The translations under genes and the position numbers were made by a program. A DNA stretch of 58,485 nucleotides from Bacteroidales bacterium. GTDB taxonomy: Bacteria; Bacteroidota; Bacteroidia; Bacteroidales; F082. The DNA lies in contig JAGCFU010000001.1 of assembly GCA_017649945.1 (NCBI GenBank), positions 1-58,485 of the forward strand, given 5' to 3'. This document shows, piece after piece, positions 1 through 58,485 of the stretch. Numbering within the stretch: the stretch's first letter is position 1; each line of letters opens with the position of its first letter. The notes below the pieces were generated by a model. That model searched no databases and was not told the DNA's origin. It worked only from the letters and a program-made list of their open reading frames with translations.

Positions 1-7
1 ATAAGAT

Positions 8-877
8 ATGAGACAATTAAAAATTTCCAAGTCCATTACAAACCGCGAGCAGGGTGCTCTCGACAAGTACCTTGCCGACATCGCGAAGGAACCTATGATA
101 ACTCCCGACGAGGAGGTGGAATTGGCGCAGAGAATCAAACAAGGCGACCAGATTGCGCTCGACCGTTTGGTCAGGGCTAACCTCAGATTCGTGGTGTCTG
201 TCGCAAAACAGTATCAGAATCAGGGACTTGGTCTCGCTGATTTGATTAACGAAGGCAATGTCGGACTTATCAAAGCCGCGCAACGTTTCGATGAGACGAA
301 AGGCTTTAAGTTCATTTCGTATGCCGTGTGGTGGATTCGTCAGGCTATTTTGCAGGCCGTTGCCGAGCAGTCGAGGATGGTGCGCTTGCCGCTGAATCAG
401 GTGGGATTCCTGAGCCGTGTGAAGAAAACGGCATCGTATCTCGAACAGCTTTACCAGCGTAAGCCTACGATGAAGGAGATCGCCGACGAACTCGACATGC
501 CTGAGGAAAAAATCGAGGCGATTTTGAAAATCAACTCGAAAGAGGTCTCAATGGACGCGCCTGTCACCAACGACGATGACCTTACATTCATCGACACAAT
601 GGTGCCGGAAGATAATTACGATGCCGACAGAAAGGTGGCTTCAGAATCGGAGTCTGCGGAGATAAGACGCTCATTATCAGTGCTTAACGAGAAAGAAAGA
701 CAGATAATCATTTATTATTTCGGTCTTGACTCAAACAATCATGCCTACACCCTTGAGGAGATAGGTTATATGATGGATATGACGCGCGAAAGGGTGCGCC
801 AGGTGAAGGACAAGGCTCTGAAAAAATTAAGGACACGCTCGAAAAAAAGTTTGCTGCATGTGTTGAATGATGATTAA
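8..877 (+). CDS. rpoD: Primary RNA polymerase sigma factor (sigma-70 family)
   Basis: Primary sigma factor that directs RNA polymerase to housekeeping promoters. The 289-residue length and absence of region 1.1 match the short Bacteroidetes RpoD. Region 1.2 is at about residues 15-45. Region 2 is at about 60-120 and includes the motif GFKFISYAVWWIRQAI used in core binding and promoter melting. Region 3 follows, and a region 4 helix-turn-helix near residues 240-280 contains TLEEIGYMMDMTRERVRQV. Only seven bases lie upstream of the ATG in this window, so its promoter is not seen. The start is supported by the family's typical MRQLKI opening. yidC follows after 44 bases and has its own promoter. 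Confidence 0.97.
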   Translation: MRQLKISKSITNREQGALDKYLADIAKEPMITPDEEVELAQRIKQGDQIALDRLVRANLRFVVSVAKQYQNQGLGLADLINEGNVGLIKAAQRFDETKGFKFISYAVWWIRQAILQAVAEQSRMVRLPLNQVGFLSRVKKTASYLEQLYQRKPTMKEIADELDMPEEKIEAILKINSKEVSMDAPVTNDDDLTFIDTMVPEDNYDADRKVASESESAEIRRSLSVLNEKERQIIIYYFGLDSNNHAYTLEEIGYMMDMTRERVRQVKDKALKKLRTRSKKSLLHVLNDD

Positions 878-892
878 AATTTCGTAATTTTG
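863..892 (+). promoter_or_regulatory. Predicted Bacteroidetes-type promoter of yidC
   Basis: A TTG at 863-865 and TAATTTTG at 885-892 are separated by 19 bases, matching the Bacteroidetes -33/-7 arrangement (TTTG, TAnnTTTG). The element overlaps the 3' end of rpoD and sits about 30 bases before the yidC ATG. The call rests on sequence pattern only. Confidence 0.6.
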
Positions 893-921
893 CGCCTTAA
901 TTTTTAGGAAAATATTTTTAT

Positions 922-2856
922 ATGAATAAAAACTCAGTTATTGGAATCATCCTCATTATTGGAGTTTTAATCGGATGGATGATTTGGGTGACCCCATCGA
1001 AAGAAGAAATAGCAAGACAAAGACACATTCAGGACTCTATTTATCAGGCAAACAGAGAACGTTATATCCAGGATTCCATCCGTTTCGCCGAAGCTCAGAA
1101 AGAAACGGAAATGTTTGTGGCTCAACAAGATAACGACGCAGAATCTTCAGATGCTGTGACTCGCGACAAATACGGCGTTTTTGCTTCGATAGCGACAGGT
1201 GAAGAACAACTTTACACCATCGAGAACGATGTCATGCGGATTACTTTGACATCAAAAGGCGGCTACGTTAAGACAGTGGAACTGAAGGATTACAAGACGT
1301 GGGATTCCCTTCCGTTGATTGGCTTTGACGAGAATACATCGAAGTTTAACCTCTCGTTCTTTGCTTCAAACAGAAATATCAATACTATTGATTTATATTT
1401 CGCGCCATATTTAAATAATTATCCTTACGACGGCGACGGAAAAATCGTTGTCGGCGAGAAACCACTGACATTCAGTTTCAGGGCTTTTGCGGATAATCTG
1501 TCGAATGAGCTGAATCCTAACCAATATATTGAGTTCACGTATATCCTTACAAAGGACGAATATATGATGGATTTCGATGTCAAGACAATCAATATGAAGA
1601 ATGTCATCGCCTCGAACACCAGTTTCGTCACAATCGACTGGTATGTCGACCTTCTGAAGCAGGAGAAAGCCGTCGACCGTTACAACGGCTCAACAGTGTA
1701 TTATAAGTTCTTAAGCGATGACGTTGAATCACTCAGCGGCAACCGTGGCGGTGAAAAAGACGATGAGAAAGACCTTCGCTCGAATCTTAAATGGATGTCG
1801 TTCAAACAGCGTTTCTTCAGCTATTCGCTGATCGCTAAAGAGAGCTTCAATTCGGCGGTCATCGGGATGAAGACTGACTACAGGACTCAGAATCCGCGCT
1901 ATCTCAAGACCATGTATACCTCTGTCGACGTGCCGTTCGATGGCATGCAGGAGAACAACACCATGGCGATGCAGTTCTATTTCGGTCCTAACAGCTTGAA
2001 AATCATGGACAAGTACGGCATCGATCTCGACAAGCAGATACCGCTCGGCGGTAAGTTTGTGGGTTGGATAAACAGATATATCGTTGTCAACGTGTTCAAC
2101 TGGCTCGGCAGCTACGGCTGGAACTACGGTATCGTGATTTTGGTTCTTACCGTCATCATCAAGATTGCTTTGATGCCATTTGCATTCAAATCATATCAGT
2201 CGACAGCCAAGATGCGTGTCTTGAAGCCTGAAATCGACGAAATCAGCGCGAAATTCCCTGATGAAAAGGATAACATGAAGAAACAGCAGGCTGTGATGGA
2301 ACTTTACCGCAAAGCAGGTGCAAGTCCGACAGCAGGATGCTTGCCGATGTTGCTGCAGCTCCCGATTTTGTGGGCAATCTTCCGTTTCTTCCCGTCGAGT
2401 ATCGAGCTCCGTCAGCAGCCGTTCCTTTGGGCCGACGACCTCTCGACATACGACAGCATCCTCGACCTTGGCTTCAACATCCCGTTCTACGGCGACCACG
2501 TCAGCTTGTTCACCTTGCTGATGACAATCACGACCATTCTTTACACCTACATCAATAACAAACAGATGGCTGCCACGCAACAGCAGGGAATGAAAGGCAT
2601 GAAGGTGATGATGTATCTCATGCCGATTATGTTCCTCGGTCTGTTTAACAGCTATTCGTCAGGATTGAGCTATTACTACATGCTCGTGAATATCATCACA
2701 TTCCTGCAGATGTACTTGTTCAGAGTCTTCCTGGATGATGAGAAGTTGCGTAAGAAAATCGAGCTGGCGAAGCAGAAGCCTGTGAAGAAGTCAGGATTCC
2801 AGAAGAGACTGGAAGAACTGCAGAGACAGCAGCAACAGGCACAAAAAAGGAAATAA
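922..2856 (+). CDS. yidC: Membrane protein insertase YidC
   Basis: Inserts and folds inner-membrane proteins, alone or with the Sec translocon. The 644 residues show an N-terminal membrane segment (about 5-23), a large periplasmic domain (about 60-370), and a C-terminal 60KD_IMP/Oxa1 core with several membrane segments from about residue 390 to 610, including GCLPMLLQLPILWAIFRFF. The C-terminus is basic and glutamine-rich (KRLEELQRQQQQAQKRK), as expected for a ribosome-contacting tail. Length fits the Bacteroidetes family. Its stop codon overlaps the aroK start by one base (TAATG), suggesting translational coupling. Confidence 0.96.
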   Translation: MNKNSVIGIILIIGVLIGWMIWVTPSKEEIARQRHIQDSIYQANRERYIQDSIRFAEAQKETEMFVAQQDNDAESSDAVTRDKYGVFASIATGEEQLYTIENDVMRITLTSKGGYVKTVELKDYKTWDSLPLIGFDENTSKFNLSFFASNRNINTIDLYFAPYLNNYPYDGDGKIVVGEKPLTFSFRAFADNLSNELNPNQYIEFTYILTKDEYMMDFDVKTINMKNVIASNTSFVTIDWYVDLLKQEKAVDRYNGSTVYYKFLSDDVESLSGNRGGEKDDEKDLRSNLKWMSFKQRFFSYSLIAKESFNSAVIGMKTDYRTQNPRYLKTMYTSVDVPFDGMQENNTMAMQFYFGPNSLKIMDKYGIDLDKQIPLGGKFVGWINRYIVVNVFNWLGSYGWNYGIVILVLTVIIKIALMPFAFKSYQSTAKMRVLKPEIDEISAKFPDEKDNMKKQQAVMELYRKAGASPTAGCLPMLLQLPILWAIFRFFPSSIELRQQPFLWADDLSTYDSILDLGFNIPFYGDHVSLFTLLMTITTILYTYINNKQMAATQQQGMKGMKVMMYLMPIMFLGLFNSYSSGLSYYYMLVNIITFLQMYLFRVFLDDEKLRKKIELAKQKPVKKSGFQKRLEELQRQQQQAQKRK

Positions 2857-3368
2857 TGCTTCCTGACCGGATTTATATCATCGGTTACATGTGTTCCGGG
2901 AAGTCGTCGATTTCGCGTAAATTGGCGGCCAGACTGGGCTACGAGCCATTCGATACCGATGATTTGTTTGAGGAGAGATATCACATCTGCGTTCAGGATT
3001 TCTTCGAGAAATACGGCGAGGATTATTTCCGGAAGTTCGAGTCAGAGATATTGAAAAAGACAGGCGAGATGCACCATGTGGTGATTTCCACTGGCGGCGG
3101 AACGCCTTGTTTTTTTGATAACATGCAGTGGATGAAGGAGAATGGGACCACGGTCTTCGTGAAAGTCAGTCCGCAAACAGCTTTTCACAGAATCATGAAC
3201 GCGAAGCGCAAACGTCCGCTGGTGTACGGAAAATCAGAGGAGGAGCTGCGCCAATACGTTGAAAATCATTACAATTCACGTCTGCCGATGTATGAGCAGG
3301 CAGATTTCATCGTGAAAGGGGAGAACTTCGATATTGAAGAGGTGATGAATTATTTATCGCAGCTCTAA
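2856..3368 (+). CDS. aroK: Shikimate kinase
   Basis: Phosphorylates shikimate at the 3-hydroxyl with ATP, a step of aromatic amino acid synthesis in the cytoplasm. The 170-residue protein has a Walker A loop GYMCSGKSS near residues 10-18, the shikimate-binding region FDTDDLFEE near 33-41, and the GGGTP motif near 80-84. The lid arginines lie in KRKRPLV near residues 115-121. An AAAAGGA ribosome-binding-like stretch lies inside the yidC end. The gene is convergent with the rlmD-like gene and their 3' ends overlap by 15 bases. Confidence 0.94.
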   Translation: MLPDRIYIIGYMCSGKSSISRKLAARLGYEPFDTDDLFEERYHICVQDFFEKYGEDYFRKFESEILKKTGEMHHVVISTGGGTPCFFDNMQWMKENGTTVFVKVSPQTAFHRIMNAKRKRPLVYGKSEEELRQYVENHYNSRLPMYEQADFIVKGENFDIEEVMNYLSQL

Positions 3369-4781
3369 CAGCACCACGTTTTCGACATGTTGCGTGTGAG
3401 GGAACATGTCGACAGGCTGCACCGCCTTGACAGCGTATAAATCATCAAGTAATTGTAAATCACGGGCTTGCGTGGCTGGGTTGCAGCTCACGTAGACAAT
3501 CTTTTTAGCCTGAATCTTCTTGAGTTGTTCGATGACTTTGTCGGCCATACCTGCGCGAGGCGGGTCGGTGACAATGAAGTCAGGCTTCCCATGTTCGGCG
3601 ATGAACTCGTCGGTGAGCACCTTGGCCATGTCGCCGGCGAAGAAACTGGTGTTTGTGATGTTGTTGAACTGCTCGTTTATCTTGGCATCAACGATGGCTT
3701 CCTCGACGTATTCGATGCCGACGACCTGCTTCACGAAACGTGAGAAATATAAGGCGATGGTGCCTGTGCCTGTGTAGAGGTCATACATCAGCTCGTCGCC
3801 CTGCACGCTGGCGAGGTCGAACGCCGCCTTGTAGAGTCTTTCCGCCTGATACACATTGGTTTGGAAGAACGAGACCGAACCGACACGGAACTTCAGGTCG
3901 TCGAAACCTGGGCGCGGTGACTTCATCGTCTCCACGAGATAAGGCTCGCCTTTGAGGCACTCGAACGGCAAATCTGATATCGTGTCGTTGAACTTGCTGT
4001 TGATAACGAGCATCAGCGAGATAATCTGTGGGAACTGTGCCGAAAGGGCAGGGATGAGCTCGTTTCTGACGATGTCGTTTTCCTCGTTTATCACTATGAT
4101 GACCATGAATTCGCCTTTGCCGTTGCAGCGTATGATGACGTTGCGCATGGTGCCTTGGTGGGCTCTCACGTTATGATATGAGAGCTTGTGTTTCATAGTG
4201 AAGTCCTTGATAAACAGGCGTATATCGTTCGACGGGTCGGCTTGCAGATAACATTTCTCGATGTCGATGACACGGTCGAACAAGCCTGGCAGATGGTAGC
4301 CGAAACCTTTGCAGTCTTCCTCGGTGTAGGTGCCTGCGGGAGCGCCGTCGGTGAGCCATTTGCGGTTTGAGAAGCTGTATTCGAGCTTGTTACGATAGTA
4401 AAACTGTTTCTCGCAGCCCAGAATAGGCATCATCTCAGGGTATTCTATCTTACCGATGCGGTCGAAGTTGTCTTTTATCTGTTTCTGTTTGTAATACAGT
4501 TGCCATTGATAATCAAGATGTTGCCATTTGCAGCCGCCGCAGAGACCGAAATGCTGGCACACAGGCTTCACACGTTTGTCGGATTCCTTTTTTATGTTGA
4601 GAATCTTGCCGTCGAAGCAGTTCGATTTTTTCTTAAACACTTGGATATCAACGATATCGCCTGGTGCTCCGAATGGGATGAACACAACTTTCTCGTCGGG
4701 CTTTGCAATGCTCATGCCTTCCGAGCCTGCGTCGATTATTTCGACGTCTTCGAGATATTGGGGTTGATGATGCTTTTTCAT
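3354..4781 (-). CDS. rlmD: 23S rRNA (uracil-5-)-methyltransferase, RlmD/RumA family
   Basis: SAM-dependent formation of 5-methyluridine in 23S rRNA. An N-terminal TRAM-like domain (about residues 8-70) is followed by an iron-sulfur cysteine cluster (CQHFGLCGGCKWQ). The C-terminal SAM fold has DLYTGTGTIALYFS, the DPPRAG motif, and the catalytic cysteine in YVSCNPAT. I place the start at 4781 (MKKHHQPQYLED). The frame remains open to 4859, but a TAnnTTTG promoter box lies inside that extension at 4787-4794, so a longer product is unlikely. RlmC and RlmD are similar, so the exact uridine target is inferred. Confidence 0.9.
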   Translation of the reverse strand: MKKHHQPQYLEDVEIIDAGSEGMSIAKPDEKVVFIPFGAPGDIVDIQVFKKKSNCFDGKILNIKKESDKRVKPVCQHFGLCGGCKWQHLDYQWQLYYKQKQIKDNFDRIGKIEYPEMMPILGCEKQFYYRNKLEYSFSNRKWLTDGAPAGTYTEEDCKGFGYHLPGLFDRVIDIEKCYLQADPSNDIRLFIKDFTMKHKLSYHNVRAHQGTMRNVIIRCNGKGEFMVIIVINEENDIVRNELIPALSAQFPQIISLMLVINSKFNDTISDLPFECLKGEPYLVETMKSPRPGFDDLKFRVGSVSFFQTNVYQAERLYKAAFDLASVQGDELMYDLYTGTGTIALYFSRFVKQVVGIEYVEEAIVDAKINEQFNNITNTSFFAGDMAKVLTDEFIAEHGKPDFIVTDPPRAGMADKVIEQLKKIQAKKIVYVSCNPATQARDLQLLDDLYAVKAVQPVDMFPHTQHVENVVLLELR

Positions 4782-4786
4782 GGGTG

Positions 4787-4794
4787 CAAAGGTA
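4787..4794 (-). promoter_or_regulatory. Promoter -7 box of the rlmD-like gene
   Basis: On the minus strand this reads TACCTTTG, a match to the Bacteroidetes -7 consensus TAnnTTTG, only a few bases before the ATG at 4781. It implies a very short leader. No convincing -33 TTTG is seen at the usual distance. Confidence 0.55.
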
Positions 4795-4860
4795 CAAATT
4801 ATTTTGTCTTGCGCTGAAAAAAGTTGACACAAAAGTGATGAACTAATCTGGTGAATCATA

Positions 4861-4905
4861 GGTGTTATTATGGATTTTGCATAAAATATAAAAAGTTTAA
4901 AATAA
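4861..4905. repeat. Dispersed repeat, copy 1 (shortened)
   Basis: This segment shares GGTGTTAT and GGATTTTGCATAAAAT, followed by an A-rich and TTTAAA tract, with the longer copy at 8823-8887 and less exactly with 9092-9158. Relative to those copies it lacks about 20 bases, including most of the left arm of their central dyad. Its function is unknown. Confidence 0.55.
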
Positions 4906-4925
4906 CGGTTTTATTTTAAACTTTT
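4891..4925. promoter_or_regulatory. Perfect 15-bp inverted repeat, putative operator
   Basis: AAAAGTTTAAAATAA at 4891-4905 is repeated in inverse at 4911-4925 with a 5-base centre. It lies 38 bases before the ATG of the small gene at 4964. The half-site AAAAGTTTAAA is also the half-site of the dyad around the hipB promoter at 5438-5478, so a common regulator, perhaps HipB, is plausible but inferred. Confidence 0.6.
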
Positions 4926-4963
4926 ATTTATATTTTTACAGCTTACAGTTATATTTTGAGCTT

Positions 4964-5353
4964 ATGAAAGATATTAAATTTGAAGTCCTGATGTGGTGTG
5001 GGGCGTATTTTACAGCAAAATTTGACCAAAAATCCTTTCCATATGGGTATCTGAATATTTGGCTAGAGTATTCCGATATAGACGATGAGTTTGTCAAACG
5101 ACATACCGATGGGTTTGTATCTGGTTTTAGATTGATAGCTATAAGAAATAAGGAGTTCGGAGAAAAAGGTACCAATATTATATATCAAGTTAATCCTTGG
5201 CTTTATGTACCAATTCCGGATGTTCAATTCCAACCCACTGAATCAGTGATTGGAATTCGTGATTGCGATTTCAATTGCAGGATGAAAGTCTCTTTCAGAC
5301 CTTCTTTGGACAATCTCGAAGGCTTGATACCACTGTATGAATGGGAGATTTAG
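4964..5353 (+). CDS. Hypothetical protein upstream of hipBA
   Basis: A 129-residue soluble protein without signal peptide or membrane segment. I do not recognise the family. It is rich in aromatic residues and acidic overall, with alternating hydrophobic strands that suggest a beta-rich fold. It is preceded by a perfect inverted repeat whose half-site matches the putative hipB operator, and followed after 136 bases by hipB in the same direction. That layout suggests it belongs to the same regulatory unit, or is cargo of the same insertion. The coding assignment rests on length, absence of competing frames and the regulatory element upstream. Confidence 0.6.
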   Translation: MKDIKFEVLMWCGAYFTAKFDQKSFPYGYLNIWLEYSDIDDEFVKRHTDGFVSGFRLIAIRNKEFGEKGTNIIYQVNPWLYVPIPDVQFQPTESVIGIRDCDFNCRMKVSFRPSLDNLEGLIPLYEWEI

Positions 5354-5384
5354 TCTTGATGCAGTAGGAGATCCGATATGGCTG

Positions 5385-5407
5385 TTGAGAAAAAATTTTT
5401 ATCTCAA
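5385..5407. repeat. AT-rich dyad between the hypothetical gene and hipB
   Basis: TTGAGA at 5385-5390 and TCTCAA at 5402-5407 flank an A5/T5 core, forming a near-perfect 23-base dyad. It could end transcription of the upstream gene or act as an additional protein-binding site. Confidence 0.4.
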
Positions 5408-5431
5408 ATGAAAATATTTATTTAATAATAG

Positions 5432-5478
5432 TTGAAATTTAAACTTTTATTCGTAAATTTGCAGCGTAAAAGTTTAAA
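5432..5478 (+). promoter_or_regulatory. hipBA promoter embedded in a perfect 12-bp inverted repeat
   Basis: A TTG at 5432-5434 and TAAATTTG at 5454-5461 form a Bacteroidetes promoter with a 19-base spacer. The arms TTTAAACTTTTA (5438-5449) and TAAAAGTTTAAA (5467-5478) are exact inverse copies and bracket the -7 box. A repressor bound to both arms would cover the promoter, the usual autoregulation geometry of HipB-type antitoxins. Confidence 0.75.
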
Positions 5479-5489
5479 CATAAACTGTT

Positions 5490-5837
5490 ATGAATGATAT
5501 TTATATGCTGGCAGATGTTGCAATCTTTGAACGAATAGGAGACCGTTTGAAACAAACCAGACTGAAACAGAATATTACCCAACAGAGCTTGGCGGATGAT
5601 GCAAACGTGTCTCTTTCTTCAATAAAAAAGATTGAAAAAGGAGAGATTGGCTCGTTCGATTCTTTGCTGAGGGTTTTGCGTACGCTGGGTTTGCTTAATG
5701 TGCTGCAACCTTTGGTGGATGAAGAGCAATTAAGCCCGAGTGAATACTATAATTTGGTTCATTCCCAAGATAAAAAAAACAGAAAAAGGGCAGTAGGTAA
5801 ACTTCAAAATAGAGAAAAGGAGACTACAGAATGGTAG
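5490..5837 (+). CDS. hipB: HipB-like antitoxin, XRE-family DNA-binding protein
   Basis: A 115-residue regulator with a helix-turn-helix of the XRE/Cro type at about residues 15-70 (RLKQTRLKQNITQQSLADDANVS and SLSSIKKIEKGEIGSFDSLLRVL in sequence order). In HipBA systems this protein neutralises the HipA kinase and represses its own promoter. A matching inverted repeat straddles the promoter just upstream. The C-terminal 30 residues are charged and probably flexible. The stop codon lies inside the start of hipA (7-base overlap), so the two are translated together. The function follows from context and fold. Confidence 0.85.
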   Translation: MNDIYMLADVAIFERIGDRLKQTRLKQNITQQSLADDANVSLSSIKKIEKGEIGSFDSLLRVLRTLGLLNVLQPLVDEEQLSPSEYYNLVHSQDKKNRKRAVGKLQNREKETTEW

Positions 5838-7111
5838 ATGTAGCAAAAGTTAATATGTTTGGGATTCCAGTCGGGACTTTCCGTTGGGATGAGCAGTATG
5901 AAGTTGCCCGATTTGAATACGACAGCAACTTTGTCGGCCGAGGTCTTGAACCGTCGCCGTTGATGATGCCTGTGCGCGAGGGGCGAGTCTATTCATTTGG
6001 CAATTTGGATAAGGAAACTTATAAAGGATTGCCTGGCATGTTGGCCGACTCGCTTCCCGACACGTATGGCCGCGCTTTGTTCGACAAGTGGCTGGCATTG
6101 ACAGGCCGCACAAGCAGCAATCCGATTGAAACATTGTGTTTTTTGGGCAAACGCTGTATGGGCGCTTTGGAATTTGAGCCTGCCATTGACGTGGCATACG
6201 ACAAAAACGCCAGATTTGAAATTGATTCGTTGGTTGATGTGGCAAGCGATGCTTTGGTGCAAAAGTCGTCATTCGAAGTGAATATTAACGATGACAAAAA
6301 AGCGGCTATCGCTGAAATACTTAGACTTGGAACTTCTGCTGGAGGTCAGCGAGCAAAAGCTATTATTGCATATAATAAGGATACAGGCGAAGTGCGTTCA
6401 GGACAAGTTGAGGCTCCTGCCGGTTTCGACTATTATCTTATCAAATTGGATGGAGTGTCGGCAACGACAGGTCTTCGTAAGACAGACAACCACGGCCGAT
6501 TGGAGTATTCGTTTTATAAGTTGGCAAAAGCCTGTGGAATTGACATGACTGAGTGCTTCCTGATAGAGGAAAACGGCAAGGCTCATTTCGTAACCAAGCG
6601 TTTCGACCGTGCGAACGGCAAGAAAATCCACATGCAGACTCTTTGCGGAATCGCTCATTTCGACTTTCGCATTCATCGGGCTTACTCATACGAACAAGCT
6701 TTCAGCGTGATGAGGGCTTTGCATCTGCCATATTCGGAGGCGCAGGAGATGTTTCGCCGCATGGTGTTCAATGTTGTAGCTCGCAATCAGGATGACCACA
6801 CCAAGAACATCTCGTTTTTGATGGATGAGAGCGGAAAATGGAGATTGTCGCCAGCTTATGACATGGGATATGCCTACAATCCTAACGGACGATGGACCGC
6901 TACTCATCAGATGTCGATCAACGGAAAATTCGATGGGATTACGAGAGAGGATTTGCTTGATTTTGCTCGGCAAAACAACATCAAAGAGGCTGCGTTGATA
7001 ATTGATGAAATATGCAAAACAGTTTCACATTGGCCTGATATGGCAAAAGAATGCGAAGTGAAACCAGAAATAATTAACGCGTTAATGCCTAATATGTTAA
7101 TAGTCTTATAA
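5831..7111 (+). CDS. hipA: HipA-like serine/threonine kinase toxin
   Basis: HipA kinases phosphorylate aminoacyl-tRNA synthetases (GltX in E. coli) and induce persistence. The 426 residues include the N-terminal HipA_N domain (about 1-120), so this is the full-length type rather than a split HipS/HipT pair. Kinase features are the Ser-containing loop TSAGGQRAK (Ser169 aligns with the autophosphorylated serine), the ATP lysine in LIKLDG (Lys205), the catalytic segment ARNQDDHTKNISF (about 317-329) and the metal site SPAYDM (Asp344). All expected catalytic residues are present, so the toxin looks active. The substrate is not predictable from sequence. Confidence 0.9.
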   Translation: MVDVAKVNMFGIPVGTFRWDEQYEVARFEYDSNFVGRGLEPSPLMMPVREGRVYSFGNLDKETYKGLPGMLADSLPDTYGRALFDKWLALTGRTSSNPIETLCFLGKRCMGALEFEPAIDVAYDKNARFEIDSLVDVASDALVQKSSFEVNINDDKKAAIAEILRLGTSAGGQRAKAIIAYNKDTGEVRSGQVEAPAGFDYYLIKLDGVSATTGLRKTDNHGRLEYSFYKLAKACGIDMTECFLIEENGKAHFVTKRFDRANGKKIHMQTLCGIAHFDFRIHRAYSYEQAFSVMRALHLPYSEAQEMFRRMVFNVVARNQDDHTKNISFLMDESGKWRLSPAYDMGYAYNPNGRWTATHQMSINGKFDGITREDLLDFARQNNIKEAALIIDEICKTVSHWPDMAKECEVKPEIINALMPNMLIVL

Positions 7112-7161
7112 AGTATGTATACTCAACCAACTTCCTGCATAATACTTACCATTAAAAAATA

Positions 7162-7192
7162 TTTGCAATCTCAAAATAATTATCTATCTTTG
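7162..7192 (+). promoter_or_regulatory. Promoter of the nnrE/nnrD fusion
   Basis: TTTG at 7162-7165 and TATCTTTG at 7185-7192 with a 19-base spacer match the Bacteroidetes consensus. Transcription would begin near 7199, which excludes the in-frame ATG at 7195 and supports the ATG at 7213. Confidence 0.7.
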
Positions 7193-7212
7193 CATTGATA
7201 ATTTTTATCGTC

Positions 7213-8709
7213 ATGAAGATTCCTGATATAAAAACCGCCCGCTTGGCCGATGCCTACACCATTGAGAATGAGCCGATTAGCTCTGTTGACCTGATGGAGC
7301 GCGCCGCCACACAGATATATTTCTGGCTGATGCGTAACCTCAAGTCGAAAGAGGTGTCGATAAAAATCTTCTGCGGCATGGGCAACAACGGGGGCGACGG
7401 ACTGGTGCTGGCAAGGCTGCTCGCCACACAAGACATCTACGCTCAAGTGTTTGTGCTCCACGTGAGCGACAATTTCAGCCACGACTGCGAGGTGAACTAT
7501 GAGCGACTGAAGGACATCCCTGAGGTCCCGATGTATGACATATTCTCAAAGGACGACTTCCCGAAAATCGATGACAACGACATTGTTATCGATGCTTTGT
7601 TCGGCTCTGGCTTGAACCGCCCGCTGGAAGGATTGGCAGCTGAGATGGTGAATCATCTCAATGATAATCATGCGATTAAGATAGCGATAGACATCGCCTC
7701 AGGATTGAATGGCGACTCTATCGGCATACCAACAAATCCTATTGTTCGCGCCGATTATACCCTTTCGATGCAGTTTCCGAAGATGGCGTTTCTGTATCCA
7801 GAAAACGAGCCGTTTGTCGGCAAATGGGAGGTCATGGATATAAAAATCCATCCGGATTATATTGAAAATGTGGAGACAGCGAATTTCTACACCACTTTGG
7901 ACGTCGTCAAACCGCTGATTCACAAGCGCGGAAAACATTCTCACAAAGGCACTTACGGGCATGCGCTGCTGGTCGCCGGTTCGACTGGAAAAACCGGGGC
8001 CGCTTTGTTGGCATCCGAGGCATGTATGCGTTCGGGAGTCGGTTTGTTGACGACACATTTGCCTAAATCGGCGGTGTTGCCGTTGCAAGTTTATCTGCCG
8101 GAGGCCATGATAAGTGTTGATCATTCCAATGATTGTTTCTCACAAGGCCTTGATTTGCAACCATATAACGCAGTCGGAGCAGGTCCGGGATTAGGAAAGG
8201 CGGAAGAGACGTCTGTTGCTTTGAAACATCTCATTCAAGAAGTTAAAGTGCCGTTGGTGTTGGATGCCGACGCATTGAATATCATCTCGGAAAACAAGAC
8301 ATGGCTCTCGTTTTTACCGGAAAGAACGATACTTACGCCGCATCCGAAGGAGTTTGAACGATTGTTCGGAAAGACAGATAATTCACAGCAACGTATTGAG
8401 CATCAACGTGAAATGTCGGTCAAACATAACATAATCATCGTTTTGAAAGGCGCAAACACTTCAATAACATTCCCGAATGGAAGCTGTTTCTTCAACTCGA
8501 CGGGCAACCCTGGGATGGCGACGGCAGGCAGCGGCGATGTGCTGACAGGCATCATTTTATCGCTTTTGGCGCAGCGTTACACTCCGGAAGAGGCGGCGAT
8601 TATTGGTGTTTTCATGCATGGCAGAGCGGGCGACAAGGCGGCATCGGAGAAAGGCATGGAATTGATGATTGCGGGAGATATCATCAAGGCATTAGATTTC
8701 AGAGTTTAG
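7213..8709 (+). CDS. nnrD: Bifunctional NAD(P)H-hydrate epimerase / ADP-dependent dehydratase
   Basis: Repairs hydrated NADH and NADPH: the N-terminal YjeF_N domain (about residues 1-215) interconverts the R and S epimers, and the C-terminal ribokinase-like domain (about 220-498) dehydrates the S form using ADP. Visible motifs are GMGNNGGDGLVLARLL in the first domain, and LVLDADALN and GNPGMATAGSGDVLTGI in the second. The fusion is the common bacterial arrangement (NnrE plus NnrD). I prefer the start at 7213 (MKIPDIKTARLADAYT) because the promoter box ends at 7192. The gene is monocistronic between hipBA and the non-coding stretch before the defence island. Confidence 0.93.
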   Translation: MKIPDIKTARLADAYTIENEPISSVDLMERAATQIYFWLMRNLKSKEVSIKIFCGMGNNGGDGLVLARLLATQDIYAQVFVLHVSDNFSHDCEVNYERLKDIPEVPMYDIFSKDDFPKIDDNDIVIDALFGSGLNRPLEGLAAEMVNHLNDNHAIKIAIDIASGLNGDSIGIPTNPIVRADYTLSMQFPKMAFLYPENEPFVGKWEVMDIKIHPDYIENVETANFYTTLDVVKPLIHKRGKHSHKGTYGHALLVAGSTGKTGAALLASEACMRSGVGLLTTHLPKSAVLPLQVYLPEAMISVDHSNDCFSQGLDLQPYNAVGAGPGLGKAEETSVALKHLIQEVKVPLVLDADALNIISENKTWLSFLPERTILTPHPKEFERLFGKTDNSQQRIEHQREMSVKHNIIIVLKGANTSITFPNGSCFFNSTGNPGMATAGSGDVLTGIILSLLAQRYTPEEAAIIGVFMHGRAGDKAASEKGMELMIAGDIIKALDFRV

Positions 8710-8822
8710 AATCTAGACAATATTTTTTGAAAAGTATTGGCAAATAGAAACATATTTTATTCTTTTTTTTAATTTCATGACCGAACAAATAACAAAATAA
8801 TTTATTGTTTGTCAAGGATTTG

Positions 8823-8887
8823 GGTGTTATATTTTATTAGCAAAAGATGCAGGATTTTGCATAAAATCTTAAAAATTTTAAACAATT
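8823..8887. repeat. Dispersed repeat, copy 2, with central dyad
   Basis: It shares with 9092-9158 a common order of a GTGTT start, ATTTTATTA, CAAAA, a dyad, AAATCTTAAAAA, ATTTTAA and ACAAT. The central dyad is ATGCA (8847-8851) / TGCAT (8858-8862). A shortened copy lies at 4861-4905. Confidence 0.7.
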
Positions 8888-8891
8888 ATTA

Positions 8892-8912
8892 CGCCTTTGT
8901 CAGGCGGTTTTT
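8892..8912 (+). terminator. Rho-independent terminator-like hairpin
   Basis: CGCCT and AGGCG pair around a TTGTC loop and are followed by GTTTTTT. It lies about 180 bases after the nnr gene, so it may end that transcript or a short transcript from within the repeat. Confidence 0.55.
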
Positions 8913-8913
8913 T

Positions 8914-8941
8914 GTTCCTTTTCCCTTGATGGAAAATGAAC
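8914..8941. repeat. Imperfect hairpin within a dispersed Bacteroidetes-like intergenic sequence
   Basis: GTTCCTTTTCC (8914-8924) and GGAAAATGAAC (8931-8941) are inverse copies with one mismatch around CTTGAT. From memory, closely similar sequence (translating as FVPFPLMEKEPK in one frame) recurs between genes in many Bacteroidetes genomes. I cannot check that here. Confidence 0.45.
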
Positions 8942-9091
8942 CGAAAAGATCAAGCGCCATCCGAAGCTCTAACCGCCGTCTGGCGCGGGCCACCGCACCG
9001 CGAAGCGAAGTGGGGCGAAGCCGAGATGGAATTTGCAAAAAATGCACATTGCTTTTTATAAACCTAATAACTCTTTATTTGTAAAAGAAAT

Positions 9092-9158
9092 TTGTGTTTA
9101 ATTTTATTAACAAAACTTGCAGAATTTTGCAAGAAATCTTAAAAAATTTTAACAATAA
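9092..9158. repeat. Dispersed repeat, copy 3, with compensated dyad
   Basis: This is the partner of 8823-8887. Its dyad is CTTGCA (9116-9121) / TGCAAG (9128-9133). The outer dyad base pair has changed on both sides relative to copy 2 (A-T to T-A), so pairing is kept, which suggests that symmetry is functional. Confidence 0.7.
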
Positions 9159-9167
9159 AAAATTTTA

Positions 9168-9199
9168 TTTGGAAATCTGCTTTGTAATATATAATTTTG
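9168..9199 (+). promoter_or_regulatory. Predicted promoter of the defence operon
   Basis: TTTG at 9168-9171 and TAATTTTG at 9192-9199 with a 20-base spacer fit the Bacteroidetes consensus. They lie about 95 bases before the helicase ATG, which has a strong AAGGAG site 7 bases ahead of it (9282-9287), unusual for this phylum. Confidence 0.6.
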
Positions 9200-9293
9200 C
9201 AACGTAAAACAATGATAAATAGAAACAGATGCAATAAATTGTAAGGTTTTATCCTAATGGTAAAGACCCACGTTTTATTTAAGGAGCATCGCG

Positions 9294-12200
9294 ATGGAAC
9301 AACCCAAACAATTTGACAATATCAATAATCGAGTTATCGATGATCTGAAGCAGACATTGAGCAAAGGCTCAAAGGTTTCTATTGCTGCCGCATCGTTTTC
9401 TATTTACGCCTATGAAGCTCTGAAAAAGGAACTTGAAGATGTTGATGAACTGAGGTTTATCTTCACTTCACCTACATTTAATAAAACTGAGATTGGAAAG
9501 AAGGAAAAACGTGAGTTTTTTATTCCGAAACTTAACAGAGAGCGTAATCTTTACGGTTCGGAATATGAAATCCGTCTCAGAAATCAGCTGTCGCAAAAGG
9601 CTATAGCCCGTGAATGTGGTGAGTGGATTCGTAAAAAGGTGCGTTTCAAAACTATTGTAACTGATGGAAATGTATATACTCAAGCTACCATAAGAAATGA
9701 TAATGGCGAGCAGAGTTATATTCCTTTCAATGATTTTACTTCCAGTACGCTTGGTATTGAAAAAGGCGCTGATGTTTGTACTAACATCATTCGACTCAGT
9801 TTTCCGATGACAACTCAGTTTGTGTCGGATTTTAATAAAATGTGGCAGAATCAGGAACAGTTTAAAGATGTGACTGATGCTGTGCTGGAGAATATTGAGA
9901 ATGTTTACCGCGAGAACTCTCCAGAGTTTATCTATTTCGTGACACTCTACAATATTTTCAATGAATTCCTTGAGGATATCTCTGAAGATGTGCTTCCAAA
10001 TGAAGCAACTGGATTTAAGGATAGCCAAATTTGGAATAAGCTTTATGATTTTCAGAAAGATGCAGCACTGGCCATAATAAACAAACTGGAGAAATACAAC
10101 GGCTGCATACTTGCTGACAGTGTCGGTTTGGGAAAGACATTCACGGCACTGGCTGTGATAAAATATTACGAGACGAGAAATAAAAATGTTTTGGTACTTT
10201 GTCCTAAGAAGCTTTGCGACAACTGGATGACGTATCGAAACAACTACATCACAAATCCTATTGCAGCCGACCGTTTGAGCTATACAGTACTTTTCCACTC
10301 TGACCTTTCGCGTGATGGAGGCTCGTCAAACGGTGTTGATTTGGATAAAATAAACTGGGGCAATTTCGACCTTGTGGTGATTGATGAATCGCACAACTTC
10401 CGCAATGGTGGTAAGCTTACCAGAGATGATGAGGATGAAGATCCTCGTGAGAACCGTTATCTCCGCTTGATGAACCAGGTGATTCGTGCAGGAGTGAAAA
10501 CCAAGGTTCTGATGCTTTCAGCTACACCTGTCAACAACCGTTTCAACGATTTGAAGAACCAGCTGCAGCTGGCTTATGAGGGCGAAGCTGAGCGCATCGA
10601 CACTTTACTTAACACGAGTTCATCTATCGATGATATTTTCCGTAATGCGCAGAAAGCCTATAACCATTGGGCAAAACTGCCTAATGCCGAGCGTACTACC
10701 GACAGACTTCTCTCCATGCTGAGCTTTGATTTCTTTGAAGTGCTTGATTCTGTGACAATAGCCCGAAGCCGCAAGCATGTTGAGGCTTATTACAATACTG
10801 AAGCCGTTGGAAAATTCCCGAAAAGGCTTCAGCCGTTATCACGCCGTCCGTCGCTTACCGACCTTCCATCAGCAATAAATTATAATGAGATTTTTGCCCA
10901 GCTGCAAAAGCTTAATCTTGCAATTTACACGCCTTCCGCGTTTATTCTGCCCTCCAAAATCAAGGATTATGCACTTGATACCGAAACTCATGGGTCTGGA
11001 CTAACATTAGTCGGTCGTGAAATGGGTATTCGCCGATTGATGTGCATTTTGATGCTGAAGCGACTGGAAAGCTCCGTCAATTCGTTCCGACTTACTTTGG
11101 GTCGCTTGTTAAAGCTTATTGCAACGACTATAGATAAGATTGACAAGCATGAGATGTTTATCGATGTCGAAGATGTCGAAGGCTATGATTTGGATATCGA
11201 TGATTCGGAAAACGACGCTTTTATCGGCACAAAAAAGAACAAGATTGCTCTTGAAGATATCGACTATATAAGCTGGCGCCAGTATCTTGCAAAAGATAAG
11301 GAAGAACTTGAGCTTACACAGCTGATGCTCAATGATATAACTCCAGAACATGACAGTAAGCTTATCCAGTTAAAAGATGACCTTCGCGAAAAGTTCGCCC
11401 ATCCTATCAATGGCGACAATAAGAAAGTGTTAATCTTTACCGCTTTCTCCGATACAGCTGTTTATCTGTATGATAATCTGGCAAATACTATCAAACAGAA
11501 ATATGGTATGGATGTCGCTTTGGTAACTGGTGACGTGGAAGCTCGAAGCACTCTGAAACTTAAGGAAAGGCTTGACTTTAACAAAGTGCTGACGCTTTTT
11601 TCGCCAATTTCAAAAGAGAAAGCTTCGATATATCCAAATATAAATGAGGAAATTCAGGTGCTTATCGCGACCGACTGTATCTCTGAAGGCCAGAACCTGC
11701 AGGATTGCGACTATTTGATAAACTATGATATTCACTGGAATCCGGTTCGCATTATCCAGCGTTTCGGACGTATTGACCGTATCGGCTCAAAGAATGAGGC
11801 TATCCAACTGGTGAACTATTGGCCTGATATGACGCTTGACGAATACATCGACCTTAAGGGTAGAGTGGAGGCAAGGATGAAAGTTTCGGTGCTGACTTCC
11901 ACGGGAGACGATAATCCTATTTCTCCAGAGGAAAAAGGCGACCTTGAATATCGCAAAGCCCAGCTCAAAAAGCTTCAGGAAGAGGTGGTTGATATTGAGG
12001 AGATGAACAACGGCGTTTCCATCATGGACTTGGGATTAAACGAATTCCGTTTGGATTTGCTGGAGTATATGAAAACCCACGAAGATGTTGAGCATACGCC
12101 ATACGGGCTTCATGCTGTGGTGGAACACAATGAGTTCACCGAGCCGGGTGTGATATATGTGTTGAAAAACCGCAACAAAGGCGTGAATATCGACAAAAAG

Positions 12201-12542
12201 AACAGACTGCACCCATTCTATATTGTTTATGTCCGCAACGATGGTTCTGTCGTCATTAACCATCTGGCACCTAAAGAGTTGCTCGATAAGTTCCGCAGTT
12301 TGTGCAAAGGCAAGAATATGCCGCAAACAACTCTTTGCCATGCTTTCAACAAAGAGACCCGCGACGGGCAGAAAATGACGCAGTACTCGAAGCTGCTGGG
12401 CGATGCTATTGGGAGCATCATCAATGTTAAAGAGGAGAGCGATTTGGATTCATTTCTTGAAGGCGCACAGGGTTCGCTCTTTACCAAAGAAATAACAGGT
12501 CTCGACGATTTCGAGCTTATTTGTTTCCTCGTAGTAAAATAG
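9294..12542 (+). CDS. SNF2-like helicase with N-terminal PLD-like domain
   Basis: A 1082-residue superfamily 2 helicase. The first 210 residues resemble the phospholipase-D-like domain found in front of such helicases, but I see no HKD catalytic motif. The helicase core has Walker A ADSVGLGKT (about 274-282), DESH box VVIDESHNFRN (about 364), motif III MLSATPVNNR, and motifs V/VI VLIATDCISEGQNLQ and QRFGRIDRIGSK (about 800-830). The C-terminal 200 residues are unassigned. Such helicases are known neighbours of type III restriction genes and DUF4391 proteins. The next gene starts 7 bases later. A role as the island's DNA-translocating sensor or effector is inferred. Confidence 0.85.
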   Translation: MEQPKQFDNINNRVIDDLKQTLSKGSKVSIAAASFSIYAYEALKKELEDVDELRFIFTSPTFNKTEIGKKEKREFFIPKLNRERNLYGSEYEIRLRNQLSQKAIARECGEWIRKKVRFKTIVTDGNVYTQATIRNDNGEQSYIPFNDFTSSTLGIEKGADVCTNIIRLSFPMTTQFVSDFNKMWQNQEQFKDVTDAVLENIENVYRENSPEFIYFVTLYNIFNEFLEDISEDVLPNEATGFKDSQIWNKLYDFQKDAALAIINKLEKYNGCILADSVGLGKTFTALAVIKYYETRNKNVLVLCPKKLCDNWMTYRNNYITNPIAADRLSYTVLFHSDLSRDGGSSNGVDLDKINWGNFDLVVIDESHNFRNGGKLTRDDEDEDPRENRYLRLMNQVIRAGVKTKVLMLSATPVNNRFNDLKNQLQLAYEGEAERIDTLLNTSSSIDDIFRNAQKAYNHWAKLPNAERTTDRLLSMLSFDFFEVLDSVTIARSRKHVEAYYNTEAVGKFPKRLQPLSRRPSLTDLPSAINYNEIFAQLQKLNLAIYTPSAFILPSKIKDYALDTETHGSGLTLVGREMGIRRLMCILMLKRLESSVNSFRLTLGRLLKLIATTIDKIDKHEMFIDVEDVEGYDLDIDDSENDAFIGTKKNKIALEDIDYISWRQYLAKDKEELELTQLMLNDITPEHDSKLIQLKDDLREKFAHPINGDNKKVLIFTAFSDTAVYLYDNLANTIKQKYGMDVALVTGDVEARSTLKLKERLDFNKVLTLFSPISKEKASIYPNINEEIQVLIATDCISEGQNLQDCDYLINYDIHWNPVRIIQRFGRIDRIGSKNEAIQLVNYWPDMTLDEYIDLKGRVEARMKVSVLTSTGDDNPISPEEKGDLEYRKAQLKKLQEEVVDIEEMNNGVSIMDLGLNEFRLDLLEYMKTHEDVEHTPYGLHAVVEHNEFTEPGVIYVLKNRNKGVNIDKKNRLHPFYIVYVRNDGSVVINHLAPKELLDKFRSLCKGKNMPQTTLCHAFNKETRDGQKMTQYSKLLGDAIGSIINVKEESDLDSFLEGAQGSLFTKEITGLDDFELICFLVVK

Positions 12543-12549
12543 ACTGCCT

Positions 12550-13152
12550 ATGCTGGGACTTCCGAAATCTACCGAACTGTCACAAGCCCTTCCCAAGGCT
12601 CGCATCTATGCGAAGTTTGAACTGCATTCAACGCAAAAAGACCGCTTCGATGAGGATGTTTCGAGAATGACAATTGTGAATGTTATTTCGGAGCGCACAG
12701 TGCCGGCACTTCATGCAGGTGAAAAGGTTGAGTCGATATACGTGCTTGAGGTGCAGCTCAAAAAGAAAGACTACGACCTGAAAAACATACAGCTGCTGTC
12801 GAAACTGATACCTCAGAAATTGTTGTTTCTGTTGAGATATAATGATGAGACGCAGCTCGCCATATTCCACACCAAACTTTTGATGAGCGACTGGGGTGCG
12901 GAACCAGAGATAACGGTATCAGGCTTGGATTTGGATGAAGTGTGGGACAACATAGTAAAAACAGTTGGCACTATCGAAGTTGAGGAAGGCAACACTCTCG
13001 TTGAGCAGATTGCCATTGATGACGACAGAGCCAAACTCAAACGCCAGATAGAGCAGCTTGAAGAGAAAGCTAGAAAAGAAAAACAGCCCAGAAGGAAGTA
13101 TGAAATATATTTGGAAATTATAAAATTGAAAGAATTTTTACAAAATTCGTAG
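12550..13152 (+). CDS. DUF4391-family protein
   Basis: A 200-residue protein opening with the family-typical LGLPKSTELSQALPKARIYAKF. The central region (about 60-120) has alternating strands with IYVLEVQLKKKDYD and LLFLLRYNDETQLAIFHTKLL, and the C-terminal 40 residues form a charged coil (KRQIEQLEEKARKEK). Its biochemical function is unknown. DUF4391 proteins are recurrent companions of helicase and type III methyltransferase genes, exactly as here. The 7-base gap to the helicase indicates one transcript and probably a shared complex. The last 25 codons become AT-rich, in step with the following inserted module. Confidence 0.75.
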   Translation: MLGLPKSTELSQALPKARIYAKFELHSTQKDRFDEDVSRMTIVNVISERTVPALHAGEKVESIYVLEVQLKKKDYDLKNIQLLSKLIPQKLLFLLRYNDETQLAIFHTKLLMSDWGAEPEITVSGLDLDEVWDNIVKTVGTIEVEEGNTLVEQIAIDDDRAKLKRQIEQLEEKARKEKQPRRKYEIYLEIIKLKEFLQNS

Positions 13153-13178
13153 TTTTTTTACAAAAATCGACAAAATAT

Positions 13179-13210
13179 TTTGAATTGAATCAAATTTTGT
13201 ATTATTTTTG
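13179..13210 (+). promoter_or_regulatory. Internal promoter before the ATPase/RloB pair
   Basis: TTTG (13179-13182) and TATTTTTG (13203-13210) with a 20-base spacer sit in the 80-base gap after DUF4391. The 12-base palindrome CAAAATATTTTG (13171-13182) overlaps the -33 box and could be an operator. Confidence 0.65.
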
Positions 13211-13232
13211 CAAAAAATAAAATGTTAAAAAT

Positions 13233-14453
13233 ATGATTAGAGAATTTTGGGTCGAGAACTTCCTGTCAATTAAGGAACGGCAAACGTTGAACTTTGAAAC
13301 CAAATCAAACGAAGACGAATGGGCATCGGTTGATTTTGGAGGAGGAAAACGCATAAATAAGCTTGCTATTTTTTATGGAGCAAACGCATCTGGAAAGTCT
13401 AACATTCTTAAGGCTCTTGTTAATGTGTTTGAAATATTGTTTTATCCATTTAATAATAAATCAGAAAAGGTAAATTCGAAACGACCTTTTGTATTATGTG
13501 CTGATAAACCAACCCAAATGCATATTTCATTCTATGCCAACCATATCCGTTATGATTATAAAGTCTCTTATACATCAGAACATATTATTCAGGAAGTTTT
13601 GGAATGGTTCCCTAACGGTTCAAAATCGCTTTTCTATGAAAGAAATTTCATATCTGAAGACTCACAGGCAGCCATTAAATTTGGTCAAAGCTTGGGATTG
13701 TCAGCCAAGACAAAAGACATTTTCCTTCAAAACACATTTAATAATCACTCTGTGTTATCCTGTTTCGGCAAAAAATCATTTGAGGCTGATGCCAAGCCAA
13801 TTGCCAATTTGTATAATTGGATAGCTCGTTACATTCATCGACTGGATAATCCAGATTTCTCTCTTGATGATTTGCTTAAACAGGTGTTGGAGAATGAAAA
13901 CACAAAAAGATTTTTCATTCAAATGTTAGGAAAAGCTGATTTTAACATTGTTGACTTTCATGCTCATACTGCAAACGAGAATGATGAACAAACCAAAATA
14001 TTTTTTGACTGCAAAGCAGGAGATGCAATTTTTAGTCTAGGTTTGGACGAACAATCTCAGGGAACCAAGAAGTTTTTAAGCAACCTGTCAACGCTTTACT
14101 ATGCGATTTCAAATCATCATATTTATTTCATTGACGAAATAGACTCTGAATTACATGATGATTTGCTACTATATTTCTTGAACGTTTTTTTGATGAATTC
14201 AAAAGAATCGCAATTGATATTTACAAGCCAGGAGACCTCTTTGCTGAATGAAGATTTATTGAACACCCATCGTGATTTTGTCTTTTTTGCCGAGAAAAAC
14301 CGCGACGGTGCATATTCCGAATATACCCGTGCTGATGAATTTAGGCTTCACAAAAACCTTTCTTTATACAAATCGTATAGAAACGGCAGATTGGGAGCAA
14401 TTCCACAATTAGGTTCACCTTTATTATATTTGAAGAATGATGAAAAAGATTAA
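13233..14453 (+). CDS. AAA/ABC-type ATPase, RloA-like
   Basis: A 406-residue ATPase of the AAA_15/AAA_21 type seen in OLD, Gabija, PARIS and RloAB defence systems. It opens with IREFWVENFLSIKERQTLNF, followed by Walker A GANASGKS (residues 49-56), a signature-like QSQGTKKF (about 275), Walker B IYFIDEIDSELHDD (about 300-313), and a downstream FTSQETSLL switch region (about 330). Such proteins dimerise and gate a partner nuclease. The partner is the next gene, which starts inside this one (17-base overlap). An own promoter lies upstream. Assignment to RloA rather than another ATPase of this clan rests on the RloB partner. Confidence 0.8.
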   Translation: MIREFWVENFLSIKERQTLNFETKSNEDEWASVDFGGGKRINKLAIFYGANASGKSNILKALVNVFEILFYPFNNKSEKVNSKRPFVLCADKPTQMHISFYANHIRYDYKVSYTSEHIIQEVLEWFPNGSKSLFYERNFISEDSQAAIKFGQSLGLSAKTKDIFLQNTFNNHSVLSCFGKKSFEADAKPIANLYNWIARYIHRLDNPDFSLDDLLKQVLENENTKRFFIQMLGKADFNIVDFHAHTANENDEQTKIFFDCKAGDAIFSLGLDEQSQGTKKFLSNLSTLYYAISNHHIYFIDEIDSELHDDLLLYFLNVFLMNSKESQLIFTSQETSLLNEDLLNTHRDFVFFAEKNRDGAYSEYTRADEFRLHKNLSLYKSYRNGRLGAIPQLGSPLLYLKNDEKD

Positions 14454-15051
14454 GGATTCGATTATAGTAATTGGAGAATCAATTACGGAATACTATTATT
14501 TCAATTCGTTGAAAGATAAGTATAGGCAGCTTAATATCAAGCCTACATATCCAAAACATTCTACTGGACTGGATTATCTTGAACAGGAAATTGATAAAGC
14601 AGTAGATGCCGGCTATTCGTTGATTATCTGTGTCGTTGATATGGATAATAAAAAGAAAGGCAAGGAAAAACAAGAATATGAAAGTTTCAAACGGCGCATG
14701 GAAGGCGTTCAAACAATTAAGAAGTCCGATTTAAAATATGAGATTCGATTCATTGAGAATGAGCGTTGTTTGGAGGTGTTCTTCCTGTTTTATTTTGCCT
14801 ATACTTCTCGCTGCTTCCAAAACCAGCCTGAATTAATAGAGCAGTTGAATAAGAACTGCTATTATGAAAAAACTGAAAAGTTTTTCAGGACACATCCGCT
14901 TCATCAGTATTTTGAGGGAACTGGCGGCGACTTCAAGAAGGCATTGCGCAATGCAGCCAAATCAATGAAAGAAAAAGAGGAAACAGGAAGAGATTATACA
15001 TACTCTCAAATGGCAGAGCTGTTTGAGGCATTAGGAATTAAAGCAGAATAA
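14437..15051 (+). CDS. RloB-like TOPRIM protein
   Basis: A 204-residue protein of the RloB type. It opens with KDSIIVIGESITEYYYF, where Glu14 in GES matches the TOPRIM glutamate. The acidic strand IICVVDMDN (about 64-72) supplies the second metal site, and NERCLEVFFLFYF (about 108-120) is the typical RloB segment. TOPRIM partners of AAA ATPases act as nucleases in OLD, Gabija and PARIS, so nuclease activity released on phage sensing is plausible but not shown for RloB. rloA/rloB were first named as genes linked to type I restriction loci; here the pair sits inside a type III locus. Confidence 0.75.
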   Translation: MMKKIKDSIIVIGESITEYYYFNSLKDKYRQLNIKPTYPKHSTGLDYLEQEIDKAVDAGYSLIICVVDMDNKKKGKEKQEYESFKRRMEGVQTIKKSDLKYEIRFIENERCLEVFFLFYFAYTSRCFQNQPELIEQLNKNCYYEKTEKFFRTHPLHQYFEGTGGDFKKALRNAAKSMKEKEETGRDYTYSQMAELFEALGIKAE

Positions 15052-15068
15052 TAATACCAACAAAGTAA

Positions 15069-15710
15069 ATGAACAAAACAAAGTCTAGAAATACAGTAAT
15101 AATTACTATTTGCATTGCCTCGGCACTGATTTGCATAGCACTGACATTTTGGGGTAATTGGAAAAACAATGGTGTATTGACAACTGATGCTTTTATTGGT
15201 GTGATGGCAACATTTATTGGAATATGCGCAACTATCATTGTTGGTGTACAAATTGTCAATCACCTTGAAATACGAAATATACGAAAAAGCATAACAGCTA
15301 TTGAAGAAGAAAGAAATAGTTTGAATTATGAGAAGGAAGCCTTCTCCGTAGAGATGTATAATACCCGATTAAGTATAGGCAATGCATTGGCTTTACTGGC
15401 TCTTACAGCTCAAAAGAATAATGATTTTAACATAGAATTCACTTCATGGGTACATTCCATTATCATTGATGATTGGAACTCAATGAAAGGTTCTGCCTTG
15501 TTAAATCGTTATAAAAGGTTAATTGAATTGTCTAATATCCTTGTTCCTGTTTCTGATAAAGTCTTTTTAGAAGAAGCATATAAAGCACTGTCAGTTATAG
15601 TGGTGCCAAAAGAAATAGAACATTACAATGAAATTATGTCATTGCATTATAAACTATTGACTGATATTAAAAAGAGTATCCAAACGACACCAAACAGTAA
15701 CGATAATTAG
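15069..15710 (+). CDS. Two-TM coiled-coil protein of unknown function
   Basis: A 213-residue membrane protein. Hydrophobic segments at about residues 9-28 and 41-63 would form a hairpin, followed by a coiled coil (about 70-100) and a helical cytoplasmic tail. I do not recognise the family. It starts 17 bases after the RloB-like gene and ends 20 bases before the trypco2-like gene. Two-TM proteins with soluble helical tails are common as membrane effectors in bacterial conflict systems, which is the best guess here. Base composition is strongly AT-rich compared with the restriction genes, suggesting separate acquisition. Confidence 0.65.
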   Translation: MNKTKSRNTVIITICIASALICIALTFWGNWKNNGVLTTDAFIGVMATFIGICATIIVGVQIVNHLEIRNIRKSITAIEEERNSLNYEKEAFSVEMYNTRLSIGNALALLALTAQKNNDFNIEFTSWVHSIIIDDWNSMKGSALLNRYKRLIELSNILVPVSDKVFLEEAYKALSVIVVPKEIEHYNEIMSLHYKLLTDIKKSIQTTPNSNDN

Positions 15711-15730
15711 TAACAAATATATATCTGATT

Positions 15731-16063
15731 ATGGACTTAAAAGAATTCACGAAAGAGACTCTTGTACAAATTGTACACGGTGTTGAAGAAGCTAATAATG
15801 AATTATCGGAAAAACATGCACATGTTACATCTCATGCGATGAAGAATTCTGCTGGAGGGGTTTTGCTTGATGATAGATATACTAATGCGATTGAAGTTGA
15901 ATTTGATGTCGCTGTAACTGCTACAGAAACAGATGGTACAAAAGGTGGTGGAGGAATTAGAGTCGCCCAGATATTATTTGGTGGAATAGAGGCAAGTAAT
16001 AGCACAGAAAATCAATCTATAAGTCGGGTTAAATTTTCTATCCCATTGGTTTTGGAAAAATAG
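15731..16063 (+). CDS. Trypco2-like domain protein
   Basis: A 110-residue single-domain protein. It has an N-terminal helix (LKEFTKETLVQIVHGVEEAN), then strands centred on VEFDVAVTATE, a glycine-rich GIRVAQILFGG, and a closing strand SRVKFSIPLVL. This layout resembles the trypco2 domain (trypsin-co-occurring domain 2), described by comparative genomics as part of NTP-dependent conflict systems. No trypsin-like protease is nearby. The neighbour is a two-TM coiled-coil gene, so the two may form an effector and control pair. The family call is from memory of the pattern and is moderate only. Confidence 0.5.
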   Translation: MDLKEFTKETLVQIVHGVEEANNELSEKHAHVTSHAMKNSAGGVLLDDRYTNAIEVEFDVAVTATETDGTKGGGGIRVAQILFGGIEASNSTENQSISRVKFSIPLVLEK

Positions 16064-16118
16064 AAGATTATTTCGATACATTTATATAACACGAATTTTG
16101 TATACAACAAATAAAAGC

Positions 16119-18002
16119 ATGAATAAACTCAACCTCCAAACAACTAACATTGTGGACGAAAACATAAAGAAGATAGCCGAACTCTTCCCCAACTGCCTCA
16201 CCGAGCGCCTCGACGAGAACGGGAAGCCAGAAGTGGCGATTGACTTCGACCAGCTGCGGCAGGAGCTCTCGAAGGACATCGTGGAAGGCCCCGAGGAACG
16301 CTACCAGTTCACCTGGCCCGACAAGCGCAACGCCATCCGCCTTGCCAACGCGCCGACCACCGACACGCTGCGTCCCTGCCGCGAGGAAAGCGTCGATTTC
16401 GACAACACGCAGAACCTCTACATTGAGGGCGACAACCTGCAGGTGCTGAAACTGTTGCGCGAGAACTACCTCGGCAAGGTGAAGATGATTTACATTGACC
16501 CGCCTTACAACACGGGCAACGATTTTGTGTATAACGACGACTTCGCCCAAAGTGCCGGCGAGTATATCCATAACAGCGGGCAGGAGGACGAGGAAGGCAA
16601 CCGCCTCGTGGCCAACACCGAGAGCAACGGCCGCTTCCACACCGACTGGCTCAACATGATTTACCCCCGCCTAAAAGTGGCAAAGGATTTGTTGAGCGAG
16701 GATGGGGTGATTTTTATTTCGATTGATGACAATGAGGTAGAGAATTTAAAGAAATTATGTAATGAAGTGTTTGGTGAACAAAACTTTGAGGGACATATTC
16801 ATTGGAGAAGAAGACATAATCAACCGAATGATAAGACGAAAATGATAGGTATTGTAGCGGAGCATATAATTGTATATGCAAAAAACTCACAGTATTTAAA
16901 AAGTGTTGGCGTTGGTAAGTTGGATGTTACGGCCTCATTTTCGAATCCAGATAATGACCCTAAAGGACCATGGGCTAGTAAACCGTGGAAAGTTGGTTCG
17001 GATCAATCAGGTAGTGCATACAAAATAGTTACTCCAACAGGAAAAATTTTGGATGGAGAATGGATGGGAGAAGAAAAGACTTATTTACAACACCTTGAGG
17101 AAGGACGAATTTATTTTCCTAAAGGTGGTGATGGTTTCCCAAGAAAAAAGTATTATGAATTTGAACGAACAGAGGAAGGCCAGTGTGCTACAAACTGGTG
17201 GACTCATGAACAATTTGGTCATAATCAAGGTGCCAATGACTACGCCACATCTTTATTTGGTAAAAAGAATATTTTTAGCAACCCCAAGCCTGTGGAATTG
17301 ATTAGAGGATTAATTAAAGTGGGAAATGTTAAATGTGAAGATGTAGTTCTTGATTTCTTTTCTGGTTCTGCAACGGTTGCAGATACAATCATGCAACTTA
17401 ATGCCGAAGATGGAGGCAACCGCAAGTTCATCATGGTGCAACTGCCAGAAGCAACCGATGAGAAAAGCGAAGCATACAAGGCTGGCTATAAGGACATTTG
17501 CGAAATCGGCAAAGAACGTATCCGTCGAGCCGGCAAAAAAATCGTTGAAGAACAAAAGGCAAAGCAAGCGGATTTGTTCAGTGGCGAACAGAAACCGTTG
17601 GACATAGGTTTCCGTGTGCTCAAACTTGACAGTTCCAACATGCAGGATGTGTATTACTCGCCCGAGCAGTTCAACGAGAACCTGCTCTTCGAGGACAACA
17701 TCAAGCACGACCGCACCGACGAGGATCTGCTTTTCCAAGCCATGATAGAGCTCGGCATCGAGCTTTCAGCCAAGATAGAGCAACGCGAAATCGCGGGCAA
17801 GACCGTCTGGAGCGTCGCCGACAACTACCTCATGGCCTGCTTCGATAAGGACGTGAACGAAACCACCATCACCGAAATCGCCCGCCAGCATCCCTACTAC
17901 TTCGTCATGCGCGACAGCAGCCTCGCCACGGACAACGTAGCGGACAACTTTGAGCAGATTTGGGAGGAGTATAGTAAAGACACAATTAGAAAGATTTTCT
18001 AG
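16119..18002 (+). CDS. mod: Type III restriction-modification methyltransferase (Mod)
   Basis: An N6-adenine DNA methyltransferase of the beta class, with DPPYNTGNDF (residues 127-136) before the SAM motif DFFSGSAT (412-419) and the target recognition region in between. It sets the sequence specificity for both methylation and cleavage. The ATG at 16119 gives the usual MNKLNLQT opening; an in-frame ATG at 16098 is less likely. The ends (16119 to about 16670 and 17400-17980) are rich in GCC, CGC and AAC codons, while the centre is AT-rich, indicating replacement of the recognition domain. The next gene starts 2 bases after the stop. Confidence 0.93.
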   Translation: MNKLNLQTTNIVDENIKKIAELFPNCLTERLDENGKPEVAIDFDQLRQELSKDIVEGPEERYQFTWPDKRNAIRLANAPTTDTLRPCREESVDFDNTQNLYIEGDNLQVLKLLRENYLGKVKMIYIDPPYNTGNDFVYNDDFAQSAGEYIHNSGQEDEEGNRLVANTESNGRFHTDWLNMIYPRLKVAKDLLSEDGVIFISIDDNEVENLKKLCNEVFGEQNFEGHIHWRRRHNQPNDKTKMIGIVAEHIIVYAKNSQYLKSVGVGKLDVTASFSNPDNDPKGPWASKPWKVGSDQSGSAYKIVTPTGKILDGEWMGEEKTYLQHLEEGRIYFPKGGDGFPRKKYYEFERTEEGQCATNWWTHEQFGHNQGANDYATSLFGKKNIFSNPKPVELIRGLIKVGNVKCEDVVLDFFSGSATVADTIMQLNAEDGGNRKFIMVQLPEATDEKSEAYKAGYKDICEIGKERIRRAGKKIVEEQKAKQADLFSGEQKPLDIGFRVLKLDSSNMQDVYYSPEQFNENLLFEDNIKHDRTDEDLLFQAMIELGIELSAKIEQREIAGKTVWSVADNYLMACFDKDVNETTITEIARQHPYYFVMRDSSLATDNVADNFEQIWEEYSKDTIRKIF

Positions 18003-18004
18003 TC

Positions 18005-18805
18005 ATGGAGTATTTCTCAAATATTGAAAAAGGAGCATTGGTTAAGCTGTTTAACAGAGATGGCTATGTGTTGGACTTTTCAACATCGGATTTTGACGTC
18101 TTTACTATGAACAGCGTAGGCGTTGCTTTGTGCGAAAAGTATAAGTTATCCAAAGGGAGGTCATTAAACGCCTATATTTCAGAGGCAACGGAAAAGGAGT
18201 CAGCAAAACTTCTTATTGACTTGTTTGATTATTATGAATTAAATGGCTTCATGGATAAACCATTTGAGAAAGAGAACTACTATTCAGCATATCAACGGTG
18301 TAAACCAATTGTAGAACGAGTTCGTTCAATGTTGAACAATTCAATGATTCCGGTAGATAATCTCAAGACTGTATTTTCCAATGATTATATCTCATCTCAA
18401 TTAGATATGATGCTTAATATGCAAGGGGAGAATCCGACAGAGGCAATTGGAAAAGCAAAAGAGCTCATAGAGAACTGTTGTAAAACGATTTTAGAAGATA
18501 AAGGAGTTGAAATTAATAACAAATGGGATGTTGGTAATTTAGTGGATGAAACAATGAAGTTGTTAGAAATCACTCCCAAGCATATTCCTGATACAGCAAA
18601 AGAAGCAAAAGCCATAAAAGCATTATTACAAGAGTTGAAGGGAATTGCATCTCAAATAGCGATTATTAGGAATGCTTATGGTAGCGGACATGGGAAAAGT
18701 GCATCATATAAAGGCTTGCAAGAGCGACATGCAAAACTAGCAATTGGAAGTAGTGTGACTTTAGTAAACTTCTTATGGGATTCGTTTGAAAGAAAAAGTA
18801 ATTGA
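18005..18805 (+). CDS. Abortive infection protein with C-terminal HEPN-type domain
   Basis: A 266-residue protein. The N-terminal part (1-130, with DFSTSDFDVFTMNSVG) resembles AbiJ-type N-terminal domains. The C-terminal part (about 135-262) matches the abortive infection C-terminus (Abi_C) family, a HEPN-like helical fold. IRNAYGSGH (221-229) holds Arg222 and His229 in the R-x6-H spacing of HEPN ribonucleases. Predicted action is RNA cleavage that stops growth of infected cells. It lies between Mod (2-base gap) and the TPR gene (15 bases), so it is co-translated with the restriction subunits. It is AT-rich, unlike them. Confidence 0.8.
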   Translation: MEYFSNIEKGALVKLFNRDGYVLDFSTSDFDVFTMNSVGVALCEKYKLSKGRSLNAYISEATEKESAKLLIDLFDYYELNGFMDKPFEKENYYSAYQRCKPIVERVRSMLNNSMIPVDNLKTVFSNDYISSQLDMMLNMQGENPTEAIGKAKELIENCCKTILEDKGVEINNKWDVGNLVDETMKLLEITPKHIPDTAKEAKAIKALLQELKGIASQIAIIRNAYGSGHGKSASYKGLQERHAKLAIGSSVTLVNFLWDSFERKSN

Positions 18806-18820
18806 TAAATGGTATATATT

Positions 18821-19960
18821 ATGAAAACTAAACATTTAATAACAATTATTATGATTTTGGTTTGTCTGAATGTATTTGGACAGCAAAAGAATACTGTGCC
18901 CATGACGGTACAGTCTCAAAAGACTGAGGTTCAAGTTTTGGAGGAAACTATATTGCAGTTGCAAGCGGAAAACCAAGTTATGCAAAAGCAAATGGAAAGT
19001 ATTGAAAAAGATGTGGAATTGTATCGTGCTGATTTGCGAGCGATAGCATCTGATTTAACAGGAAAGATGTCTCATTGGCTGACCGTTTTAAGCATTTTAA
19101 TAGGCGCGATTGTTACGATATTAGGTGCAGGATTGGGGATTGTTGTGCCTTTGATATTGAACAATAAAAGTGAAAAAAGAATAAACGAAAAGATTGATGA
19201 GATAAAGCAAGAAGTGGCTTTTGCGAAAACATATAAAATGCAAGCAGAATCTTCTGAGGAAAAAGCCAATGAATATTCTATCACTGCTGAAGAAGCAACC
19301 AAAGAAATAGATAATATAATTAAAATCAATCAGCTGTATATTAAAGCATCAGCTGAAAAAGATAAAATAAAAGCAATTGGATATATTAATCAAGCTATCA
19401 AACTTGATCCTGATGACGCTTTTGCGTATTACTTCCGTGCTAGCATGAAAGATGACTTGGGAGACAAAGAAGGAGCTGTTGCCGATTACGACAAAGCTAT
19501 ATTGCTCAATCCAGATTATGCTGAAGCATATAATAATCGTGGCTTTACAAAGGAGGATTTGGGAAATAAGATGGGAGCTCTTGCTGACTATAACAAGGCT
19601 ATTTTGATTAGGGATGATTATGAGGTTGCTTATAACAATCGTGGTTATTTAAAAAGCAGTCTAGGTGATATAAATGGAGCTTTTGAGGACTTCAATATAG
19701 CTATATCATTAAAGCCAGATTACCCAAATCCATATAATCATCGTGGTATGTTGAAATTAAAGATAGGAGATTTAGACGGAGCGATTGATGATATTAATAG
19801 GGCAATATTATTGGATCCAAACTATGCTGATGCATATTACAGCCGTGCACAGTATTATAGAAAACTTGCAGAAACGGAAGAAGACCCAACAAAGAAAGCA
19901 GAATTGATTGCTAAAGCTGAAGCTGATGAAGAAAAAGCTAAATCATTAGGAGACAAATAA
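18821..19960 (+). CDS. Membrane-anchored TPR protein
   Basis: With the ATG at 18821 the 379-residue product has a signal-peptide-like start (MKTKHLITIIMILVCLNVFG), a coiled coil (about 35-75), a strong membrane segment (about 86-113), a second coil, and five or six tetratricopeptide repeats (about 180-350, e.g. AYNNRGFTKEDLGNKMGALA). If the signal is cleaved, the coil would be periplasmic and the TPR domain cytoplasmic. TPR domains bind peptides or partner proteins, so it may tether the HEPN or Res proteins to the membrane; this is inference. Its stop overlaps the Res start by one base (TAATG). Confidence 0.75.
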   Translation: MKTKHLITIIMILVCLNVFGQQKNTVPMTVQSQKTEVQVLEETILQLQAENQVMQKQMESIEKDVELYRADLRAIASDLTGKMSHWLTVLSILIGAIVTILGAGLGIVVPLILNNKSEKRINEKIDEIKQEVAFAKTYKMQAESSEEKANEYSITAEEATKEIDNIIKINQLYIKASAEKDKIKAIGYINQAIKLDPDDAFAYYFRASMKDDLGDKEGAVADYDKAILLNPDYAEAYNNRGFTKEDLGNKMGALADYNKAILIRDDYEVAYNNRGYLKSSLGDINGAFEDFNIAISLKPDYPNPYNHRGMLKLKIGDLDGAIDDINRAILLDPNYADAYYSRAQYYRKLAETEEDPTKKAELIAKAEADEEKAKSLGDK

Positions 19961-22900
19961 TGAAATTCAAATTCAAAATACAGCAATATCAGACCGATGC
20001 GGTGGAAAGCACGGTGAGCGTGTTCGCAGGGCAACCCTCGAAGACCAACGCGCAGTACCGCCGCGACTTGGGCAAGCAGAAACAGCAGCTGAAAGCTGAG
20101 TTTGAGGAGGAGTATGTGGGTTACCGCAATGCCGATGTGGAACTCAACACCAGTCAGTTGTTGGAAAACATCCACCATCAGCAAGTGCAGAACGATATCC
20201 CGCCGAGCAAGTCCTTAGCGGCCACCAACGGTCTCGGTGCATGTTCCTTGGATGTGGAGATGGAGACGGGCACGGGCAAAACCTACGTCTATATCAAGAC
20301 CATGTTCGAGATGAACAAACGCTTCGGCTGGTCGAAGTTCATCGTGGTGGTGCCCAGCATCGCCATCCGTGAAGGTGTCTATAAGAGTTTCACCATGCTG
20401 GAAGAGCATTTCATGGAACTCTACGGCAAGAAAGCCCGTTATTTCATCTACAACAGCGCCAACCTCACCCAAATCGACTCGTTCAGCAGCGATGCCAGCA
20501 TCAACGTGATGATTATCAACGTGCAGGCGTTCAACACCTCGTTCAAGGAAGGTGCGGCCAATAAGGAGGCGCGTATCATCTACTCCAAACGCGACGATTT
20601 CCAAAGCCGTCGTCCCATCGATGTGATTGCCGCCAACCGTCCTATCATCATCATGGACGAGCCGCAGAAGATGGAGGGCGAAGCCACGCAAAAGGCCTTG
20701 CGCAACTTCAAGCCGCTGTTTGTGCTCAACTATTCCGCCACCCACAAGACCTCGCACAACTGTATCTATGCGCTAGATGCCTACGATGCCTACAAACAAC
20801 GCTTGGTGAAGAAAATCCAAGTGAAGGGCATCACGGTGCAGAACTTGTTGGGCACTCAGAGCTACATCTATTTCGACAGCATTATCCTTTCGAAGAACCA
20901 TGCCCCCATAGTCAAGTTGGAAATCGAGGTGAAAGGCGCCGCTGCCACCCGCCGACAACTTTGCAAGTTCGAGCAAGGCGATTCGCTGTTTGCCATTTCG
21001 CAACTTCCTGCCTACAAGGATTTTGTCATCACGGAAATCAACCCACTGACGAATACTGTCTATTTCCAAAACGGCAAACAACTGCGTCAAGGCGAGGTGA
21101 TGGGCGATGTCAGCGAAAAAGCCATCCAACTGATTCAGATTCGGGAAACCATCAAGTCGCATTTTGAGAAGGAGAGAGCCTTGTTCCAGCAAGGCATCAA
21201 GACCCTTTCGCTGTTCTTCATCGACGAGGTGGCCAACTACAAAAGCTATGATACGGACGGAAACGAAGTGCAAGGTCCGCTGTGGAAGATGTTTGAGGAC
21301 GAATACAACCGTTATCTGAACGAGAACTTGACTCTGTTTGAGGACGATTATCAGAGATACCTGCGTCGTTTCGCCGCCGCGCAAGTACACAACGGCTATT
21401 TTTCCATCGACAAGAAAGGCCATTCAATTGATAGTGAGGTAAAACGCGGCAAGGATACATCAGATGACATCTCTGCTTACGACCTGATTCTGAAGAACAA
21501 GGAACGCCTGTTGAGTTTCGACGAACCGACACGATTCATATTCTCCCACTCCGCCTTGCGCGAAGGTTGGGACAACCCCAACGTGTTCCAAATCTGCACG
21601 TTGCGCCACGCCAACTCCAGCACTGCCAAACGACAGGAAGTGGGTCGTGGTTTACGCATCTGCGTTGATAACGACGGCAACCGCATGGACAAGGAACGCT
21701 TGGGTGATGCCGTACACGATACCAACAAACTGACCGTCATCGCCAACGAGAACTACAGTTCTTTCGTTGATGCTTTGCAGAAAGAGACCAAAGACACCCT
21801 TCGTGAACGTCCGACACAAGCTACGGTCGATTACTTCAAGGGCGTTACGGTCAAAGTGGGTGATGAGAAACACACCATCTCGGAGCAGGAGGCTGCCAGC
21901 ATCGTCACTTATCTCTATGAGAATGACTATATAGATGAGAAGGGCAACATCCTGCAAGACTATCACACTGATATGGATAAGGGTAATTTAGCCCCGATGA
22001 GCAAGAAGTTGCAGCCCATCGAAGAGCAGGTGCATAAACTCATCCAGAGCATCTTTGATCCCGCCGCTTTGGAAGACATGGTGGAAGATGCCAACGGCAA
22101 GGCAGAAGTGGTGAACGAGCGTTTGAACGACAATGCCGAGAAGAAGGAATTCAAAGCCTTGTGGAACGAAATCAACCACCGCTATGTCTATACGGTGCAT
22201 TACGACAGCGAAGAACTGATTCAGAAAGCCATTGCCGCCATCAACAGCGAGTTGAGTGTCACGCAGTTGAAGTATGTAGTGACCACAGGCACGCAAGGCA
22301 CTGACGACTTGGACTTCACTGGCGAACAGAGCACTCGGACAAAGGAGATGCGTGATGTGTCAACCAGCAATGTGCCTTACGATTTGGTGGGCGACATCGC
22401 CAAAGCAGCCACGCTAACCCGCCGCACGGTCACCCGCATTTTGAAAGGGATTCAGCGGTCGAAGCTGTACATGTTCAAGAACAATCCCGAAGAGTTCATC
22501 CGCAAGGTAAGCCATATCATCCGCGAGCAGAAAGCCACGATGATTGTTGAGCATATCAGCTATAATCGAACAGAAAACCATTACGATTCTGATATCTTTA
22601 CCAAGGAAAAGAGTCGCCAGACTGTTGATAAGGCATATTCTTCAAAGAAACATATTCTTGATTACGTATTTGCTGATAGCCAAGGCGAGCGTACTTTTGC
22701 TGAGGATTTAGATAAGGCAGAGGAAGTATGTGTCTATGCCAAGTTGCCGAGGTCGTTCCAGATTCCTACGCCAGTTGGTAATTATGCACCTGATTGGGCT
22801 ATTGCTTTTAACGATAACATGGGAATAAAACATGTTTTCTTTATAGCTGAAACAAAGGGAAGCATGGATTCTATGCAGTTGAAAGGCGTGGAGTTGGCGA

Positions 22901-23010
22901 AAATCGAATGTGCCAAAAAGCTGTTCAATAATCTCTCAACCTCAAATGTCCGCTATCATGAGGTGAATAGCTACCACATGATGTTGGATGTTATGAAATC
23001 AATAGATTAA
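19960..23010 (+). CDS. res: Type III restriction endonuclease helicase-nuclease subunit (Res)
   Basis: Cleaves DNA after ATP-driven movement when Mod finds unmethylated sites. The 1016 residues have Walker A METGTGKT (about 101-108), DEPQ box IIMDEPQKMEG (about 231-241), motif III NYSATHK, and motifs V/VI HSALREGWDNPN and QEVGRGLR (about 529-565). The C-terminal PD-(D/E)xK nuclease shows PDWAI (about 944-948) and ETKGS (about 965-969), all apparently intact. The length is typical. Sequence is GC-rich up to about 22550 and more AT-rich over the nuclease part, so that end may have been exchanged. It is the last gene of the tightly packed mod operon. Confidence 0.93.
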   Translation: MKFKFKIQQYQTDAVESTVSVFAGQPSKTNAQYRRDLGKQKQQLKAEFEEEYVGYRNADVELNTSQLLENIHHQQVQNDIPPSKSLAATNGLGACSLDVEMETGTGKTYVYIKTMFEMNKRFGWSKFIVVVPSIAIREGVYKSFTMLEEHFMELYGKKARYFIYNSANLTQIDSFSSDASINVMIINVQAFNTSFKEGAANKEARIIYSKRDDFQSRRPIDVIAANRPIIIMDEPQKMEGEATQKALRNFKPLFVLNYSATHKTSHNCIYALDAYDAYKQRLVKKIQVKGITVQNLLGTQSYIYFDSIILSKNHAPIVKLEIEVKGAAATRRQLCKFEQGDSLFAISQLPAYKDFVITEINPLTNTVYFQNGKQLRQGEVMGDVSEKAIQLIQIRETIKSHFEKERALFQQGIKTLSLFFIDEVANYKSYDTDGNEVQGPLWKMFEDEYNRYLNENLTLFEDDYQRYLRRFAAAQVHNGYFSIDKKGHSIDSEVKRGKDTSDDISAYDLILKNKERLLSFDEPTRFIFSHSALREGWDNPNVFQICTLRHANSSTAKRQEVGRGLRICVDNDGNRMDKERLGDAVHDTNKLTVIANENYSSFVDALQKETKDTLRERPTQATVDYFKGVTVKVGDEKHTISEQEAASIVTYLYENDYIDEKGNILQDYHTDMDKGNLAPMSKKLQPIEEQVHKLIQSIFDPAALEDMVEDANGKAEVVNERLNDNAEKKEFKALWNEINHRYVYTVHYDSEELIQKAIAAINSELSVTQLKYVVTTGTQGTDDLDFTGEQSTRTKEMRDVSTSNVPYDLVGDIAKAATLTRRTVTRILKGIQRSKLYMFKNNPEEFIRKVSHIIREQKATMIVEHISYNRTENHYDSDIFTKEKSRQTVDKAYSSKKHILDYVFADSQGERTFAEDLDKAEEVCVYAKLPRSFQIPTPVGNYAPDWAIAFNDNMGIKHVFFIAETKGSMDSMQLKGVELAKIECAKKLFNNLSTSNVRYHEVNSYHMMLDVMKSID

Positions 23011-23013
23011 ATA

Positions 23014-23120
23014 CTATTAGGAAATCTAATGATGTTATTGAAGGTTATAGAGATGATATTATTGCCGTGAAAGATACAGCAGCTACATATAGTGCTGTTC
23101 GAATAGAGGCTATAGTGTGA
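23014..23120 (+). pseudogene. Possible decayed gene fragment after res
   Basis: About 35 codons remain open in one frame and read SNDVIEGYRDDIIAVKDTAATYSAV-like sequence with protein character, ending at TGA (23118-23120), with no start codon or binding site. It may be the remnant of a gene truncated when the island changed, or chance. Confidence 0.25.
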
Positions 23121-23155
23121 GTTTATAGTAGTTTAATAGTTTAAAGGGGGTGATT

Positions 23156-23776
23156 ATGTTACCAGCAAACGCTAAAATCGTAAAATGTCCGTTTTGCGGC
23201 GAGCAAAAAGAGCTGCTGAACCTCGCGTCGGGCAATACTTGCGGAGCCAGACATTGGTCCGACCAGAAAATGATTGCCCCGATGCTGCCTCAGGTTTCCC
23301 CGGTGCAGAAATGCCCTGCATGTGGAAAGTATTATCTGGAATATAACCAGACTTACGAGGAAGGCGACGGCTGGTCGTCGGAACGCGGCGAGCTCTCATA
23401 TCAGCAATGGAAAGAGGCCTACGCGCAGCTTCAGTCGGATAAAAGCATCACAAAAAATGATTTGCAGATTGTCAGACATCAGCTGATTCAGGCTTTTAAT
23501 GATGATTATTATCGATACGATGCCGATGAAGCGCCTGCTGAAGAAGAGACCTATTTCGTGAATGTTATCCATGAATATATCGACGCCTGCTCATGGAATA
23601 AAAAGAACCTCTTGTTTAAGGCCGAGCTTTATCGTGAAGCGGGCGAGATGAGCAAATGCGCCGAAGTGCTGTCGAAAATATCCCTTGAGAAGCTTCAAGA
23701 CTATGAAGCGAAGATTTACAAGGAGATAGAATCACGTATGAAAAACGGTGATAAAAAGGTTTTCAGAATAAACTGA
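23156..23776 (+). CDS. Zinc-ribbon hypothetical protein
   Basis: A 206-residue cytoplasmic protein with two CPxC knuckles: KCPFCGEQ (residues 10-17) and KCPACGKYY (about 52-60), which together would bind one zinc ion. The rest is helical and acidic, including a TPR-like C-terminal pair of helices. I do not recognise a named family. The ATG at 23156 is preceded by AAAGGGGG, a good ribosome site; a GTG at 23150 is possible but lies within that site. It converges on parE after 40 bases. It probably marks return to the ancestral chromosome after the island. Confidence 0.7.
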   Translation: MLPANAKIVKCPFCGEQKELLNLASGNTCGARHWSDQKMIAPMLPQVSPVQKCPACGKYYLEYNQTYEEGDGWSSERGELSYQQWKEAYAQLQSDKSITKNDLQIVRHQLIQAFNDDYYRYDADEAPAEEETYFVNVIHEYIDACSWNKKNLLFKAELYREAGEMSKCAEVLSKISLEKLQDYEAKIYKEIESRMKNGDKKVFRIN

Positions 23777-23816
23777 ATGAATAATGTAAGTGAGCGTATC
23801 GCCCAAACGACGGCTT

Positions 23817-25742
23817 CTACTCAAGCTTATCGATATTCGAGTCGTCCTCAACCCTCAGATTGTCGATGATGAACTTTTGACGTTGGTCGGTGTTCTTTCC
23901 CATGTAGTATTTCAAAAGCTCAGGAATCGTCATGTCGTGGCGCAGGATGATAGGCTCCAGGCGCATGTTCGGACCGATGAAATAGCTGAACTCGTCGGGC
24001 GAGATCTCACCGAGACCTTTGAATCGGGTGATTTCGGGATGAGCGCCGAGCGACTTGATGGCGTCGACACGCTCCTCGTCGGTGTAGCAATATCTCGTCT
24101 CTTTCTTGTTTCTCACACGGAACAACGGTGTCTGTAATATATACAGGTGTCCGCCGCGCACCACGTCGGGGTAGAACTGCAGGAAGAACGTGAGCATCAG
24201 CAGGCGGATGTGCATGCCGTCGACATCAGCATCGGTGGCGATGACGATGTTGTTATATCTCAGATTCTCAATCGATTCGTCGATATTTAAAGCAGCCTGC
24301 AAGAGGTTGAACTCCTCGTTTTCGTAAACGATTTTCTTTGTCAGGCCGTAGCAGTTGAGTGGTTTTCCACGGAGGCTGAACACTGCCTGTGTCTGAGCGT
24401 CGCGGCTCTTGGTGATGCTGCCCGATGCTGAGTCACCCTCGGTGATGAACAGCGTCGACTCAAGACGTTTCTCCTGGTTGGTGTTGTAATGTATGCGGCA
24501 GTCGCGGAGCTTGCGGTTGTTGAGGCTTACTTTCTTGGCGCTTTCACGGGCGAGTTTCTTGATGTTCGCCATGCCTTTGCGCTCTTTCTCGTTCTGGATG
24601 ATCTTGCGCATCAGGTTTTCCGCCACGTCGCTGTTCATGTGCAGGAACTTGTCGAAATGGCGTTTGATGATGTCGGTGATGTAAGCCCTGATGGTCGTCT
24701 CGCTCTCTTTGTCCATGTAATTCGACGAGAACTTGGTCTTTGTCTGACCCTCAAACTCGGGCTCGTCGACTTTTATCGACAATGATGCGATGAACGCGCT
24801 GCGGATGTCGGATGTCTCGTATTCTTTGTTGTAGAACTCCCTGATAGTCTTGGCAATAGCCTCGCGGAACACGTTGAGATGCGTGCCGCCGAGAGGGTTG
24901 TACTGTCCGTTGGCAAACGGGAAATACTCCTCGTTCGACGTGACGTTGGAATGCGTGAAGGCGCACTCGAAGTCGCCTTCTTTGATGTGTATGATAGGGT
25001 AGGCGCAGGTCTCAAGCTTGCCGATTTTACGGTTTAGCAGGTCGAGGAGACCGTTCTTTGCCTGATATTTCTGTCCGTTGAGAATCAATGACAAGCCGCT
25101 GTTGAGGAATGCGTAGTTCCAAATCATCTCGTCGACGTATTCCATAAGGAAATGATAGTTTCCGAACAACTCTGCGTCGGGCACGAATGTAATCTCGGTG
25201 CCGTTTTTCTGGTCTGTAGGGATGATGTCGGATTCAGAAAGCAGCTCGCCTTTCGCGAACTCTACTATTTTCGTCATGCCGTCGCGGAATGCCTGCGCGC
25301 GGAAATATGATGATGCTGCGTTGGTGGCTTTTGCGCCCACGCCGTTCAATCCCACGGCTTTCTTGAACGCGCCGGTGTTGTACTTGCCGCCGGTGTTCAT
25401 CTGTCCCATGCAGTCTTTGAGAGAGGCGAGAGGGATACCGCGTCCGTAGTCACGCACGCGTACCTTGCCGTCGTTGATGTCGATTTCGATGGTCTTTCCT
25501 GCACCCATGTTGAACTCGTCAATGCTGTTGTCGACAATCTCCTTGAGCAGGATGTAGATGCCGTCGTCGTGAGCCGAGCCGTCGCCTGCCTTGCCGATGT
25601 ACATGCCAAGACGCTTGCGGATATGCTCGTTCCACGAAAGATGCTGGATGGCATCATCAGTGTAATCGACCGGATTTACATTTGTGGTAAAGTCTAACTC
25701 GTTGTCTTCCAATACGTTATCGTCAATAATTTCTTCCGCCAT
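23817..25742 (-). CDS. parE: DNA topoisomerase IV subunit B (type IIA topoisomerase ATPase subunit)
   Basis: ATPase subunit that drives strand passage during chromosome decatenation. The 641 residues include the GHKL ATP site (EIVDNSIDEF near 68 and YGRGIPL near 100), the transducer domain, and the TOPRIM motifs LFITEGDSASGS (about 430) and IATDADVDGMHIRLLMLTFF (about 482). ParE and GyrB are close relatives; the length without the large GyrB insertion and the short acidic N-terminus favour ParE. No parC lies in the window. A TATCTTTG box at 25765-25772 (minus) supports the start. Confidence 0.9.
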   Translation of the reverse strand: MAEEIIDDNVLEDNELDFTTNVNPVDYTDDAIQHLSWNEHIRKRLGMYIGKAGDGSAHDDGIYILLKEIVDNSIDEFNMGAGKTIEIDINDGKVRVRDYGRGIPLASLKDCMGQMNTGGKYNTGAFKKAVGLNGVGAKATNAASSYFRAQAFRDGMTKIVEFAKGELLSESDIIPTDQKNGTEITFVPDAELFGNYHFLMEYVDEMIWNYAFLNSGLSLILNGQKYQAKNGLLDLLNRKIGKLETCAYPIIHIKEGDFECAFTHSNVTSNEEYFPFANGQYNPLGGTHLNVFREAIAKTIREFYNKEYETSDIRSAFIASLSIKVDEPEFEGQTKTKFSSNYMDKESETTIRAYITDIIKRHFDKFLHMNSDVAENLMRKIIQNEKERKGMANIKKLARESAKKVSLNNRKLRDCRIHYNTNQEKRLESTLFITEGDSASGSITKSRDAQTQAVFSLRGKPLNCYGLTKKIVYENEEFNLLQAALNIDESIENLRYNNIVIATDADVDGMHIRLLMLTFFLQFYPDVVRGGHLYILQTPLFRVRNKKETRYCYTDEERVDAIKSLGAHPEITRFKGLGEISPDEFSYFIGPNMRLEPIILRHDMTIPELLKYYMGKNTDQRQKFIIDNLRVEDDSNIDKLE

Positions 25743-25764
25743 GTTCTCAAAATTTTCTAATTTG

Positions 25765-25772
25765 CAAAGATA
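25765..25772 (-). promoter_or_regulatory. Promoter -7 box of parE
   Basis: On the minus strand this is TATCTTTG, an exact TAnnTTTG match, about 22 bases before the parE start. Confidence 0.55.
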
Positions 25773-25815
25773 CTAAAAAGTTTATTAAGTTTATAACTTT
25801 TTTAAAAAATATACC

Positions 25816-25887
25816 AGCTATTAGCCGTTAGCCATTAGCCGTTAGTTTTTTTTGGCTAATAGCTAATGGCTAGTTGCTAATGGCTAA
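25816..25887. repeat. Palindromic TTAGCC(A/G)TTAGC repeat cluster
   Basis: Several copies of TTAGCCRTTAGC face inverse copies (GGCTAATAGCTAATGGC) around a T-rich centre, so the whole can fold into a long imperfect hairpin. It lies between the divergent parE and EamA genes. Related sequence lies at 44121-44170 and, more distantly, at 43487-43524. Confidence 0.7.
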
Positions 25888-25902
25888 AATTTTGTATTTT
25901 TG
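25874..25902 (+). promoter_or_regulatory. Promoter of the EamA transporter gene
   Basis: TTG (25874-25876) lies within the repeat cluster, and TATTTTTG (25895-25902) follows after 18 bases. The start codon is 27 bases downstream. Confidence 0.55.
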
Positions 25903-25928
25903 CACGTTTTTTTGAGGAAATAATTTTA

Positions 25929-26825
25929 ATGCAACAGTCAATAACTTCAAATAAAAAGATTTTCGGCACTATCTGCGGCATTCTTGCGGCGGTGTTCTAC
26001 GGCACCAATCCTCTTGGCGCGCTGAAGCTTTACGAGCAGGGCATGAACACCAACTCGGTGCTTTTCAGCCGCTTCAGCTTGGCATGGATTATCATCTCTA
26101 TCATATTGATTATCAGGAAAGAAAGCCTGAAAGTGACAAAAAAAGAGTTCGGCACTCTAACTGCTCTCGGACTGCTTTTCACGGCTTCTTCAATGACGCT
26201 TTATTTCAGCTTCAAATACATCGCGGCAGGCGTGGCTTCGACGCTTCTGTTCACTTATCCAATCATGACGGCGGTGATAATGGGCTTGTTTTTCAAGGAG
26301 AAAGCCGGTTTTAAGACGGTTTTGGCAATCATATTGTCGCTCGTTGGCGTGCTTTTGCTTTATTGGAGCGATGCCGGCGGCGCTTTAAACACTCTCGGCG
26401 TGATTCTGGTGCTCGTTTCGGCTCTCACTTACGCCATCTACATCATAGTGGTGAACCGTTGTCCGCTTGAGATGTCGTCGTTTAAGATAAACTTCTACGT
26501 GGTGCTGTACTGCGCCATCGGGATGGCGGTGTTTGCTTGGCTTACCGGACAGCCTCTGCGCCTTCCTCACAACGCCGTGAGCTGGTTTTATTCTGTGTGG
26601 CTCGCCGTCGTTCCAGCCACATTGTCGCTCGTTTTGATGGTCTACGCCTCGAAATATGTCGGAGCAACCCCGACAGCAATCCTCGGCGCTCTCGAGCCTC
26701 TGACAGCCGTTATAATCGGCATCTTTGTCTTCAACGAGCCATTCGGCATACGCCTCGCAATAGGTATCGTATTGATTCTCAGTGCTGTGATGATCACTGC
26801 TTATCAGCCGAAGAGAAAAAATTAA
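25929..26825 (+). CDS. EamA/DMT-family transporter
   Basis: A 298-residue inner-membrane protein with ten predicted membrane segments in two EamA halves (about 12-150 and 160-292), the standard drug/metabolite transporter layout. The second half has YASKYVGATPTAILGALEPLTAVIIG, a typical EamA segment. The substrate cannot be read from sequence; relatives export amino acids or other small metabolites. The gene stands alone and is followed by two inverted-repeat structures before the convergent flippase gene. Confidence 0.85.
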   Translation: MQQSITSNKKIFGTICGILAAVFYGTNPLGALKLYEQGMNTNSVLFSRFSLAWIIISIILIIRKESLKVTKKEFGTLTALGLLFTASSMTLYFSFKYIAAGVASTLLFTYPIMTAVIMGLFFKEKAGFKTVLAIILSLVGVLLLYWSDAGGALNTLGVILVLVSALTYAIYIIVVNRCPLEMSSFKINFYVVLYCAIGMAVFAWLTGQPLRLPHNAVSWFYSVWLAVVPATLSLVLMVYASKYVGATPTAILGALEPLTAVIIGIFVFNEPFGIRLAIGIVLILSAVMITAYQPKRKN

Positions 26826-26834
26826 ACTTCTTCC

Positions 26835-26904
26835 ACAATATGCAAACATCAGTCTGGGTAAATGCTATCGCATTCACCGCAAGGCCTGATTTTTTGCATA
26901 TTGT
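26835..26904. repeat. Long-range inverted repeat with an internal hairpin
   Basis: ACAATATGCAAA (26835-26846) is exactly inverse to TTTGCATATTGT (26893-26904). The arms can extend with one bulge through ATCAG/CTGAT. The interior contains AATGC-TATC-GCATT. No T-run follows, so it is not a classical terminator. Confidence 0.55.
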
Positions 26905-26929
26905 TTCAGACTGCCTGTATATTTAAAGA

Positions 26930-26984
26930 CCATATAAAAATTAGGCCTTAGAAGGGTAAGACTTCGAGACTGATTTTTATATGG
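26930..26984. terminator. Inverted repeat between convergent genes, likely terminator
   Basis: CCATATAAAAAT (26930-26941) and ATTTTTATATGG (26973-26984) are exact inverse copies, followed by TTTTT on the plus strand. The position between convergent stops fits a terminator for the EamA transcript. Confidence 0.5.
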
Positions 26985-27002
26985 TTTTTAATAATCGTTC
27001 AA

Positions 27003-28325
27003 TTATTTTATAATCAATGATTTTACTTCAGCAAATAACATCTTCACGTTTTCTTTAGTGACAAGCAATTCCTTTGCGGAAATTTTGTTGATTTTCTTGA
27101 AGACTATCCACTGGTAAAGTATTGTGGCAAAATGAGTTATAGAGGCTGAGATACCTGCGCCGACCATTCCGAACGGCGGAATCAAGAGGTAAAGCGAAGG
27201 GATTGTGACCGCCAGGCCGACCAAGGCACCGTAAAGGTTGTGCTTGGGATTGTTGACGCCAGAAAAATAATGGCAAAAGACCAGGTTTGCGGCCATGAAG
27301 ACGACGCCAGGCGACAAAGCTATCATCACCACTCGCATCTCGGCAAAATTGGCTGTAAAGAGCCAGGAATAAACGCTGGTTGGGATGATGCAGACTATAA
27401 AGAGGCAGATTGTGGTCAAAACTACGGCGGTCTTCAGCAGCTGTGTGGTGATTTTTGCAGCTAACTCGTTGTCAGTCAGGTTGCTAATCTTTGAAAACTG
27501 CACCATGGCGATGCTCTGTCCGATCATCTTCGGGGCTTCAGATACCTGGGTGGCGGCGTTGTAAACTCCAACCTTGGCATCACCCCAGAATCCTTTGATA
27601 ATAAATAAGCTGAGGCGGCGGTTAAGCGTCGAGACAAGGGTAGAAAGCTGGATGATGGTGCCGAATTTGAACATCTCCCTGATGGTCTCGCGCATGGAAT
27701 CGTTGCCTTTTTCCTTCAGGTAAGGCCAGATCTGGGTCAGACCGCAGAGATAACCGATGGTATAACCGGTGAGAAGCGAGAAAACGAAAGCATCGGCGTT
27801 TCGGATGTCAAGCACGAAGATGTAGAACAGCATTGAGCACATCTGCGTCATGAACTGTATGATAAACAATTTGTTTTTCGCCCCGATGCGCTCCTTGCCA
27901 AGCAGGGTGGTGAGGTTGAAGTTGTGCAGACTGTAGATAAAAACCAGCAGTAGCACGATCACTTGATAGCCTTCGGGAATGAATTCAGCGCCTTTGCCAA
28001 GGAATTTTGTGAAATAATGTGAAATATTATCAGGGATAAACGAAAAAATATAGATTAGCAGCGCATAAAACGCCACTATCAGAACACTCCAAATGTACGA
28101 AATCTTGAATAAGGTCCGGTATGATTTCCTTGGGGTGAAGTAAATGAGTCCGCTACCTGCCAGAAACTCCACTCCGATAAGCATAATCGACACATCGAGC
28201 AGCACTATGCCGCCGATTCCCCACGCCTCCGCACCGAGATAATGCGTGCCAAACCACAACGTCACGAAGTTGCAGATGGCGTTGAGTGCCTGAGTGCCGA
28301 ATGTGCCGAAAATCTTCTTAATCAT
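27003..28325 (-). CDS. Polysaccharide flippase, MATE/Wzx-like
   Basis: A 440-residue protein with 12 to 14 hydrophobic segments spread along its length and few large loops, typical of oligosaccharide flippases that move lipid-linked glycans across the inner membrane. I choose the start at 28325 (MIKKIFGTFGTQALNAICNFVTLWFG), which overlaps the stop of the upstream gene by 8 bases; the open frame upstream of it lies entirely within that gene. It forms an operon with the formyltransferase fusion gene. Its role in O-antigen, capsule or exopolysaccharide export is inferred from this context. Confidence 0.82.
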   Translation of the reverse strand: MIKKIFGTFGTQALNAICNFVTLWFGTHYLGAEAWGIGGIVLLDVSIMLIGVEFLAGSGLIYFTPRKSYRTLFKISYIWSVLIVAFYALLIYIFSFIPDNISHYFTKFLGKGAEFIPEGYQVIVLLLVFIYSLHNFNLTTLLGKERIGAKNKLFIIQFMTQMCSMLFYIFVLDIRNADAFVFSLLTGYTIGYLCGLTQIWPYLKEKGNDSMRETIREMFKFGTIIQLSTLVSTLNRRLSLFIIKGFWGDAKVGVYNAATQVSEAPKMIGQSIAMVQFSKISNLTDNELAAKITTQLLKTAVVLTTICLFIVCIIPTSVYSWLFTANFAEMRVVMIALSPGVVFMAANLVFCHYFSGVNNPKHNLYGALVGLAVTIPSLYLLIPPFGMVGAGISASITHFATILYQWIVFKKINKISAKELLVTKENVKMLFAEVKSLIIK

Positions 28326-29952
28326 GGTGCTTTTGCCTCCATTGTTGTATAAATCCTTTCCAAGTGAACGTGAACCGTTTGGCATCGAACACTGTGATTC
28401 CGCCATCGCTGTTGATGGTGTGGATGCCTTTGTCATACGGCGTGTTATTGAAAGGTTTTATGTCTTTTATCGCTTCTTCAATATATTGATATTCATTAAG
28501 TTGAATAATCTTATTTAAAGTAATACTTTCACCATAGTGACGGGTGCTGTTTTGTGCCGGACGTATCAATTCTCCGTCGATATTTTGCATCTTTCCGGCC
28601 ATTCGCGAGTTGCTGCAATCGACCTTCACAGGGTTGTTGTAATGCGGTCGGTACGGCCCTCGCAAATCGTCAGCGACAAATATAAATAGGTGAGTGTGTG
28701 GGTGGGTTTGCGGTGTCGTGAACAGATAAAATCTGTCATTGTGAATGAATAATGTCGTGTCAACAAATTTACCTTCTAACAAATCACAATCGAACGTCAA
28801 TCTATCGTTATCAAATCGATATAAAGAGATTTTGTTCGTTTTATTTGCCTCCGGGATGCAATATATTTGTCCTTGATAATCAAATACATAAGGGTAGGAG
28901 CGGTGCTCCGGAAATCTTGCTATTTTGTGATACACCTCGAAATTCTCCGATTTTTTCGCCATCGCGAGGTCGGCCTTGCCGTTTTTGTTTGAAAACCATT
29001 CAAAAAACAGATAGGTGTCGTTGTCGTTTGAAATGACAAACGGATCGGCAAAATAATCGGATTTCGGCGGTTTCAACCAATGGATTTCATTGGAATTTGT
29101 GTTGAAATAATACCCCACATTCCAATCTTCCTGTTTGAACAAATAATTCCAGTGGAAAACGACCTTGCGCCAGATGCACAGCCAGAAATATTTCAACATC
29201 TTGCAATTCTTCGGCGGATGCATTATCGGAGCCTTCGACTGTGACAGTTCCGGCTCAAGTTTTCCGTTGACAATCAGGTCTTTACACACTTGCAATGGCA
29301 AGAACGCCGATTCCGTCAACAAACGGTTGAGATGGAATTTATATGAATGTAAAACCGTGTCGAACTGTATCCTTTTGAGAATAAGCCCTTTGTCCAACTC
29401 ATCGGTGAGCTGCTGCAAAATCACGCCATTTGCCGGAATCTTTCGCATGAACTCCCAAAATCCGGGAGGTCCGCCACGCACAACACGTTCATCGTCATGA
29501 TGATACGACCAGATTCCAAATTTTGCGCTCGTCAAAACATCGCCACGGATGATGTCGAAGCCGAAACGCAGGATGAAATCGAGGTCGTAGGAACGGATTT
29601 GTTCAACGTCTTCGGATTTGAAATACGTGGAAATGCCTTTTTTCTGTGGAATTACCGTCATGGATGCAGGAGATTTCTCCACTTCGCTTCGTTCCGGTAG
29701 AATTGACGTTGACTTTTTTGCCTCAGGTTTGAAAAAATATCTATGCCAAACCCTGAACAGAACCTGTCGGTAAGGATAATGCAAGACCTTGTCGGAAAAC
29801 GATTTGTATGGTTTCGATTCGTCGCCGTTCTTGATAATCAACGACAATTCTATACCGTTGTTTATCAACAGCTTAACGGTGTCAAACTGCCATTGCTCGA
29901 CGGTGTCGCCATCGACCATAATGCCAAACCGAATCTTTCTGTTCAAATCCAT
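28318..29952 (-). CDS. Formyltransferase-like / GIPC-transferase-like beta-propeller fusion
   Basis: A 544-residue two-part protein. The N-terminal 240 residues resemble methionyl-tRNA formyltransferase-type enzymes (DFILRFGFDIIRGDVL, then WSYHHDDERVVRGGPPGFWEF, then QLTDELDKGLIL), a group that includes sugar N-formyltransferases. Residues from about 270 to 520 contain repeated propeller blades (DYFADPFVISNDNDTYLFFEW, PEHRSYPYVFDYQGQIYCIPEA) like the domain named after plant glucosamine inositolphosphorylceramide transferases. The catalytic HxSLLP motif of true formyltransferases is changed to HHDDERVVRGG. Likely role: modifying an amino sugar or acting as a glycosyl-type transferase in surface glycan assembly. 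Confidence 0.7.
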   Translation of the reverse strand: MDLNRKIRFGIMVDGDTVEQWQFDTVKLLINNGIELSLIIKNGDESKPYKSFSDKVLHYPYRQVLFRVWHRYFFKPEAKKSTSILPERSEVEKSPASMTVIPQKKGISTYFKSEDVEQIRSYDLDFILRFGFDIIRGDVLTSAKFGIWSYHHDDERVVRGGPPGFWEFMRKIPANGVILQQLTDELDKGLILKRIQFDTVLHSYKFHLNRLLTESAFLPLQVCKDLIVNGKLEPELSQSKAPIMHPPKNCKMLKYFWLCIWRKVVFHWNYLFKQEDWNVGYYFNTNSNEIHWLKPPKSDYFADPFVISNDNDTYLFFEWFSNKNGKADLAMAKKSENFEVYHKIARFPEHRSYPYVFDYQGQIYCIPEANKTNKISLYRFDNDRLTFDCDLLEGKFVDTTLFIHNDRFYLFTTPQTHPHTHLFIFVADDLRGPYRPHYNNPVKVDCSNSRMAGKMQNIDGELIRPAQNSTRHYGESITLNKIIQLNEYQYIEEAIKDIKPFNNTPYDKGIHTINSDGGITVFDAKRFTFTWKGFIQQWRQKHHD

Positions 29953-30023
29953 TGTACTAAATAAAGCGCAAAATTAACGAAATTATTTTATAAAATAAAA
30001 AATCATGGCAATAATATTTTGCG

Positions 30024-30031
30024 TATCTTTG
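30024..30031 (+). promoter_or_regulatory. Promoter -7 box of the GT2 gene
   Basis: TATCTTTG lies 18 bases before the ATG and matches the Bacteroidetes -7 consensus. The -33 region is weak. Confidence 0.5.
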
Positions 30032-30048
30032 CAGTTTGAACAAAAGTA

Positions 30049-32007
30049 ATGAAGCTTTCGGTCGTCATAGTAAACTATAACGTTGAGCATTTTCTCGAAC
30101 AGTGCTTGTATTCGGTGCGTCGCGCGATGCAAGGCATTGAAGGTGAGGTGTTTGTGGTCGACAACAACTCCGTCGACGGCTCTCTGAAGATGCTCGCGGC
30201 GAAGTTCCCGGAGGTGAAAGTCATCGCAAATAAAGACAACGTAGGCTTTGCGAAAGCTAACAATCAGGCGATAAGGATATCGGAAGGGGAGTATGTGCTG
30301 CTTCTGAACCCCGACACTGTAGTCGAGGACGACACTTTCAGCAAGTGCATCGCTTTCATGGACTCGCATCCCGACGCTGGCGGACTCGGCGTGAAGATGG
30401 TCGACGGCAAAGGACAGTTCCTGCCTGAATCGAAACGCGGACTTCCGACACCGATGACGGCTTTCTATAAGATTTTCGGGCTTTCAAAGCTGTTCCCGCA
30501 CTCGAAACGATTCTCGAAATATCATCTCGGATATCTCCCTGAGAATGAAGTCAATTCTGTGGATATTCTTGCAGGCGCCTACATGCTCATGCGTCGCGAA
30601 ACCCTTGACAAATGCGGACTTCTCGACGAGACGTTCTTCATGTACGGCGAGGATATCGACCTCTCGTACCGCATCACCTTGGCGGGATACAAAAACTACT
30701 ATTTCCCGGAGACACGCATCATACATTACAAAGGCGAGAGCACCAAGAAAACCAGCGTGAACTACGTGCTGGTGTTTTACAAGGCGATGGAGATTTTCGC
30801 AAAGAAACATTTTGGTAAAAATCGCGCCAGGACGTTCTCGTTTTTCATCAATTTCGCCATATATTTCAGGGCTTTCCTCGCGTTGATGTCGCAGTTCTTA
30901 GGCAAGGTTTACATGCCGCTCATCGACGTTACGTTGGGTTATGCAGGTCTCGCAACCGTCAGCTATTTCTGGGGACATTTCATGATTTACAATGGTGCCG
31001 GCTCATATCCGATAACGCCGCTGTTCTCGATAATACTGCCGGTATACATCCTGATTTGGCTCACTACGGCGTATTTCACCGGCGGTTACGACAAACCTTA
31101 CCGCATCTCGCCGGCAACAGGAGGCATCCTGATTGGCAGCGTGCTAATCCTCATGCTATACGCTTTGTTGCCGACAAGCCTGCGTTTTTCGAGGGCTTTG
31201 ATACTCTTCGGAACGCTTTGGATGGCACTTCAAATGACTTCAAGTAGAACTTTAGGTTACTTACTTAAACTCGCTGATTTTCAATATGGTAGAAATGCGA
31301 AAAAACGCTTCTTGGTTATTGGAAATTCTGACGAGACGCAACGTGTCGAACAGCTTCTGAAGAGCACTTCCATCAAGCCGGATTTCATCGGATTGGTGGC
31401 TCCGAATAACAGCTTTGAGGTGCCTGAAAACTACCTCGGAAACCTCACCCAGGTGCCTGACATCATCGGAATTTACAAGATCACTGAGATAATTTTCTGC
31501 TCGAAAGACATCACGCATCAGGAAATCATCGATAAAATGGTGGAGTGGCATGCTAACGACCTCGATTACAAGATTGCGCCGGTCGACACATTGTCAATAA
31601 TCGGAAGCAACTCAATCAACACTCGTGGCGACCTCTATACCGTTGATATTAAGACGATTAACACAGTCCCGAACAAACGAAAGAAACGTCTTTTCGACTT
31701 CTCAGTATCGTTTTTCGGCATCGTTTTCTGGATTTTTATGGCTTGGTTCATCAGAAAACCTGTGAAATTCCTCGTCGACTGCCTCAGAGTGTTGTTCGGA
31801 AAATATTCATGGGTAGGGTATTGTCCGACTGAAACCGTTGACGGTCAGCGACTTCCTGAGATTAAACCGGGCATATACAATCCTTCATCCATTGTCGCCA
31901 ATGAACTCGACGACGAGGCGCGTAACCGTTTGAATGTTATGTACGCCAGAGATTATACCGTTCTTAAAGACATAAATATCTTGACAAGAATGTTACTGAA
32001 ACGATAA
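30049..32007 (+). CDS. GT2 glycosyltransferase fused to a reduced polyprenyl glycosylphosphotransferase-like region
   Basis: A 652-residue membrane protein. Residues 1-240 are a family 2 glycosyltransferase (SVVIVNYNVEHFLEQC, LLLNPDTVVEDD, GEDIDLSYR), similar to rhamnosyl-type enzymes. Four or five membrane segments follow (about 260-400), then a nucleotide-binding-like domain (KKRFLVIGNSDE, about 420-540), both as in polyprenyl glycosylphosphotransferases such as WbaP. The final 110 residues keep the start (KKRLFDFSVSFFGI), WVGYCP, LPEIKPGI and the closing YTVLKDINILTRML of the sugar-transferase domain, but the middle with KFRSM and DELPQ is missing. That half should be catalytically dead. 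Confidence 0.82.
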   Translation: MKLSVVIVNYNVEHFLEQCLYSVRRAMQGIEGEVFVVDNNSVDGSLKMLAAKFPEVKVIANKDNVGFAKANNQAIRISEGEYVLLLNPDTVVEDDTFSKCIAFMDSHPDAGGLGVKMVDGKGQFLPESKRGLPTPMTAFYKIFGLSKLFPHSKRFSKYHLGYLPENEVNSVDILAGAYMLMRRETLDKCGLLDETFFMYGEDIDLSYRITLAGYKNYYFPETRIIHYKGESTKKTSVNYVLVFYKAMEIFAKKHFGKNRARTFSFFINFAIYFRAFLALMSQFLGKVYMPLIDVTLGYAGLATVSYFWGHFMIYNGAGSYPITPLFSIILPVYILIWLTTAYFTGGYDKPYRISPATGGILIGSVLILMLYALLPTSLRFSRALILFGTLWMALQMTSSRTLGYLLKLADFQYGRNAKKRFLVIGNSDETQRVEQLLKSTSIKPDFIGLVAPNNSFEVPENYLGNLTQVPDIIGIYKITEIIFCSKDITHQEIIDKMVEWHANDLDYKIAPVDTLSIIGSNSINTRGDLYTVDIKTINTVPNKRKKRLFDFSVSFFGIVFWIFMAWFIRKPVKFLVDCLRVLFGKYSWVGYCPTETVDGQRLPEIKPGIYNPSSIVANELDDEARNRLNVMYARDYTVLKDINILTRMLLKR

Positions 32008-32013
32008 TTTTTG

Positions 32014-32021
32014 TATTTTTG
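32014..32021 (+). promoter_or_regulatory. Promoter -7 box of nusB
   Basis: TATTTTTG, followed by CAAACTC, stands about 30 bases before the nusB ATG. The -33 element is not clear. Confidence 0.45.
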
Positions 32022-32050
32022 CAAACTCAAATTTTTTATTAAAAAAGATT

Positions 32051-33022
32051 ATGTTAAACAGAAGGTTTTTGAGAATCAAGGTGTTACAAGCCCTCTATGC
32101 TTATATAGAGTCGGGCGAGAGCAACATCAACAACGGAGTTAAGAATCTGCTTGAGAGCATCGACAAACTGTACGAGCTTTTTATCTGGCAGCTGTCGTTT
32201 CTCGTTGAAACAAAACGCTATGCGGAGAATAAGATTACCGAAAACAAGCATAAATACATCCCTACATACGAGGATTTGCACCCGAATCTGAAATATGTCA
32301 ACAACCGTCTGCTTAACTTGATTGAGGATAACGTCGATTTCAAGAAACAGGAGGCTGCGCTGAAGATTAACTGGGCCGACGACCATCAGGATGTGGTGAA
32401 AAAGTACTATGTCATGATGAAAGATACCCCGGAATACAAGAAATATATGGCTGCCAAGACCGACAGCTTCGCCGAAGACCGTAAGTTCATCGTCACGATG
32501 ATTACCAATTATTTCGCCGACCTCGACGTGCTTCAGGATTTCTACGAAGACAAGAGCATTTATTTCTGCGACGACTATCATCTGGTTAGCTCAATGCTCA
32601 TCGAGTTTATCAGCAAGATGAAGAACTTCGACGTCAACTCTAAGCTGCCTTCGATTTACAAGGAAGACACCGCCGAGAAGAATGCCGATGAGAAATTTAT
32701 CCAGGATTTGTTCCGCGAGACGATGAACCATTATGAGGAATTCGGTCAACTCATCGCCGACAACACCAACAACTGGGAGAAAGAGCGTATCTGCCTGATG
32801 GACATGATAATCCTGAAGATGGCTCTTGCCGAATTTGTGTGCTTCCCCTTCATCCCGGTGAAGGTCTCGATGAACGAATATATTGAGATTTCCAAGTATT
32901 TCAGCACGCCTAAGAGCAAGATTTTCGTGAACGGAATCCTCGACAAATTGGCTAAGAAACTCACCGAAGCCGGAAAAATCAAGAAAAATGGCATCGGATT
33001 GCTCGACAATAAAATATTCTGA
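32051..33022 (+). CDS. nusB: Transcription antitermination factor NusB
   Basis: Binds boxA RNA with S10 to prevent early termination of rRNA transcription. At 323 residues it is about twice the E. coli length, as usual in Bacteroidetes. The opening LNRRFLRIKVLQALYAY is the conserved NusB start, and the C-terminal third (about 225-310) has the family core WEKERICLMDMIILKMALAEF and VSMNEYIEISKYFSTPKSKIFVNGILDKL. The middle is a phylum-typical insertion. It is followed by porQ, whose start lies 25 bases after the stop. Confidence 0.92.
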   Translation: MLNRRFLRIKVLQALYAYIESGESNINNGVKNLLESIDKLYELFIWQLSFLVETKRYAENKITENKHKYIPTYEDLHPNLKYVNNRLLNLIEDNVDFKKQEAALKINWADDHQDVVKKYYVMMKDTPEYKKYMAAKTDSFAEDRKFIVTMITNYFADLDVLQDFYEDKSIYFCDDYHLVSSMLIEFISKMKNFDVNSKLPSIYKEDTAEKNADEKFIQDLFRETMNHYEEFGQLIADNTNNWEKERICLMDMIILKMALAEFVCFPFIPVKVSMNEYIEISKYFSTPKSKIFVNGILDKLAKKLTEAGKIKKNGIGLLDNKIF

Positions 33023-33047
33023 CGTTACAAACGTTATTGATTATAAA

Positions 33048-34103
33048 ATGAAGAAACTATACTTGCTCATATCGTTAATTTTGACGCTGTTTGTTGTTGA
33101 TATTCAAGGACAAACGACGAATGGAGCATATAGTTTTCTTGATATGACGAGTTCGGCGAGGGTGGCTGCATTGGGTAACACCGACTTGTCTATTTACGAT
33201 TCGGATATTCAGCTTGGACTTTACAATCCTTCCCTGATTAACAAGGACATGCATAACGACATTGTGCTGTCGTATGTCAATTATTATGCCGATATCAGTC
33301 ACGCTATGGTTCAATACGGCCATGATTTCGGGCGTTTCGGCACTTTTACGGGTTCGGTGATGTATCACAGCTACGGCAAGATGAAATATGCCGACGAATA
33401 CGGTAATGCCGACGGCGGCACGTTCACTCCGGGTGATTACAACATCATGATTGGTTGGGGACGACAGCTCAATCCGCATTGGACCATAGGCGCAAATGTG
33501 AAGTTCGCAGGCATACAGTATGAAAGCTACAAGACATTCGCTTTGGCTGTCGATGTCGCTACGAGTTACAGGACAACAAGCGGATGGATGCTCTCAGCGA
33601 CAGCGAGAAACATAGGCTACGAGCTGTATTCCAACTTTGAAGGCGACAGAAACAAGCTCCCGTTCAGGCTTTCGGCAGGCGTGTCGAAACGTCTTGACCA
33701 TGTGCCGTTCCTCTTCAGCATAGTGTATGAAAACATCCAGAAATGGGATTTGTCATACGACGACCCGTTGGATCTTGAAGGTAATTACGACCCGATTTCA
33801 GGCACATATAAAGAAAAATCTGACGCTTCTCAGTTCGCTGAAAATCTGATGCGCCATATCGTAATCGGCGGTGAGCTTTACATCGGGAAATTCTTGGTTT
33901 TGAGGGCTTCGTACAACTACGGTATGAGGCAGAACATGAAAACGCCTACAGCCAAGGGTTTGTGCGGCTTCGCTTATGGCGTCGGACTCAATGTATGGCA
34001 TCTTAAAATCAATTATTCACGCTCGGAAATGCATATCTACGGATCACCAAATTATATCACCATTTCAGCGAATTTGGATCGCTTCGTGAAAAAGAGCAAG
34101 TAA
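33048..34103 (+). CDS. porQ: Type IX secretion system protein PorQ
   Basis: An outer-membrane beta-barrel of the type IX secretion machinery, needed for attachment of secreted cargo. From the ATG at 33048 it has a signal peptide (MKKLYLLISLILTLFVVDIQG), then the family opening NGAYSFLDMTSSARVAALGN and alternating amphipathic strands to the C-terminus (ITISANLDRFVKK). The 351-residue length fits. An open frame further upstream lies in the nusB coding region and lacks a signal, so the downstream start is chosen. The window contains three likely cargo proteins (38208, 50267 and 56629). The stop is immediately followed by the recF ATG. Confidence 0.88.
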   Translation: MKKLYLLISLILTLFVVDIQGQTTNGAYSFLDMTSSARVAALGNTDLSIYDSDIQLGLYNPSLINKDMHNDIVLSYVNYYADISHAMVQYGHDFGRFGTFTGSVMYHSYGKMKYADEYGNADGGTFTPGDYNIMIGWGRQLNPHWTIGANVKFAGIQYESYKTFALAVDVATSYRTTSGWMLSATARNIGYELYSNFEGDRNKLPFRLSAGVSKRLDHVPFLFSIVYENIQKWDLSYDDPLDLEGNYDPISGTYKEKSDASQFAENLMRHIVIGGELYIGKFLVLRASYNYGMRQNMKTPTAKGLCGFAYGVGLNVWHLKINYSRSEMHIYGSPNYITISANLDRFVKKSK

Positions 34104-35213
34104 ATGTTTCTTAAAGAGTTAAAGTTGACGAATTTCAAGAACTGTGAGTCGGCCGACCTGCAGTTTTCTGAGAAAATCAACTGCTTCGTGGGGTTAAACG
34201 GAGCAGGCAAGACCAATATTCTCGATGCCATTTACTATCTCGCTTTCTGCAAAAGTTATTTCACGACCACCGACAAGCAGAATATACGTCACGGCACGGA
34301 TTTCTTCGCCGTTCACGGAGATTTCGTGACCGACAACGATGAGACGGAGACCATTTCGTGCGTGCAGAAGGATGCGGCGAAAAAGTCGTTCAAATGCAAT
34401 AAAAAGGAATACGAGCGTCTGGCTGACCACATCGGAAAGATTCCGTTGGTGATGATTTCGCCTTACGACCGCGATTTGATTAACGACGGCAGCGAGTTGC
34501 GACGCAAGTTCATCGACGGTGTCATCTCGCAGTTCGATTCTGTGTATCTCGGCGATTTGCTGCAATACAACAAGGTTTTGTCGCAGCGCAACACCCAGCT
34601 GAAACAGTTTTGGGAGAACCGTTATTTTGACGCCAGTCTCTTGTCACTCTGGGACGAGCAGCTGATTCGTTACGCCACGCCGATTTACGAGAAAAGAAAG
34701 GCTTTTCTGAATGATTTCATGCCGATTTTCCAGAAATATTACGACATTGTTTCGGGCACTTCAGAAAAAGTCGATATCGTTTACGAAAGCGCATTGCACG
34801 AGAAGACTATGGAAGTCCTGCTTCAGGAGAGTCAGGAGAAAGACAGATATTCGTCATATACCAACGTCGGTATTCATAAAGACGATTTGAGTTTTTTGAT
34901 TGATAATCATCAAGTTAAGAGATTCGGCTCGCAGGGACAGCAGAAGTCGTTTGTGGTCGCCATCAAGCTTGCGCAGTTCGATTTCAACTATCAGAAGATA
35001 GGCTTCAAGCCGATTTTGCTTTTGGATGACATTTTCGACAAGTTGGACGACAATAGGGTGGCGCAGTTGGTGAAATTGGTCGGCAACGATTATTTCGGAC
35101 AGGTGTTTATCACTGATACTCAACGACAAAGGATTCAATATCTTTTGGATAATATTGATGGCAATCATAAGATTTTTGAAGTTAAACACGGGGAGGTGAA
35201 GAGCGATGAGTGA
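34104..35213 (+). CDS. recF: DNA replication and repair protein RecF
   Basis: ATPase that loads RecA at single-strand gaps with RecO and RecR. The 369-residue protein has Walker A GLNGAGKT (residues 30-37), the RecF-type segment GSELRRKFIDGVISQFD (about 130-146), signature RFGSQGQQKSFVVAIKLAQ (about 273-290) and Walker B ILLLDDIFDKLDDNR (about 303-317). It starts directly after porQ. Its last 8 bases overlap the DciA-like gene, and the recF and DUF721 pairing is a recurrent arrangement. Confidence 0.95.
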   Translation: MFLKELKLTNFKNCESADLQFSEKINCFVGLNGAGKTNILDAIYYLAFCKSYFTTTDKQNIRHGTDFFAVHGDFVTDNDETETISCVQKDAAKKSFKCNKKEYERLADHIGKIPLVMISPYDRDLINDGSELRRKFIDGVISQFDSVYLGDLLQYNKVLSQRNTQLKQFWENRYFDASLLSLWDEQLIRYATPIYEKRKAFLNDFMPIFQKYYDIVSGTSEKVDIVYESALHEKTMEVLLQESQEKDRYSSYTNVGIHKDDLSFLIDNHQVKRFGSQGQQKSFVVAIKLAQFDFNYQKIGFKPILLLDDIFDKLDDNRVAQLVKLVGNDYFGQVFITDTQRQRIQYLLDNIDGNHKIFEVKHGEVKSDE

Positions 35214-35496
35214 CCCGAATCTGACTACATTAGGCGAGATGATAAAGGCGTTTTATCATGATAATCAAAGAGATAGCGCACTGGATGAGCAGATTATCCT
35301 TGACTCATGGAAAGAGGTGGTCGGTGATTTCATTGCGGCGCACACTTTGCATACAAGTGTCAAAAACGGCGTATTTTACGTAAAAGTTGATGCCGATTCT
35401 TTGAAAAATGAGCTACTTTATGCCAAATCTATGCTGTTGAAAAGCTTGAATTCAAAGGTTGAGAAGGAAATTTTGAAAGATTTTGTTATTATATAA
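35206..35496 (+). CDS. DUF721 / DciA-like protein
   Basis: A 96-residue protein of the DUF721 family, to which the replicative helicase loader DciA belongs. It shows the typical GEMIKAFYHDN start, the conserved SWKEVVGDFIAAHT (about 30-43), and a short beta strand pair (GVFYVKVDADSLKNELLYAK). Overlap with recF suggests a role in replication initiation or repair. No dnaC-type loader is present in the window. Confidence 0.85.
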   Translation: MSDPNLTTLGEMIKAFYHDNQRDSALDEQIILDSWKEVVGDFIAAHTLHTSVKNGVFYVKVDADSLKNELLYAKSMLLKSLNSKVEKEILKDFVII

Positions 35497-35515
35497 AAAA
35501 TATTTTGTATCTTTG
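35482..35515 (+). promoter_or_regulatory. Promoter of efp
   Basis: TTTG (35482-35485) and TATCTTTG (35508-35515) with a 22-base spacer fit the Bacteroidetes promoter, partly inside the preceding gene's end. The leader before the efp ATG is about 40 bases. Confidence 0.6.
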
Positions 35516-35559
35516 CGCCGATTTTTGTTTTTTTAAGTAACTAGTAAAAATTTCGTTAT

Positions 35560-36126
35560 ATGATTAACTCACAAGACATTAAGATCGGAAGCTGCATCAG
35601 AATGGATGGTAAACTTTATTTTTGCGTTGATTTCCAGCATGTGAAACCGGGTAAAGGTAACACTATCATGCGTATTAAACTGAAGAGCGTAGTTGACGGC
35701 CGTACATTGGAACGCCGTTTCGATATCGGTGAAAAACTTGAAGACGTTCGCGTTGAACATCGTCAGTATCAATATCTTTACAAAGAAGGTGAAGACTACA
35801 TTTTCATGAATCAGGAAGACTACGAGCAGATCCCTCTTATGAAAGATCTTATCACAGGTGTTGATTTCCTTAAGGAAAGTGACGTTTGCGATGTTATCTT
35901 CGATACATCAACAGATACAGTGTTGTTCGCTGAATTGCCGGTGAAGACTGTTCTTGAGGTGACATATACTGAGCCAGGCGAGAAGGGTAACACAGCAACC
36001 AACGCCATGAAAGAGGCTATAGTTGAGACAGGTGCAAAGGTAAGAGTTCCTTTGTTCATAAACACAGGCGATAAAATTAGAGTTGACACACGTACCGGTG
36101 AGTACGCAGAAAGAGTAAGAGAATAA
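35560..36126 (+). CDS. efp: Translation elongation factor P
   Basis: Relieves ribosome stalling at polyproline stretches. The 188-residue protein has the KOW-like N-terminal domain with the tip loop HVKPGKGNT, where Lys32 is the modification-site lysine, and two OB domains ending in the family signature FINTGDKIRVDTRTGEYAERV. Length and motifs are standard. lpxD starts one base after the stop region. Confidence 0.97.
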   Translation: MINSQDIKIGSCIRMDGKLYFCVDFQHVKPGKGNTIMRIKLKSVVDGRTLERRFDIGEKLEDVRVEHRQYQYLYKEGEDYIFMNQEDYEQIPLMKDLITGVDFLKESDVCDVIFDTSTDTVLFAELPVKTVLEVTYTEPGEKGNTATNAMKEAIVETGAKVRVPLFINTGDKIRVDTRTGEYAERVRE

Positions 36127-36127
36127 T

Positions 36128-37066
36128 ATGAGAATAGAACCAGCAACGACAGTAAAGTGCATCGCTGATTTCATTGGCGCGACCAAGATTATCGGCGACC
36201 AGAACCAGACCATCACGGGACTCAATGAGCTTCATGAGGTAGAGGCTGGTGACATCACTTTCGTCGATCATCCTAAATACTATCAGAGAGTGCTGGATTC
36301 TGCCGCGACAGTCATCATCATCAATACCGATAATGTAGAATGCCCAGCAGGAAAGACACTCATTGTCCACAGTTGTCCGTTTGACGCGTTCAACAAGGTC
36401 ATCTTGTCGTATCGCAGATTTGAGCCTGCAACAGCCATGGTCAGTCCTAAAGCTGAGATAGGTGAGGGCACAGTCATTCAGCCGGGTGCATTTGTGGCAG
36501 AACACGTTAAAATAGGTAAGAATTGCATAATTCATGCCAACGTGACCATCAACAACCACACTGTCATTGGTGACAACGTCATCATCAACAGCGGTACAGT
36601 CATCGCGGCCGACGCTTGCTATTTCCAGCATCGCGGTCCTGACCGTCAGGTGAAGTTCGAGTCATGCGGTCGTGTCGTCATCGAGGATGACGTCGAAATC
36701 GGTGCATTGTGTGCCATCGACATCGGAGTCACCAGCGACACCATCATCGGCAAGGGCACCAAGACAGATAATCACGTCCAGGTCGGCCACGACGCCAAGA
36801 TCGGTAAGAACTGCTTCCTCGGAGCACATTGCGCTATCGGCGGTGTGTCGAGAGTGATGGACAACGTATCTATCTGGTCGATGTCGGCGGTAAACAAAGA
36901 CCTCGTCATCGCTGAAGGCACCACGATTTTGGCATACACAGCTGTCGACAAAGACACTGAGCCTGGTGTCACATATTTCGGAATGCCTGGCATTGAGGCA
37001 AAGAAGAAATGGAGAGAGATGGCATGCGTGAGAATGCTGCCGGATATTATCAGCAAACTCAAGTAA
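36128..37066 (+). CDS. lpxD: UDP-3-O-acylglucosamine N-acyltransferase, LpxD-like
   Basis: Adds the N-linked acyl chain in lipid A synthesis. The N-terminal uridine-binding domain (about 1-100) is followed by a left-handed parallel beta-helix of hexapeptide repeats (GAFVAEHVKIGKNCIIHANVT and onward, about 115-270), with the catalytic histidine in VQVGHDAKIGKN. The 312 residues make it slightly shorter than E. coli LpxD. Bacteroidetes may carry a second lpxD, so this could be the shorter paralogue. It is probably co-transcribed with efp and ends at a strong bidirectional terminator. Confidence 0.87.
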   Translation: MRIEPATTVKCIADFIGATKIIGDQNQTITGLNELHEVEAGDITFVDHPKYYQRVLDSAATVIIINTDNVECPAGKTLIVHSCPFDAFNKVILSYRRFEPATAMVSPKAEIGEGTVIQPGAFVAEHVKIGKNCIIHANVTINNHTVIGDNVIINSGTVIAADACYFQHRGPDRQVKFESCGRVVIEDDVEIGALCAIDIGVTSDTIIGKGTKTDNHVQVGHDAKIGKNCFLGAHCAIGGVSRVMDNVSIWSMSAVNKDLVIAEGTTILAYTAVDKDTEPGVTYFGMPGIEAKKKWREMACVRMLPDIISKLK

Positions 37067-37070
37067 TTAA

Positions 37071-37102
37071 AAAAAAAGCTCAGCGTTCGCTGAGCTTTTT
37101 TT
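37071..37102. terminator. Bidirectional intrinsic terminator between lpxD and gap
   Basis: AGCTCAGC and GCTGAGCT pair around GTTC, preceded by an A-run and followed by a T-run. The symmetrical form serves both convergent genes. Confidence 0.9.
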
Positions 37103-37107
37103 ATTGA

Positions 37108-38115
37108 TTAGTATTTCATCATTTCGATGAGGTCGACCATTCTGTTTGAATAGCCCCATTCGTTATCGTACCACGACATTATTTTCACCATCTTACCCAT
37201 CACCATGGTGCTCTTTGCATCGAAGATAGATGAGTGAGGGTTGTGGATGATGTCGACGCTTACGATTTCGTCTTCAGTATATTCGAGGACGCCTTTCATC
37301 GGGCCTTCAGCGGCTTCCTTCATGGCTGCGTTGATTTGCTCTTTTGTGGCTTCTGTCTTGAGTGTGCACACGAGGTCGACCAATGAACCCGTCGGGGTTG
37401 GGACGCGCACTGCGATGCCGTCGAGTTTGCCGTTGAGTTCAGGGATTACGATACCTACAGCTTTGGCGGCGCCGGTTGTTGTCGGGATCTGTGACAAAGC
37501 AGCCGAACGTGCGCGACGGAGGTCGCTATGTGGACCGTCCAAAATAACCTGGTCGTTGGTGTAGCTGTGGATTGTTGTGATGTAACCCTGCTCGATGCCG
37601 AAACGGTCGTTCAAGACTTTGGCGACAGGTGCGAGGCAGTTTGTGGTGCATGAAGCGTTGCTGACGCACTCGATTTCATCGGTGAGGTCGTTGTTGTTGA
37701 CGCCAACCACGATAGTTGCGTCGATGGTGTCTTTAGCAGGAGCTGAGAGGATGACTTTCTTTGCGCCGTTCTTGAGGTGGTCGCCATAGCCGCCCTTGCT
37801 GCTTTCCTTTGCGCGGAAGATACCTGTCGACTCGACTACGACGTCAGGAGTCTTGCTCCATTTGATGTTGATAGGAGCGCGTTCTGCTGTGACAGGGATG
37901 CGTACTCCGTTGACGATCAATGCTGTCTCATCATATTCCACTGTGCCGGGGAACTTGCCCTGTGTTGAGTCGTATTTCAGAAGATGAGCCAAGACCTTGG
38001 TGCTTGTGAGGTCGTTGACGCCCACGATTTCGAGGTTCGGGCGCTCGCAGATGATGCGGAAAACGTTACGGCCGATACGACCGAAACCGTTGATACCTAC
38101 TTTAATCTTTTCCAT
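37108..38115 (-). CDS. gap: Glyceraldehyde-3-phosphate dehydrogenase, type I
   Basis: Glycolytic enzyme that oxidises glyceraldehyde-3-phosphate with NAD. The 335 residues show the NAD-binding start KVGINGFGRIGRNVFR, the active-site SNASCTTNCLAPV with the catalytic cysteine, and the closing segment WYDNEWGYSNRMVDLI. The promoter box CAAATATA at 38160-38167 (TATATTTG on the minus strand) lies about 45 bases upstream and is back to back with the promoter of the DUF362 gene. Confidence 0.97.
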   Translation of the reverse strand: MEKIKVGINGFGRIGRNVFRIICERPNLEIVGVNDLTSTKVLAHLLKYDSTQGKFPGTVEYDETALIVNGVRIPVTAERAPINIKWSKTPDVVVESTGIFRAKESSKGGYGDHLKNGAKKVILSAPAKDTIDATIVVGVNNNDLTDEIECVSNASCTTNCLAPVAKVLNDRFGIEQGYITTIHSYTNDQVILDGPHSDLRRARSAALSQIPTTTGAAKAVGIVIPELNGKLDGIAVRVPTPTGSLVDLVCTLKTEATKEQINAAMKEAAEGPMKGVLEYTEDEIVSVDIIHNPHSSIFDAKSTMVMGKMVKIMSWYDNEWGYSNRMVDLIEMMKY

Positions 38116-38159
38116 ATTATCTAAATTTTAATCCTTTATTAATTTCGTTTTACAAACTG

Positions 38160-38189
38160 CAAATATATAAAAAACTTTTCTTATCTTTG
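38160..38189. promoter_or_regulatory. Divergent -7 boxes for gap and the DUF362 gene
   Basis: TATATTTG on the minus strand (38160-38167) serves gap, and TATCTTTG on the plus strand (38182-38189) serves the gene at 38208. Their -33 regions interleave, so binding of polymerase to one may exclude the other. Confidence 0.55.
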
Positions 38190-38207
38190 CAAAAATTAAT
38201 CTGAAAA

Positions 38208-39314
38208 ATGAGGAAAACGTTTCTTCTGATATTGGCATGGAGCCTTTGTGCTGTTGCGTTTGCGCAAAGCAATGTTTATTTCACTAACGAGATAACGGCA
38301 GAGTCGTTGGTAAGGATTTTTCAGGCGTTGGGAGTGAGCCCTACTGGCAACGTGGCGATAAAAATCTCGACGGGCGAGTCGGCGAAGAGCAATTATCTGC
38401 GGCCTGAGTTTATTCAGAATCTTGTTAATGAGACCAACGGTACCATTGTGGAGTGCAACACGGCATACGGTGGTGTTCGTGACGCTACGGCCGGACATCT
38501 TCAAGTCATCGAGCAGCGAGGCTTCAACCAGATAGCTAAGGTCGACATCATGGATTCGGAAGGCGACATGGAGATTCCGGTGAGCGACACCACATGGATA
38601 AAACACGACATCGTGGGCTCGCATTTGGCAGATTACGATTTTATGATAAATCTTGCACATTTCAAAGGACATGCGAGAGGCGGTTATGGTGGAGTGCTAA
38701 AGAACCAGAGCATAGGCGTGGCGGCAAAGAGAGGCAAATGTTACATCCACACGGCAGGCGAGAGCACCACGAATATCTACGGAAGCAATACACAGGACTC
38801 GTTTATTGAGTCGATGGCTGCGGCAGCACAGGCGGTGCATAACTATTTCAAACAGCCTGGAAAAGACATCGTTTATATCGATGTTATGAACAACCTGTCT
38901 GTCGACTGCGACTGCAATCCGTTGCCTGCAGCGCCGGAGATTGCCGATATAGGCATCTTGGCATCCACTGACCCGGTGGCTCTCGACAAGGCCTGTCTCG
39001 ACCTCATCTTCGATTACAATCCGACGCCAGGTAACAACCCACAGCCGCTTATTGACCGCATCACGGAGATGCACGGCACGCATATCATAGAATATGCCGA
39101 GGCGATTGGACTTGGCGTGACGCAATATAACCTCATCGATATCGATGTTACTGGAGTCAACGAGATCATTCCGGAAACCCCGGACCCTGAGACGTTACGT
39201 TATAATGTGTTTACCATCGATGGCAAGAAAGTTTTGCATAACGCAAAGAGTTTAGAGTCGTTGCCATCAGGCGTTTATATTGTAAATGGGAAGAAACAGG
39301 TGATAGTGAGATAA
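38208..39314 (+). CDS. Secreted DUF362 protein with T9SS-type C-terminus
   Basis: A 368-residue exported protein with a signal peptide (MRKTFLLILAWSLCAVAFAQ). Residues about 25-310 match the DUF362 family (STGESAKSNYLRPEFI, NLAHFKGHARGGYGGVLKN, STDPVALDKACLDLIFD), which often occurs with iron-sulfur domains; none is present here. The last 60 residues (YNVFTIDGKKVLHNAKSLES then LPSGVYIVNGKKQVIV) look like a type IX secretion sorting domain, so the protein is probably placed on the cell surface or released. The molecular function of DUF362 is unknown. Confidence 0.8.
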   Translation: MRKTFLLILAWSLCAVAFAQSNVYFTNEITAESLVRIFQALGVSPTGNVAIKISTGESAKSNYLRPEFIQNLVNETNGTIVECNTAYGGVRDATAGHLQVIEQRGFNQIAKVDIMDSEGDMEIPVSDTTWIKHDIVGSHLADYDFMINLAHFKGHARGGYGGVLKNQSIGVAAKRGKCYIHTAGESTTNIYGSNTQDSFIESMAAAAQAVHNYFKQPGKDIVYIDVMNNLSVDCDCNPLPAAPEIADIGILASTDPVALDKACLDLIFDYNPTPGNNPQPLIDRITEMHGTHIIEYAEAIGLGVTQYNLIDIDVTGVNEIIPETPDPETLRYNVFTIDGKKVLHNAKSLESLPSGVYIVNGKKQVIVR

Positions 39315-39330
39315 AAATAATAATATTATC

Positions 39331-42300
39331 ATGAGCGAGACTTTCAAATCACAGGCTTTAGAGGCGAATTTAGCCCAGACAAGATATAAGGATATTTTCA
39401 TTCCGGAAGAGTATAAGGCGTTTATTGCGTTGAGCGCCGCGTATTTCGGTATCAACAAGCGGGCGTCGGAATGTATCACAGAATACCATCATCCGCTGTC
39501 GAACCACACTTTCGTGACTGAGGAACTGCGTAAGATTCTCATGGATGATTTCTGGTTCTACACTCGCGACGATGTGCCGGCCGACACATTGAAACTGCCG
39601 CTTGAGATGATGCAGAGTCTGCTGAAACATGAGGGGGCGCTGAAACTGCGACTGAATATCGTCGTCACCTTGATGGAATTTGCTAATCAGGTGATAACGA
39701 AATCGCCTAAGCATTCTATGCTTATAGAGTTGGTTTTCAATATCTTAGAAGAAAAATTCGAGTCAAATAAGGATTGTTTTATCCTTGCTACGAAACATGC
39801 TGAGCGTTATTTGGATTGTGTGGCTAAAGACGAAAAATTCACTGATTCATCGTGCCATATTTTACGATTGATGCTTCAGGAAAACTATAGTTATTGGCAG
39901 ACGACCTCAGAGGTTGAAAAATGGGTTTCTGATAACAAAGAATTGCTTTCTGAAGAGGAGAAAAATTCAATAATAAATGAAGTAGGTGAACCATATTTCA
40001 ATAGTTTAAATAATGATTTGAATGCAGCCACGACTTGGGATGCTTTGTCGGAAATGCCTCATTTTGAACAAGTTGCAAAACGTTTCACTGAATCGGAGCA
40101 GTTGTTTGGGCATTTTATCACAAAATTCCATTATGTGTTTTTCCTGCTGCATCTTCCGGGTATGGAGAACCAGCGTGAACGTCTCATCTGGAATATGGAC
40201 CGCATGATGCGTGACGCTATCGACGAGATGCCGCAAAACGAGCTGATACCGTTCATCGACACGATTTTCAGTCTTGCAAAGGAATTGCGAAAGAATTACA
40301 CCTCAGCCGTGCTCGATTTTCAGCTCACTTTAGGCAAGAAAATCATCGACGTCGATAAGACAGAGATGAAGGAAATCGTCAACTATTTTGAGAAGAGTCT
40401 CATCGAATTCGGTTTCGTCACGCCAGGCAATGTGTTTGTCAACGAAGACTGGCAACTGTCGGTAAACACTGACCATATCAAGAATATCCGCGTGTGGCTC
40501 GAGCTCATTGAATACTCGAAAACGCCTCTCGACAAGCTGCTTTCATCGTTGATCGTCAATTTGAAACTCGGCGGCATTTTCATCAGCGACACCGACCTTT
40601 TCCAACGCGAAATAACGAAGATTCTGAACTCCAACATCACGCCATATTATAAGAAGGTGAAGCAGCTGTCGCGTATTTTCCCTGTGTATTTCAACGAGAT
40701 AGGGGCTGAGGGAGAGATCCGTAACGTCACCACCAACATGGACGAGATATCGCTTCGTCAGGATAAACTCGTGCATTTTTTGAGGAAGCAGGTCCATACT
40801 GAAAGCAATAATACGTTAATCGCCTTGACTTTTGATGTTTTCAAGTTCTGGAGCGACGGCAATTTGGATGAGCTGAAGCCAATCTTACCGAAGAATGTAT
40901 TTGAGGCCATCAATATGGGAAGCGAGTATTTCGTTCACATCCATAACCTCGTTCAGACGATGTGTGAGATTTCATGCCTGAATCCTGAGGATATACTGAT
41001 GCTTTCGCGCGATGACTATGAGAATCTCATCAAGAAAGCGGCAGATAAAATCCATCTTGAGGACAAATTATACGAACGCGAGCACCTGCGTTTGATGGAT
41101 ATCCGCGACCTTTACGCCTATCTGCGTGAGAAATACAGCTTTGAAAGTGTCAATATTTTCGCCTACTTGCGCAACTTCCCGTTTATTCCAGACAAGGATA
41201 TCGACGATTTTGAAAAAGTTTATAAAGAAAAGAATTTCGGCAAGTCGCTGAGCATGATTTACGCCTTCATGAGCAAGTTGAAAGAGATAATTTTCAATCC
41301 GGAGCAGAGCGAAGGCTGGGAAAACATCTATCACAAACGTCATATCGCCATCGGTATCCCGTCGATGTACGGCACCTATCGTGAGAACAAATTCGAGGCT
41401 ATGGGCTTGACTTTCAGGCTCGAACGTGTGGCAACCCAGCTTATGGAGCAGGTGGTGCAGAGCATCAACCTCGAATACATTTCCGAACGGACGCTGAACC
41501 AGATTTACATTATTTTGCGGTATTTCCGCGACGGTCTTGCTCTCGACGGCATCACCAACCAGAGCTTCAACTCGAAACTCGATATGTTGCGTTACAGTCT
41601 GACCTCTCGAAGCTTCTCGTTTGGCCAGTATATCAACATTTTCCAATTCATTGCCGAAGATGTTCGCCGAATCATCATAAAATACTTCCTGAAATCTTAC
41701 GAATATCCGCTGAAGGTCGTTATTCCGCAGCTTTTCGACGCTGAAAACAAGCTAAGCGAACGCGATATGGTCGCTCTGATAAGTAAGAAATCCGAGGAAT
41801 TCCACCGTGACATGCTTTCTGATGCGTTCCTGATGCAGCCGCTTGACAATTTCATCGGCCGAATTTTGACCTCGTTAAGAACCATGGAGGCGACCCTTGA
41901 TCCGAAGCTCATCAGCGACATCATGACGTACAATTCGGATATGCTGATAAGTCCGTTCTGGCAGTCGACGCCGAAAATTGACAACCAGGTGTTTATCGGC
42001 AACAAGGCAAACAACCTGAAGACCTTGTATTTAAAGGGCATGCCGGTGCCTCCTGGCTTCGTCATCACTACCGAGGCATTCCGCCGTAACGAGACTATCA
42101 ACACCATTCCGGAGCTTAGAAGCGAGATTCACGGGATGCTGCAACGATTCATGGCAGAATTAGAACGCATCTCAGGCAGAAAATTCAACAACCCGGAGAT
42201 ACCGCTCTTAGTTTCTGTGCGTTCCGGTACCGCCATCTCTATGCCTGGTGCGATGGACACTTTTTTGAACGTAGGTTTGAATGACGAACTTGTCGAGAAG

Positions 42301-43473
42301 ATTGCTGAAAACCCGGGAAAAGCTTGGGCTATCTGGGATTCGTACCGACGTTTCCTGCAGAGTTGGGGCATGGCGAAAGGCATACATCGTGACTTCTTCG
42401 ATGAGGAAATCAACAGATTCAAATCGAAATATAAAGTCATGCAGAAAGTCGACTTCAAGGTGGCGCAGATGCGTGAGATGGCGTATTCATACAAGAAGAT
42501 ACTTGAAAATCACGGCGTTGTGCTTGAACAGGATCCGTTTAAGCAGATTGTCGACTGCGTGAACATGGTGTTCGATTCGTGGAACTCCGAGCGCGCATTG
42601 GCATATCGCCGTCATCTTGGCATCTCTGAAAACTGGGGAACGGCTGTCATAGTGCAACAGATGATATTCGGAAACATCAGCGAGGTGTCGGGCACCGGCG
42701 TGGTGTTCACGCAGAACCCGCATCGAGAGCGTCCGGGTGTGCATTTGTATGGCGACTTCACCATGCGCAGTCAGGGCGAGGATATCGTGGGCGGACTCGT
42801 GAAGCCGTTGCCGATAGGCGAGACACAGCGTAAGGCGGCGAACCTCGAGGGACTGTCGATGCAGACAGCCTTGCCGGAGATTTACAAGAAGATTTATTCC
42901 ATAGCGAAGACGCTGACAGAAGACCTCGGATACGCGCCACAGGAGATGGAGTTCACGTTCGAGTCGGATAAGCCGGAAGACTTCCATATCTTGCAGATCC
43001 GCGACCAAGACCTGAAACTCGAAGACACCGTGAACGCTTTCGTGCAGTCGCCGACGGAGATGAACCAGATCGGGCGCGGCATGGGTATCGGCGGTGGCGC
43101 GATGAACGGCCTCGTGGCATTTAACGAACAGGATATCAAGATGTTACGGAAAGAACATCCTAAGGAAAACGTCATTCTTGTGCGTCCTGACACTGTCCCT
43201 GACGACATTGGTTTGATTTTCGACACCGACGGCTTGCTCACGGCTCGCGGTGGTGCCACCTCGCATGCTGCTGTCACGGCAGTGCGCCTTGGAAAGGTCT
43301 GTGTTGTCAGCTGTGTCGAGATGATGGTCAACGACGAGAAACATTGTGCCGAGCTGAACGGCAATAATCTCAAAATGGGTGATAAGATTGCTATCGATGG
43401 AAATCTTGGCTTGGTTTATTTAGGTCATTACCCGACGGAAAAGATGACAATGGGGAAGGGGTATAATTATTAG
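39331..43473 (+). CDS. Giant PEP/pyruvate-binding-domain protein
   Basis: A 1380-residue cytoplasmic protein. About 860 N-terminal residues are helical and unassigned. From about residue 880 the PEP/pyruvate-binding (ATP-grasp) domain of pyruvate phosphate dikinase or PEP synthase appears (NKANNLKTLYLKGMPVPPGF, SVRSGTAISMPGAMDTFLNVG, TGVVFTQNPHRER). The swivelling phosphohistidine domain follows, with GGATSHAAV and His1312. The protein then ends; the C-terminal TIM-barrel that binds PEP or pyruvate in the true enzymes is absent. It probably phosphorylates its own histidine with ATP and passes phosphate to an unknown partner or substrate. Confidence 0.82.
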   Translation: MSETFKSQALEANLAQTRYKDIFIPEEYKAFIALSAAYFGINKRASECITEYHHPLSNHTFVTEELRKILMDDFWFYTRDDVPADTLKLPLEMMQSLLKHEGALKLRLNIVVTLMEFANQVITKSPKHSMLIELVFNILEEKFESNKDCFILATKHAERYLDCVAKDEKFTDSSCHILRLMLQENYSYWQTTSEVEKWVSDNKELLSEEEKNSIINEVGEPYFNSLNNDLNAATTWDALSEMPHFEQVAKRFTESEQLFGHFITKFHYVFFLLHLPGMENQRERLIWNMDRMMRDAIDEMPQNELIPFIDTIFSLAKELRKNYTSAVLDFQLTLGKKIIDVDKTEMKEIVNYFEKSLIEFGFVTPGNVFVNEDWQLSVNTDHIKNIRVWLELIEYSKTPLDKLLSSLIVNLKLGGIFISDTDLFQREITKILNSNITPYYKKVKQLSRIFPVYFNEIGAEGEIRNVTTNMDEISLRQDKLVHFLRKQVHTESNNTLIALTFDVFKFWSDGNLDELKPILPKNVFEAINMGSEYFVHIHNLVQTMCEISCLNPEDILMLSRDDYENLIKKAADKIHLEDKLYEREHLRLMDIRDLYAYLREKYSFESVNIFAYLRNFPFIPDKDIDDFEKVYKEKNFGKSLSMIYAFMSKLKEIIFNPEQSEGWENIYHKRHIAIGIPSMYGTYRENKFEAMGLTFRLERVATQLMEQVVQSINLEYISERTLNQIYIILRYFRDGLALDGITNQSFNSKLDMLRYSLTSRSFSFGQYINIFQFIAEDVRRIIIKYFLKSYEYPLKVVIPQLFDAENKLSERDMVALISKKSEEFHRDMLSDAFLMQPLDNFIGRILTSLRTMEATLDPKLISDIMTYNSDMLISPFWQSTPKIDNQVFIGNKANNLKTLYLKGMPVPPGFVITTEAFRRNETINTIPELRSEIHGMLQRFMAELERISGRKFNNPEIPLLVSVRSGTAISMPGAMDTFLNVGLNDELVEKIAENPGKAWAIWDSYRRFLQSWGMAKGIHRDFFDEEINRFKSKYKVMQKVDFKVAQMREMAYSYKKILENHGVVLEQDPFKQIVDCVNMVFDSWNSERALAYRRHLGISENWGTAVIVQQMIFGNISEVSGTGVVFTQNPHRERPGVHLYGDFTMRSQGEDIVGGLVKPLPIGETQRKAANLEGLSMQTALPEIYKKIYSIAKTLTEDLGYAPQEMEFTFESDKPEDFHILQIRDQDLKLEDTVNAFVQSPTEMNQIGRGMGIGGGAMNGLVAFNEQDIKMLRKEHPKENVILVRPDTVPDDIGLIFDTDGLLTARGGATSHAAVTAVRLGKVCVVSCVEMMVNDEKHCAELNGNNLKMGDKIAIDGNLGLVYLGHYPTEKMTMGKGYNY

Positions 43474-43486
43474 TTTTAAGTTGTCG

Positions 43487-43524
43487 GTTAGCAGTTAGAA
43501 GTTAAACAACTCCTAACTGCTAAC
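43487..43524. terminator. Inverted repeat between convergent genes
   Basis: GTTAGCAGTTAG (43487-43498) and CTAACTGCTAAC (43513-43524) are exact inverse copies; outer bases pair further. It lies between the stops of the PEP-binding protein and reverse rubrerythrin, and resembles the TTAGCCRTTAGC repeats elsewhere in the window. A termination role is inferred. Confidence 0.55.
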
Positions 43525-43537
43525 TCCTAACTTCCAA

Positions 43538-44083
43538 CTATTTGAAGTATCTGTTATACAGTCCTTCAAATCCTTTTCCGTGACGTGCTTCGTCTTTTGC
43601 CATCTCGTGGACTGTGTCGTGGATAGCATCGAGGTTGCGTTCCTTTGCCACGCGGGCTATACGCATCTTCTCTTCGCAGGCGCCGCATTCAGCCACCATA
43701 CGTTTGTAGAGGTTAGTCTTGGTATCCCAAACCACCTCGCCGAGCAATTCGGCGAAACGTGCGCAGTGGTCAGCCTCTTCAAAAGCATAACGTCTGAAAG
43801 CCTCAGCAATCTCTGGGTATCCTTCGCGGTCGGCCTGACGGCTCATAGCCAGATACATGCCGACCTCGGTAGCCTCTGCCATATACTGGGCGTTAAGGTC
43901 TTTAATCATCTCATCACCGGTGCCTTTGGCGATACCGACGACGTGTTCGGTCACAAAATTAAGAGCTGCACTCTCATCGAGGACCTTCCATTCAACAATC
44001 TGTTTGCACTGTGGGCATCTTTCAGGAGCTTCTTCTCCTTCGTGAACGTATCCGCAAATCGGACATACAAATTTCTTTTTCAT
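43538..44083 (-). CDS. Reverse rubrerythrin
   Basis: A peroxide- and oxygen-detoxifying diiron protein of anaerobes. It has a rubredoxin-type domain at the N-terminus ([20 protein letters not shown], residues 6-25) ahead of the ferritin-like four-helix domain (about 45-181) with [19 protein letters not shown] and [10 protein letters not shown] supplying the iron ligands. This domain order is reversed relative to classical rubrerythrin. The 181-residue length fits. Electrons would come from an NADH-dependent rubredoxin reductase, which is not in the window. Confidence 0.9.
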
Positions 44084-44120
44084 GATATTTTTATTTTTAG
44101 TTTAGAATGTTTCTTTTTAG

Positions 44121-44170
44121 CTATTAGCCATTAGTTGTAGTTTTCTGATGGCTAATGGCTATTACCTAAT
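44121..44170. repeat. Palindromic TTAGCCATTAG repeat
   Basis: TAGCCATTAG (44125-44134) and CTAATGGCTA (44152-44161) are exact inverse copies, with a further CTAATGGCT after them. The same units build the cluster at 25816-25887. Confidence 0.7.
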
Positions 44171-44173
44171 GGC

Positions 44174-45595
44174 TTATTTCATTGCGTGTTTATAACCTGT
44201 AACTTTATTCCAGTCGCCGCGAGTGAAATCAGGCATCTTCACCGGCATTCCGTGATTTTCTATTGAAGCCGCTGATAACTCTCCTATGCACGACCATTCT
44301 GCTGCATCGTAAACGTCTTCATCCAACGGAAGTCCGTTCTGCAGGCAGTAAATCAAACGGTAATCCATGATGAAGTCCATGCCGCCGTGACCGCCCACCT
44401 TCTTTGCCAACTCTTCGATATCTTTCGCGATAGGGTGGGTGTATTCCTTCATGATTTTTTCGCGGACGTCTTTCGGAACGAAACCGTGAACGTTGAGATG
44501 CTGACCTTCGGCAAGGAATCCTTCCGGCAGATTTTTATCCATCAAGGTGAAGCCTTCGATAGGATATTTGTTTGCAAAGCCTTCAGTACCGGTGAGTTGG
44601 TAAAGTCTGTTGTAAGGTCTGTAGGTGTATACGTTGTGTTCAATCAAGATGGTCTTGCCGTTGTGTGTCTCAATCATCGTGGTTGTCATGTCGCCGTTGG
44701 CAAACTCGTCGGTGCCCATCATCTCTTTGGCAATTTTTTTGCCATTATAAGATGGCGTGCTCATCGAGACGAGATATTCCATCCTGTCGCCGCGGTGGAT
44801 GTCAAGCACCTGGCAGATAGGGCCTAAACCATGAGTGGCGTACACGTCGCCGCTGTGTTTCTGGTTGAAGTCTAATCTCCAATTACCTTGATATTCATGC
44901 CAATATGGTTCAAGGTTGTGGATGTAGGCGCCTTCGCCGTGAATCACCTCGCCGAACATGCCTTGTTTCGCCATGTTGAGTGCCGTCATTTCGAAGAAGT
45001 CGTAGGTGCAGTTTTCGAGCATCATGCAGTGTTTGCGTGTCTGTTCGGATACGTCGACAAGCTTCCAGCAATCCTCAACGGATGTGGCTGCCGGAACCTC
45101 AACGGCTACGTGTTTTCCATGCTGCATGGCGTACACAGCCATCGGGACATGTGTCTGCCAGTTGGTGCAGATGTAAACGAGGTCGATATCGTCGCGCTCG
45201 CAAAGCTGTTTGTATGCTGTCTCGCCGACATATTCAGCGGCGCGTGGCAATCCTTTGGCTTCCAAAATCTCTTTCTGTACCTTCTCCACGTTCTCAGGAA
45301 GGAGGTCGCACAACGCCACAACCTCAACGCCGTCGATGAAAGTCATACGGTAAACGGCATCCGGACCGCGCATGCCTAAACCGATGAAACCGATGCGCAC
45401 CACTGGCAATGGCTCGGCAGCAAACTCAAGCATACTTGTCTGACCCTCAACACGTTGCGGTGCGTTAAAGACGATGGCATTATCTTCAAAACGATAATTT
45501 TCCCCGTTATTACATTTGTTTTTACAACCGCTCATTGCGATGACGAGAAGTAAGAGCATCGCAGTAAGAAAGTTAATAAGTTTTATGTTTTTCAT
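44174..45595 (-). CDS. GH109-like Gfo/Idh/MocA glycosidase lipoprotein
   Basis: A 473-residue NAD-dependent protein, probably an alpha-N-acetylgalactosaminidase of family GH109, which removes terminal GalNAc (as in blood group A and mucins). A lipoprotein signal (LLLLVIAMSGC) is followed by a Rossmann domain (VRIGFIGLGMRGPDAVYRM, about 68-86), EVPAATSVEDC, and the catalytic half with NLEPYWHEYQGNWRLD and the histidine in YATHGLGP. Length and lipobox match Bacteroidetes GH109 members. A general oxidoreductase role cannot be excluded. It is divergent from the sugar kinase gene at 45676. Confidence 0.85.
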   Translation of the reverse strand: MKNIKLINFLTAMLLLLVIAMSGCKNKCNNGENYRFEDNAIVFNAPQRVEGQTSMLEFAAEPLPVVRIGFIGLGMRGPDAVYRMTFIDGVEVVALCDLLPENVEKVQKEILEAKGLPRAAEYVGETAYKQLCERDDIDLVYICTNWQTHVPMAVYAMQHGKHVAVEVPAATSVEDCWKLVDVSEQTRKHCMMLENCTYDFFEMTALNMAKQGMFGEVIHGEGAYIHNLEPYWHEYQGNWRLDFNQKHSGDVYATHGLGPICQVLDIHRGDRMEYLVSMSTPSYNGKKIAKEMMGTDEFANGDMTTTMIETHNGKTILIEHNVYTYRPYNRLYQLTGTEGFANKYPIEGFTLMDKNLPEGFLAEGQHLNVHGFVPKDVREKIMKEYTHPIAKDIEELAKKVGGHGGMDFIMDYRLIYCLQNGLPLDEDVYDAAEWSCIGELSAASIENHGMPVKMPDFTRGDWNKVTGYKHAMK

Positions 45596-45675
45596 AGTCA
45601 GTGATTTGAATTGTAAAAATACAAAATTTTTTCATACGTAAGATATTTATTTCTATTTTTACAAAAAATTTTATC

Positions 45676-46728
45676 ATGGAAATGTTGACCGATATTGTCT
45701 CAAGATTTGAAATCACAGGAAAAGTGACCGATGTCAAGCCGATGGGCGAGGGGCTGATTAACGATACTTACAAGGTGTTTACTGACGGCTCAGACAAGTC
45801 GCAATACGTTTTGCAGCGCGTCAACAACGCGATTTTTCAGGACGTCGATATGCTGATGGATAATATCGATAAGGTGACGACGCATCTTCGGAAAAAAAAC
45901 AAAAATACCCTTCATTTTTTGAAGACCAGAGACGGAAAGTTTTATCATTTTGACGGTGAGAAATATTGGCGAGTTATGGTTTTTGTACCTGATTCGATTA
46001 CGTATCAAGCGGTTACACCGGAATATTCTTACATCGCAGGCAAATCGTTCGGCGAATTTGAGTCGCTGCTTTCGGATTTGAAAGAGCCTCTCGGCGAGAT
46101 TATCCCTGATTTCCATAACATTGAGTTCCGCTTGCAACAGCTTCGCGATGCAATGACAGAAGATAGGGTGGGACGAGTTGCAGAAGTTCAGTATTACCTT
46201 GATGAGATTTTCAAACGTGAAAACAAAATGACTATCGGCGAGCGTCTTTTCCGTGAAGGCAAGCTTCCGAAACGTGTCTGCCATTGCGATACGAAGGTCA
46301 ATAACATGCTTTTTGATAAAGAAGGCAAAGTGTTGTGTATCATTGATTTGGATACGGTGATGCCGAGTTTTGTATTCTCAGATTACGGCGATTTTCTGCG
46401 CACAGCCGCCAACACTGGTGCTGAGGACGACCCGAATCTTGACAACATCGATTTCAACATGGAGATTTTTAAGGCGTTCACTAAGGGTTATCTTGAAGGT
46501 ACTGAAGATTTCCTTCTTCCAGTCGAAAAAGAGAACCTTCCGTATGCCGCGATGCTGTTCCCGTACATGCAAACTGTCAGATTTTTAGCTGATTACATCA
46601 ACGGCGACACCTATTATAAGATTAAATATCCGGAGCATAACCTTGTCCGTACCAAGGCTCAGTGGCGATTGTTTGAAAGGGCAGAAGCAAAAGAGGCTCA
46701 AATGAAGTCTTTGGTTCTTAGTTTATAA
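45676..46728 (+). CDS. N-acetylhexosamine 1-kinase-like phosphotransferase
   Basis: A 350-residue kinase of the aminoglycoside phosphotransferase fold. It has the nucleotide loop KPMGEGLINDTYKV (about 21-34), the catalytic loop VCHCDTKVNNMLF (about 198-210) and the metal motif CIIDLDTVMPS (about 217-227). This pattern fits NahK-type enzymes that make GalNAc-1-phosphate or GlcNAc-1-phosphate. The neighbouring GH109 gene would deliver GalNAc, and the nucleotidyltransferase and galactokinase nearby fit the same route. Specificity is inferred from context. Confidence 0.8.
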   Translation: MEMLTDIVSRFEITGKVTDVKPMGEGLINDTYKVFTDGSDKSQYVLQRVNNAIFQDVDMLMDNIDKVTTHLRKKNKNTLHFLKTRDGKFYHFDGEKYWRVMVFVPDSITYQAVTPEYSYIAGKSFGEFESLLSDLKEPLGEIIPDFHNIEFRLQQLRDAMTEDRVGRVAEVQYYLDEIFKRENKMTIGERLFREGKLPKRVCHCDTKVNNMLFDKEGKVLCIIDLDTVMPSFVFSDYGDFLRTAANTGAEDDPNLDNIDFNMEIFKAFTKGYLEGTEDFLLPVEKENLPYAAMLFPYMQTVRFLADYINGDTYYKIKYPEHNLVRTKAQWRLFERAEAKEAQMKSLVLSL

Positions 46729-46738
46729 ACCTTAACAA

Positions 46739-46814
46739 AGTTTAAAGACATCATTTTTTCAATTGCCACCTTTCTGCGAAAGCTGAAGATTGAAAAAATT
46801 GATGTCTTTAAACT
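46739..46814. terminator. Very long bidirectional hairpin
   Basis: The 25-base segment 46739-46763 is inverse to 46789-46814 with a single one-base bulge, and the loop contains a small CTTTC-TGC-GAAAG hairpin. It occupies the space between the convergent kinase and MFS genes and probably terminates both. Confidence 0.75.
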
Positions 46815-46825
46815 GTTTGTAATCG

Positions 46826-48127
46826 TTATTCCGTTGGAATATCCTTATTCACATTCTTCGATCCTACGAGTGCGTAGAACAGGAGATATGCCAATCCCAC
46901 GACTATCACCCAGTAGCTCTGGAGATAGCCAGTGCCGCCGTTGGCGTCGACGATGGCGTTCATGAGCAATGGCAGGATACCGCCGCCGCACACCAGCGTC
47001 ATGAAGATACCGGAAGCTTTCTCGGTGTATTTACCCAAGCCTTCCACTGCGAGGTTGAAGATGCCGCCCCACATCACAGAGGTGCAAAGTCCGATCAGCA
47101 TAAAGAATGCTGCGTTGAGTGGCACACTCTCGAGACCAAATCCTGCAGCGCCGTTAAATGCTGGGATCTTCACCATTGTTGACGGTCCGAACATTCCTAA
47201 CAACGTCAGGATGATGCCGAGACACGACACTGTCGTCAACATGGTTTTAGCAGAGACTTTATTGCCGATGATGCCACCGATCAGACGGCCGATAAGCATC
47301 AGGAACCAATATGTAGCAGCCACTGATGCGGCTACGTCGTCGGCCTGTACGTCGGCAGTGAAGATGTTCATGTGAGGGCTCTGCAGCCATTTGTGCAAGA
47401 CGTTCGGGATGCCGACTTCAACACCCACATAGATGAAGATGCCTATTGCACCGAGCACGAAATGACGGAACGCCATTGGACCTTTGCCGTTGTCGGCTTT
47501 GTGAGCAACGACATTCTGCTCGTTTTCAGGAATGTCAGTTCTCTTGATGACGATGTAAGCGATGGCGAAGATTGCCAGTGCGGTGTACATCAACGGGAAC
47601 ACGTCGCTGATCTTAGCCTCGACTATGCTCGGGATGAGCAGTCCTGTGATGACGATGACTGCCGTTCCCATCAAGGAATTGAAGCTACCGCCGATCTGGA
47701 TGAGCTGGTTGCCTCTGTTGCCGCCGCCACCGAGTTTGTTAAGCATCGGGTTGACCACGGTGTTGAGCAAGCACATGCTGAAACCTGCGATGAAGGCACC
47801 GATGAGATAGACGAAGAAGCTCTCAAAGACACCTGAAAGTGTCTGAATGCCGACACCAATAAAGCCTACCGTCACAGCGATGAGAGCGGTCTTTTTGTAA
47901 CCTCTCTTCTGGAGCAGGTTACCCGAAGGAATACCCATCACAGCGTAAGCTATGAAGTTGGCGAACACGCCGAGCGTTCCTTGCCAGTTCGGGATGTGGA
48001 ACTGGTGCTTCAGGATATCACCCATTGGTGACGCGAGGTTGGTCACGAATGAAATCATTCCGAAAAGCAAGAACATCACGATAATCGGAATGGTGTAATT
48101 CTGTTTGTTTTCAACTTTTTCTGCCAT
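46826..48127 (-). CDS. MFS sugar permease, FucP/GluP-like
   Basis: A 433-residue inner-membrane protein with 12 predicted membrane segments, starting with YTIPIIVMFLLFGMISFVTN and containing QIGGSFNSLMGTA and the second-half segment YVGVEVGIPN. This is the fucose/galactose/glucose:H+ symporter branch of the major facilitator superfamily common in Bacteroidetes. It is the last gene of the minus-strand run from 52747. Galactose, fucose or N-acetylhexosamine are the likely substrates given its neighbours; which one cannot be told from sequence. Confidence 0.87.
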   Translation of the reverse strand: MAEKVENKQNYTIPIIVMFLLFGMISFVTNLASPMGDILKHQFHIPNWQGTLGVFANFIAYAVMGIPSGNLLQKRGYKKTALIAVTVGFIGVGIQTLSGVFESFFVYLIGAFIAGFSMCLLNTVVNPMLNKLGGGGNRGNQLIQIGGSFNSLMGTAVIVITGLLIPSIVEAKISDVFPLMYTALAIFAIAYIVIKRTDIPENEQNVVAHKADNGKGPMAFRHFVLGAIGIFIYVGVEVGIPNVLHKWLQSPHMNIFTADVQADDVAASVAATYWFLMLIGRLIGGIIGNKVSAKTMLTTVSCLGIILTLLGMFGPSTMVKIPAFNGAAGFGLESVPLNAAFFMLIGLCTSVMWGGIFNLAVEGLGKYTEKASGIFMTLVCGGGILPLLMNAIVDANGGTGYLQSYWVIVVGLAYLLFYALVGSKNVNKDIPTE

Positions 48128-48148
48128 AATTATAGATTTAAATTGTCC

Positions 48149-49048
48149 CTACCATAAATTTTTCGGATAAACGCCTTTGTCGATGAGATTTTGAATCTTC
48201 TTCACGACATCAGGTTTATCTTCTTTGTATGTCACACCGAACCAAACGGCATCGCTTGACAACACTTTGAGTTTTGTCTTCTTAGCGTTGATTAAATTGT
48301 TAACCATCAATGGGATATAGAACTCAGCCTTGATGTTCGACTGTGCCGGACCGTCCAGAAATTCTTTGAAACCTGCTTCAAGATAACCCAGGAAATCAGG
48401 TGTGAATCCGAAGAAGTTCATCGAAACCAAGGTGTCGAGTGGGAGGATGTGCTCGCCTGTCTCGTCAGTGTAGGCTGCACCTTCCGCTGTCTTGGCGATA
48501 GAAGTGCGCTCCACGATGGTCTGCAGGTAGTTGCATCTGTTGGATGTGCACACACCTCTTGAGACAGTCCCGAAGTCCGACAAGGTGTTTTTCAATTTGT
48601 AAGCTACCATTGAGTATGCTCCAGTCTTGCCCTCGCATTCCATCAAATATTTAGCCAAGACTTCGTATGCCTCTTTGCCATAGAAATCGTCGGCGTTGAT
48701 CACTGCGAAAGGCTCATGAATCACGTTGGCTGCCATCAGCACTGCGTGACCTGTTCCCCAGGGTTTTACACGGCCTTCAGGCACTTTGTAACCTTCAGGC
48801 AGGCAGTCAAGTCCTTGATAGACATACTCAACCGGCAAACCGAATTTCTCGCTGTTGTTCACTTTCTCAAACGCCTCAGCGAAATCTTTACGAATCACGA
48901 AAACGACTTTTCCGAATCCGGCGCGCTTGGCGTCGTAAATCGAATAATCCAAAATCGCTTCATTGTTTGGACCTACACCGTCCATCTGCTTCAGGGCTCC
49001 ATATCGTGAACCCATTCCAGCTGCTAAAACTAATAATGTTGGCTTCAT
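48149..49048 (-). CDS. Sugar-phosphate nucleotidyltransferase
   Basis: A 299-residue NTP-transferase that would join a sugar-1-phosphate to a nucleotide. The start at 49048 gives MKPTLLVLAAGMGSRYGALKQ, with the NTP-binding LAAGMGSRYGxLKQ motif at the usual position. Other motifs are WGTGHAVLMA (about 105) and AVINADDFYG (about 122). An open frame continues upstream but runs through the palindromic repeat and is not coding. Lying between galactokinase and the permease, it probably makes UDP-galactose or UDP-N-acetylhexosamine. Confidence 0.87.
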   Translation of the reverse strand: MKPTLLVLAAGMGSRYGALKQMDGVGPNNEAILDYSIYDAKRAGFGKVVFVIRKDFAEAFEKVNNSEKFGLPVEYVYQGLDCLPEGYKVPEGRVKPWGTGHAVLMAANVIHEPFAVINADDFYGKEAYEVLAKYLMECEGKTGAYSMVAYKLKNTLSDFGTVSRGVCTSNRCNYLQTIVERTSIAKTAEGAAYTDETGEHILPLDTLVSMNFFGFTPDFLGYLEAGFKEFLDGPAQSNIKAEFYIPLMVNNLINAKKTKLKVLSSDAVWFGVTYKEDKPDVVKKIQNLIDKGVYPKNLW

Positions 49049-49081
49049 TTTTATTACTTTTAATATTATTTTCATCTTATC

Positions 49082-49113
49082 CCGTAGGCGCAACGCATGC
49101 GTTGTGCCTACGG
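49082..49113. repeat. 32-bp near-perfect palindrome
   Basis: CCGTAGGCGCAACGCA and TGCGTTGTGCCTACGG are inverse copies with one mismatch pair. It lies between galK and the nucleotidyltransferase gene. GC-rich palindromes of this general kind are familiar between genes in Bacteroides-type genomes (from memory). Confidence 0.75.
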
Positions 49114-49116
49114 AAT

Positions 49117-50265
49117 TCATTGTATTCTCCTGGCCCCATCCGAAATCACAACATCGTACACTTTCGGTTCATGCCTGAATTTTTCATTAAATTTATTTTT
49201 CGCTGTCTCAATGAACTTATCATATAAACCTTCTTTCACTAGGTTTATCGTGCATCCGCCGAATCCGCCGCCCATAACGCGTGAGCCTGTGACGCCGCAT
49301 TCTTTCGCGATGTCATTCAGGAAATCGAGCTCGTCGCAACTCACTTCGTATTCCTTGCTCATGCCGTGATGTGTGCCGTACATGCGGTCGCCGACGGTCT
49401 CGTAATCGCCTTTCTCGAGGGCCTCGCAAACATCCAAAACACGCTGTTTCTCACCGATGACGTATTTTGCGCGCATGTAATCTTCTTGTGAAATCTCGTC
49501 TTTAACCTCGTCGAGCATCTGCATAGTGGCGTCGCTGAGATATTGAACCTCAGGATGATGTTTTGCAATATGTGCGCAGGCATTTTCGCATGACTCACGA
49601 CGTTTGTTGTATGCCGACGATGCTAACTCATGTTTCACAACGGTGTCGAGCAAAACCACTTTATAACCTTTCGGGTTGAATGGGAAATACTCGAATTCCA
49701 TCGTGGCACAGTTGAGGCGCATCAAATGGCCTTTCTTGCCGAAAATTGAGGCGAACTGGTCCATGATGCCGCATTTCACGCCGCAGTAGTTGTGCTCAGT
49801 CGACTGACCGATGCGTGCCAATTCAAATTTGTCGATACCTAAATTGTAAATGTCATTCAACGCGAATGCGAAGGTGCTCTCCAATGCCGCTGACGATGAC
49901 ATTCCTGCACCGAGTGGTACGTCGCCGGCGAAGACTGTGTCGAAACCTTTTGGCTGGAAACCGCGTTTTTGCATCTCGCGCACAACACCGAAGATATATC
50001 TTGCCCAGTGTTCTTTCGGAGCGTCTTCCTCGCGTATGCCGAATTCAGCAATAGCTTGATAATCGATAGAGTAGGCTCTGATTTTATCAGTACCGGTTGG
50101 GTTTATCGCGGCGTAAATGCCTTTATCGATAGCTCCGGGAAACACAAAGCCTCCGTTGTAATCGGTGTGCTCACCAATCAAGTTCACGCGACCTGGTGAG
50201 GCGTAAACACGTAACTCATTGCCAAACAAAGAGTTAAACTTGTCTTTTATAGCTTTGATGTCCAT
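49117..50265 (-). CDS. galK: Galactokinase
   Basis: Phosphorylates galactose at C1, the entry to the Leloir pathway. The 382 residues show the family signature GRVNLIGEHTDYNGG (about 25-39), the ATP loop PLGAGMSSSAALE (about 116-128) and the closing GSRVMGGGFGGCTI (about 335-348). The start codon lies one base after the stop of the T9SS-cargo gene, so both are probably on one transcript with the downstream nucleotidyltransferase and permease. galT and galE are not in the window. Confidence 0.96.
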   Translation of the reverse strand: MDIKAIKDKFNSLFGNELRVYASPGRVNLIGEHTDYNGGFVFPGAIDKGIYAAINPTGTDKIRAYSIDYQAIAEFGIREEDAPKEHWARYIFGVVREMQKRGFQPKGFDTVFAGDVPLGAGMSSSAALESTFAFALNDIYNLGIDKFELARIGQSTEHNYCGVKCGIMDQFASIFGKKGHLMRLNCATMEFEYFPFNPKGYKVVLLDTVVKHELASSAYNKRRESCENACAHIAKHHPEVQYLSDATMQMLDEVKDEISQEDYMRAKYVIGEKQRVLDVCEALEKGDYETVGDRMYGTHHGMSKEYEVSCDELDFLNDIAKECGVTGSRVMGGGFGGCTINLVKEGLYDKFIETAKNKFNEKFRHEPKVYDVVISDGARRIQ

Positions 50266-50266
50266 G

Positions 50267-52747
50267 TTATTTTTTTATGAAAGTCTTGATACTCTTCTCA
50301 TTCTTACCAATAATCTCAATGAGATACATGCCTGATTCAAGGTTTGAGAGGTCGAGGACGGCTTCCTTATTGTTAATGACCACCTCCATCACCTTGATGG
50401 AAAGGACGTTGTAGATGCAGATATGCTGAATGTCTTCTTCTGAGTTGACGGTCAGCATGTTATCGACAGGATTAGGATACATCTTAGTCTCAAGATAGTT
50501 TTCGTTGACCGACTGCGGAATGGTATCTGTAGCCACTACTTTCACGTTGTCGATGAACCAGGAGTATGTCAAGATGTCGCTACCGTTGTTGTGGGCGCGG
50601 AATCTAAGTCTGATGTTTTGTCCTTGGTAATCTGACAGGTCGATGTGTACCGGCTCTTGGAACTGGTTGACCCATTCCGGTTGGTTCACGGCGTCCCAGA
50701 GTGTGCTCCAAGTGCCTGTGTTGGTGTTCAAAACATCAACTTTATAATGGTCTTGGTAGTCTGCTATGCCGTACTGGCAGAATGTCTCGAAGGTGAGTGC
50801 TGTCGGACGGTTGATTGCCATTAACGGTGTTACGAGGCTCTCGTCCTGTGGTCCCCATTCTTCTGACTCGTCCCATTCAACGCCGGCCATTCTCTCGCCT
50901 TGTGGTGGCACAACATAATATTCGTCGCCGAAATAGTTGGTGGCGTATTCAGCTCTGAATCTGTACCAGCTGAACCAGCTCATGTTGAGTGATTCTATCG
51001 ACCAGCCTTGTGGTGGGAACTGCTCATCCTCGAAACCTTCCAGAAGGATAGGAGCCTGCCAGTCCCAATGCAGGTCGTATGGGTCTGAATCTGCTGTGTG
51101 TCCCAGCTCATCCGCCATGTGGAACACAATGCTTGCTGTCGTATGGTTAGGCTGTGCCGGCAAAGTGGCGGTGTAGTCGTAATTTGACTTTGAAGTTTTC
51201 GTCAATGTTATATCATGTGCCTGACCGTCAATAGTATACGTGGCTTGCATCTGGTTCGGAACGTTCGACTCGTCGTAGACTCTCAAGGTGATGTGCATCT
51301 GAGTATCTGCCCATGTCTGTGTGCCTTTCAATGACACTACTGTCGGTGGGTTGTTATCTACTGATGTCGAGTTGATGTATATGTCGTCGATGCAAAGGTT
51401 CCAGCCGTAGCCGCTCACCGCCTCTAAAATGATAAATCCGTAGCCTTCAGGACTGTCGAAGGTGTAGTCGTATTCGTACCAATCGCTGACATTGCCTACG
51501 ACAGGCTCAAGCATGGTGTTGCGGTGCACTGTGCCGAGTAATGTTCCGTCGGCTGTGTTTGTGGTCGGGGAGTAGTACACGTTGATTCTGTCCGGACCCA
51601 TGATGTTGTTGTTGAAGTTACGGTAGATCCAGTAGCGCACGGTGTTGTCGGTGGCGCTGAACTGCATCTTAGGTGACACTAAATTGCATGAGCTGCCTGC
51701 CGGACTGGTGTAGCAGTAAAATCGTGCCATTCCGGCGCTTTCATCATGTGGCGTGCAGTTTGGCCAGTCGTTTGAAGTCTTACGTTCAAAAACATAATTG
51801 CCGTTGGTGGCCACGTTGAGCCATCCGGTTGGTGGGAATGTCTCGCTCTCAAATCCTTCCATCAACGGGAATGTGCTTATAGGTGCCAAGGCAGTGATGG
51901 TGTAGTCGGCCGACTGTGTCGGAGCTGAATGTGCCGATGTCACATCGAAGGTGGCGTGCAGCGTCTCGCCGTCTGTCAAGTTCATTGGTAAAGTGGCTTT
52001 TGCAACCAACTCAACAGAAGTGTTATAAGCTAAACTAACCTGACTTACCTGTGTGCCGTTTTGATAGAACTCTATCGGCAATGAACTAGTATTGGTAAAC
52101 TGGTATGTGTCTTGCTGCTCTCCGGTGTTGCTGAGAAGGAAACGCAGATATGCCGATTCACCGAAGTAAACAGTGGTGTCAGCGGTGAGTTGTTCAACAT
52201 TGAAATTGTATTGTGATGTATGCTCGATGATGACATCATCGATAGACAGATACCAAGGCATGTTGGTGGCCACGCTATGGAAACCTACATAGAAGTTTCC
52301 TGAACTTGTGGCTTGGAACACTGCCGAGGCCTGTTCCCATTCTTCGTTGTCGACGATGAAATCAGGCAGCACGGTGATGATCATAGCTGAAGGTGTGGCG
52401 CTTGCACCGGCCTTGACTTCCAAGTTGAAGTGGTCGACATGCCATGTCGAATACCAGAATGATACGCGATAGTAGTTTCCTGCCGTCACGCTGATTTCCT
52501 TGTAAGTCCAAACATCGGTGTTATAGGTGGCATACATGTACCAGTCGCCGGTATGTGGCTTTCTGCCTCGTGCTTCGTTATCGTCAGGGATGATGATGCC
52601 GGCTTTCCAACCGTTGTCACTGCAAATCCAGCCGACAGGTGTTTGTCCCACTGTGTTTCCTGTTTCAAATCCTTCATCCACAATGACTTGCGCGAAAGTC
52701 ACAGTGCTGATTAACAATGCTAAAATCGTAAAGTAAAGTTTTCTCAT
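50267..52747 (-). CDS. Secreted multidomain choice-of-anchor J protein, T9SS type A cargo
   Basis: An 826-residue surface or secreted protein. After a signal peptide (MRKLYFTILALLISTVTFAQ) it has three jelly-roll modules of the cleaved-adhesin / choice-of-anchor J kind (about 22-175, 300-465 and 575-745; repeated motifs such as EGFETGNTVGQTPVGWI, EGFESETFPPTGWLNVA and EGFEDEQFPPQGWSIES), with Ig-like spacers. The last 80 residues (MYPNPVDNMLTVNSEE to IKTFIKK) form a type A T9SS sorting domain. Binding to glycans or other cells is likely, but no catalytic motif is seen. It heads the galK operon. Confidence 0.85.
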   Translation of the reverse strand: MRKLYFTILALLISTVTFAQVIVDEGFETGNTVGQTPVGWICSDNGWKAGIIIPDDNEARGRKPHTGDWYMYATYNTDVWTYKEISVTAGNYYRVSFWYSTWHVDHFNLEVKAGASATPSAMIITVLPDFIVDNEEWEQASAVFQATSSGNFYVGFHSVATNMPWYLSIDDVIIEHTSQYNFNVEQLTADTTVYFGESAYLRFLLSNTGEQQDTYQFTNTSSLPIEFYQNGTQVSQVSLAYNTSVELVAKATLPMNLTDGETLHATFDVTSAHSAPTQSADYTITALAPISTFPLMEGFESETFPPTGWLNVATNGNYVFERKTSNDWPNCTPHDESAGMARFYCYTSPAGSSCNLVSPKMQFSATDNTVRYWIYRNFNNNIMGPDRINVYYSPTTNTADGTLLGTVHRNTMLEPVVGNVSDWYEYDYTFDSPEGYGFIILEAVSGYGWNLCIDDIYINSTSVDNNPPTVVSLKGTQTWADTQMHITLRVYDESNVPNQMQATYTIDGQAHDITLTKTSKSNYDYTATLPAQPNHTTASIVFHMADELGHTADSDPYDLHWDWQAPILLEGFEDEQFPPQGWSIESLNMSWFSWYRFRAEYATNYFGDEYYVVPPQGERMAGVEWDESEEWGPQDESLVTPLMAINRPTALTFETFCQYGIADYQDHYKVDVLNTNTGTWSTLWDAVNQPEWVNQFQEPVHIDLSDYQGQNIRLRFRAHNNGSDILTYSWFIDNVKVVATDTIPQSVNENYLETKMYPNPVDNMLTVNSEEDIQHICIYNVLSIKVMEVVINNKEAVLDLSNLESGMYLIEIIGKNEKSIKTFIKK

Positions 52748-52790
52748 TTTTATAATTTTTAAAGATTAACTCCAAATTTTAATTAACCTA

Positions 52791-52839
52791 CAAAATTAGA
52801 AATGATTTTTTAGAAATGCAAGAAAAATTTGTAATTTTG
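52791..52839. promoter_or_regulatory. Divergent -7 boxes for the T9SS cargo gene and the GH29 gene
   Basis: TAATTTTG on the minus strand (52791-52798) serves the gene at 50267-52747, and TAATTTTG on the plus strand (52832-52839) serves the fucosidase gene, 4 bases before its ATG, implying a nearly leaderless message. The two genes share a 96-base regulatory region. Confidence 0.55.
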
Positions 52840-52843
52840 TGTC

Positions 52844-54223
52844 ATGAAAAGATTAATCCTGACAACAGTAATCGTTTTGGCGTTGGCGTCTTGTACTAAG
52901 GCACCGTCTCCGATATATCCGATCCCGACTGCGGAACAGCTCGCATGGCAGAAACTTGAGACGTATGCCTTTATCCACTTCGGCCTGAACACATTTAACG
53001 ATATGGAATGGGGCTATGGCAACACTCCGGCGGCTACTTTCAATCCTGAAAATCTCGATTGCGAACAATGGGCTGCAACGCTGAAAAACTGCGGCATGAA
53101 GGGCGTTATCCTCACCGCAAAACATCATGACGGATTCTGCCTGTGGTCGACAAAATCAACGGATTATAATATCAGTAATTCTCCTTATAAAAATGGGGAA
53201 GGGGATATTGTTCGCGAGCTTTCTGACGCTTGCCGCAAATATGGCTTGTTGTTCGGAATCTATTGCTCGCCCTGGGATAGAAACAACGCTCGCTACGGCT
53301 ATCCTGAGTATGTCGCGACGTATCATCAGCAGATTCAGGAACTTACGAGCAACTATGGACCGCTTTTCGAGTTCTGGTTCGACGGCGCAAATGGCGGTGA
53401 CGGTTACTATGGCGGCGCTAATGAGACTCGTGAAATCGACCACAACAAATATTATGATTATCAGCGTGCTAAGGATATCGTGCTTTCGCAGCATCCTACG
53501 GCGATGATTTTTGGCGGTCCTTACGAGACTGTCCGATGGGTCGGTAACGAGAAAGGCATCGCAGGAACTACAAACTGGTGTAATGTGACCGAAACGGGCT
53601 CCGCATGGACGCCGGCTGAAGTCGATGTCTCTATCCGTCCCGGTTGGTTCTATCATGAGAATGAAGACGGTAAGGTGAAGACACTTGCTGAGTTATGTGA
53701 TATCTACTATCAAAGCGTGGGACGTAATGCGAACTTGCTTTTGAATTTTCCAGTCACGCCTGATGGAACGATTCATCCGATTGACTCGGCACGCTCAGTG
53801 GAATTTTATCATACAATATGTAATGAATTGAGTCACAATCTGTTAGCTGGTGCTAAAGTGAAAGCCGACAATGAACGCGGCTGCCGTTTTTCGGCCTCTA
53901 ATGTTAACGATAACAATCCAGAAACATATTGGGCTACCGACGATGAAAACGATTTCGGAACCATCTCATTCTCAATGGATAAACCAGTCATGATGAGTCG
54001 CGTGATGATTCAGGAATATGTGAAACTTGGTCAGCGTGTGAAGTCGTTTTATCTTGAGGGTGAAAAAGATGGTAACTGGTTCAGAATCAATACTTTTGAC
54101 GAGACAACGACAGTCGGTTACAAGCGTATTGTACGCTTCAACCCTGTGGAACTCGATAAACTGATGATTTATTTTGAGGAAAGCCGCGGACCGTTGTGTA
54201 TCAGCAACATAGAAGCTTATTGA
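52844..54223 (+). CDS. GH29 alpha-L-fucosidase lipoprotein
   Basis: A 459-residue exported glycosidase. The lipoprotein signal ends in LALASC (residue 17 is the lipidated cysteine). The GH29 barrel (about 30-325) includes FIHFGLNTF, ILTAKHHDGFCLW, GIYCSPWD and the nucleophile aspartate in LFEFWFDGANGG. A discoidin-like C-terminal module (about 330-459, with DNNPETYWATDDEND) probably binds carbohydrate. Removal of fucose from mucin-type or milk-type glycans fits the nearby GH109 and galactose genes. Its 3' end overlaps coaE on the other strand by 23 bases. Confidence 0.9.
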   Translation: MKRLILTTVIVLALASCTKAPSPIYPIPTAEQLAWQKLETYAFIHFGLNTFNDMEWGYGNTPAATFNPENLDCEQWAATLKNCGMKGVILTAKHHDGFCLWSTKSTDYNISNSPYKNGEGDIVRELSDACRKYGLLFGIYCSPWDRNNARYGYPEYVATYHQQIQELTSNYGPLFEFWFDGANGGDGYYGGANETREIDHNKYYDYQRAKDIVLSQHPTAMIFGGPYETVRWVGNEKGIAGTTNWCNVTETGSAWTPAEVDVSIRPGWFYHENEDGKVKTLAELCDIYYQSVGRNANLLLNFPVTPDGTIHPIDSARSVEFYHTICNELSHNLLAGAKVKADNERGCRFSASNVNDNNPETYWATDDENDFGTISFSMDKPVMMSRVMIQEYVKLGQRVKSFYLEGEKDGNWFRINTFDETTTVGYKRIVRFNPVELDKLMIYFEESRGPLCISNIEAY

Positions 54224-54779
54224 TGGCTTCAACTTGTGGCTCGACTGCCTTGATGCCGTCGTTGTAAATCACGAAATCGGCTCTTGAAATCTTGGTTTCT
54301 TCGTTTAACTGCAGGCGCATCCTCGACCTTACGTTTTCTTCTGAGCAGTCGTCGCGTTTCATAACTCGTTGTAAACGAATGCTTTCCGCTGCTGAGACGA
54401 ATATTATCTTGTCGAAAAACTTCTCGTAATTTTTCTCAAACAGAATCGCTGACTCATAAAGCACATATGGCGTTGTCTGTTGCTCGCACCATTCGTCAAA
54501 GTGTTGGTTTAGAGCCGGATACAGCACCGACTCGATGAATTTCATGGCTTCCTCGTTCTTGAAAAGATGATAGGAGAGGAGTTTTCTGTTCAATGTTCCG
54601 TCTTCAAAATACACTTCATTCCCGAATCTGTTGATAATCAATGTTTTAACGGAAGGAACCAGATATAGTTTCTTTGTTTCGTCATCGGAATAAAACACAG
54701 GGATGCCGAGGTTTTCAAACATCTTGCACACATAGCTCTTGCCGCTGCCGATGTTGCCGGTGATGCCAATCTTTTTCAT
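54201..54779 (-). CDS. coaE: Dephospho-CoA kinase
   Basis: Last step of coenzyme A synthesis. The 192-residue protein has the P-loop GITGNIGSGKS (residues 5-15), the CoA-lid region with MRLQLNEETKISRAD, and the usual length. It overlaps the upstream YbbR gene by 4 bases. The order yajC, ybbR, coaE on one strand is common in Bacteroidetes. Confidence 0.93.
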   Translation of the reverse strand: MKKIGITGNIGSGKSYVCKMFENLGIPVFYSDDETKKLYLVPSVKTLIINRFGNEVYFEDGTLNRKLLSYHLFKNEEAMKFIESVLYPALNQHFDEWCEQQTTPYVLYESAILFEKNYEKFFDKIIFVSAAESIRLQRVMKRDDCSEENVRSRMRLQLNEETKISRADFVIYNDGIKAVEPQVEAINKLLCC

Positions 54780-55717
54780 TGCACGATGATGTATTCGACT
54801 TCTTTCGGGTCGATGCCGATAATCTGCGTGTTGTTCGGATATAGCACCAGTTCCACTGGCAGCACGTCGTTGATATACAGGTTTGTGGTGTCGGCAATGG
54901 CTTTGAACGACAGGTTGTTGATGATGGCGTAGTCTTTCATCGCCACGATATATCTTACGGCGGCCTTGTTCGGGTAAAGGTGCATGTTCACGTTGTCGGG
55001 AATCGTAATCGGGACGACCACTTCAGCTTCGGTGTATTTCTCGACGTTTATCACGACTTCCACCTCGTTGATGTCGGCATAAAGCTTGTCGTCCAAATTG
55101 ATTTTTGCCTTGGTTTCAATGCTTTGGTTGACGTTCTTTTTGGTTATGACGTCGGTGTAAATCTCTTTCGTGTTGTTGACATCGTCGACGGCACCGTAAA
55201 TGATGATGGAATCAGGTGTTGACACCGGTTCGCCGTAGTAGTTGTACTGCTTTTCAAAAGCGATACTCGTTCTCGGCAATATTTTAACCTTTTTTGAGGC
55301 CAGTCTGCTCATTGTGAAATAATGAATATCGTCGTTCAGCATGATATCGGATGCGTCGGTGGCTAAGAATTCGCCGATTTTTTCAACTATATAACGGCTG
55401 CTGAAGGAGTATGTGCTCGCGTCTGATTTCTGATATCTGATGTCCTTCAGTGATACGTCGATTTTTCTGTTGCCCTTGTTTCTTAAATAGTAATTCAACA
55501 GTTTGAATCCGGAAGTTTTCACGGATGCAGATACCTCTTGATCGTTGTCTGATATCAGTTGTGATGCTGGGATGTCGACATAATGAACGGCAAAAGGAAC
55601 AGTGACGGTATAGGTGTCCGACAACTTTATTATGAGCCATAACAAAGTCGAAATCAGAATGAAAGTCATCATTCCACTGAAACGCCTAAGTCCTTGAGAC
55701 TGTCTGACTTTTGCCAT
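54776..55717 (-). CDS. YbbR-like domain protein
   Basis: A 313-residue protein with one N-terminal membrane anchor (about 16-33) and extracytoplasmic YbbR repeats (about 40-300). In Firmicutes such proteins (CdaR) regulate a cyclic-di-AMP synthase, but no such synthase is next to this gene. The role in Bacteroidetes is not established. It ends inside the coaE start and begins 26 bases after yajC, so the three form one unit. Confidence 0.82.
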   Translation of the reverse strand: MAKVRQSQGLRRFSGMMTFILISTLLWLIIKLSDTYTVTVPFAVHYVDIPASQLISDNDQEVSASVKTSGFKLLNYYLRNKGNRKIDVSLKDIRYQKSDASTYSFSSRYIVEKIGEFLATDASDIMLNDDIHYFTMSRLASKKVKILPRTSIAFEKQYNYYGEPVSTPDSIIIYGAVDDVNNTKEIYTDVITKKNVNQSIETKAKINLDDKLYADINEVEVVINVEKYTEAEVVVPITIPDNVNMHLYPNKAAVRYIVAMKDYAIINNLSFKAIADTTNLYINDVLPVELVLYPNNTQIIGIDPKEVEYIIVQ

Positions 55718-55743
55718 TCTACTTAAAGTGATAGTTTAAGATA

Positions 55744-56064
55744 TTAGTTTTGTCCGACTTGATTTGGATTTGCAACCAAAGACGACTTTTCGACTTCAAT
55801 TTTCACGTTGTTGTCGATAGAAATCATGACTGTTGTGGTTTTGACTTCCTCAACTTTTCCGTGGATACCGCCGACGGTGATAACCTTGTCGCCTTTTTGT
55901 AATGCGTCACGGAACTTCTGCATTTCTTTCTGTTTCTTGTTCTGCGGACGGATGAAGAAAAGCCAGAAAATCACGAAAATCGCTGCAATCATGATAAGTC
56001 CTGAGTAGCCGCCGCCTTGCTGTTGTGGCTGTGCAGCCTGGAGTAAAATACCTAATGTGTTCAT
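55744..56064 (-). CDS. yajC: Preprotein translocase subunit YajC
   Basis: Small accessory subunit of the Sec translocon with SecDF. The 106 residues have one membrane segment (about 20-40, GLIMIAAIFVIFWLFFIRPQ) followed by the conserved KKQKEMQKFRDALQKGDKVITVGGIHGKV. It starts a yajC, ybbR and coaE run on the minus strand. Confidence 0.95.
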   Translation of the reverse strand: MNTLGILLQAAQPQQQGGGYSGLIMIAAIFVIFWLFFIRPQNKKQKEMQKFRDALQKGDKVITVGGIHGKVEEVKTTTVMISIDNNVKIEVEKSSLVANPNQVGQN

Positions 56065-56102
56065 ATTAAATAATTTAAAATTTAAAATTCAAAATTCAAG
56101 AT

Positions 56103-56552
56103 TTAAAAATTGTCGACGGTTTGGACTTGGGCTTTGAATTTCAATATTGTCTCCGAAGGGTTTGTGTTTGCCTTCACGATGACGCGTTTGTTCTGAAATC
56201 CTTTGTGTCCTTTGCTGTCGTAAGTGATGCTGATGGCTCCTTCGTCACCGGGTTTTATTGGTGTTCTCGGGAATTTAGTATCGGTGCAGCCGCATGTCTT
56301 CTCGACTGCCGAGATGATTAACGGAGCGTTGCCGGTGTTCTTGAATTTGTAGGTAAACGACACTTGTTCGCCTTGAATCATCTTGCCGAAATCGTGTTCA
56401 GTCACCTTAAACTCGATCTTAGGTTCTTTGGTGTTGTTGCTCTCCGTTGCCGATGCCGGATTATTCACCAAACCCGTATTGATTTTGCCTTCGTCATTAC
56501 CGCAAGCACACATCAACAACGCAATTAATATTGGAAATAATATTTTCTTCAT
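56103..56552 (-). CDS. DUF1573 lipoprotein
   Basis: A 149-residue exported protein with a lipoprotein signal (FPILIALLMCACG) and a DUF1573 Ig-like domain (about 48-145) marked by TEHDFGKMIQGEQVSFTYKF, NTGNAPLIISAVEKTCGCTD and a final VIVKANTNPSE strand. The CGC pair is the family hallmark. Function is unknown; proteins of this family are abundant in Bacteroidetes. The ATG directly abuts a 9-base tandem array that fills the whole gap to the upstream gene, so its translation could depend on repeat number. Confidence 0.87.
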   Translation of the reverse strand: MKKILFPILIALLMCACGNDEGKINTGLVNNPASATESNNTKEPKIEFKVTEHDFGKMIQGEQVSFTYKFKNTGNAPLIISAVEKTCGCTDTKFPRTPIKPGDEGAISITYDSKGHKGFQNKRVIVKANTNPSETILKFKAQVQTVDNF

Positions 56553-56553
56553 C

Positions 56554-56628
56554 TCTTATCTTTCTTATCTTTTTTATCTTTCTTATCTTTCTTATCTTTC
56601 TTATCTTTCTTATCCTTCTTATCCTTAA
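56554..56628 (-). repeat. 9-bp tandem repeat array in a 5' leader
   Basis: About eight units of TTTCTTATC (GATAAGAAA on the gene strand), two with C for T and one shifted by extra T, fill the entire gap between the T9SS type B gene stop and the DUF1573 start codon. The purine-rich units lie where a ribosome site should be. Copy-number change by slippage is expected. Confidence 0.85.
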
Positions 56629-57798
56629 TTATCTTCCCGAGTTCCATATCATCACTGAACCTTGGTATTTGTAATTCTTTGTCTCGCCCTTGCATTCCAA
56701 AACATAGAAATATGTTCCGTCAGGGAGGTCGCCGCCGCTCCAGTCGTTGCTGTAATTGCTTGATTTATAGACGATACGGCCCCATCTGTTGAAAATGGTG
56801 AGCTTATGGCTTAAGAAATACCTGTTCAGGTCCTGGATCGGTGTTCCGTTTTCGCCATAGCCGATCTCGAAATAATCGTTGATGCCATCGCCGTTAGGAG
56901 TGAAAATGTTAGGAATCTTAAGGTTTACAGGCAAAACATCAATGTATTTGTTATACGTTGTGTCGCAACCCTGATCGCTCGTTACGGTGAGGTAAGCGTT
57001 GCCGTATCCTTCCTCGTGGAAAGCAACCTGAGGCTCGGCTGTAGTGAATGAGTCGTCGTAACCGTCGAATTTCCAGTAGAAATTGGATATCTCGATAATG
57101 GTGTCGTGTGGCACCGAATCCAAGTCAACATAATGTGTTTCGGTATTCTCGAACGACCATGTGGTATACGGATTGTCGAGATAAACGGTGTCGGGATCTG
57201 CGGAAATGATTACATTCGGGTTAGGATATGCCTTCAAAAACACCGATTTAGTCTGTGAGCATCCGATTTCGTTGGTCACCGTGACTTTATACTCTTTAAA
57301 AGCCCTCAAACCGATTACATACTGGTTGTTGTCGGATTGTTGGATCTGCTGGACGCTGCTGTCCCAACTGTATTGGAAGTTGCTGTAACCGCCGCCATGC
57401 GCCTCCACGCGAACCTTGGCGTTGTTGCCGTCAGAGCAAGTCAAAGCAACCTGATTGTAAGAGATTTCAAACTCAGGATGCATTGTGATGGTGATGCTCG
57501 GACTGCAGATTGGAGCTCCTGTTTCGGTATTGGTCACAAATACTTGATATACGGAATTGTTTTGGGTTACAGTGACGAAAACTTCATTTGTTTCGCCTAT
57601 TGTCTCGTTGTTATGCTTCCACTCATACGAGTAATTTATGTTGTAATCGACGCTCAAAATAATCTTGTCGTTATAGCAAACCGGCAACGTGACTCCTTGC
57701 TGGAGATGAATCTCACATTGAGCTTTTAAGTCGTTGATAGAGAATAATATAGCGATTGCTAATGCGATTATTTTATATGTCCTGTTTAATTTCAACAT
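56629..57798 (-). CDS. Gliding-motility C-terminal (CHU_C) protein, T9SS type B cargo
   Basis: A 389-residue secreted protein. From the ATG at 57798 it has a signal peptide (MLKLNRTYKIIALAIAILFS), three or four PKD/Ig-like modules (about 25-290), and the type B sorting domain at the C-terminus (NIFTPNGDGINDYFEIG, then LTIFNRWGRIVYKS and DGTYFYVLECKG). An ATG at 57822 is excluded because the promoter box at 57820-57827 overlaps it. Such proteins are surface-attached or released adhesins. It is divergent from clpB. Confidence 0.87.
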   Translation of the reverse strand: MLKLNRTYKIIALAIAILFSINDLKAQCEIHLQQGVTLPVCYNDKIILSVDYNINYSYEWKHNNETIGETNEVFVTVTQNNSVYQVFVTNTETGAPICSPSITITMHPEFEISYNQVALTCSDGNNAKVRVEAHGGGYSNFQYSWDSSVQQIQQSDNNQYVIGLRAFKEYKVTVTNEIGCSQTKSVFLKAYPNPNVIISADPDTVYLDNPYTTWSFENTETHYVDLDSVPHDTIIEISNFYWKFDGYDDSFTTAEPQVAFHEEGYGNAYLTVTSDQGCDTTYNKYIDVLPVNLKIPNIFTPNGDGINDYFEIGYGENGTPIQDLNRYFLSHKLTIFNRWGRIVYKSSNYSNDWSGGDLPDGTYFYVLECKGETKNYKYQGSVMIWNSGR

Positions 57799-57819
57799 GT
57801 TACAGACTTTTTTAATTTG

Positions 57820-57827
57820 CAAAAATA
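57820..57827 (-). promoter_or_regulatory. Promoter -7 box of the CHU_C gene
   Basis: TATTTTTG on the minus strand lies about 22 bases before the ATG at 57798. Confidence 0.5.
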
Positions 57828-57858
57828 ATAATAATTTCTTTATTAATGTAGAAAATTT

Positions 57859-57905
57859 GCATTTATTGTGAATAATGTCAAAATGGCATTTATTATGTCA
57901 AAATG
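57859..57905. promoter_or_regulatory. Repeated element upstream of clpB
   Basis: GCATTTATTATGTCAAAATG at 57886-57905 is preceded directly by a copy at 57859-57885 that carries seven extra bases in its middle. The two copies lie 70-115 bases before the clpB start and may be binding sites of a stress regulator. No CIRCE element is present. Confidence 0.5.
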
Positions 57906-57972
57906 TCTGATTTAACTCTTTGGATTACTTTTTGATGTGTTTTAGGCAAAACAATAGAAAGGAGAAAAAACA

Positions 57973-58485
57973 ATGAATAACAACCAGTTTAACAATCAAC
58001 AGAACGGACAGGAAAAGGCACTCGACAGATTCGCCCGAAACCTCAACGCTCTTGCGGCTCAAGGCAAGCTCGACCCGGTGATCGGCCGTGATGAGGAGAT
58101 ACGTCGAGTGCTTCAGATTCTGTCTCGACGCACAAAAAACAACCCTATATTAATAGGTGAGCCAGGTGTTGGTAAGACGGCAATAGCTGAGGGCTTGGCG
58201 CAACGTATCGTGAGCGGCGACGTACCTGAAAACCTGAAGTCGAAGAAGGTGTATTCCCTTGATATGGGCGCACTTATCGCAGGCGCAATGTACAAGGGCG
58301 AGTTTGAGGAACGACTGAAATCGGTCATCAAAGAGGTAGTCGAGAGCGATGGCGAGGTGATACTTTTCATTGATGAGATTCACACTCTTGTGGGCGCAGG
58401 CGGCGGTCAGGGCGCTATGGATGCCGCAAACATCCTCAAGCCGGCGATGGCGCGTGGCGAGTTGCGTGCAATAGGCGCTACGACA
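57973..58485 (+). CDS. clpB: ClpB-type AAA+ disaggregase lacking the N-domain (5' part, runs off the window)
   Basis: The first 171 codons of a Hsp100 disaggregase. After about a dozen Asn/Gln-rich residues ([20 protein letters not shown]) the sequence goes straight into the first AAA domain: [18 protein letters not shown], Walker [11 protein letters not shown] (about 56-65), Walker [13 protein letters not shown] (about 133-144). The usual 150-residue Clp N-domain is absent, and nothing upstream encodes it. A good AAAGGAG site (57957-57963) supports this ATG. The short form resembles the internally started ClpB of E. coli. The rest lies beyond the window, so distinction from ClpC or ClpL rests on similarity of this region. 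Confidence 0.88.

What the first reader, a model, noticed from the sequence alone, without database searches (positions are those of the whole stretch)
9294..23010. Composite defence island built on a type III restriction frame with nested effector modules
Seen: PLD/SNF2-type helicase and DUF4391 genes, then an ATPase + RloB-like pair, a two-TM + trypco2-like pair, Mod, a HEPN Abi protein, a membrane TPR protein, then Res, all on one strand with mostly tiny gaps. Known: Mod/Res form type III restriction; ATPase-TOPRIM pairs and HEPN Abi proteins are anti-phage effectors. Inference: helicase, DUF4391, Mod and Res form a core, and the two gaps (DUF4391-Mod, Mod-Res) are cargo slots for back-up systems that act if restriction fails. 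The full combination is not one I know as a described system.
Basis: partly seen in the sequence, partly recalled or inferred. Interest (0 to 1): 0.82.

Follow-up and report, generated by a model that had tools for sequence, protein, structure and literature searches.

The report
Restriction operon with swappable defence slots
A bacterial DNA-cutting defence operon keeps the same four core genes in many phyla, while other suspected anti-virus genes are swapped in and out of the gaps between them, so it seems to work as a carrier for second-line defences; such nesting is known in other restriction systems but I found no description of this one.

Summary
Ten same-strand genes (9294-23010) encode an SNF2 helicase (HEL), DUF4391, an AbiL-like ATPase+RloB pair, a two-TM protein, a weakly trypco2-like protein, type III Mod, an AbiJ-type HEPN protein, a membrane TPR protein and type III Res.

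Of 80 HEL loci (best of 581), 61 carry Mod and Res downstream, all 61 in the order HEL-(DUF4391)-Mod-Res, 57 with DUF4391 detected. Of those 57, 20 have no codirectional cargo; the rest hold it in three gaps, not two (9, 29, 24 loci). Cargo is AT-richer than the core in 36 of 36 loci, and 37 of 74 cargo proteins recur in another locus's slots (flank samples average 1.4 and 3.5). Three E. coli strains with ~95-97% identical HEL and Res have in the same gap no codirectional gene, one ATP-binding protein gene, or a nuclease+DUF2130 pair.

Against: the N-terminal PLD region lacks the HKD motif; two loci of the window's class (HEL 54-55%) have a permuted order; the Mod-Res slot also occurs in type III loci without this helicase; PADLOC enrichment was not shown (5/15 vs 4/15). 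"Back-up if restriction fails" is untested. New variant of a known kind.

The parts
9294..12542 (+). HEL: SNF2-family helicase, 1082 aa, with an N-terminal PLD-like region lacking the HKD motif; first core gene
   Evidence: PADLOC C3a139 E 4.7e-124; Helicase_C, SNF2-rel_dom, ResIII; A6 alignment of 42 shows no conserved His in the first ~260 residues
12550..13152 (+). DUF4391 protein, 200 aa, second core gene; C-terminal third coiled-coil-like
   Evidence: PF14335 E 6e-32; profile A5 matches in the PDB only two designed sequences named sc-apCC, over profile positions 137-202
13153..16118 (+). Slot 1 (DUF4391-Mod gap) with four cargo genes, GC 0.34 against 0.42-0.49 for the core genes
13233..14453 (+). 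Cargo: AAA_21 ATPase (AbiLi-like)
   Evidence: PF13304 4.9e-20; AbiLi 7e-65
14437..15051 (+). Cargo: RloB-like protein (AbiLii)
   Evidence: PF13707 3.6e-23; AbiLii 2.6e-11; an RloB relative (27% identity) after an ATP-binding protein gene on a Phocaeicola plasmid
15069..15710 (+). Cargo: 213-aa protein with two predicted TM helices, no confident family
15731..16063 (+). Cargo: 110-aa protein, weak trypco2 similarity (below cut-off)
   Evidence: PF19631 E 0.0056, 17.3 bits of 24.2
16098..18002 (+). Mod: type III methyltransferase, third core gene (start likely 16119)
   Evidence: MTase_III 1e-228; aligns to Mod 6k0w (shown, DPPY and FxGS kept) and EcoP15I Mod 4zcf (table)
18003..19959 (+). Slot 2 (Mod-Res gap) with two cargo genes, GC 0.35
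18005..18805 (+). Cargo: AbiJ-type HEPN protein (Abi_C) with RNAYGSGHG motif
   Evidence: PF14355 1.6e-24; AbiJ 3.4e-16; motif found in all six slot copies
18809..19960 (+). Cargo: membrane protein with TPR repeats
   Evidence: TPR_1 1.3e-26; hydrophobic segments at 2-20 and 95-113
19960..23010 (+). Res: type III restriction helicase-nuclease, fourth core gene
   Evidence: REase_III 3.2e-290; RE_endonuc 9.1e-32; aligns to EcoP15I Res 4zcf in the helicase and PD..ETK endonuclease regions

Best explanation
This is a type III restriction-modification operon of a widespread kind: SNF2 helicase, DUF4391, Mod, Res. Its inter-gene junctions act as acceptor sites for exchangeable, largely self-contained anti-phage or toxin-type modules. 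Shown here: the four core genes recur as a unit and can be found with no cargo; in the compared pairs cargo is inserted at the gene junctions; it is nearly always in the same direction and differs between closely related cores; some cargo families appear in different slots. Inferred: cargo comes with foreign DNA and is exchanged by homologous recombination through the conserved flanking core genes (no recombinase was seen among the cargo families listed, which were a capped list); it is expressed from the operon; Mod/Res cuts unmodified DNA first, while the nested ATPase+RloB and HEPN modules (and perhaps the TM/trypco2 and TPR proteins) respond to other infection cues and arrest the cell. Helicase and DUF4391 probably work with Mod/Res; DUF4391 co-varies best with Res, but their step is unknown.
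For: Order kept in 61 of 61 loci (of 80) that have HEL, Mod and Res downstream (57 with DUF4391 detected, 4 without); of 59 loci with >=6 kb after HEL, 58 have both. Anchored on DUF4391 instead, all 20 hits of >=149 bits (window excluded) have HEL beside them (two, L004 and L005, only a 52-residue piece) and 16 of 20 have Mod within the ~1.5 kb held. No codirectional cargo in 20 of 57, all gaps <=50 nt in 13; empty cores also on E. coli, Methylotuvimicrobium, Listeria and Enterococcus plasmids. Occupancy 9/29/24 of 57; slot ORFs >=100 aa: 69 codirectional, 4 opposite. Junctions: L116 versus empty L117, homology stops 3 nt past the mod stop and resumes at the cargo stop; in L111 cargo starts with the same 11 letters that start res in empty L114. 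E. coli CFT073, 0H26 and H5: HEL 94.8-96.5% and Res 95.1-96.1% identical, slot 1 with no codirectional gene, a 900-aa ATP-binding protein, or nuclease+DUF2130. Among 25 (not independent) pairs with HEL and Res >=80%, cargo (>=100 aa) family sets are the same in 1, different in 11, one side empty in 12, both empty in 1. 37 of 74 cargo proteins share a family with another locus's slots, against mean 1.4 (max 7) for upstream and 3.5 (max 9) for downstream samples, 0 of 500 each. 5 of 15 multi-member families occur in more than one slot; cargo GC is below core GC in 36 of 36 loci. Core genes co-vary (Mantel 0 of 200 for all six pairs; DUF4391-Res rho 0.71).
Against: PADLOC hit rate did not differ between 15 random cargo (5) and 15 random upstream proteins (4); ten of those 15 cargo proteins had no hit, so 'defence' is unproven for most. 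The order is not fixed everywhere: L144 (Mod-ORF-Res-ORF-HEL-DUF4391) and L145 (Mod-ORFs-Res-Mod-HEL-DUF4391), with HEL 54-55% identical and so no further away than some of the 80, are permuted; L146 and L149 have HEL with no Mod detected nearby; L106 lacks Mod. Core genes are not strictly co-inherited: HEL 80-87% with DUF4391/Mod/Res only 22-44% identical (L062 versus L064, L061, L126, window). Some gap ORFs are short, opposite or in long gaps and may be debris; seven of the 20 cargo-free loci have at least one gap over 50 nt. Starts were taken as the first possible codon, which inflates overlaps. No recombination mechanism was demonstrated.
Confidence: 0.75

Rival explanations
1. Guarded restriction (PrrC-like). 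Cargo proteins are held inactive by contact with Mod, Res or the helicase, and are released when a phage blocks restriction; slots exist because binding to the RM complex is needed.
For: PrrC in EcoPrrI works this way (passages of PMC3710099 and PMC12707154); the 2013 HEPN paper proposes it for HEPN genes in RM operons and notes that AbiJ proteins without N-terminal domains are more frequent there. Cargo is close to its neighbours: of 134 cargo junctions 58 overlap and 49 are within 0-50 nt (first-possible starts). A 39% relative of the HEPN lies between HsdR and HsdS of a type I RM.
Against: Cargo kinds are unrelated to each other, so one shared contact is unlikely. An RloB pair and two Abi_C proteins lie on plasmids with no RM gene in the 5-6 kb flanks viewed (1 of 3 RloB and 2 of 16 Abi_C plasmid records opened). 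Cargo sits in three different gaps. No interaction test was possible.
Confidence: 0.25
2. Ordinary defence island: unrelated defence genes piled up beside each other with no special slots.
For: Upstream flanks also carry PADLOC-like proteins (4 of 15 sampled; tally); transposases, WYL regulators and other defence genes lie near several relatives.
Against: Core order in 61 of 61 of the scan, empty and filled versions, junction-precise insertion in compared pairs, 69:4 strand bias, and recurrence of cargo families far above flanks.
Confidence: 0.08
3. The ten genes are one composite system in which all parts act together.
For: All on one strand with small gaps.
Against: L126, with HEL 93% identical, shares with the window's cargo only the HEPN family; cores without cargo are common; relatives of cargo genes occur elsewhere.
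Confidence: 0.04
4. Addiction: the nested toxin-like genes stabilise the operon or its mobile element rather than fight phages.
For: Cargo includes YoeB- and ParE-type toxin and Phd-type antitoxin matches; 112 plasmid records hold a HEL relative.
Against: More of the cargo named in the (capped) tables is Abi, Fic, RhuM, AAA or nuclease type than classical toxin-antitoxin pairs; the window has housekeeping neighbours.
Confidence: 0.12

Closest known systems
Type III RM with an extra helicase-like ATPase 5' of mod (Eco86II, BspHIV; PMC8259958, 2021, passages read)
   Same: A conserved SF2-type helicase gene, without an endonuclease motif, immediately before mod and res, reported in more than 500 genomes; not needed for methylation and no peptides seen in the partly purified enzyme
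   Different: The passages shown mention neither DUF4391 (not searched for within that paper) nor cargo. Whether it is the same helicase family was not settled: E. coli NCTC86 was not among the 60 of 68 E. coli records listed
Defence modules embedded in RM and BREX loci ('guilt by embedding'): DarTG2 between hsdS and hsdR (PMC12255303, passages); nested effectors in BREX loci (PMC12839542, passages); Payne et al. preprint (title seen in a reference list only)
   Same: Defence genes placed between the core genes of a modification-based system; the hsdS-hsdR site is called a potential recombination hotspot
   Different: Here the host is a type III RM with HEL and DUF4391 and three internal slots; occupancy, swapping and junctions are measured
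HEPN genes in RM operons (PMC3710099, passages)
   Same: AbiJ-type HEPN beside restriction genes, Fic/Doc and RhuM companions of PrrC/RloC-like genes, and a proposed back-up role
   Different: The passages concern RM operons in general; those shown give no slot structure for type III
AbiL (AbiLi/AbiLii) and ATPase + RloB-type pairs; PARIS (PADLOC names; biology recalled)
   Same: ATPase followed by an RloB-family partner, as in slot 1
   Different: Nested in a type III operon; RloB only 27% identical to the three plasmid relatives
DISARM (DrmD helicase)
   Same: HEL shares SNF2 motor similarity with DrmD
   Different: 142 bits against a cut-off of 610, and no DUF1998 among the ten proteins

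Membership tests
Type III restriction-modification | Mod: aminomethyltransferase of the MTase_III family with catalytic motifs | tested here: met
   MTase_III 1e-228; aligned to 6k0w Mod, DPPY and FxGS kept; EcoP15I Mod also matched, 7.3e-63
Type III restriction-modification | Res: SF2 helicase plus PD-(D/E)xK endonuclease in the same operon as mod | tested here: met
   REase_III 3.2e-290, RE_endonuc 9.1e-32; EcoP15I Res alignment; separated from mod by slot 2
Type III restriction-modification | Sequence-specific methylation and ATP-dependent cleavage | not testable with these tools
   needs methylome and cleavage assays
Embedded defence module (guilt by embedding) | Core system exists both without and with the inserted genes, at the same place | tested here: met
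   20 of 57 without, 37 of 57 with; E. coli CFT073/0H26/H5
Embedded defence module (guilt by embedding) | Inserted genes are enriched for defence over neighbours | tested here: inconclusive
   family recurrence strongly above flanks, but PADLOC hits 5/15 versus 4/15
PrrC-like RM guard | Effector silenced by the RM complex and freed by anti-restriction | not testable with these tools
   no interaction or infection data
AbiJ-type HEPN | Abi_C domain with R-x(4-6)-H motif | tested here: met
   PF14355 1.6e-24; RNAYGSGH, all six slot copies
AbiL / ATPase+RloB | AAA_21 ATPase followed by RloB-family partner | tested here: met
DISARM | DrmD at equivalog level plus DrmB (DUF1998) | tested here: not met
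   NF038317 142 bits of 610; no DUF1998
HKD/phospholipase D nuclease (N-terminus of HEL) | HxK(x)4D catalytic motif | tested here: not met
   no conserved His in 42 relatives; the fold was not tested, structure prediction was off
Trypco2 (110-aa cargo) | Pfam gathering score | tested here: not met
   17.3 bits of 24.2

The most novel reading that the evidence does not exclude
The type III core is a general docking platform: Mod, Res, the helicase and DUF4391 form a surveillance complex whose failure releases whatever effector is plugged into its three junctions, drawing on a cargo pool shared with type I RM. That would be a modular guard system in which sensor and effector evolve separately.
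Probability: 0.18. Interest if true: 0.82.

Novelty: new variant of a known kind. Interest (0 to 1): 0.55.

Why it matters
It turns a single-window hunch into a measured pattern: in this type III operon, junctions between core genes are exchange sites for second-line modules, with unfilled and differently filled versions at about 95-97% core identity inside one species. That gives ready natural comparisons for testing whether nested effectors guard restriction or merely ride along, and unnamed slot genes (ten of 15 sampled had no PADLOC match) worth testing as new anti-phage genes. An Abi_C HEPN relative, beside a gene related to PDB 3lmm, inside a type I RM (one locus, L143) hints at a cargo pool shared by type I and type III.

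Tried and rejected
Rejected: DISARM membership; HKD nuclease activity of HEL; 'one composite system' (cargo-free cores, L126); the idea that slots are private to the HEL/DUF4391 core (among 15 type III loci with no such HEL in the fetched stretch, Mod->Res order had ORFs of 294 aa or more in the gap in 5 of 8, a 98-aa ORF in one and nothing in two; Res->Mod order had only 129- and 133-aa ORFs in 2 of 7. L153 has another SNF2-like helicase, 81 bits, before mod; L157, L159 and L162 are short contigs, so a HEL beyond their ends is not excluded).

Led nowhere: structure prediction for DUF4391 and the HEL N-terminus; PDB sequence look-up for the HEL N-terminus (none), the HEPN (none) and DUF4391 (only designed coiled coils); HEPN contexts in the window's class were few (4 of 395 genomes, the window's included) and two of them (L141, L142) uninformative; promoter and terminator scan not far above shuffles (48 versus mean 35.6, sd 6.3; 18 versus 14.3, sd 4.4). 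Paper searches for a described version: DUF4391 (1 paper, listing only), 'between mod and res' + 'type III restriction' (0), 'genetically embedded within prokaryotic' (3, listing only), 'intervening genes / mod and res' (17, 15 listed). bioRxiv is not held as such.

Rows dropped before counts: 19 of 80 loci lacking Mod or Res (18 have 5.1 kb or less after HEL; L106 has 10 kb); the 4 of 61 without detected DUF4391 were left out of slot percentages; ORFs under 60 aa, and under 100 aa for the recurrence, pair and GC tests; Mod-labelled ORFs are not counted as cargo (L107 and L079 have two mod-like ORFs; several mods are in two ORFs); window cargo left out of the recurrence count and of the 15-protein draw; of seven class relatives of HEL at >=41% identity six were fetched (G503 not); of Res hits without HEL, G504 and G190 (at contig ends) were not fetched.

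Full report
WHAT IS THERE. GC separates them into blocks: HEL 0.42, DUF4391 0.43, slot 1 0.34, Mod 0.47, slot 2 0.35, Res 0.49, rest of the window 0.46. Neighbours are housekeeping genes (sigma factor, YidC, shikimate kinase, an RNA-methyltransferase-like gene, YjeF/Carb_kinase, a gyrase-B-type subunit) and an HTH + HipA pair. The source genome is a draft of 1.98 Mb in 92 contigs, 84% complete.

CATALYTIC STATE. Mod keeps DPPY and FxGS motifs in alignment with Mod 6k0w and also matches EcoP15I Mod. Res keeps helicase motifs and the PD...ETK endonuclease motif in alignment with EcoP15I Res. HEL keeps Walker A, DESH and QRFGRxDR residues among the invariant columns of an 11-sequence alignment, but its N-terminal region has no conserved histidine in 42 sequences, so the HKD motif is absent. 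The HEPN protein has RNAYGSGHG; its five slot relatives keep the motif.

Plasmid records gave 112 HEL relatives (40 listed). Six were opened: four are HEL-DUF4391-Mod-Res with no cargo (E. coli, Listeria, Methylotuvimicrobium, Enterococcus; the second gene is called 'hypothetical protein' in Listeria and Enterococcus but scores as DUF4391, 66-67 bits; the Listeria mod is annotated in two ORFs), one has nuclease+DUF2130 in slot 1 (Enterobacter), and one has a 900-aa ATP-binding-domain protein in slot 1 and AAA+DUF4276 in slot 2 (Aeromonas). Of the 80, 61 have HEL, Mod and Res on one strand, all in that order, 57 with DUF4391 detected between HEL and Mod. Of the other 19, 18 have 5.1 kb or less after HEL; with at least 6 kb after HEL, 58 of 59 have both Mod and Res. 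Anchoring instead on DUF4391 in 395 genomes of the phylum (24 over the cut-off), the 20 strongest hits (>=149 bits, window excluded) all have HEL adjacent, two of them only a 52-residue piece, and 16 have Mod in the ~1.5 kb held; of nine weaker loci (L019-L027) none has HEL and three have Mod.

SLOTS. In the 57 loci, slot 0 (HEL-DUF4391), slot 1 (DUF4391-Mod) and slot 2 (Mod-Res) are occupied in 9, 29 and 24; 20 have no codirectional ORF of 60 aa or more in any slot and 13 have all gaps of 50 nt or less. Slot ORFs of 100 aa or more are codirectional in 69 and opposite in 4. Of 134 cargo junctions 58 overlap and 49 more lie within 50 nt, with starts taken as the first possible codon. Thirteen pairs were aligned at the DNA level. 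In the clearest unfilled-versus-filled ones homology stops and resumes at gene ends: L116 versus L117, 3 nt past the mod stop and at the cargo stop; L098 versus L131 at the DUF4391-Mod junction. In L111 the cargo ATG and the next letters (11 in all) are those that start res in the empty L114, and res restarts at the cargo's end.

TURNOVER. The nearest relative, L126 (HEL 93% protein identity), shares no slot-1 cargo with the window and only the HEPN family in slot 2. Among 25 pairs (not independent) with HEL and Res both at least 80% identical, one has the same cargo set, 11 differ, in 12 one side has none, in one neither has any. In E. coli, CFT073, 0H26 and H5 have HEL 94.8-96.5% and Res 95.1-96.1% identical; slot 1 holds no codirectional gene (586 nt with one opposite 96-aa ORF), a 900-aa ATP-binding-domain protein, or nuclease+DUF2130, and Mod differs (57% between CFT073 and H5), with DNA homology interrupted inside mod. 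A fourth E. coli, NCTC11023, has a distant core (HEL 44%) without cargo. The nuclease+DUF2130 pair is also in the Enterobacter plasmid (87% and 98%) and the 900-aa protein in Aeromonas (87%). HEL matches were found in 68 of 5,426 E. coli genomes, 10 of them over at least 80% of the query. Cargo is AT-richer than the core in 36 of 36 loci with cargo of 100 aa or more (mean -7.2 points).

WHAT THE CARGO IS. 86 cargo proteins (80 from the loci, 6 from the window) fall into 58 clusters; 15 have more than one member and 5 of these 15 are seen in more than one slot. The window's HEPN family is in slot 2 of the window, L071 and L126 and slot 0 of L076, L080 and L087. Pfam names in the tallies (21 of 21 and 25 of 43 families shown): Abi_C, Fic, RhuM, YhcG/DUF1016, AAA_21, RloB, Schlafen AlbA_2, 23S IVP, YoeB, ParE, GmrSD, PDDEXK_3, DUF4238, DUF4143 and others. 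PADLOC tallies list PDC-S05, PDC-S04, PDC-S23, SoFic, AbiJ and AriA (25 of 106 and 25 of 207 families shown), against 63 families for 86 length-matched upstream ORFs; these count redundant models, not proteins. Recurrence across loci is 37 of 74 against a mean of 1.4 (upstream pool of 341, not length-matched) and 3.5 (downstream pool of 120), 0 of 500 samples each; part of this may reflect shared ancestry of close loci. Against the defence reading: a random draw of 15 cargo and 15 upstream proteins of at least 150 aa gave 5 and 4 PADLOC hits. I take the cargo as recurrent and, where named, largely toxin/Abi-like, with defence enrichment over flanks unproven.

BEYOND THIS CORE. In the window's class, 22 of 395 genomes (window's included) have a HEL match at E <= 1e-40. 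Of six loci fetched with HEL at 41-55% identity, L147 and L148 (45%) have the standard order; L144 (55%) is Mod-539 aa-Res-762 aa-HEL-DUF4391 and L145 (54%) Mod-244 aa-411 aa-Res-Mod-HEL-DUF4391; L146 (44%) and L149 (41%, short contig) show no Mod. Res relatives with no such HEL in the fetched stretch (15 loci) show the Mod-Res gap filled by ORFs of 294 aa or more in 5 of 8 Mod->Res loci and only by 129- and 133-aa ORFs in 2 of 7 Res->Mod loci. A HEPN relative (39%) lies between HsdR and HsdS, together with a relative of PDB 3lmm (AlbA/RecG-like by recall), in a type I RM with HsdR, HsdS and HsdM in L143. An ATP-binding protein + RloB pair (27% RloB identity) and two Abi_C proteins lie on plasmids with no RM genes in the flanks viewed.

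MECHANISM. Shown: recurrent core, insertion at junctions, swapping, family sharing between slots. Inferred: exchange by homologous recombination through flanking core genes; coupled expression; Mod/Res as first line and cargo as second line. Guarding of restriction by cargo is possible, has a precedent in PrrC, and is not tested. DUF4391 co-varies best with Res (rho 0.71) and HEL least with Mod (0.26), which fits a DUF4391-Mod-Res unit with a more loosely inherited helicase.

KNOWN OR NEW. Nesting of defence genes in RM and BREX operons is established (passages of PMC12255303, PMC12839542, PMC3710099), and a helicase gene 5' of type III mod was reported in 2021 (PMC8259958, passages). I found no description of DUF4391 as part of it, of three slots, or of type III cargo exchange in the searches listed under Tried and rejected; the embedding preprint could not be read. 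New variant of a known kind.

Noticed in passing
L143 (G610:C21:1-14000): Type I RM (HsdR, HsdS, HsdM by PDB matches) with a 3lmm-like gene and an Abi_C HEPN gene between HsdR and HsdS: similar cargo to the type III slots.
   Followed up: partly
L144 and L145: Core order permuted: Mod-cargo-Res, then a further ORF (in L145 a second Mod-like one), then HEL-DUF4391.
   Followed up: no
L146 and L149: HEL relatives (44% and 41%) with no Mod or Res detected next to them; L146 has 1203-aa and 661-aa ORFs downstream, perhaps another system.
   Followed up: no
L062 versus L064, L061, L126 and window: HEL 80-87% identical while DUF4391, Mod and Res are only 22-44% identical, as if helicase and the rest were exchanged as blocks.
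   Followed up: partly
L106: HEL, DUF4391 and Res kept but no Mod detected, with opposite-strand ORFs between.
   Followed up: no
L169 (E. coli 0H26) 19751-22944: mod is split by an IS30 element while res and the slot-1 gene remain.
   Followed up: no
L107 and L079: L107 has two mod-like genes in tandem; L079 has a 100-aa res-like ORF between two mod-like ORFs.
   Followed up: no
window 5490-7111: HTH + HipA-like toxin-antitoxin pair 2.2 kb upstream of the island.
   Followed up: no
window 23150-23776: 208-aa ORF with no Pfam match (E <= 0.001) 139 nt after res, same strand.
   Followed up: no
L055 19988-23280 and L170 16925-20217: ATP-dependent nuclease + DUF2130 pair shared by Enterobacter and E. 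coli slot 1 (87% and 98% identical); a candidate two-gene module.
   Followed up: partly
L081 22796-23245 and L068 22943-23284: RloB relatives (44-49% identity to the window's) lie on the other strand downstream of res in two relatives whose slots lack RloB.
   Followed up: no
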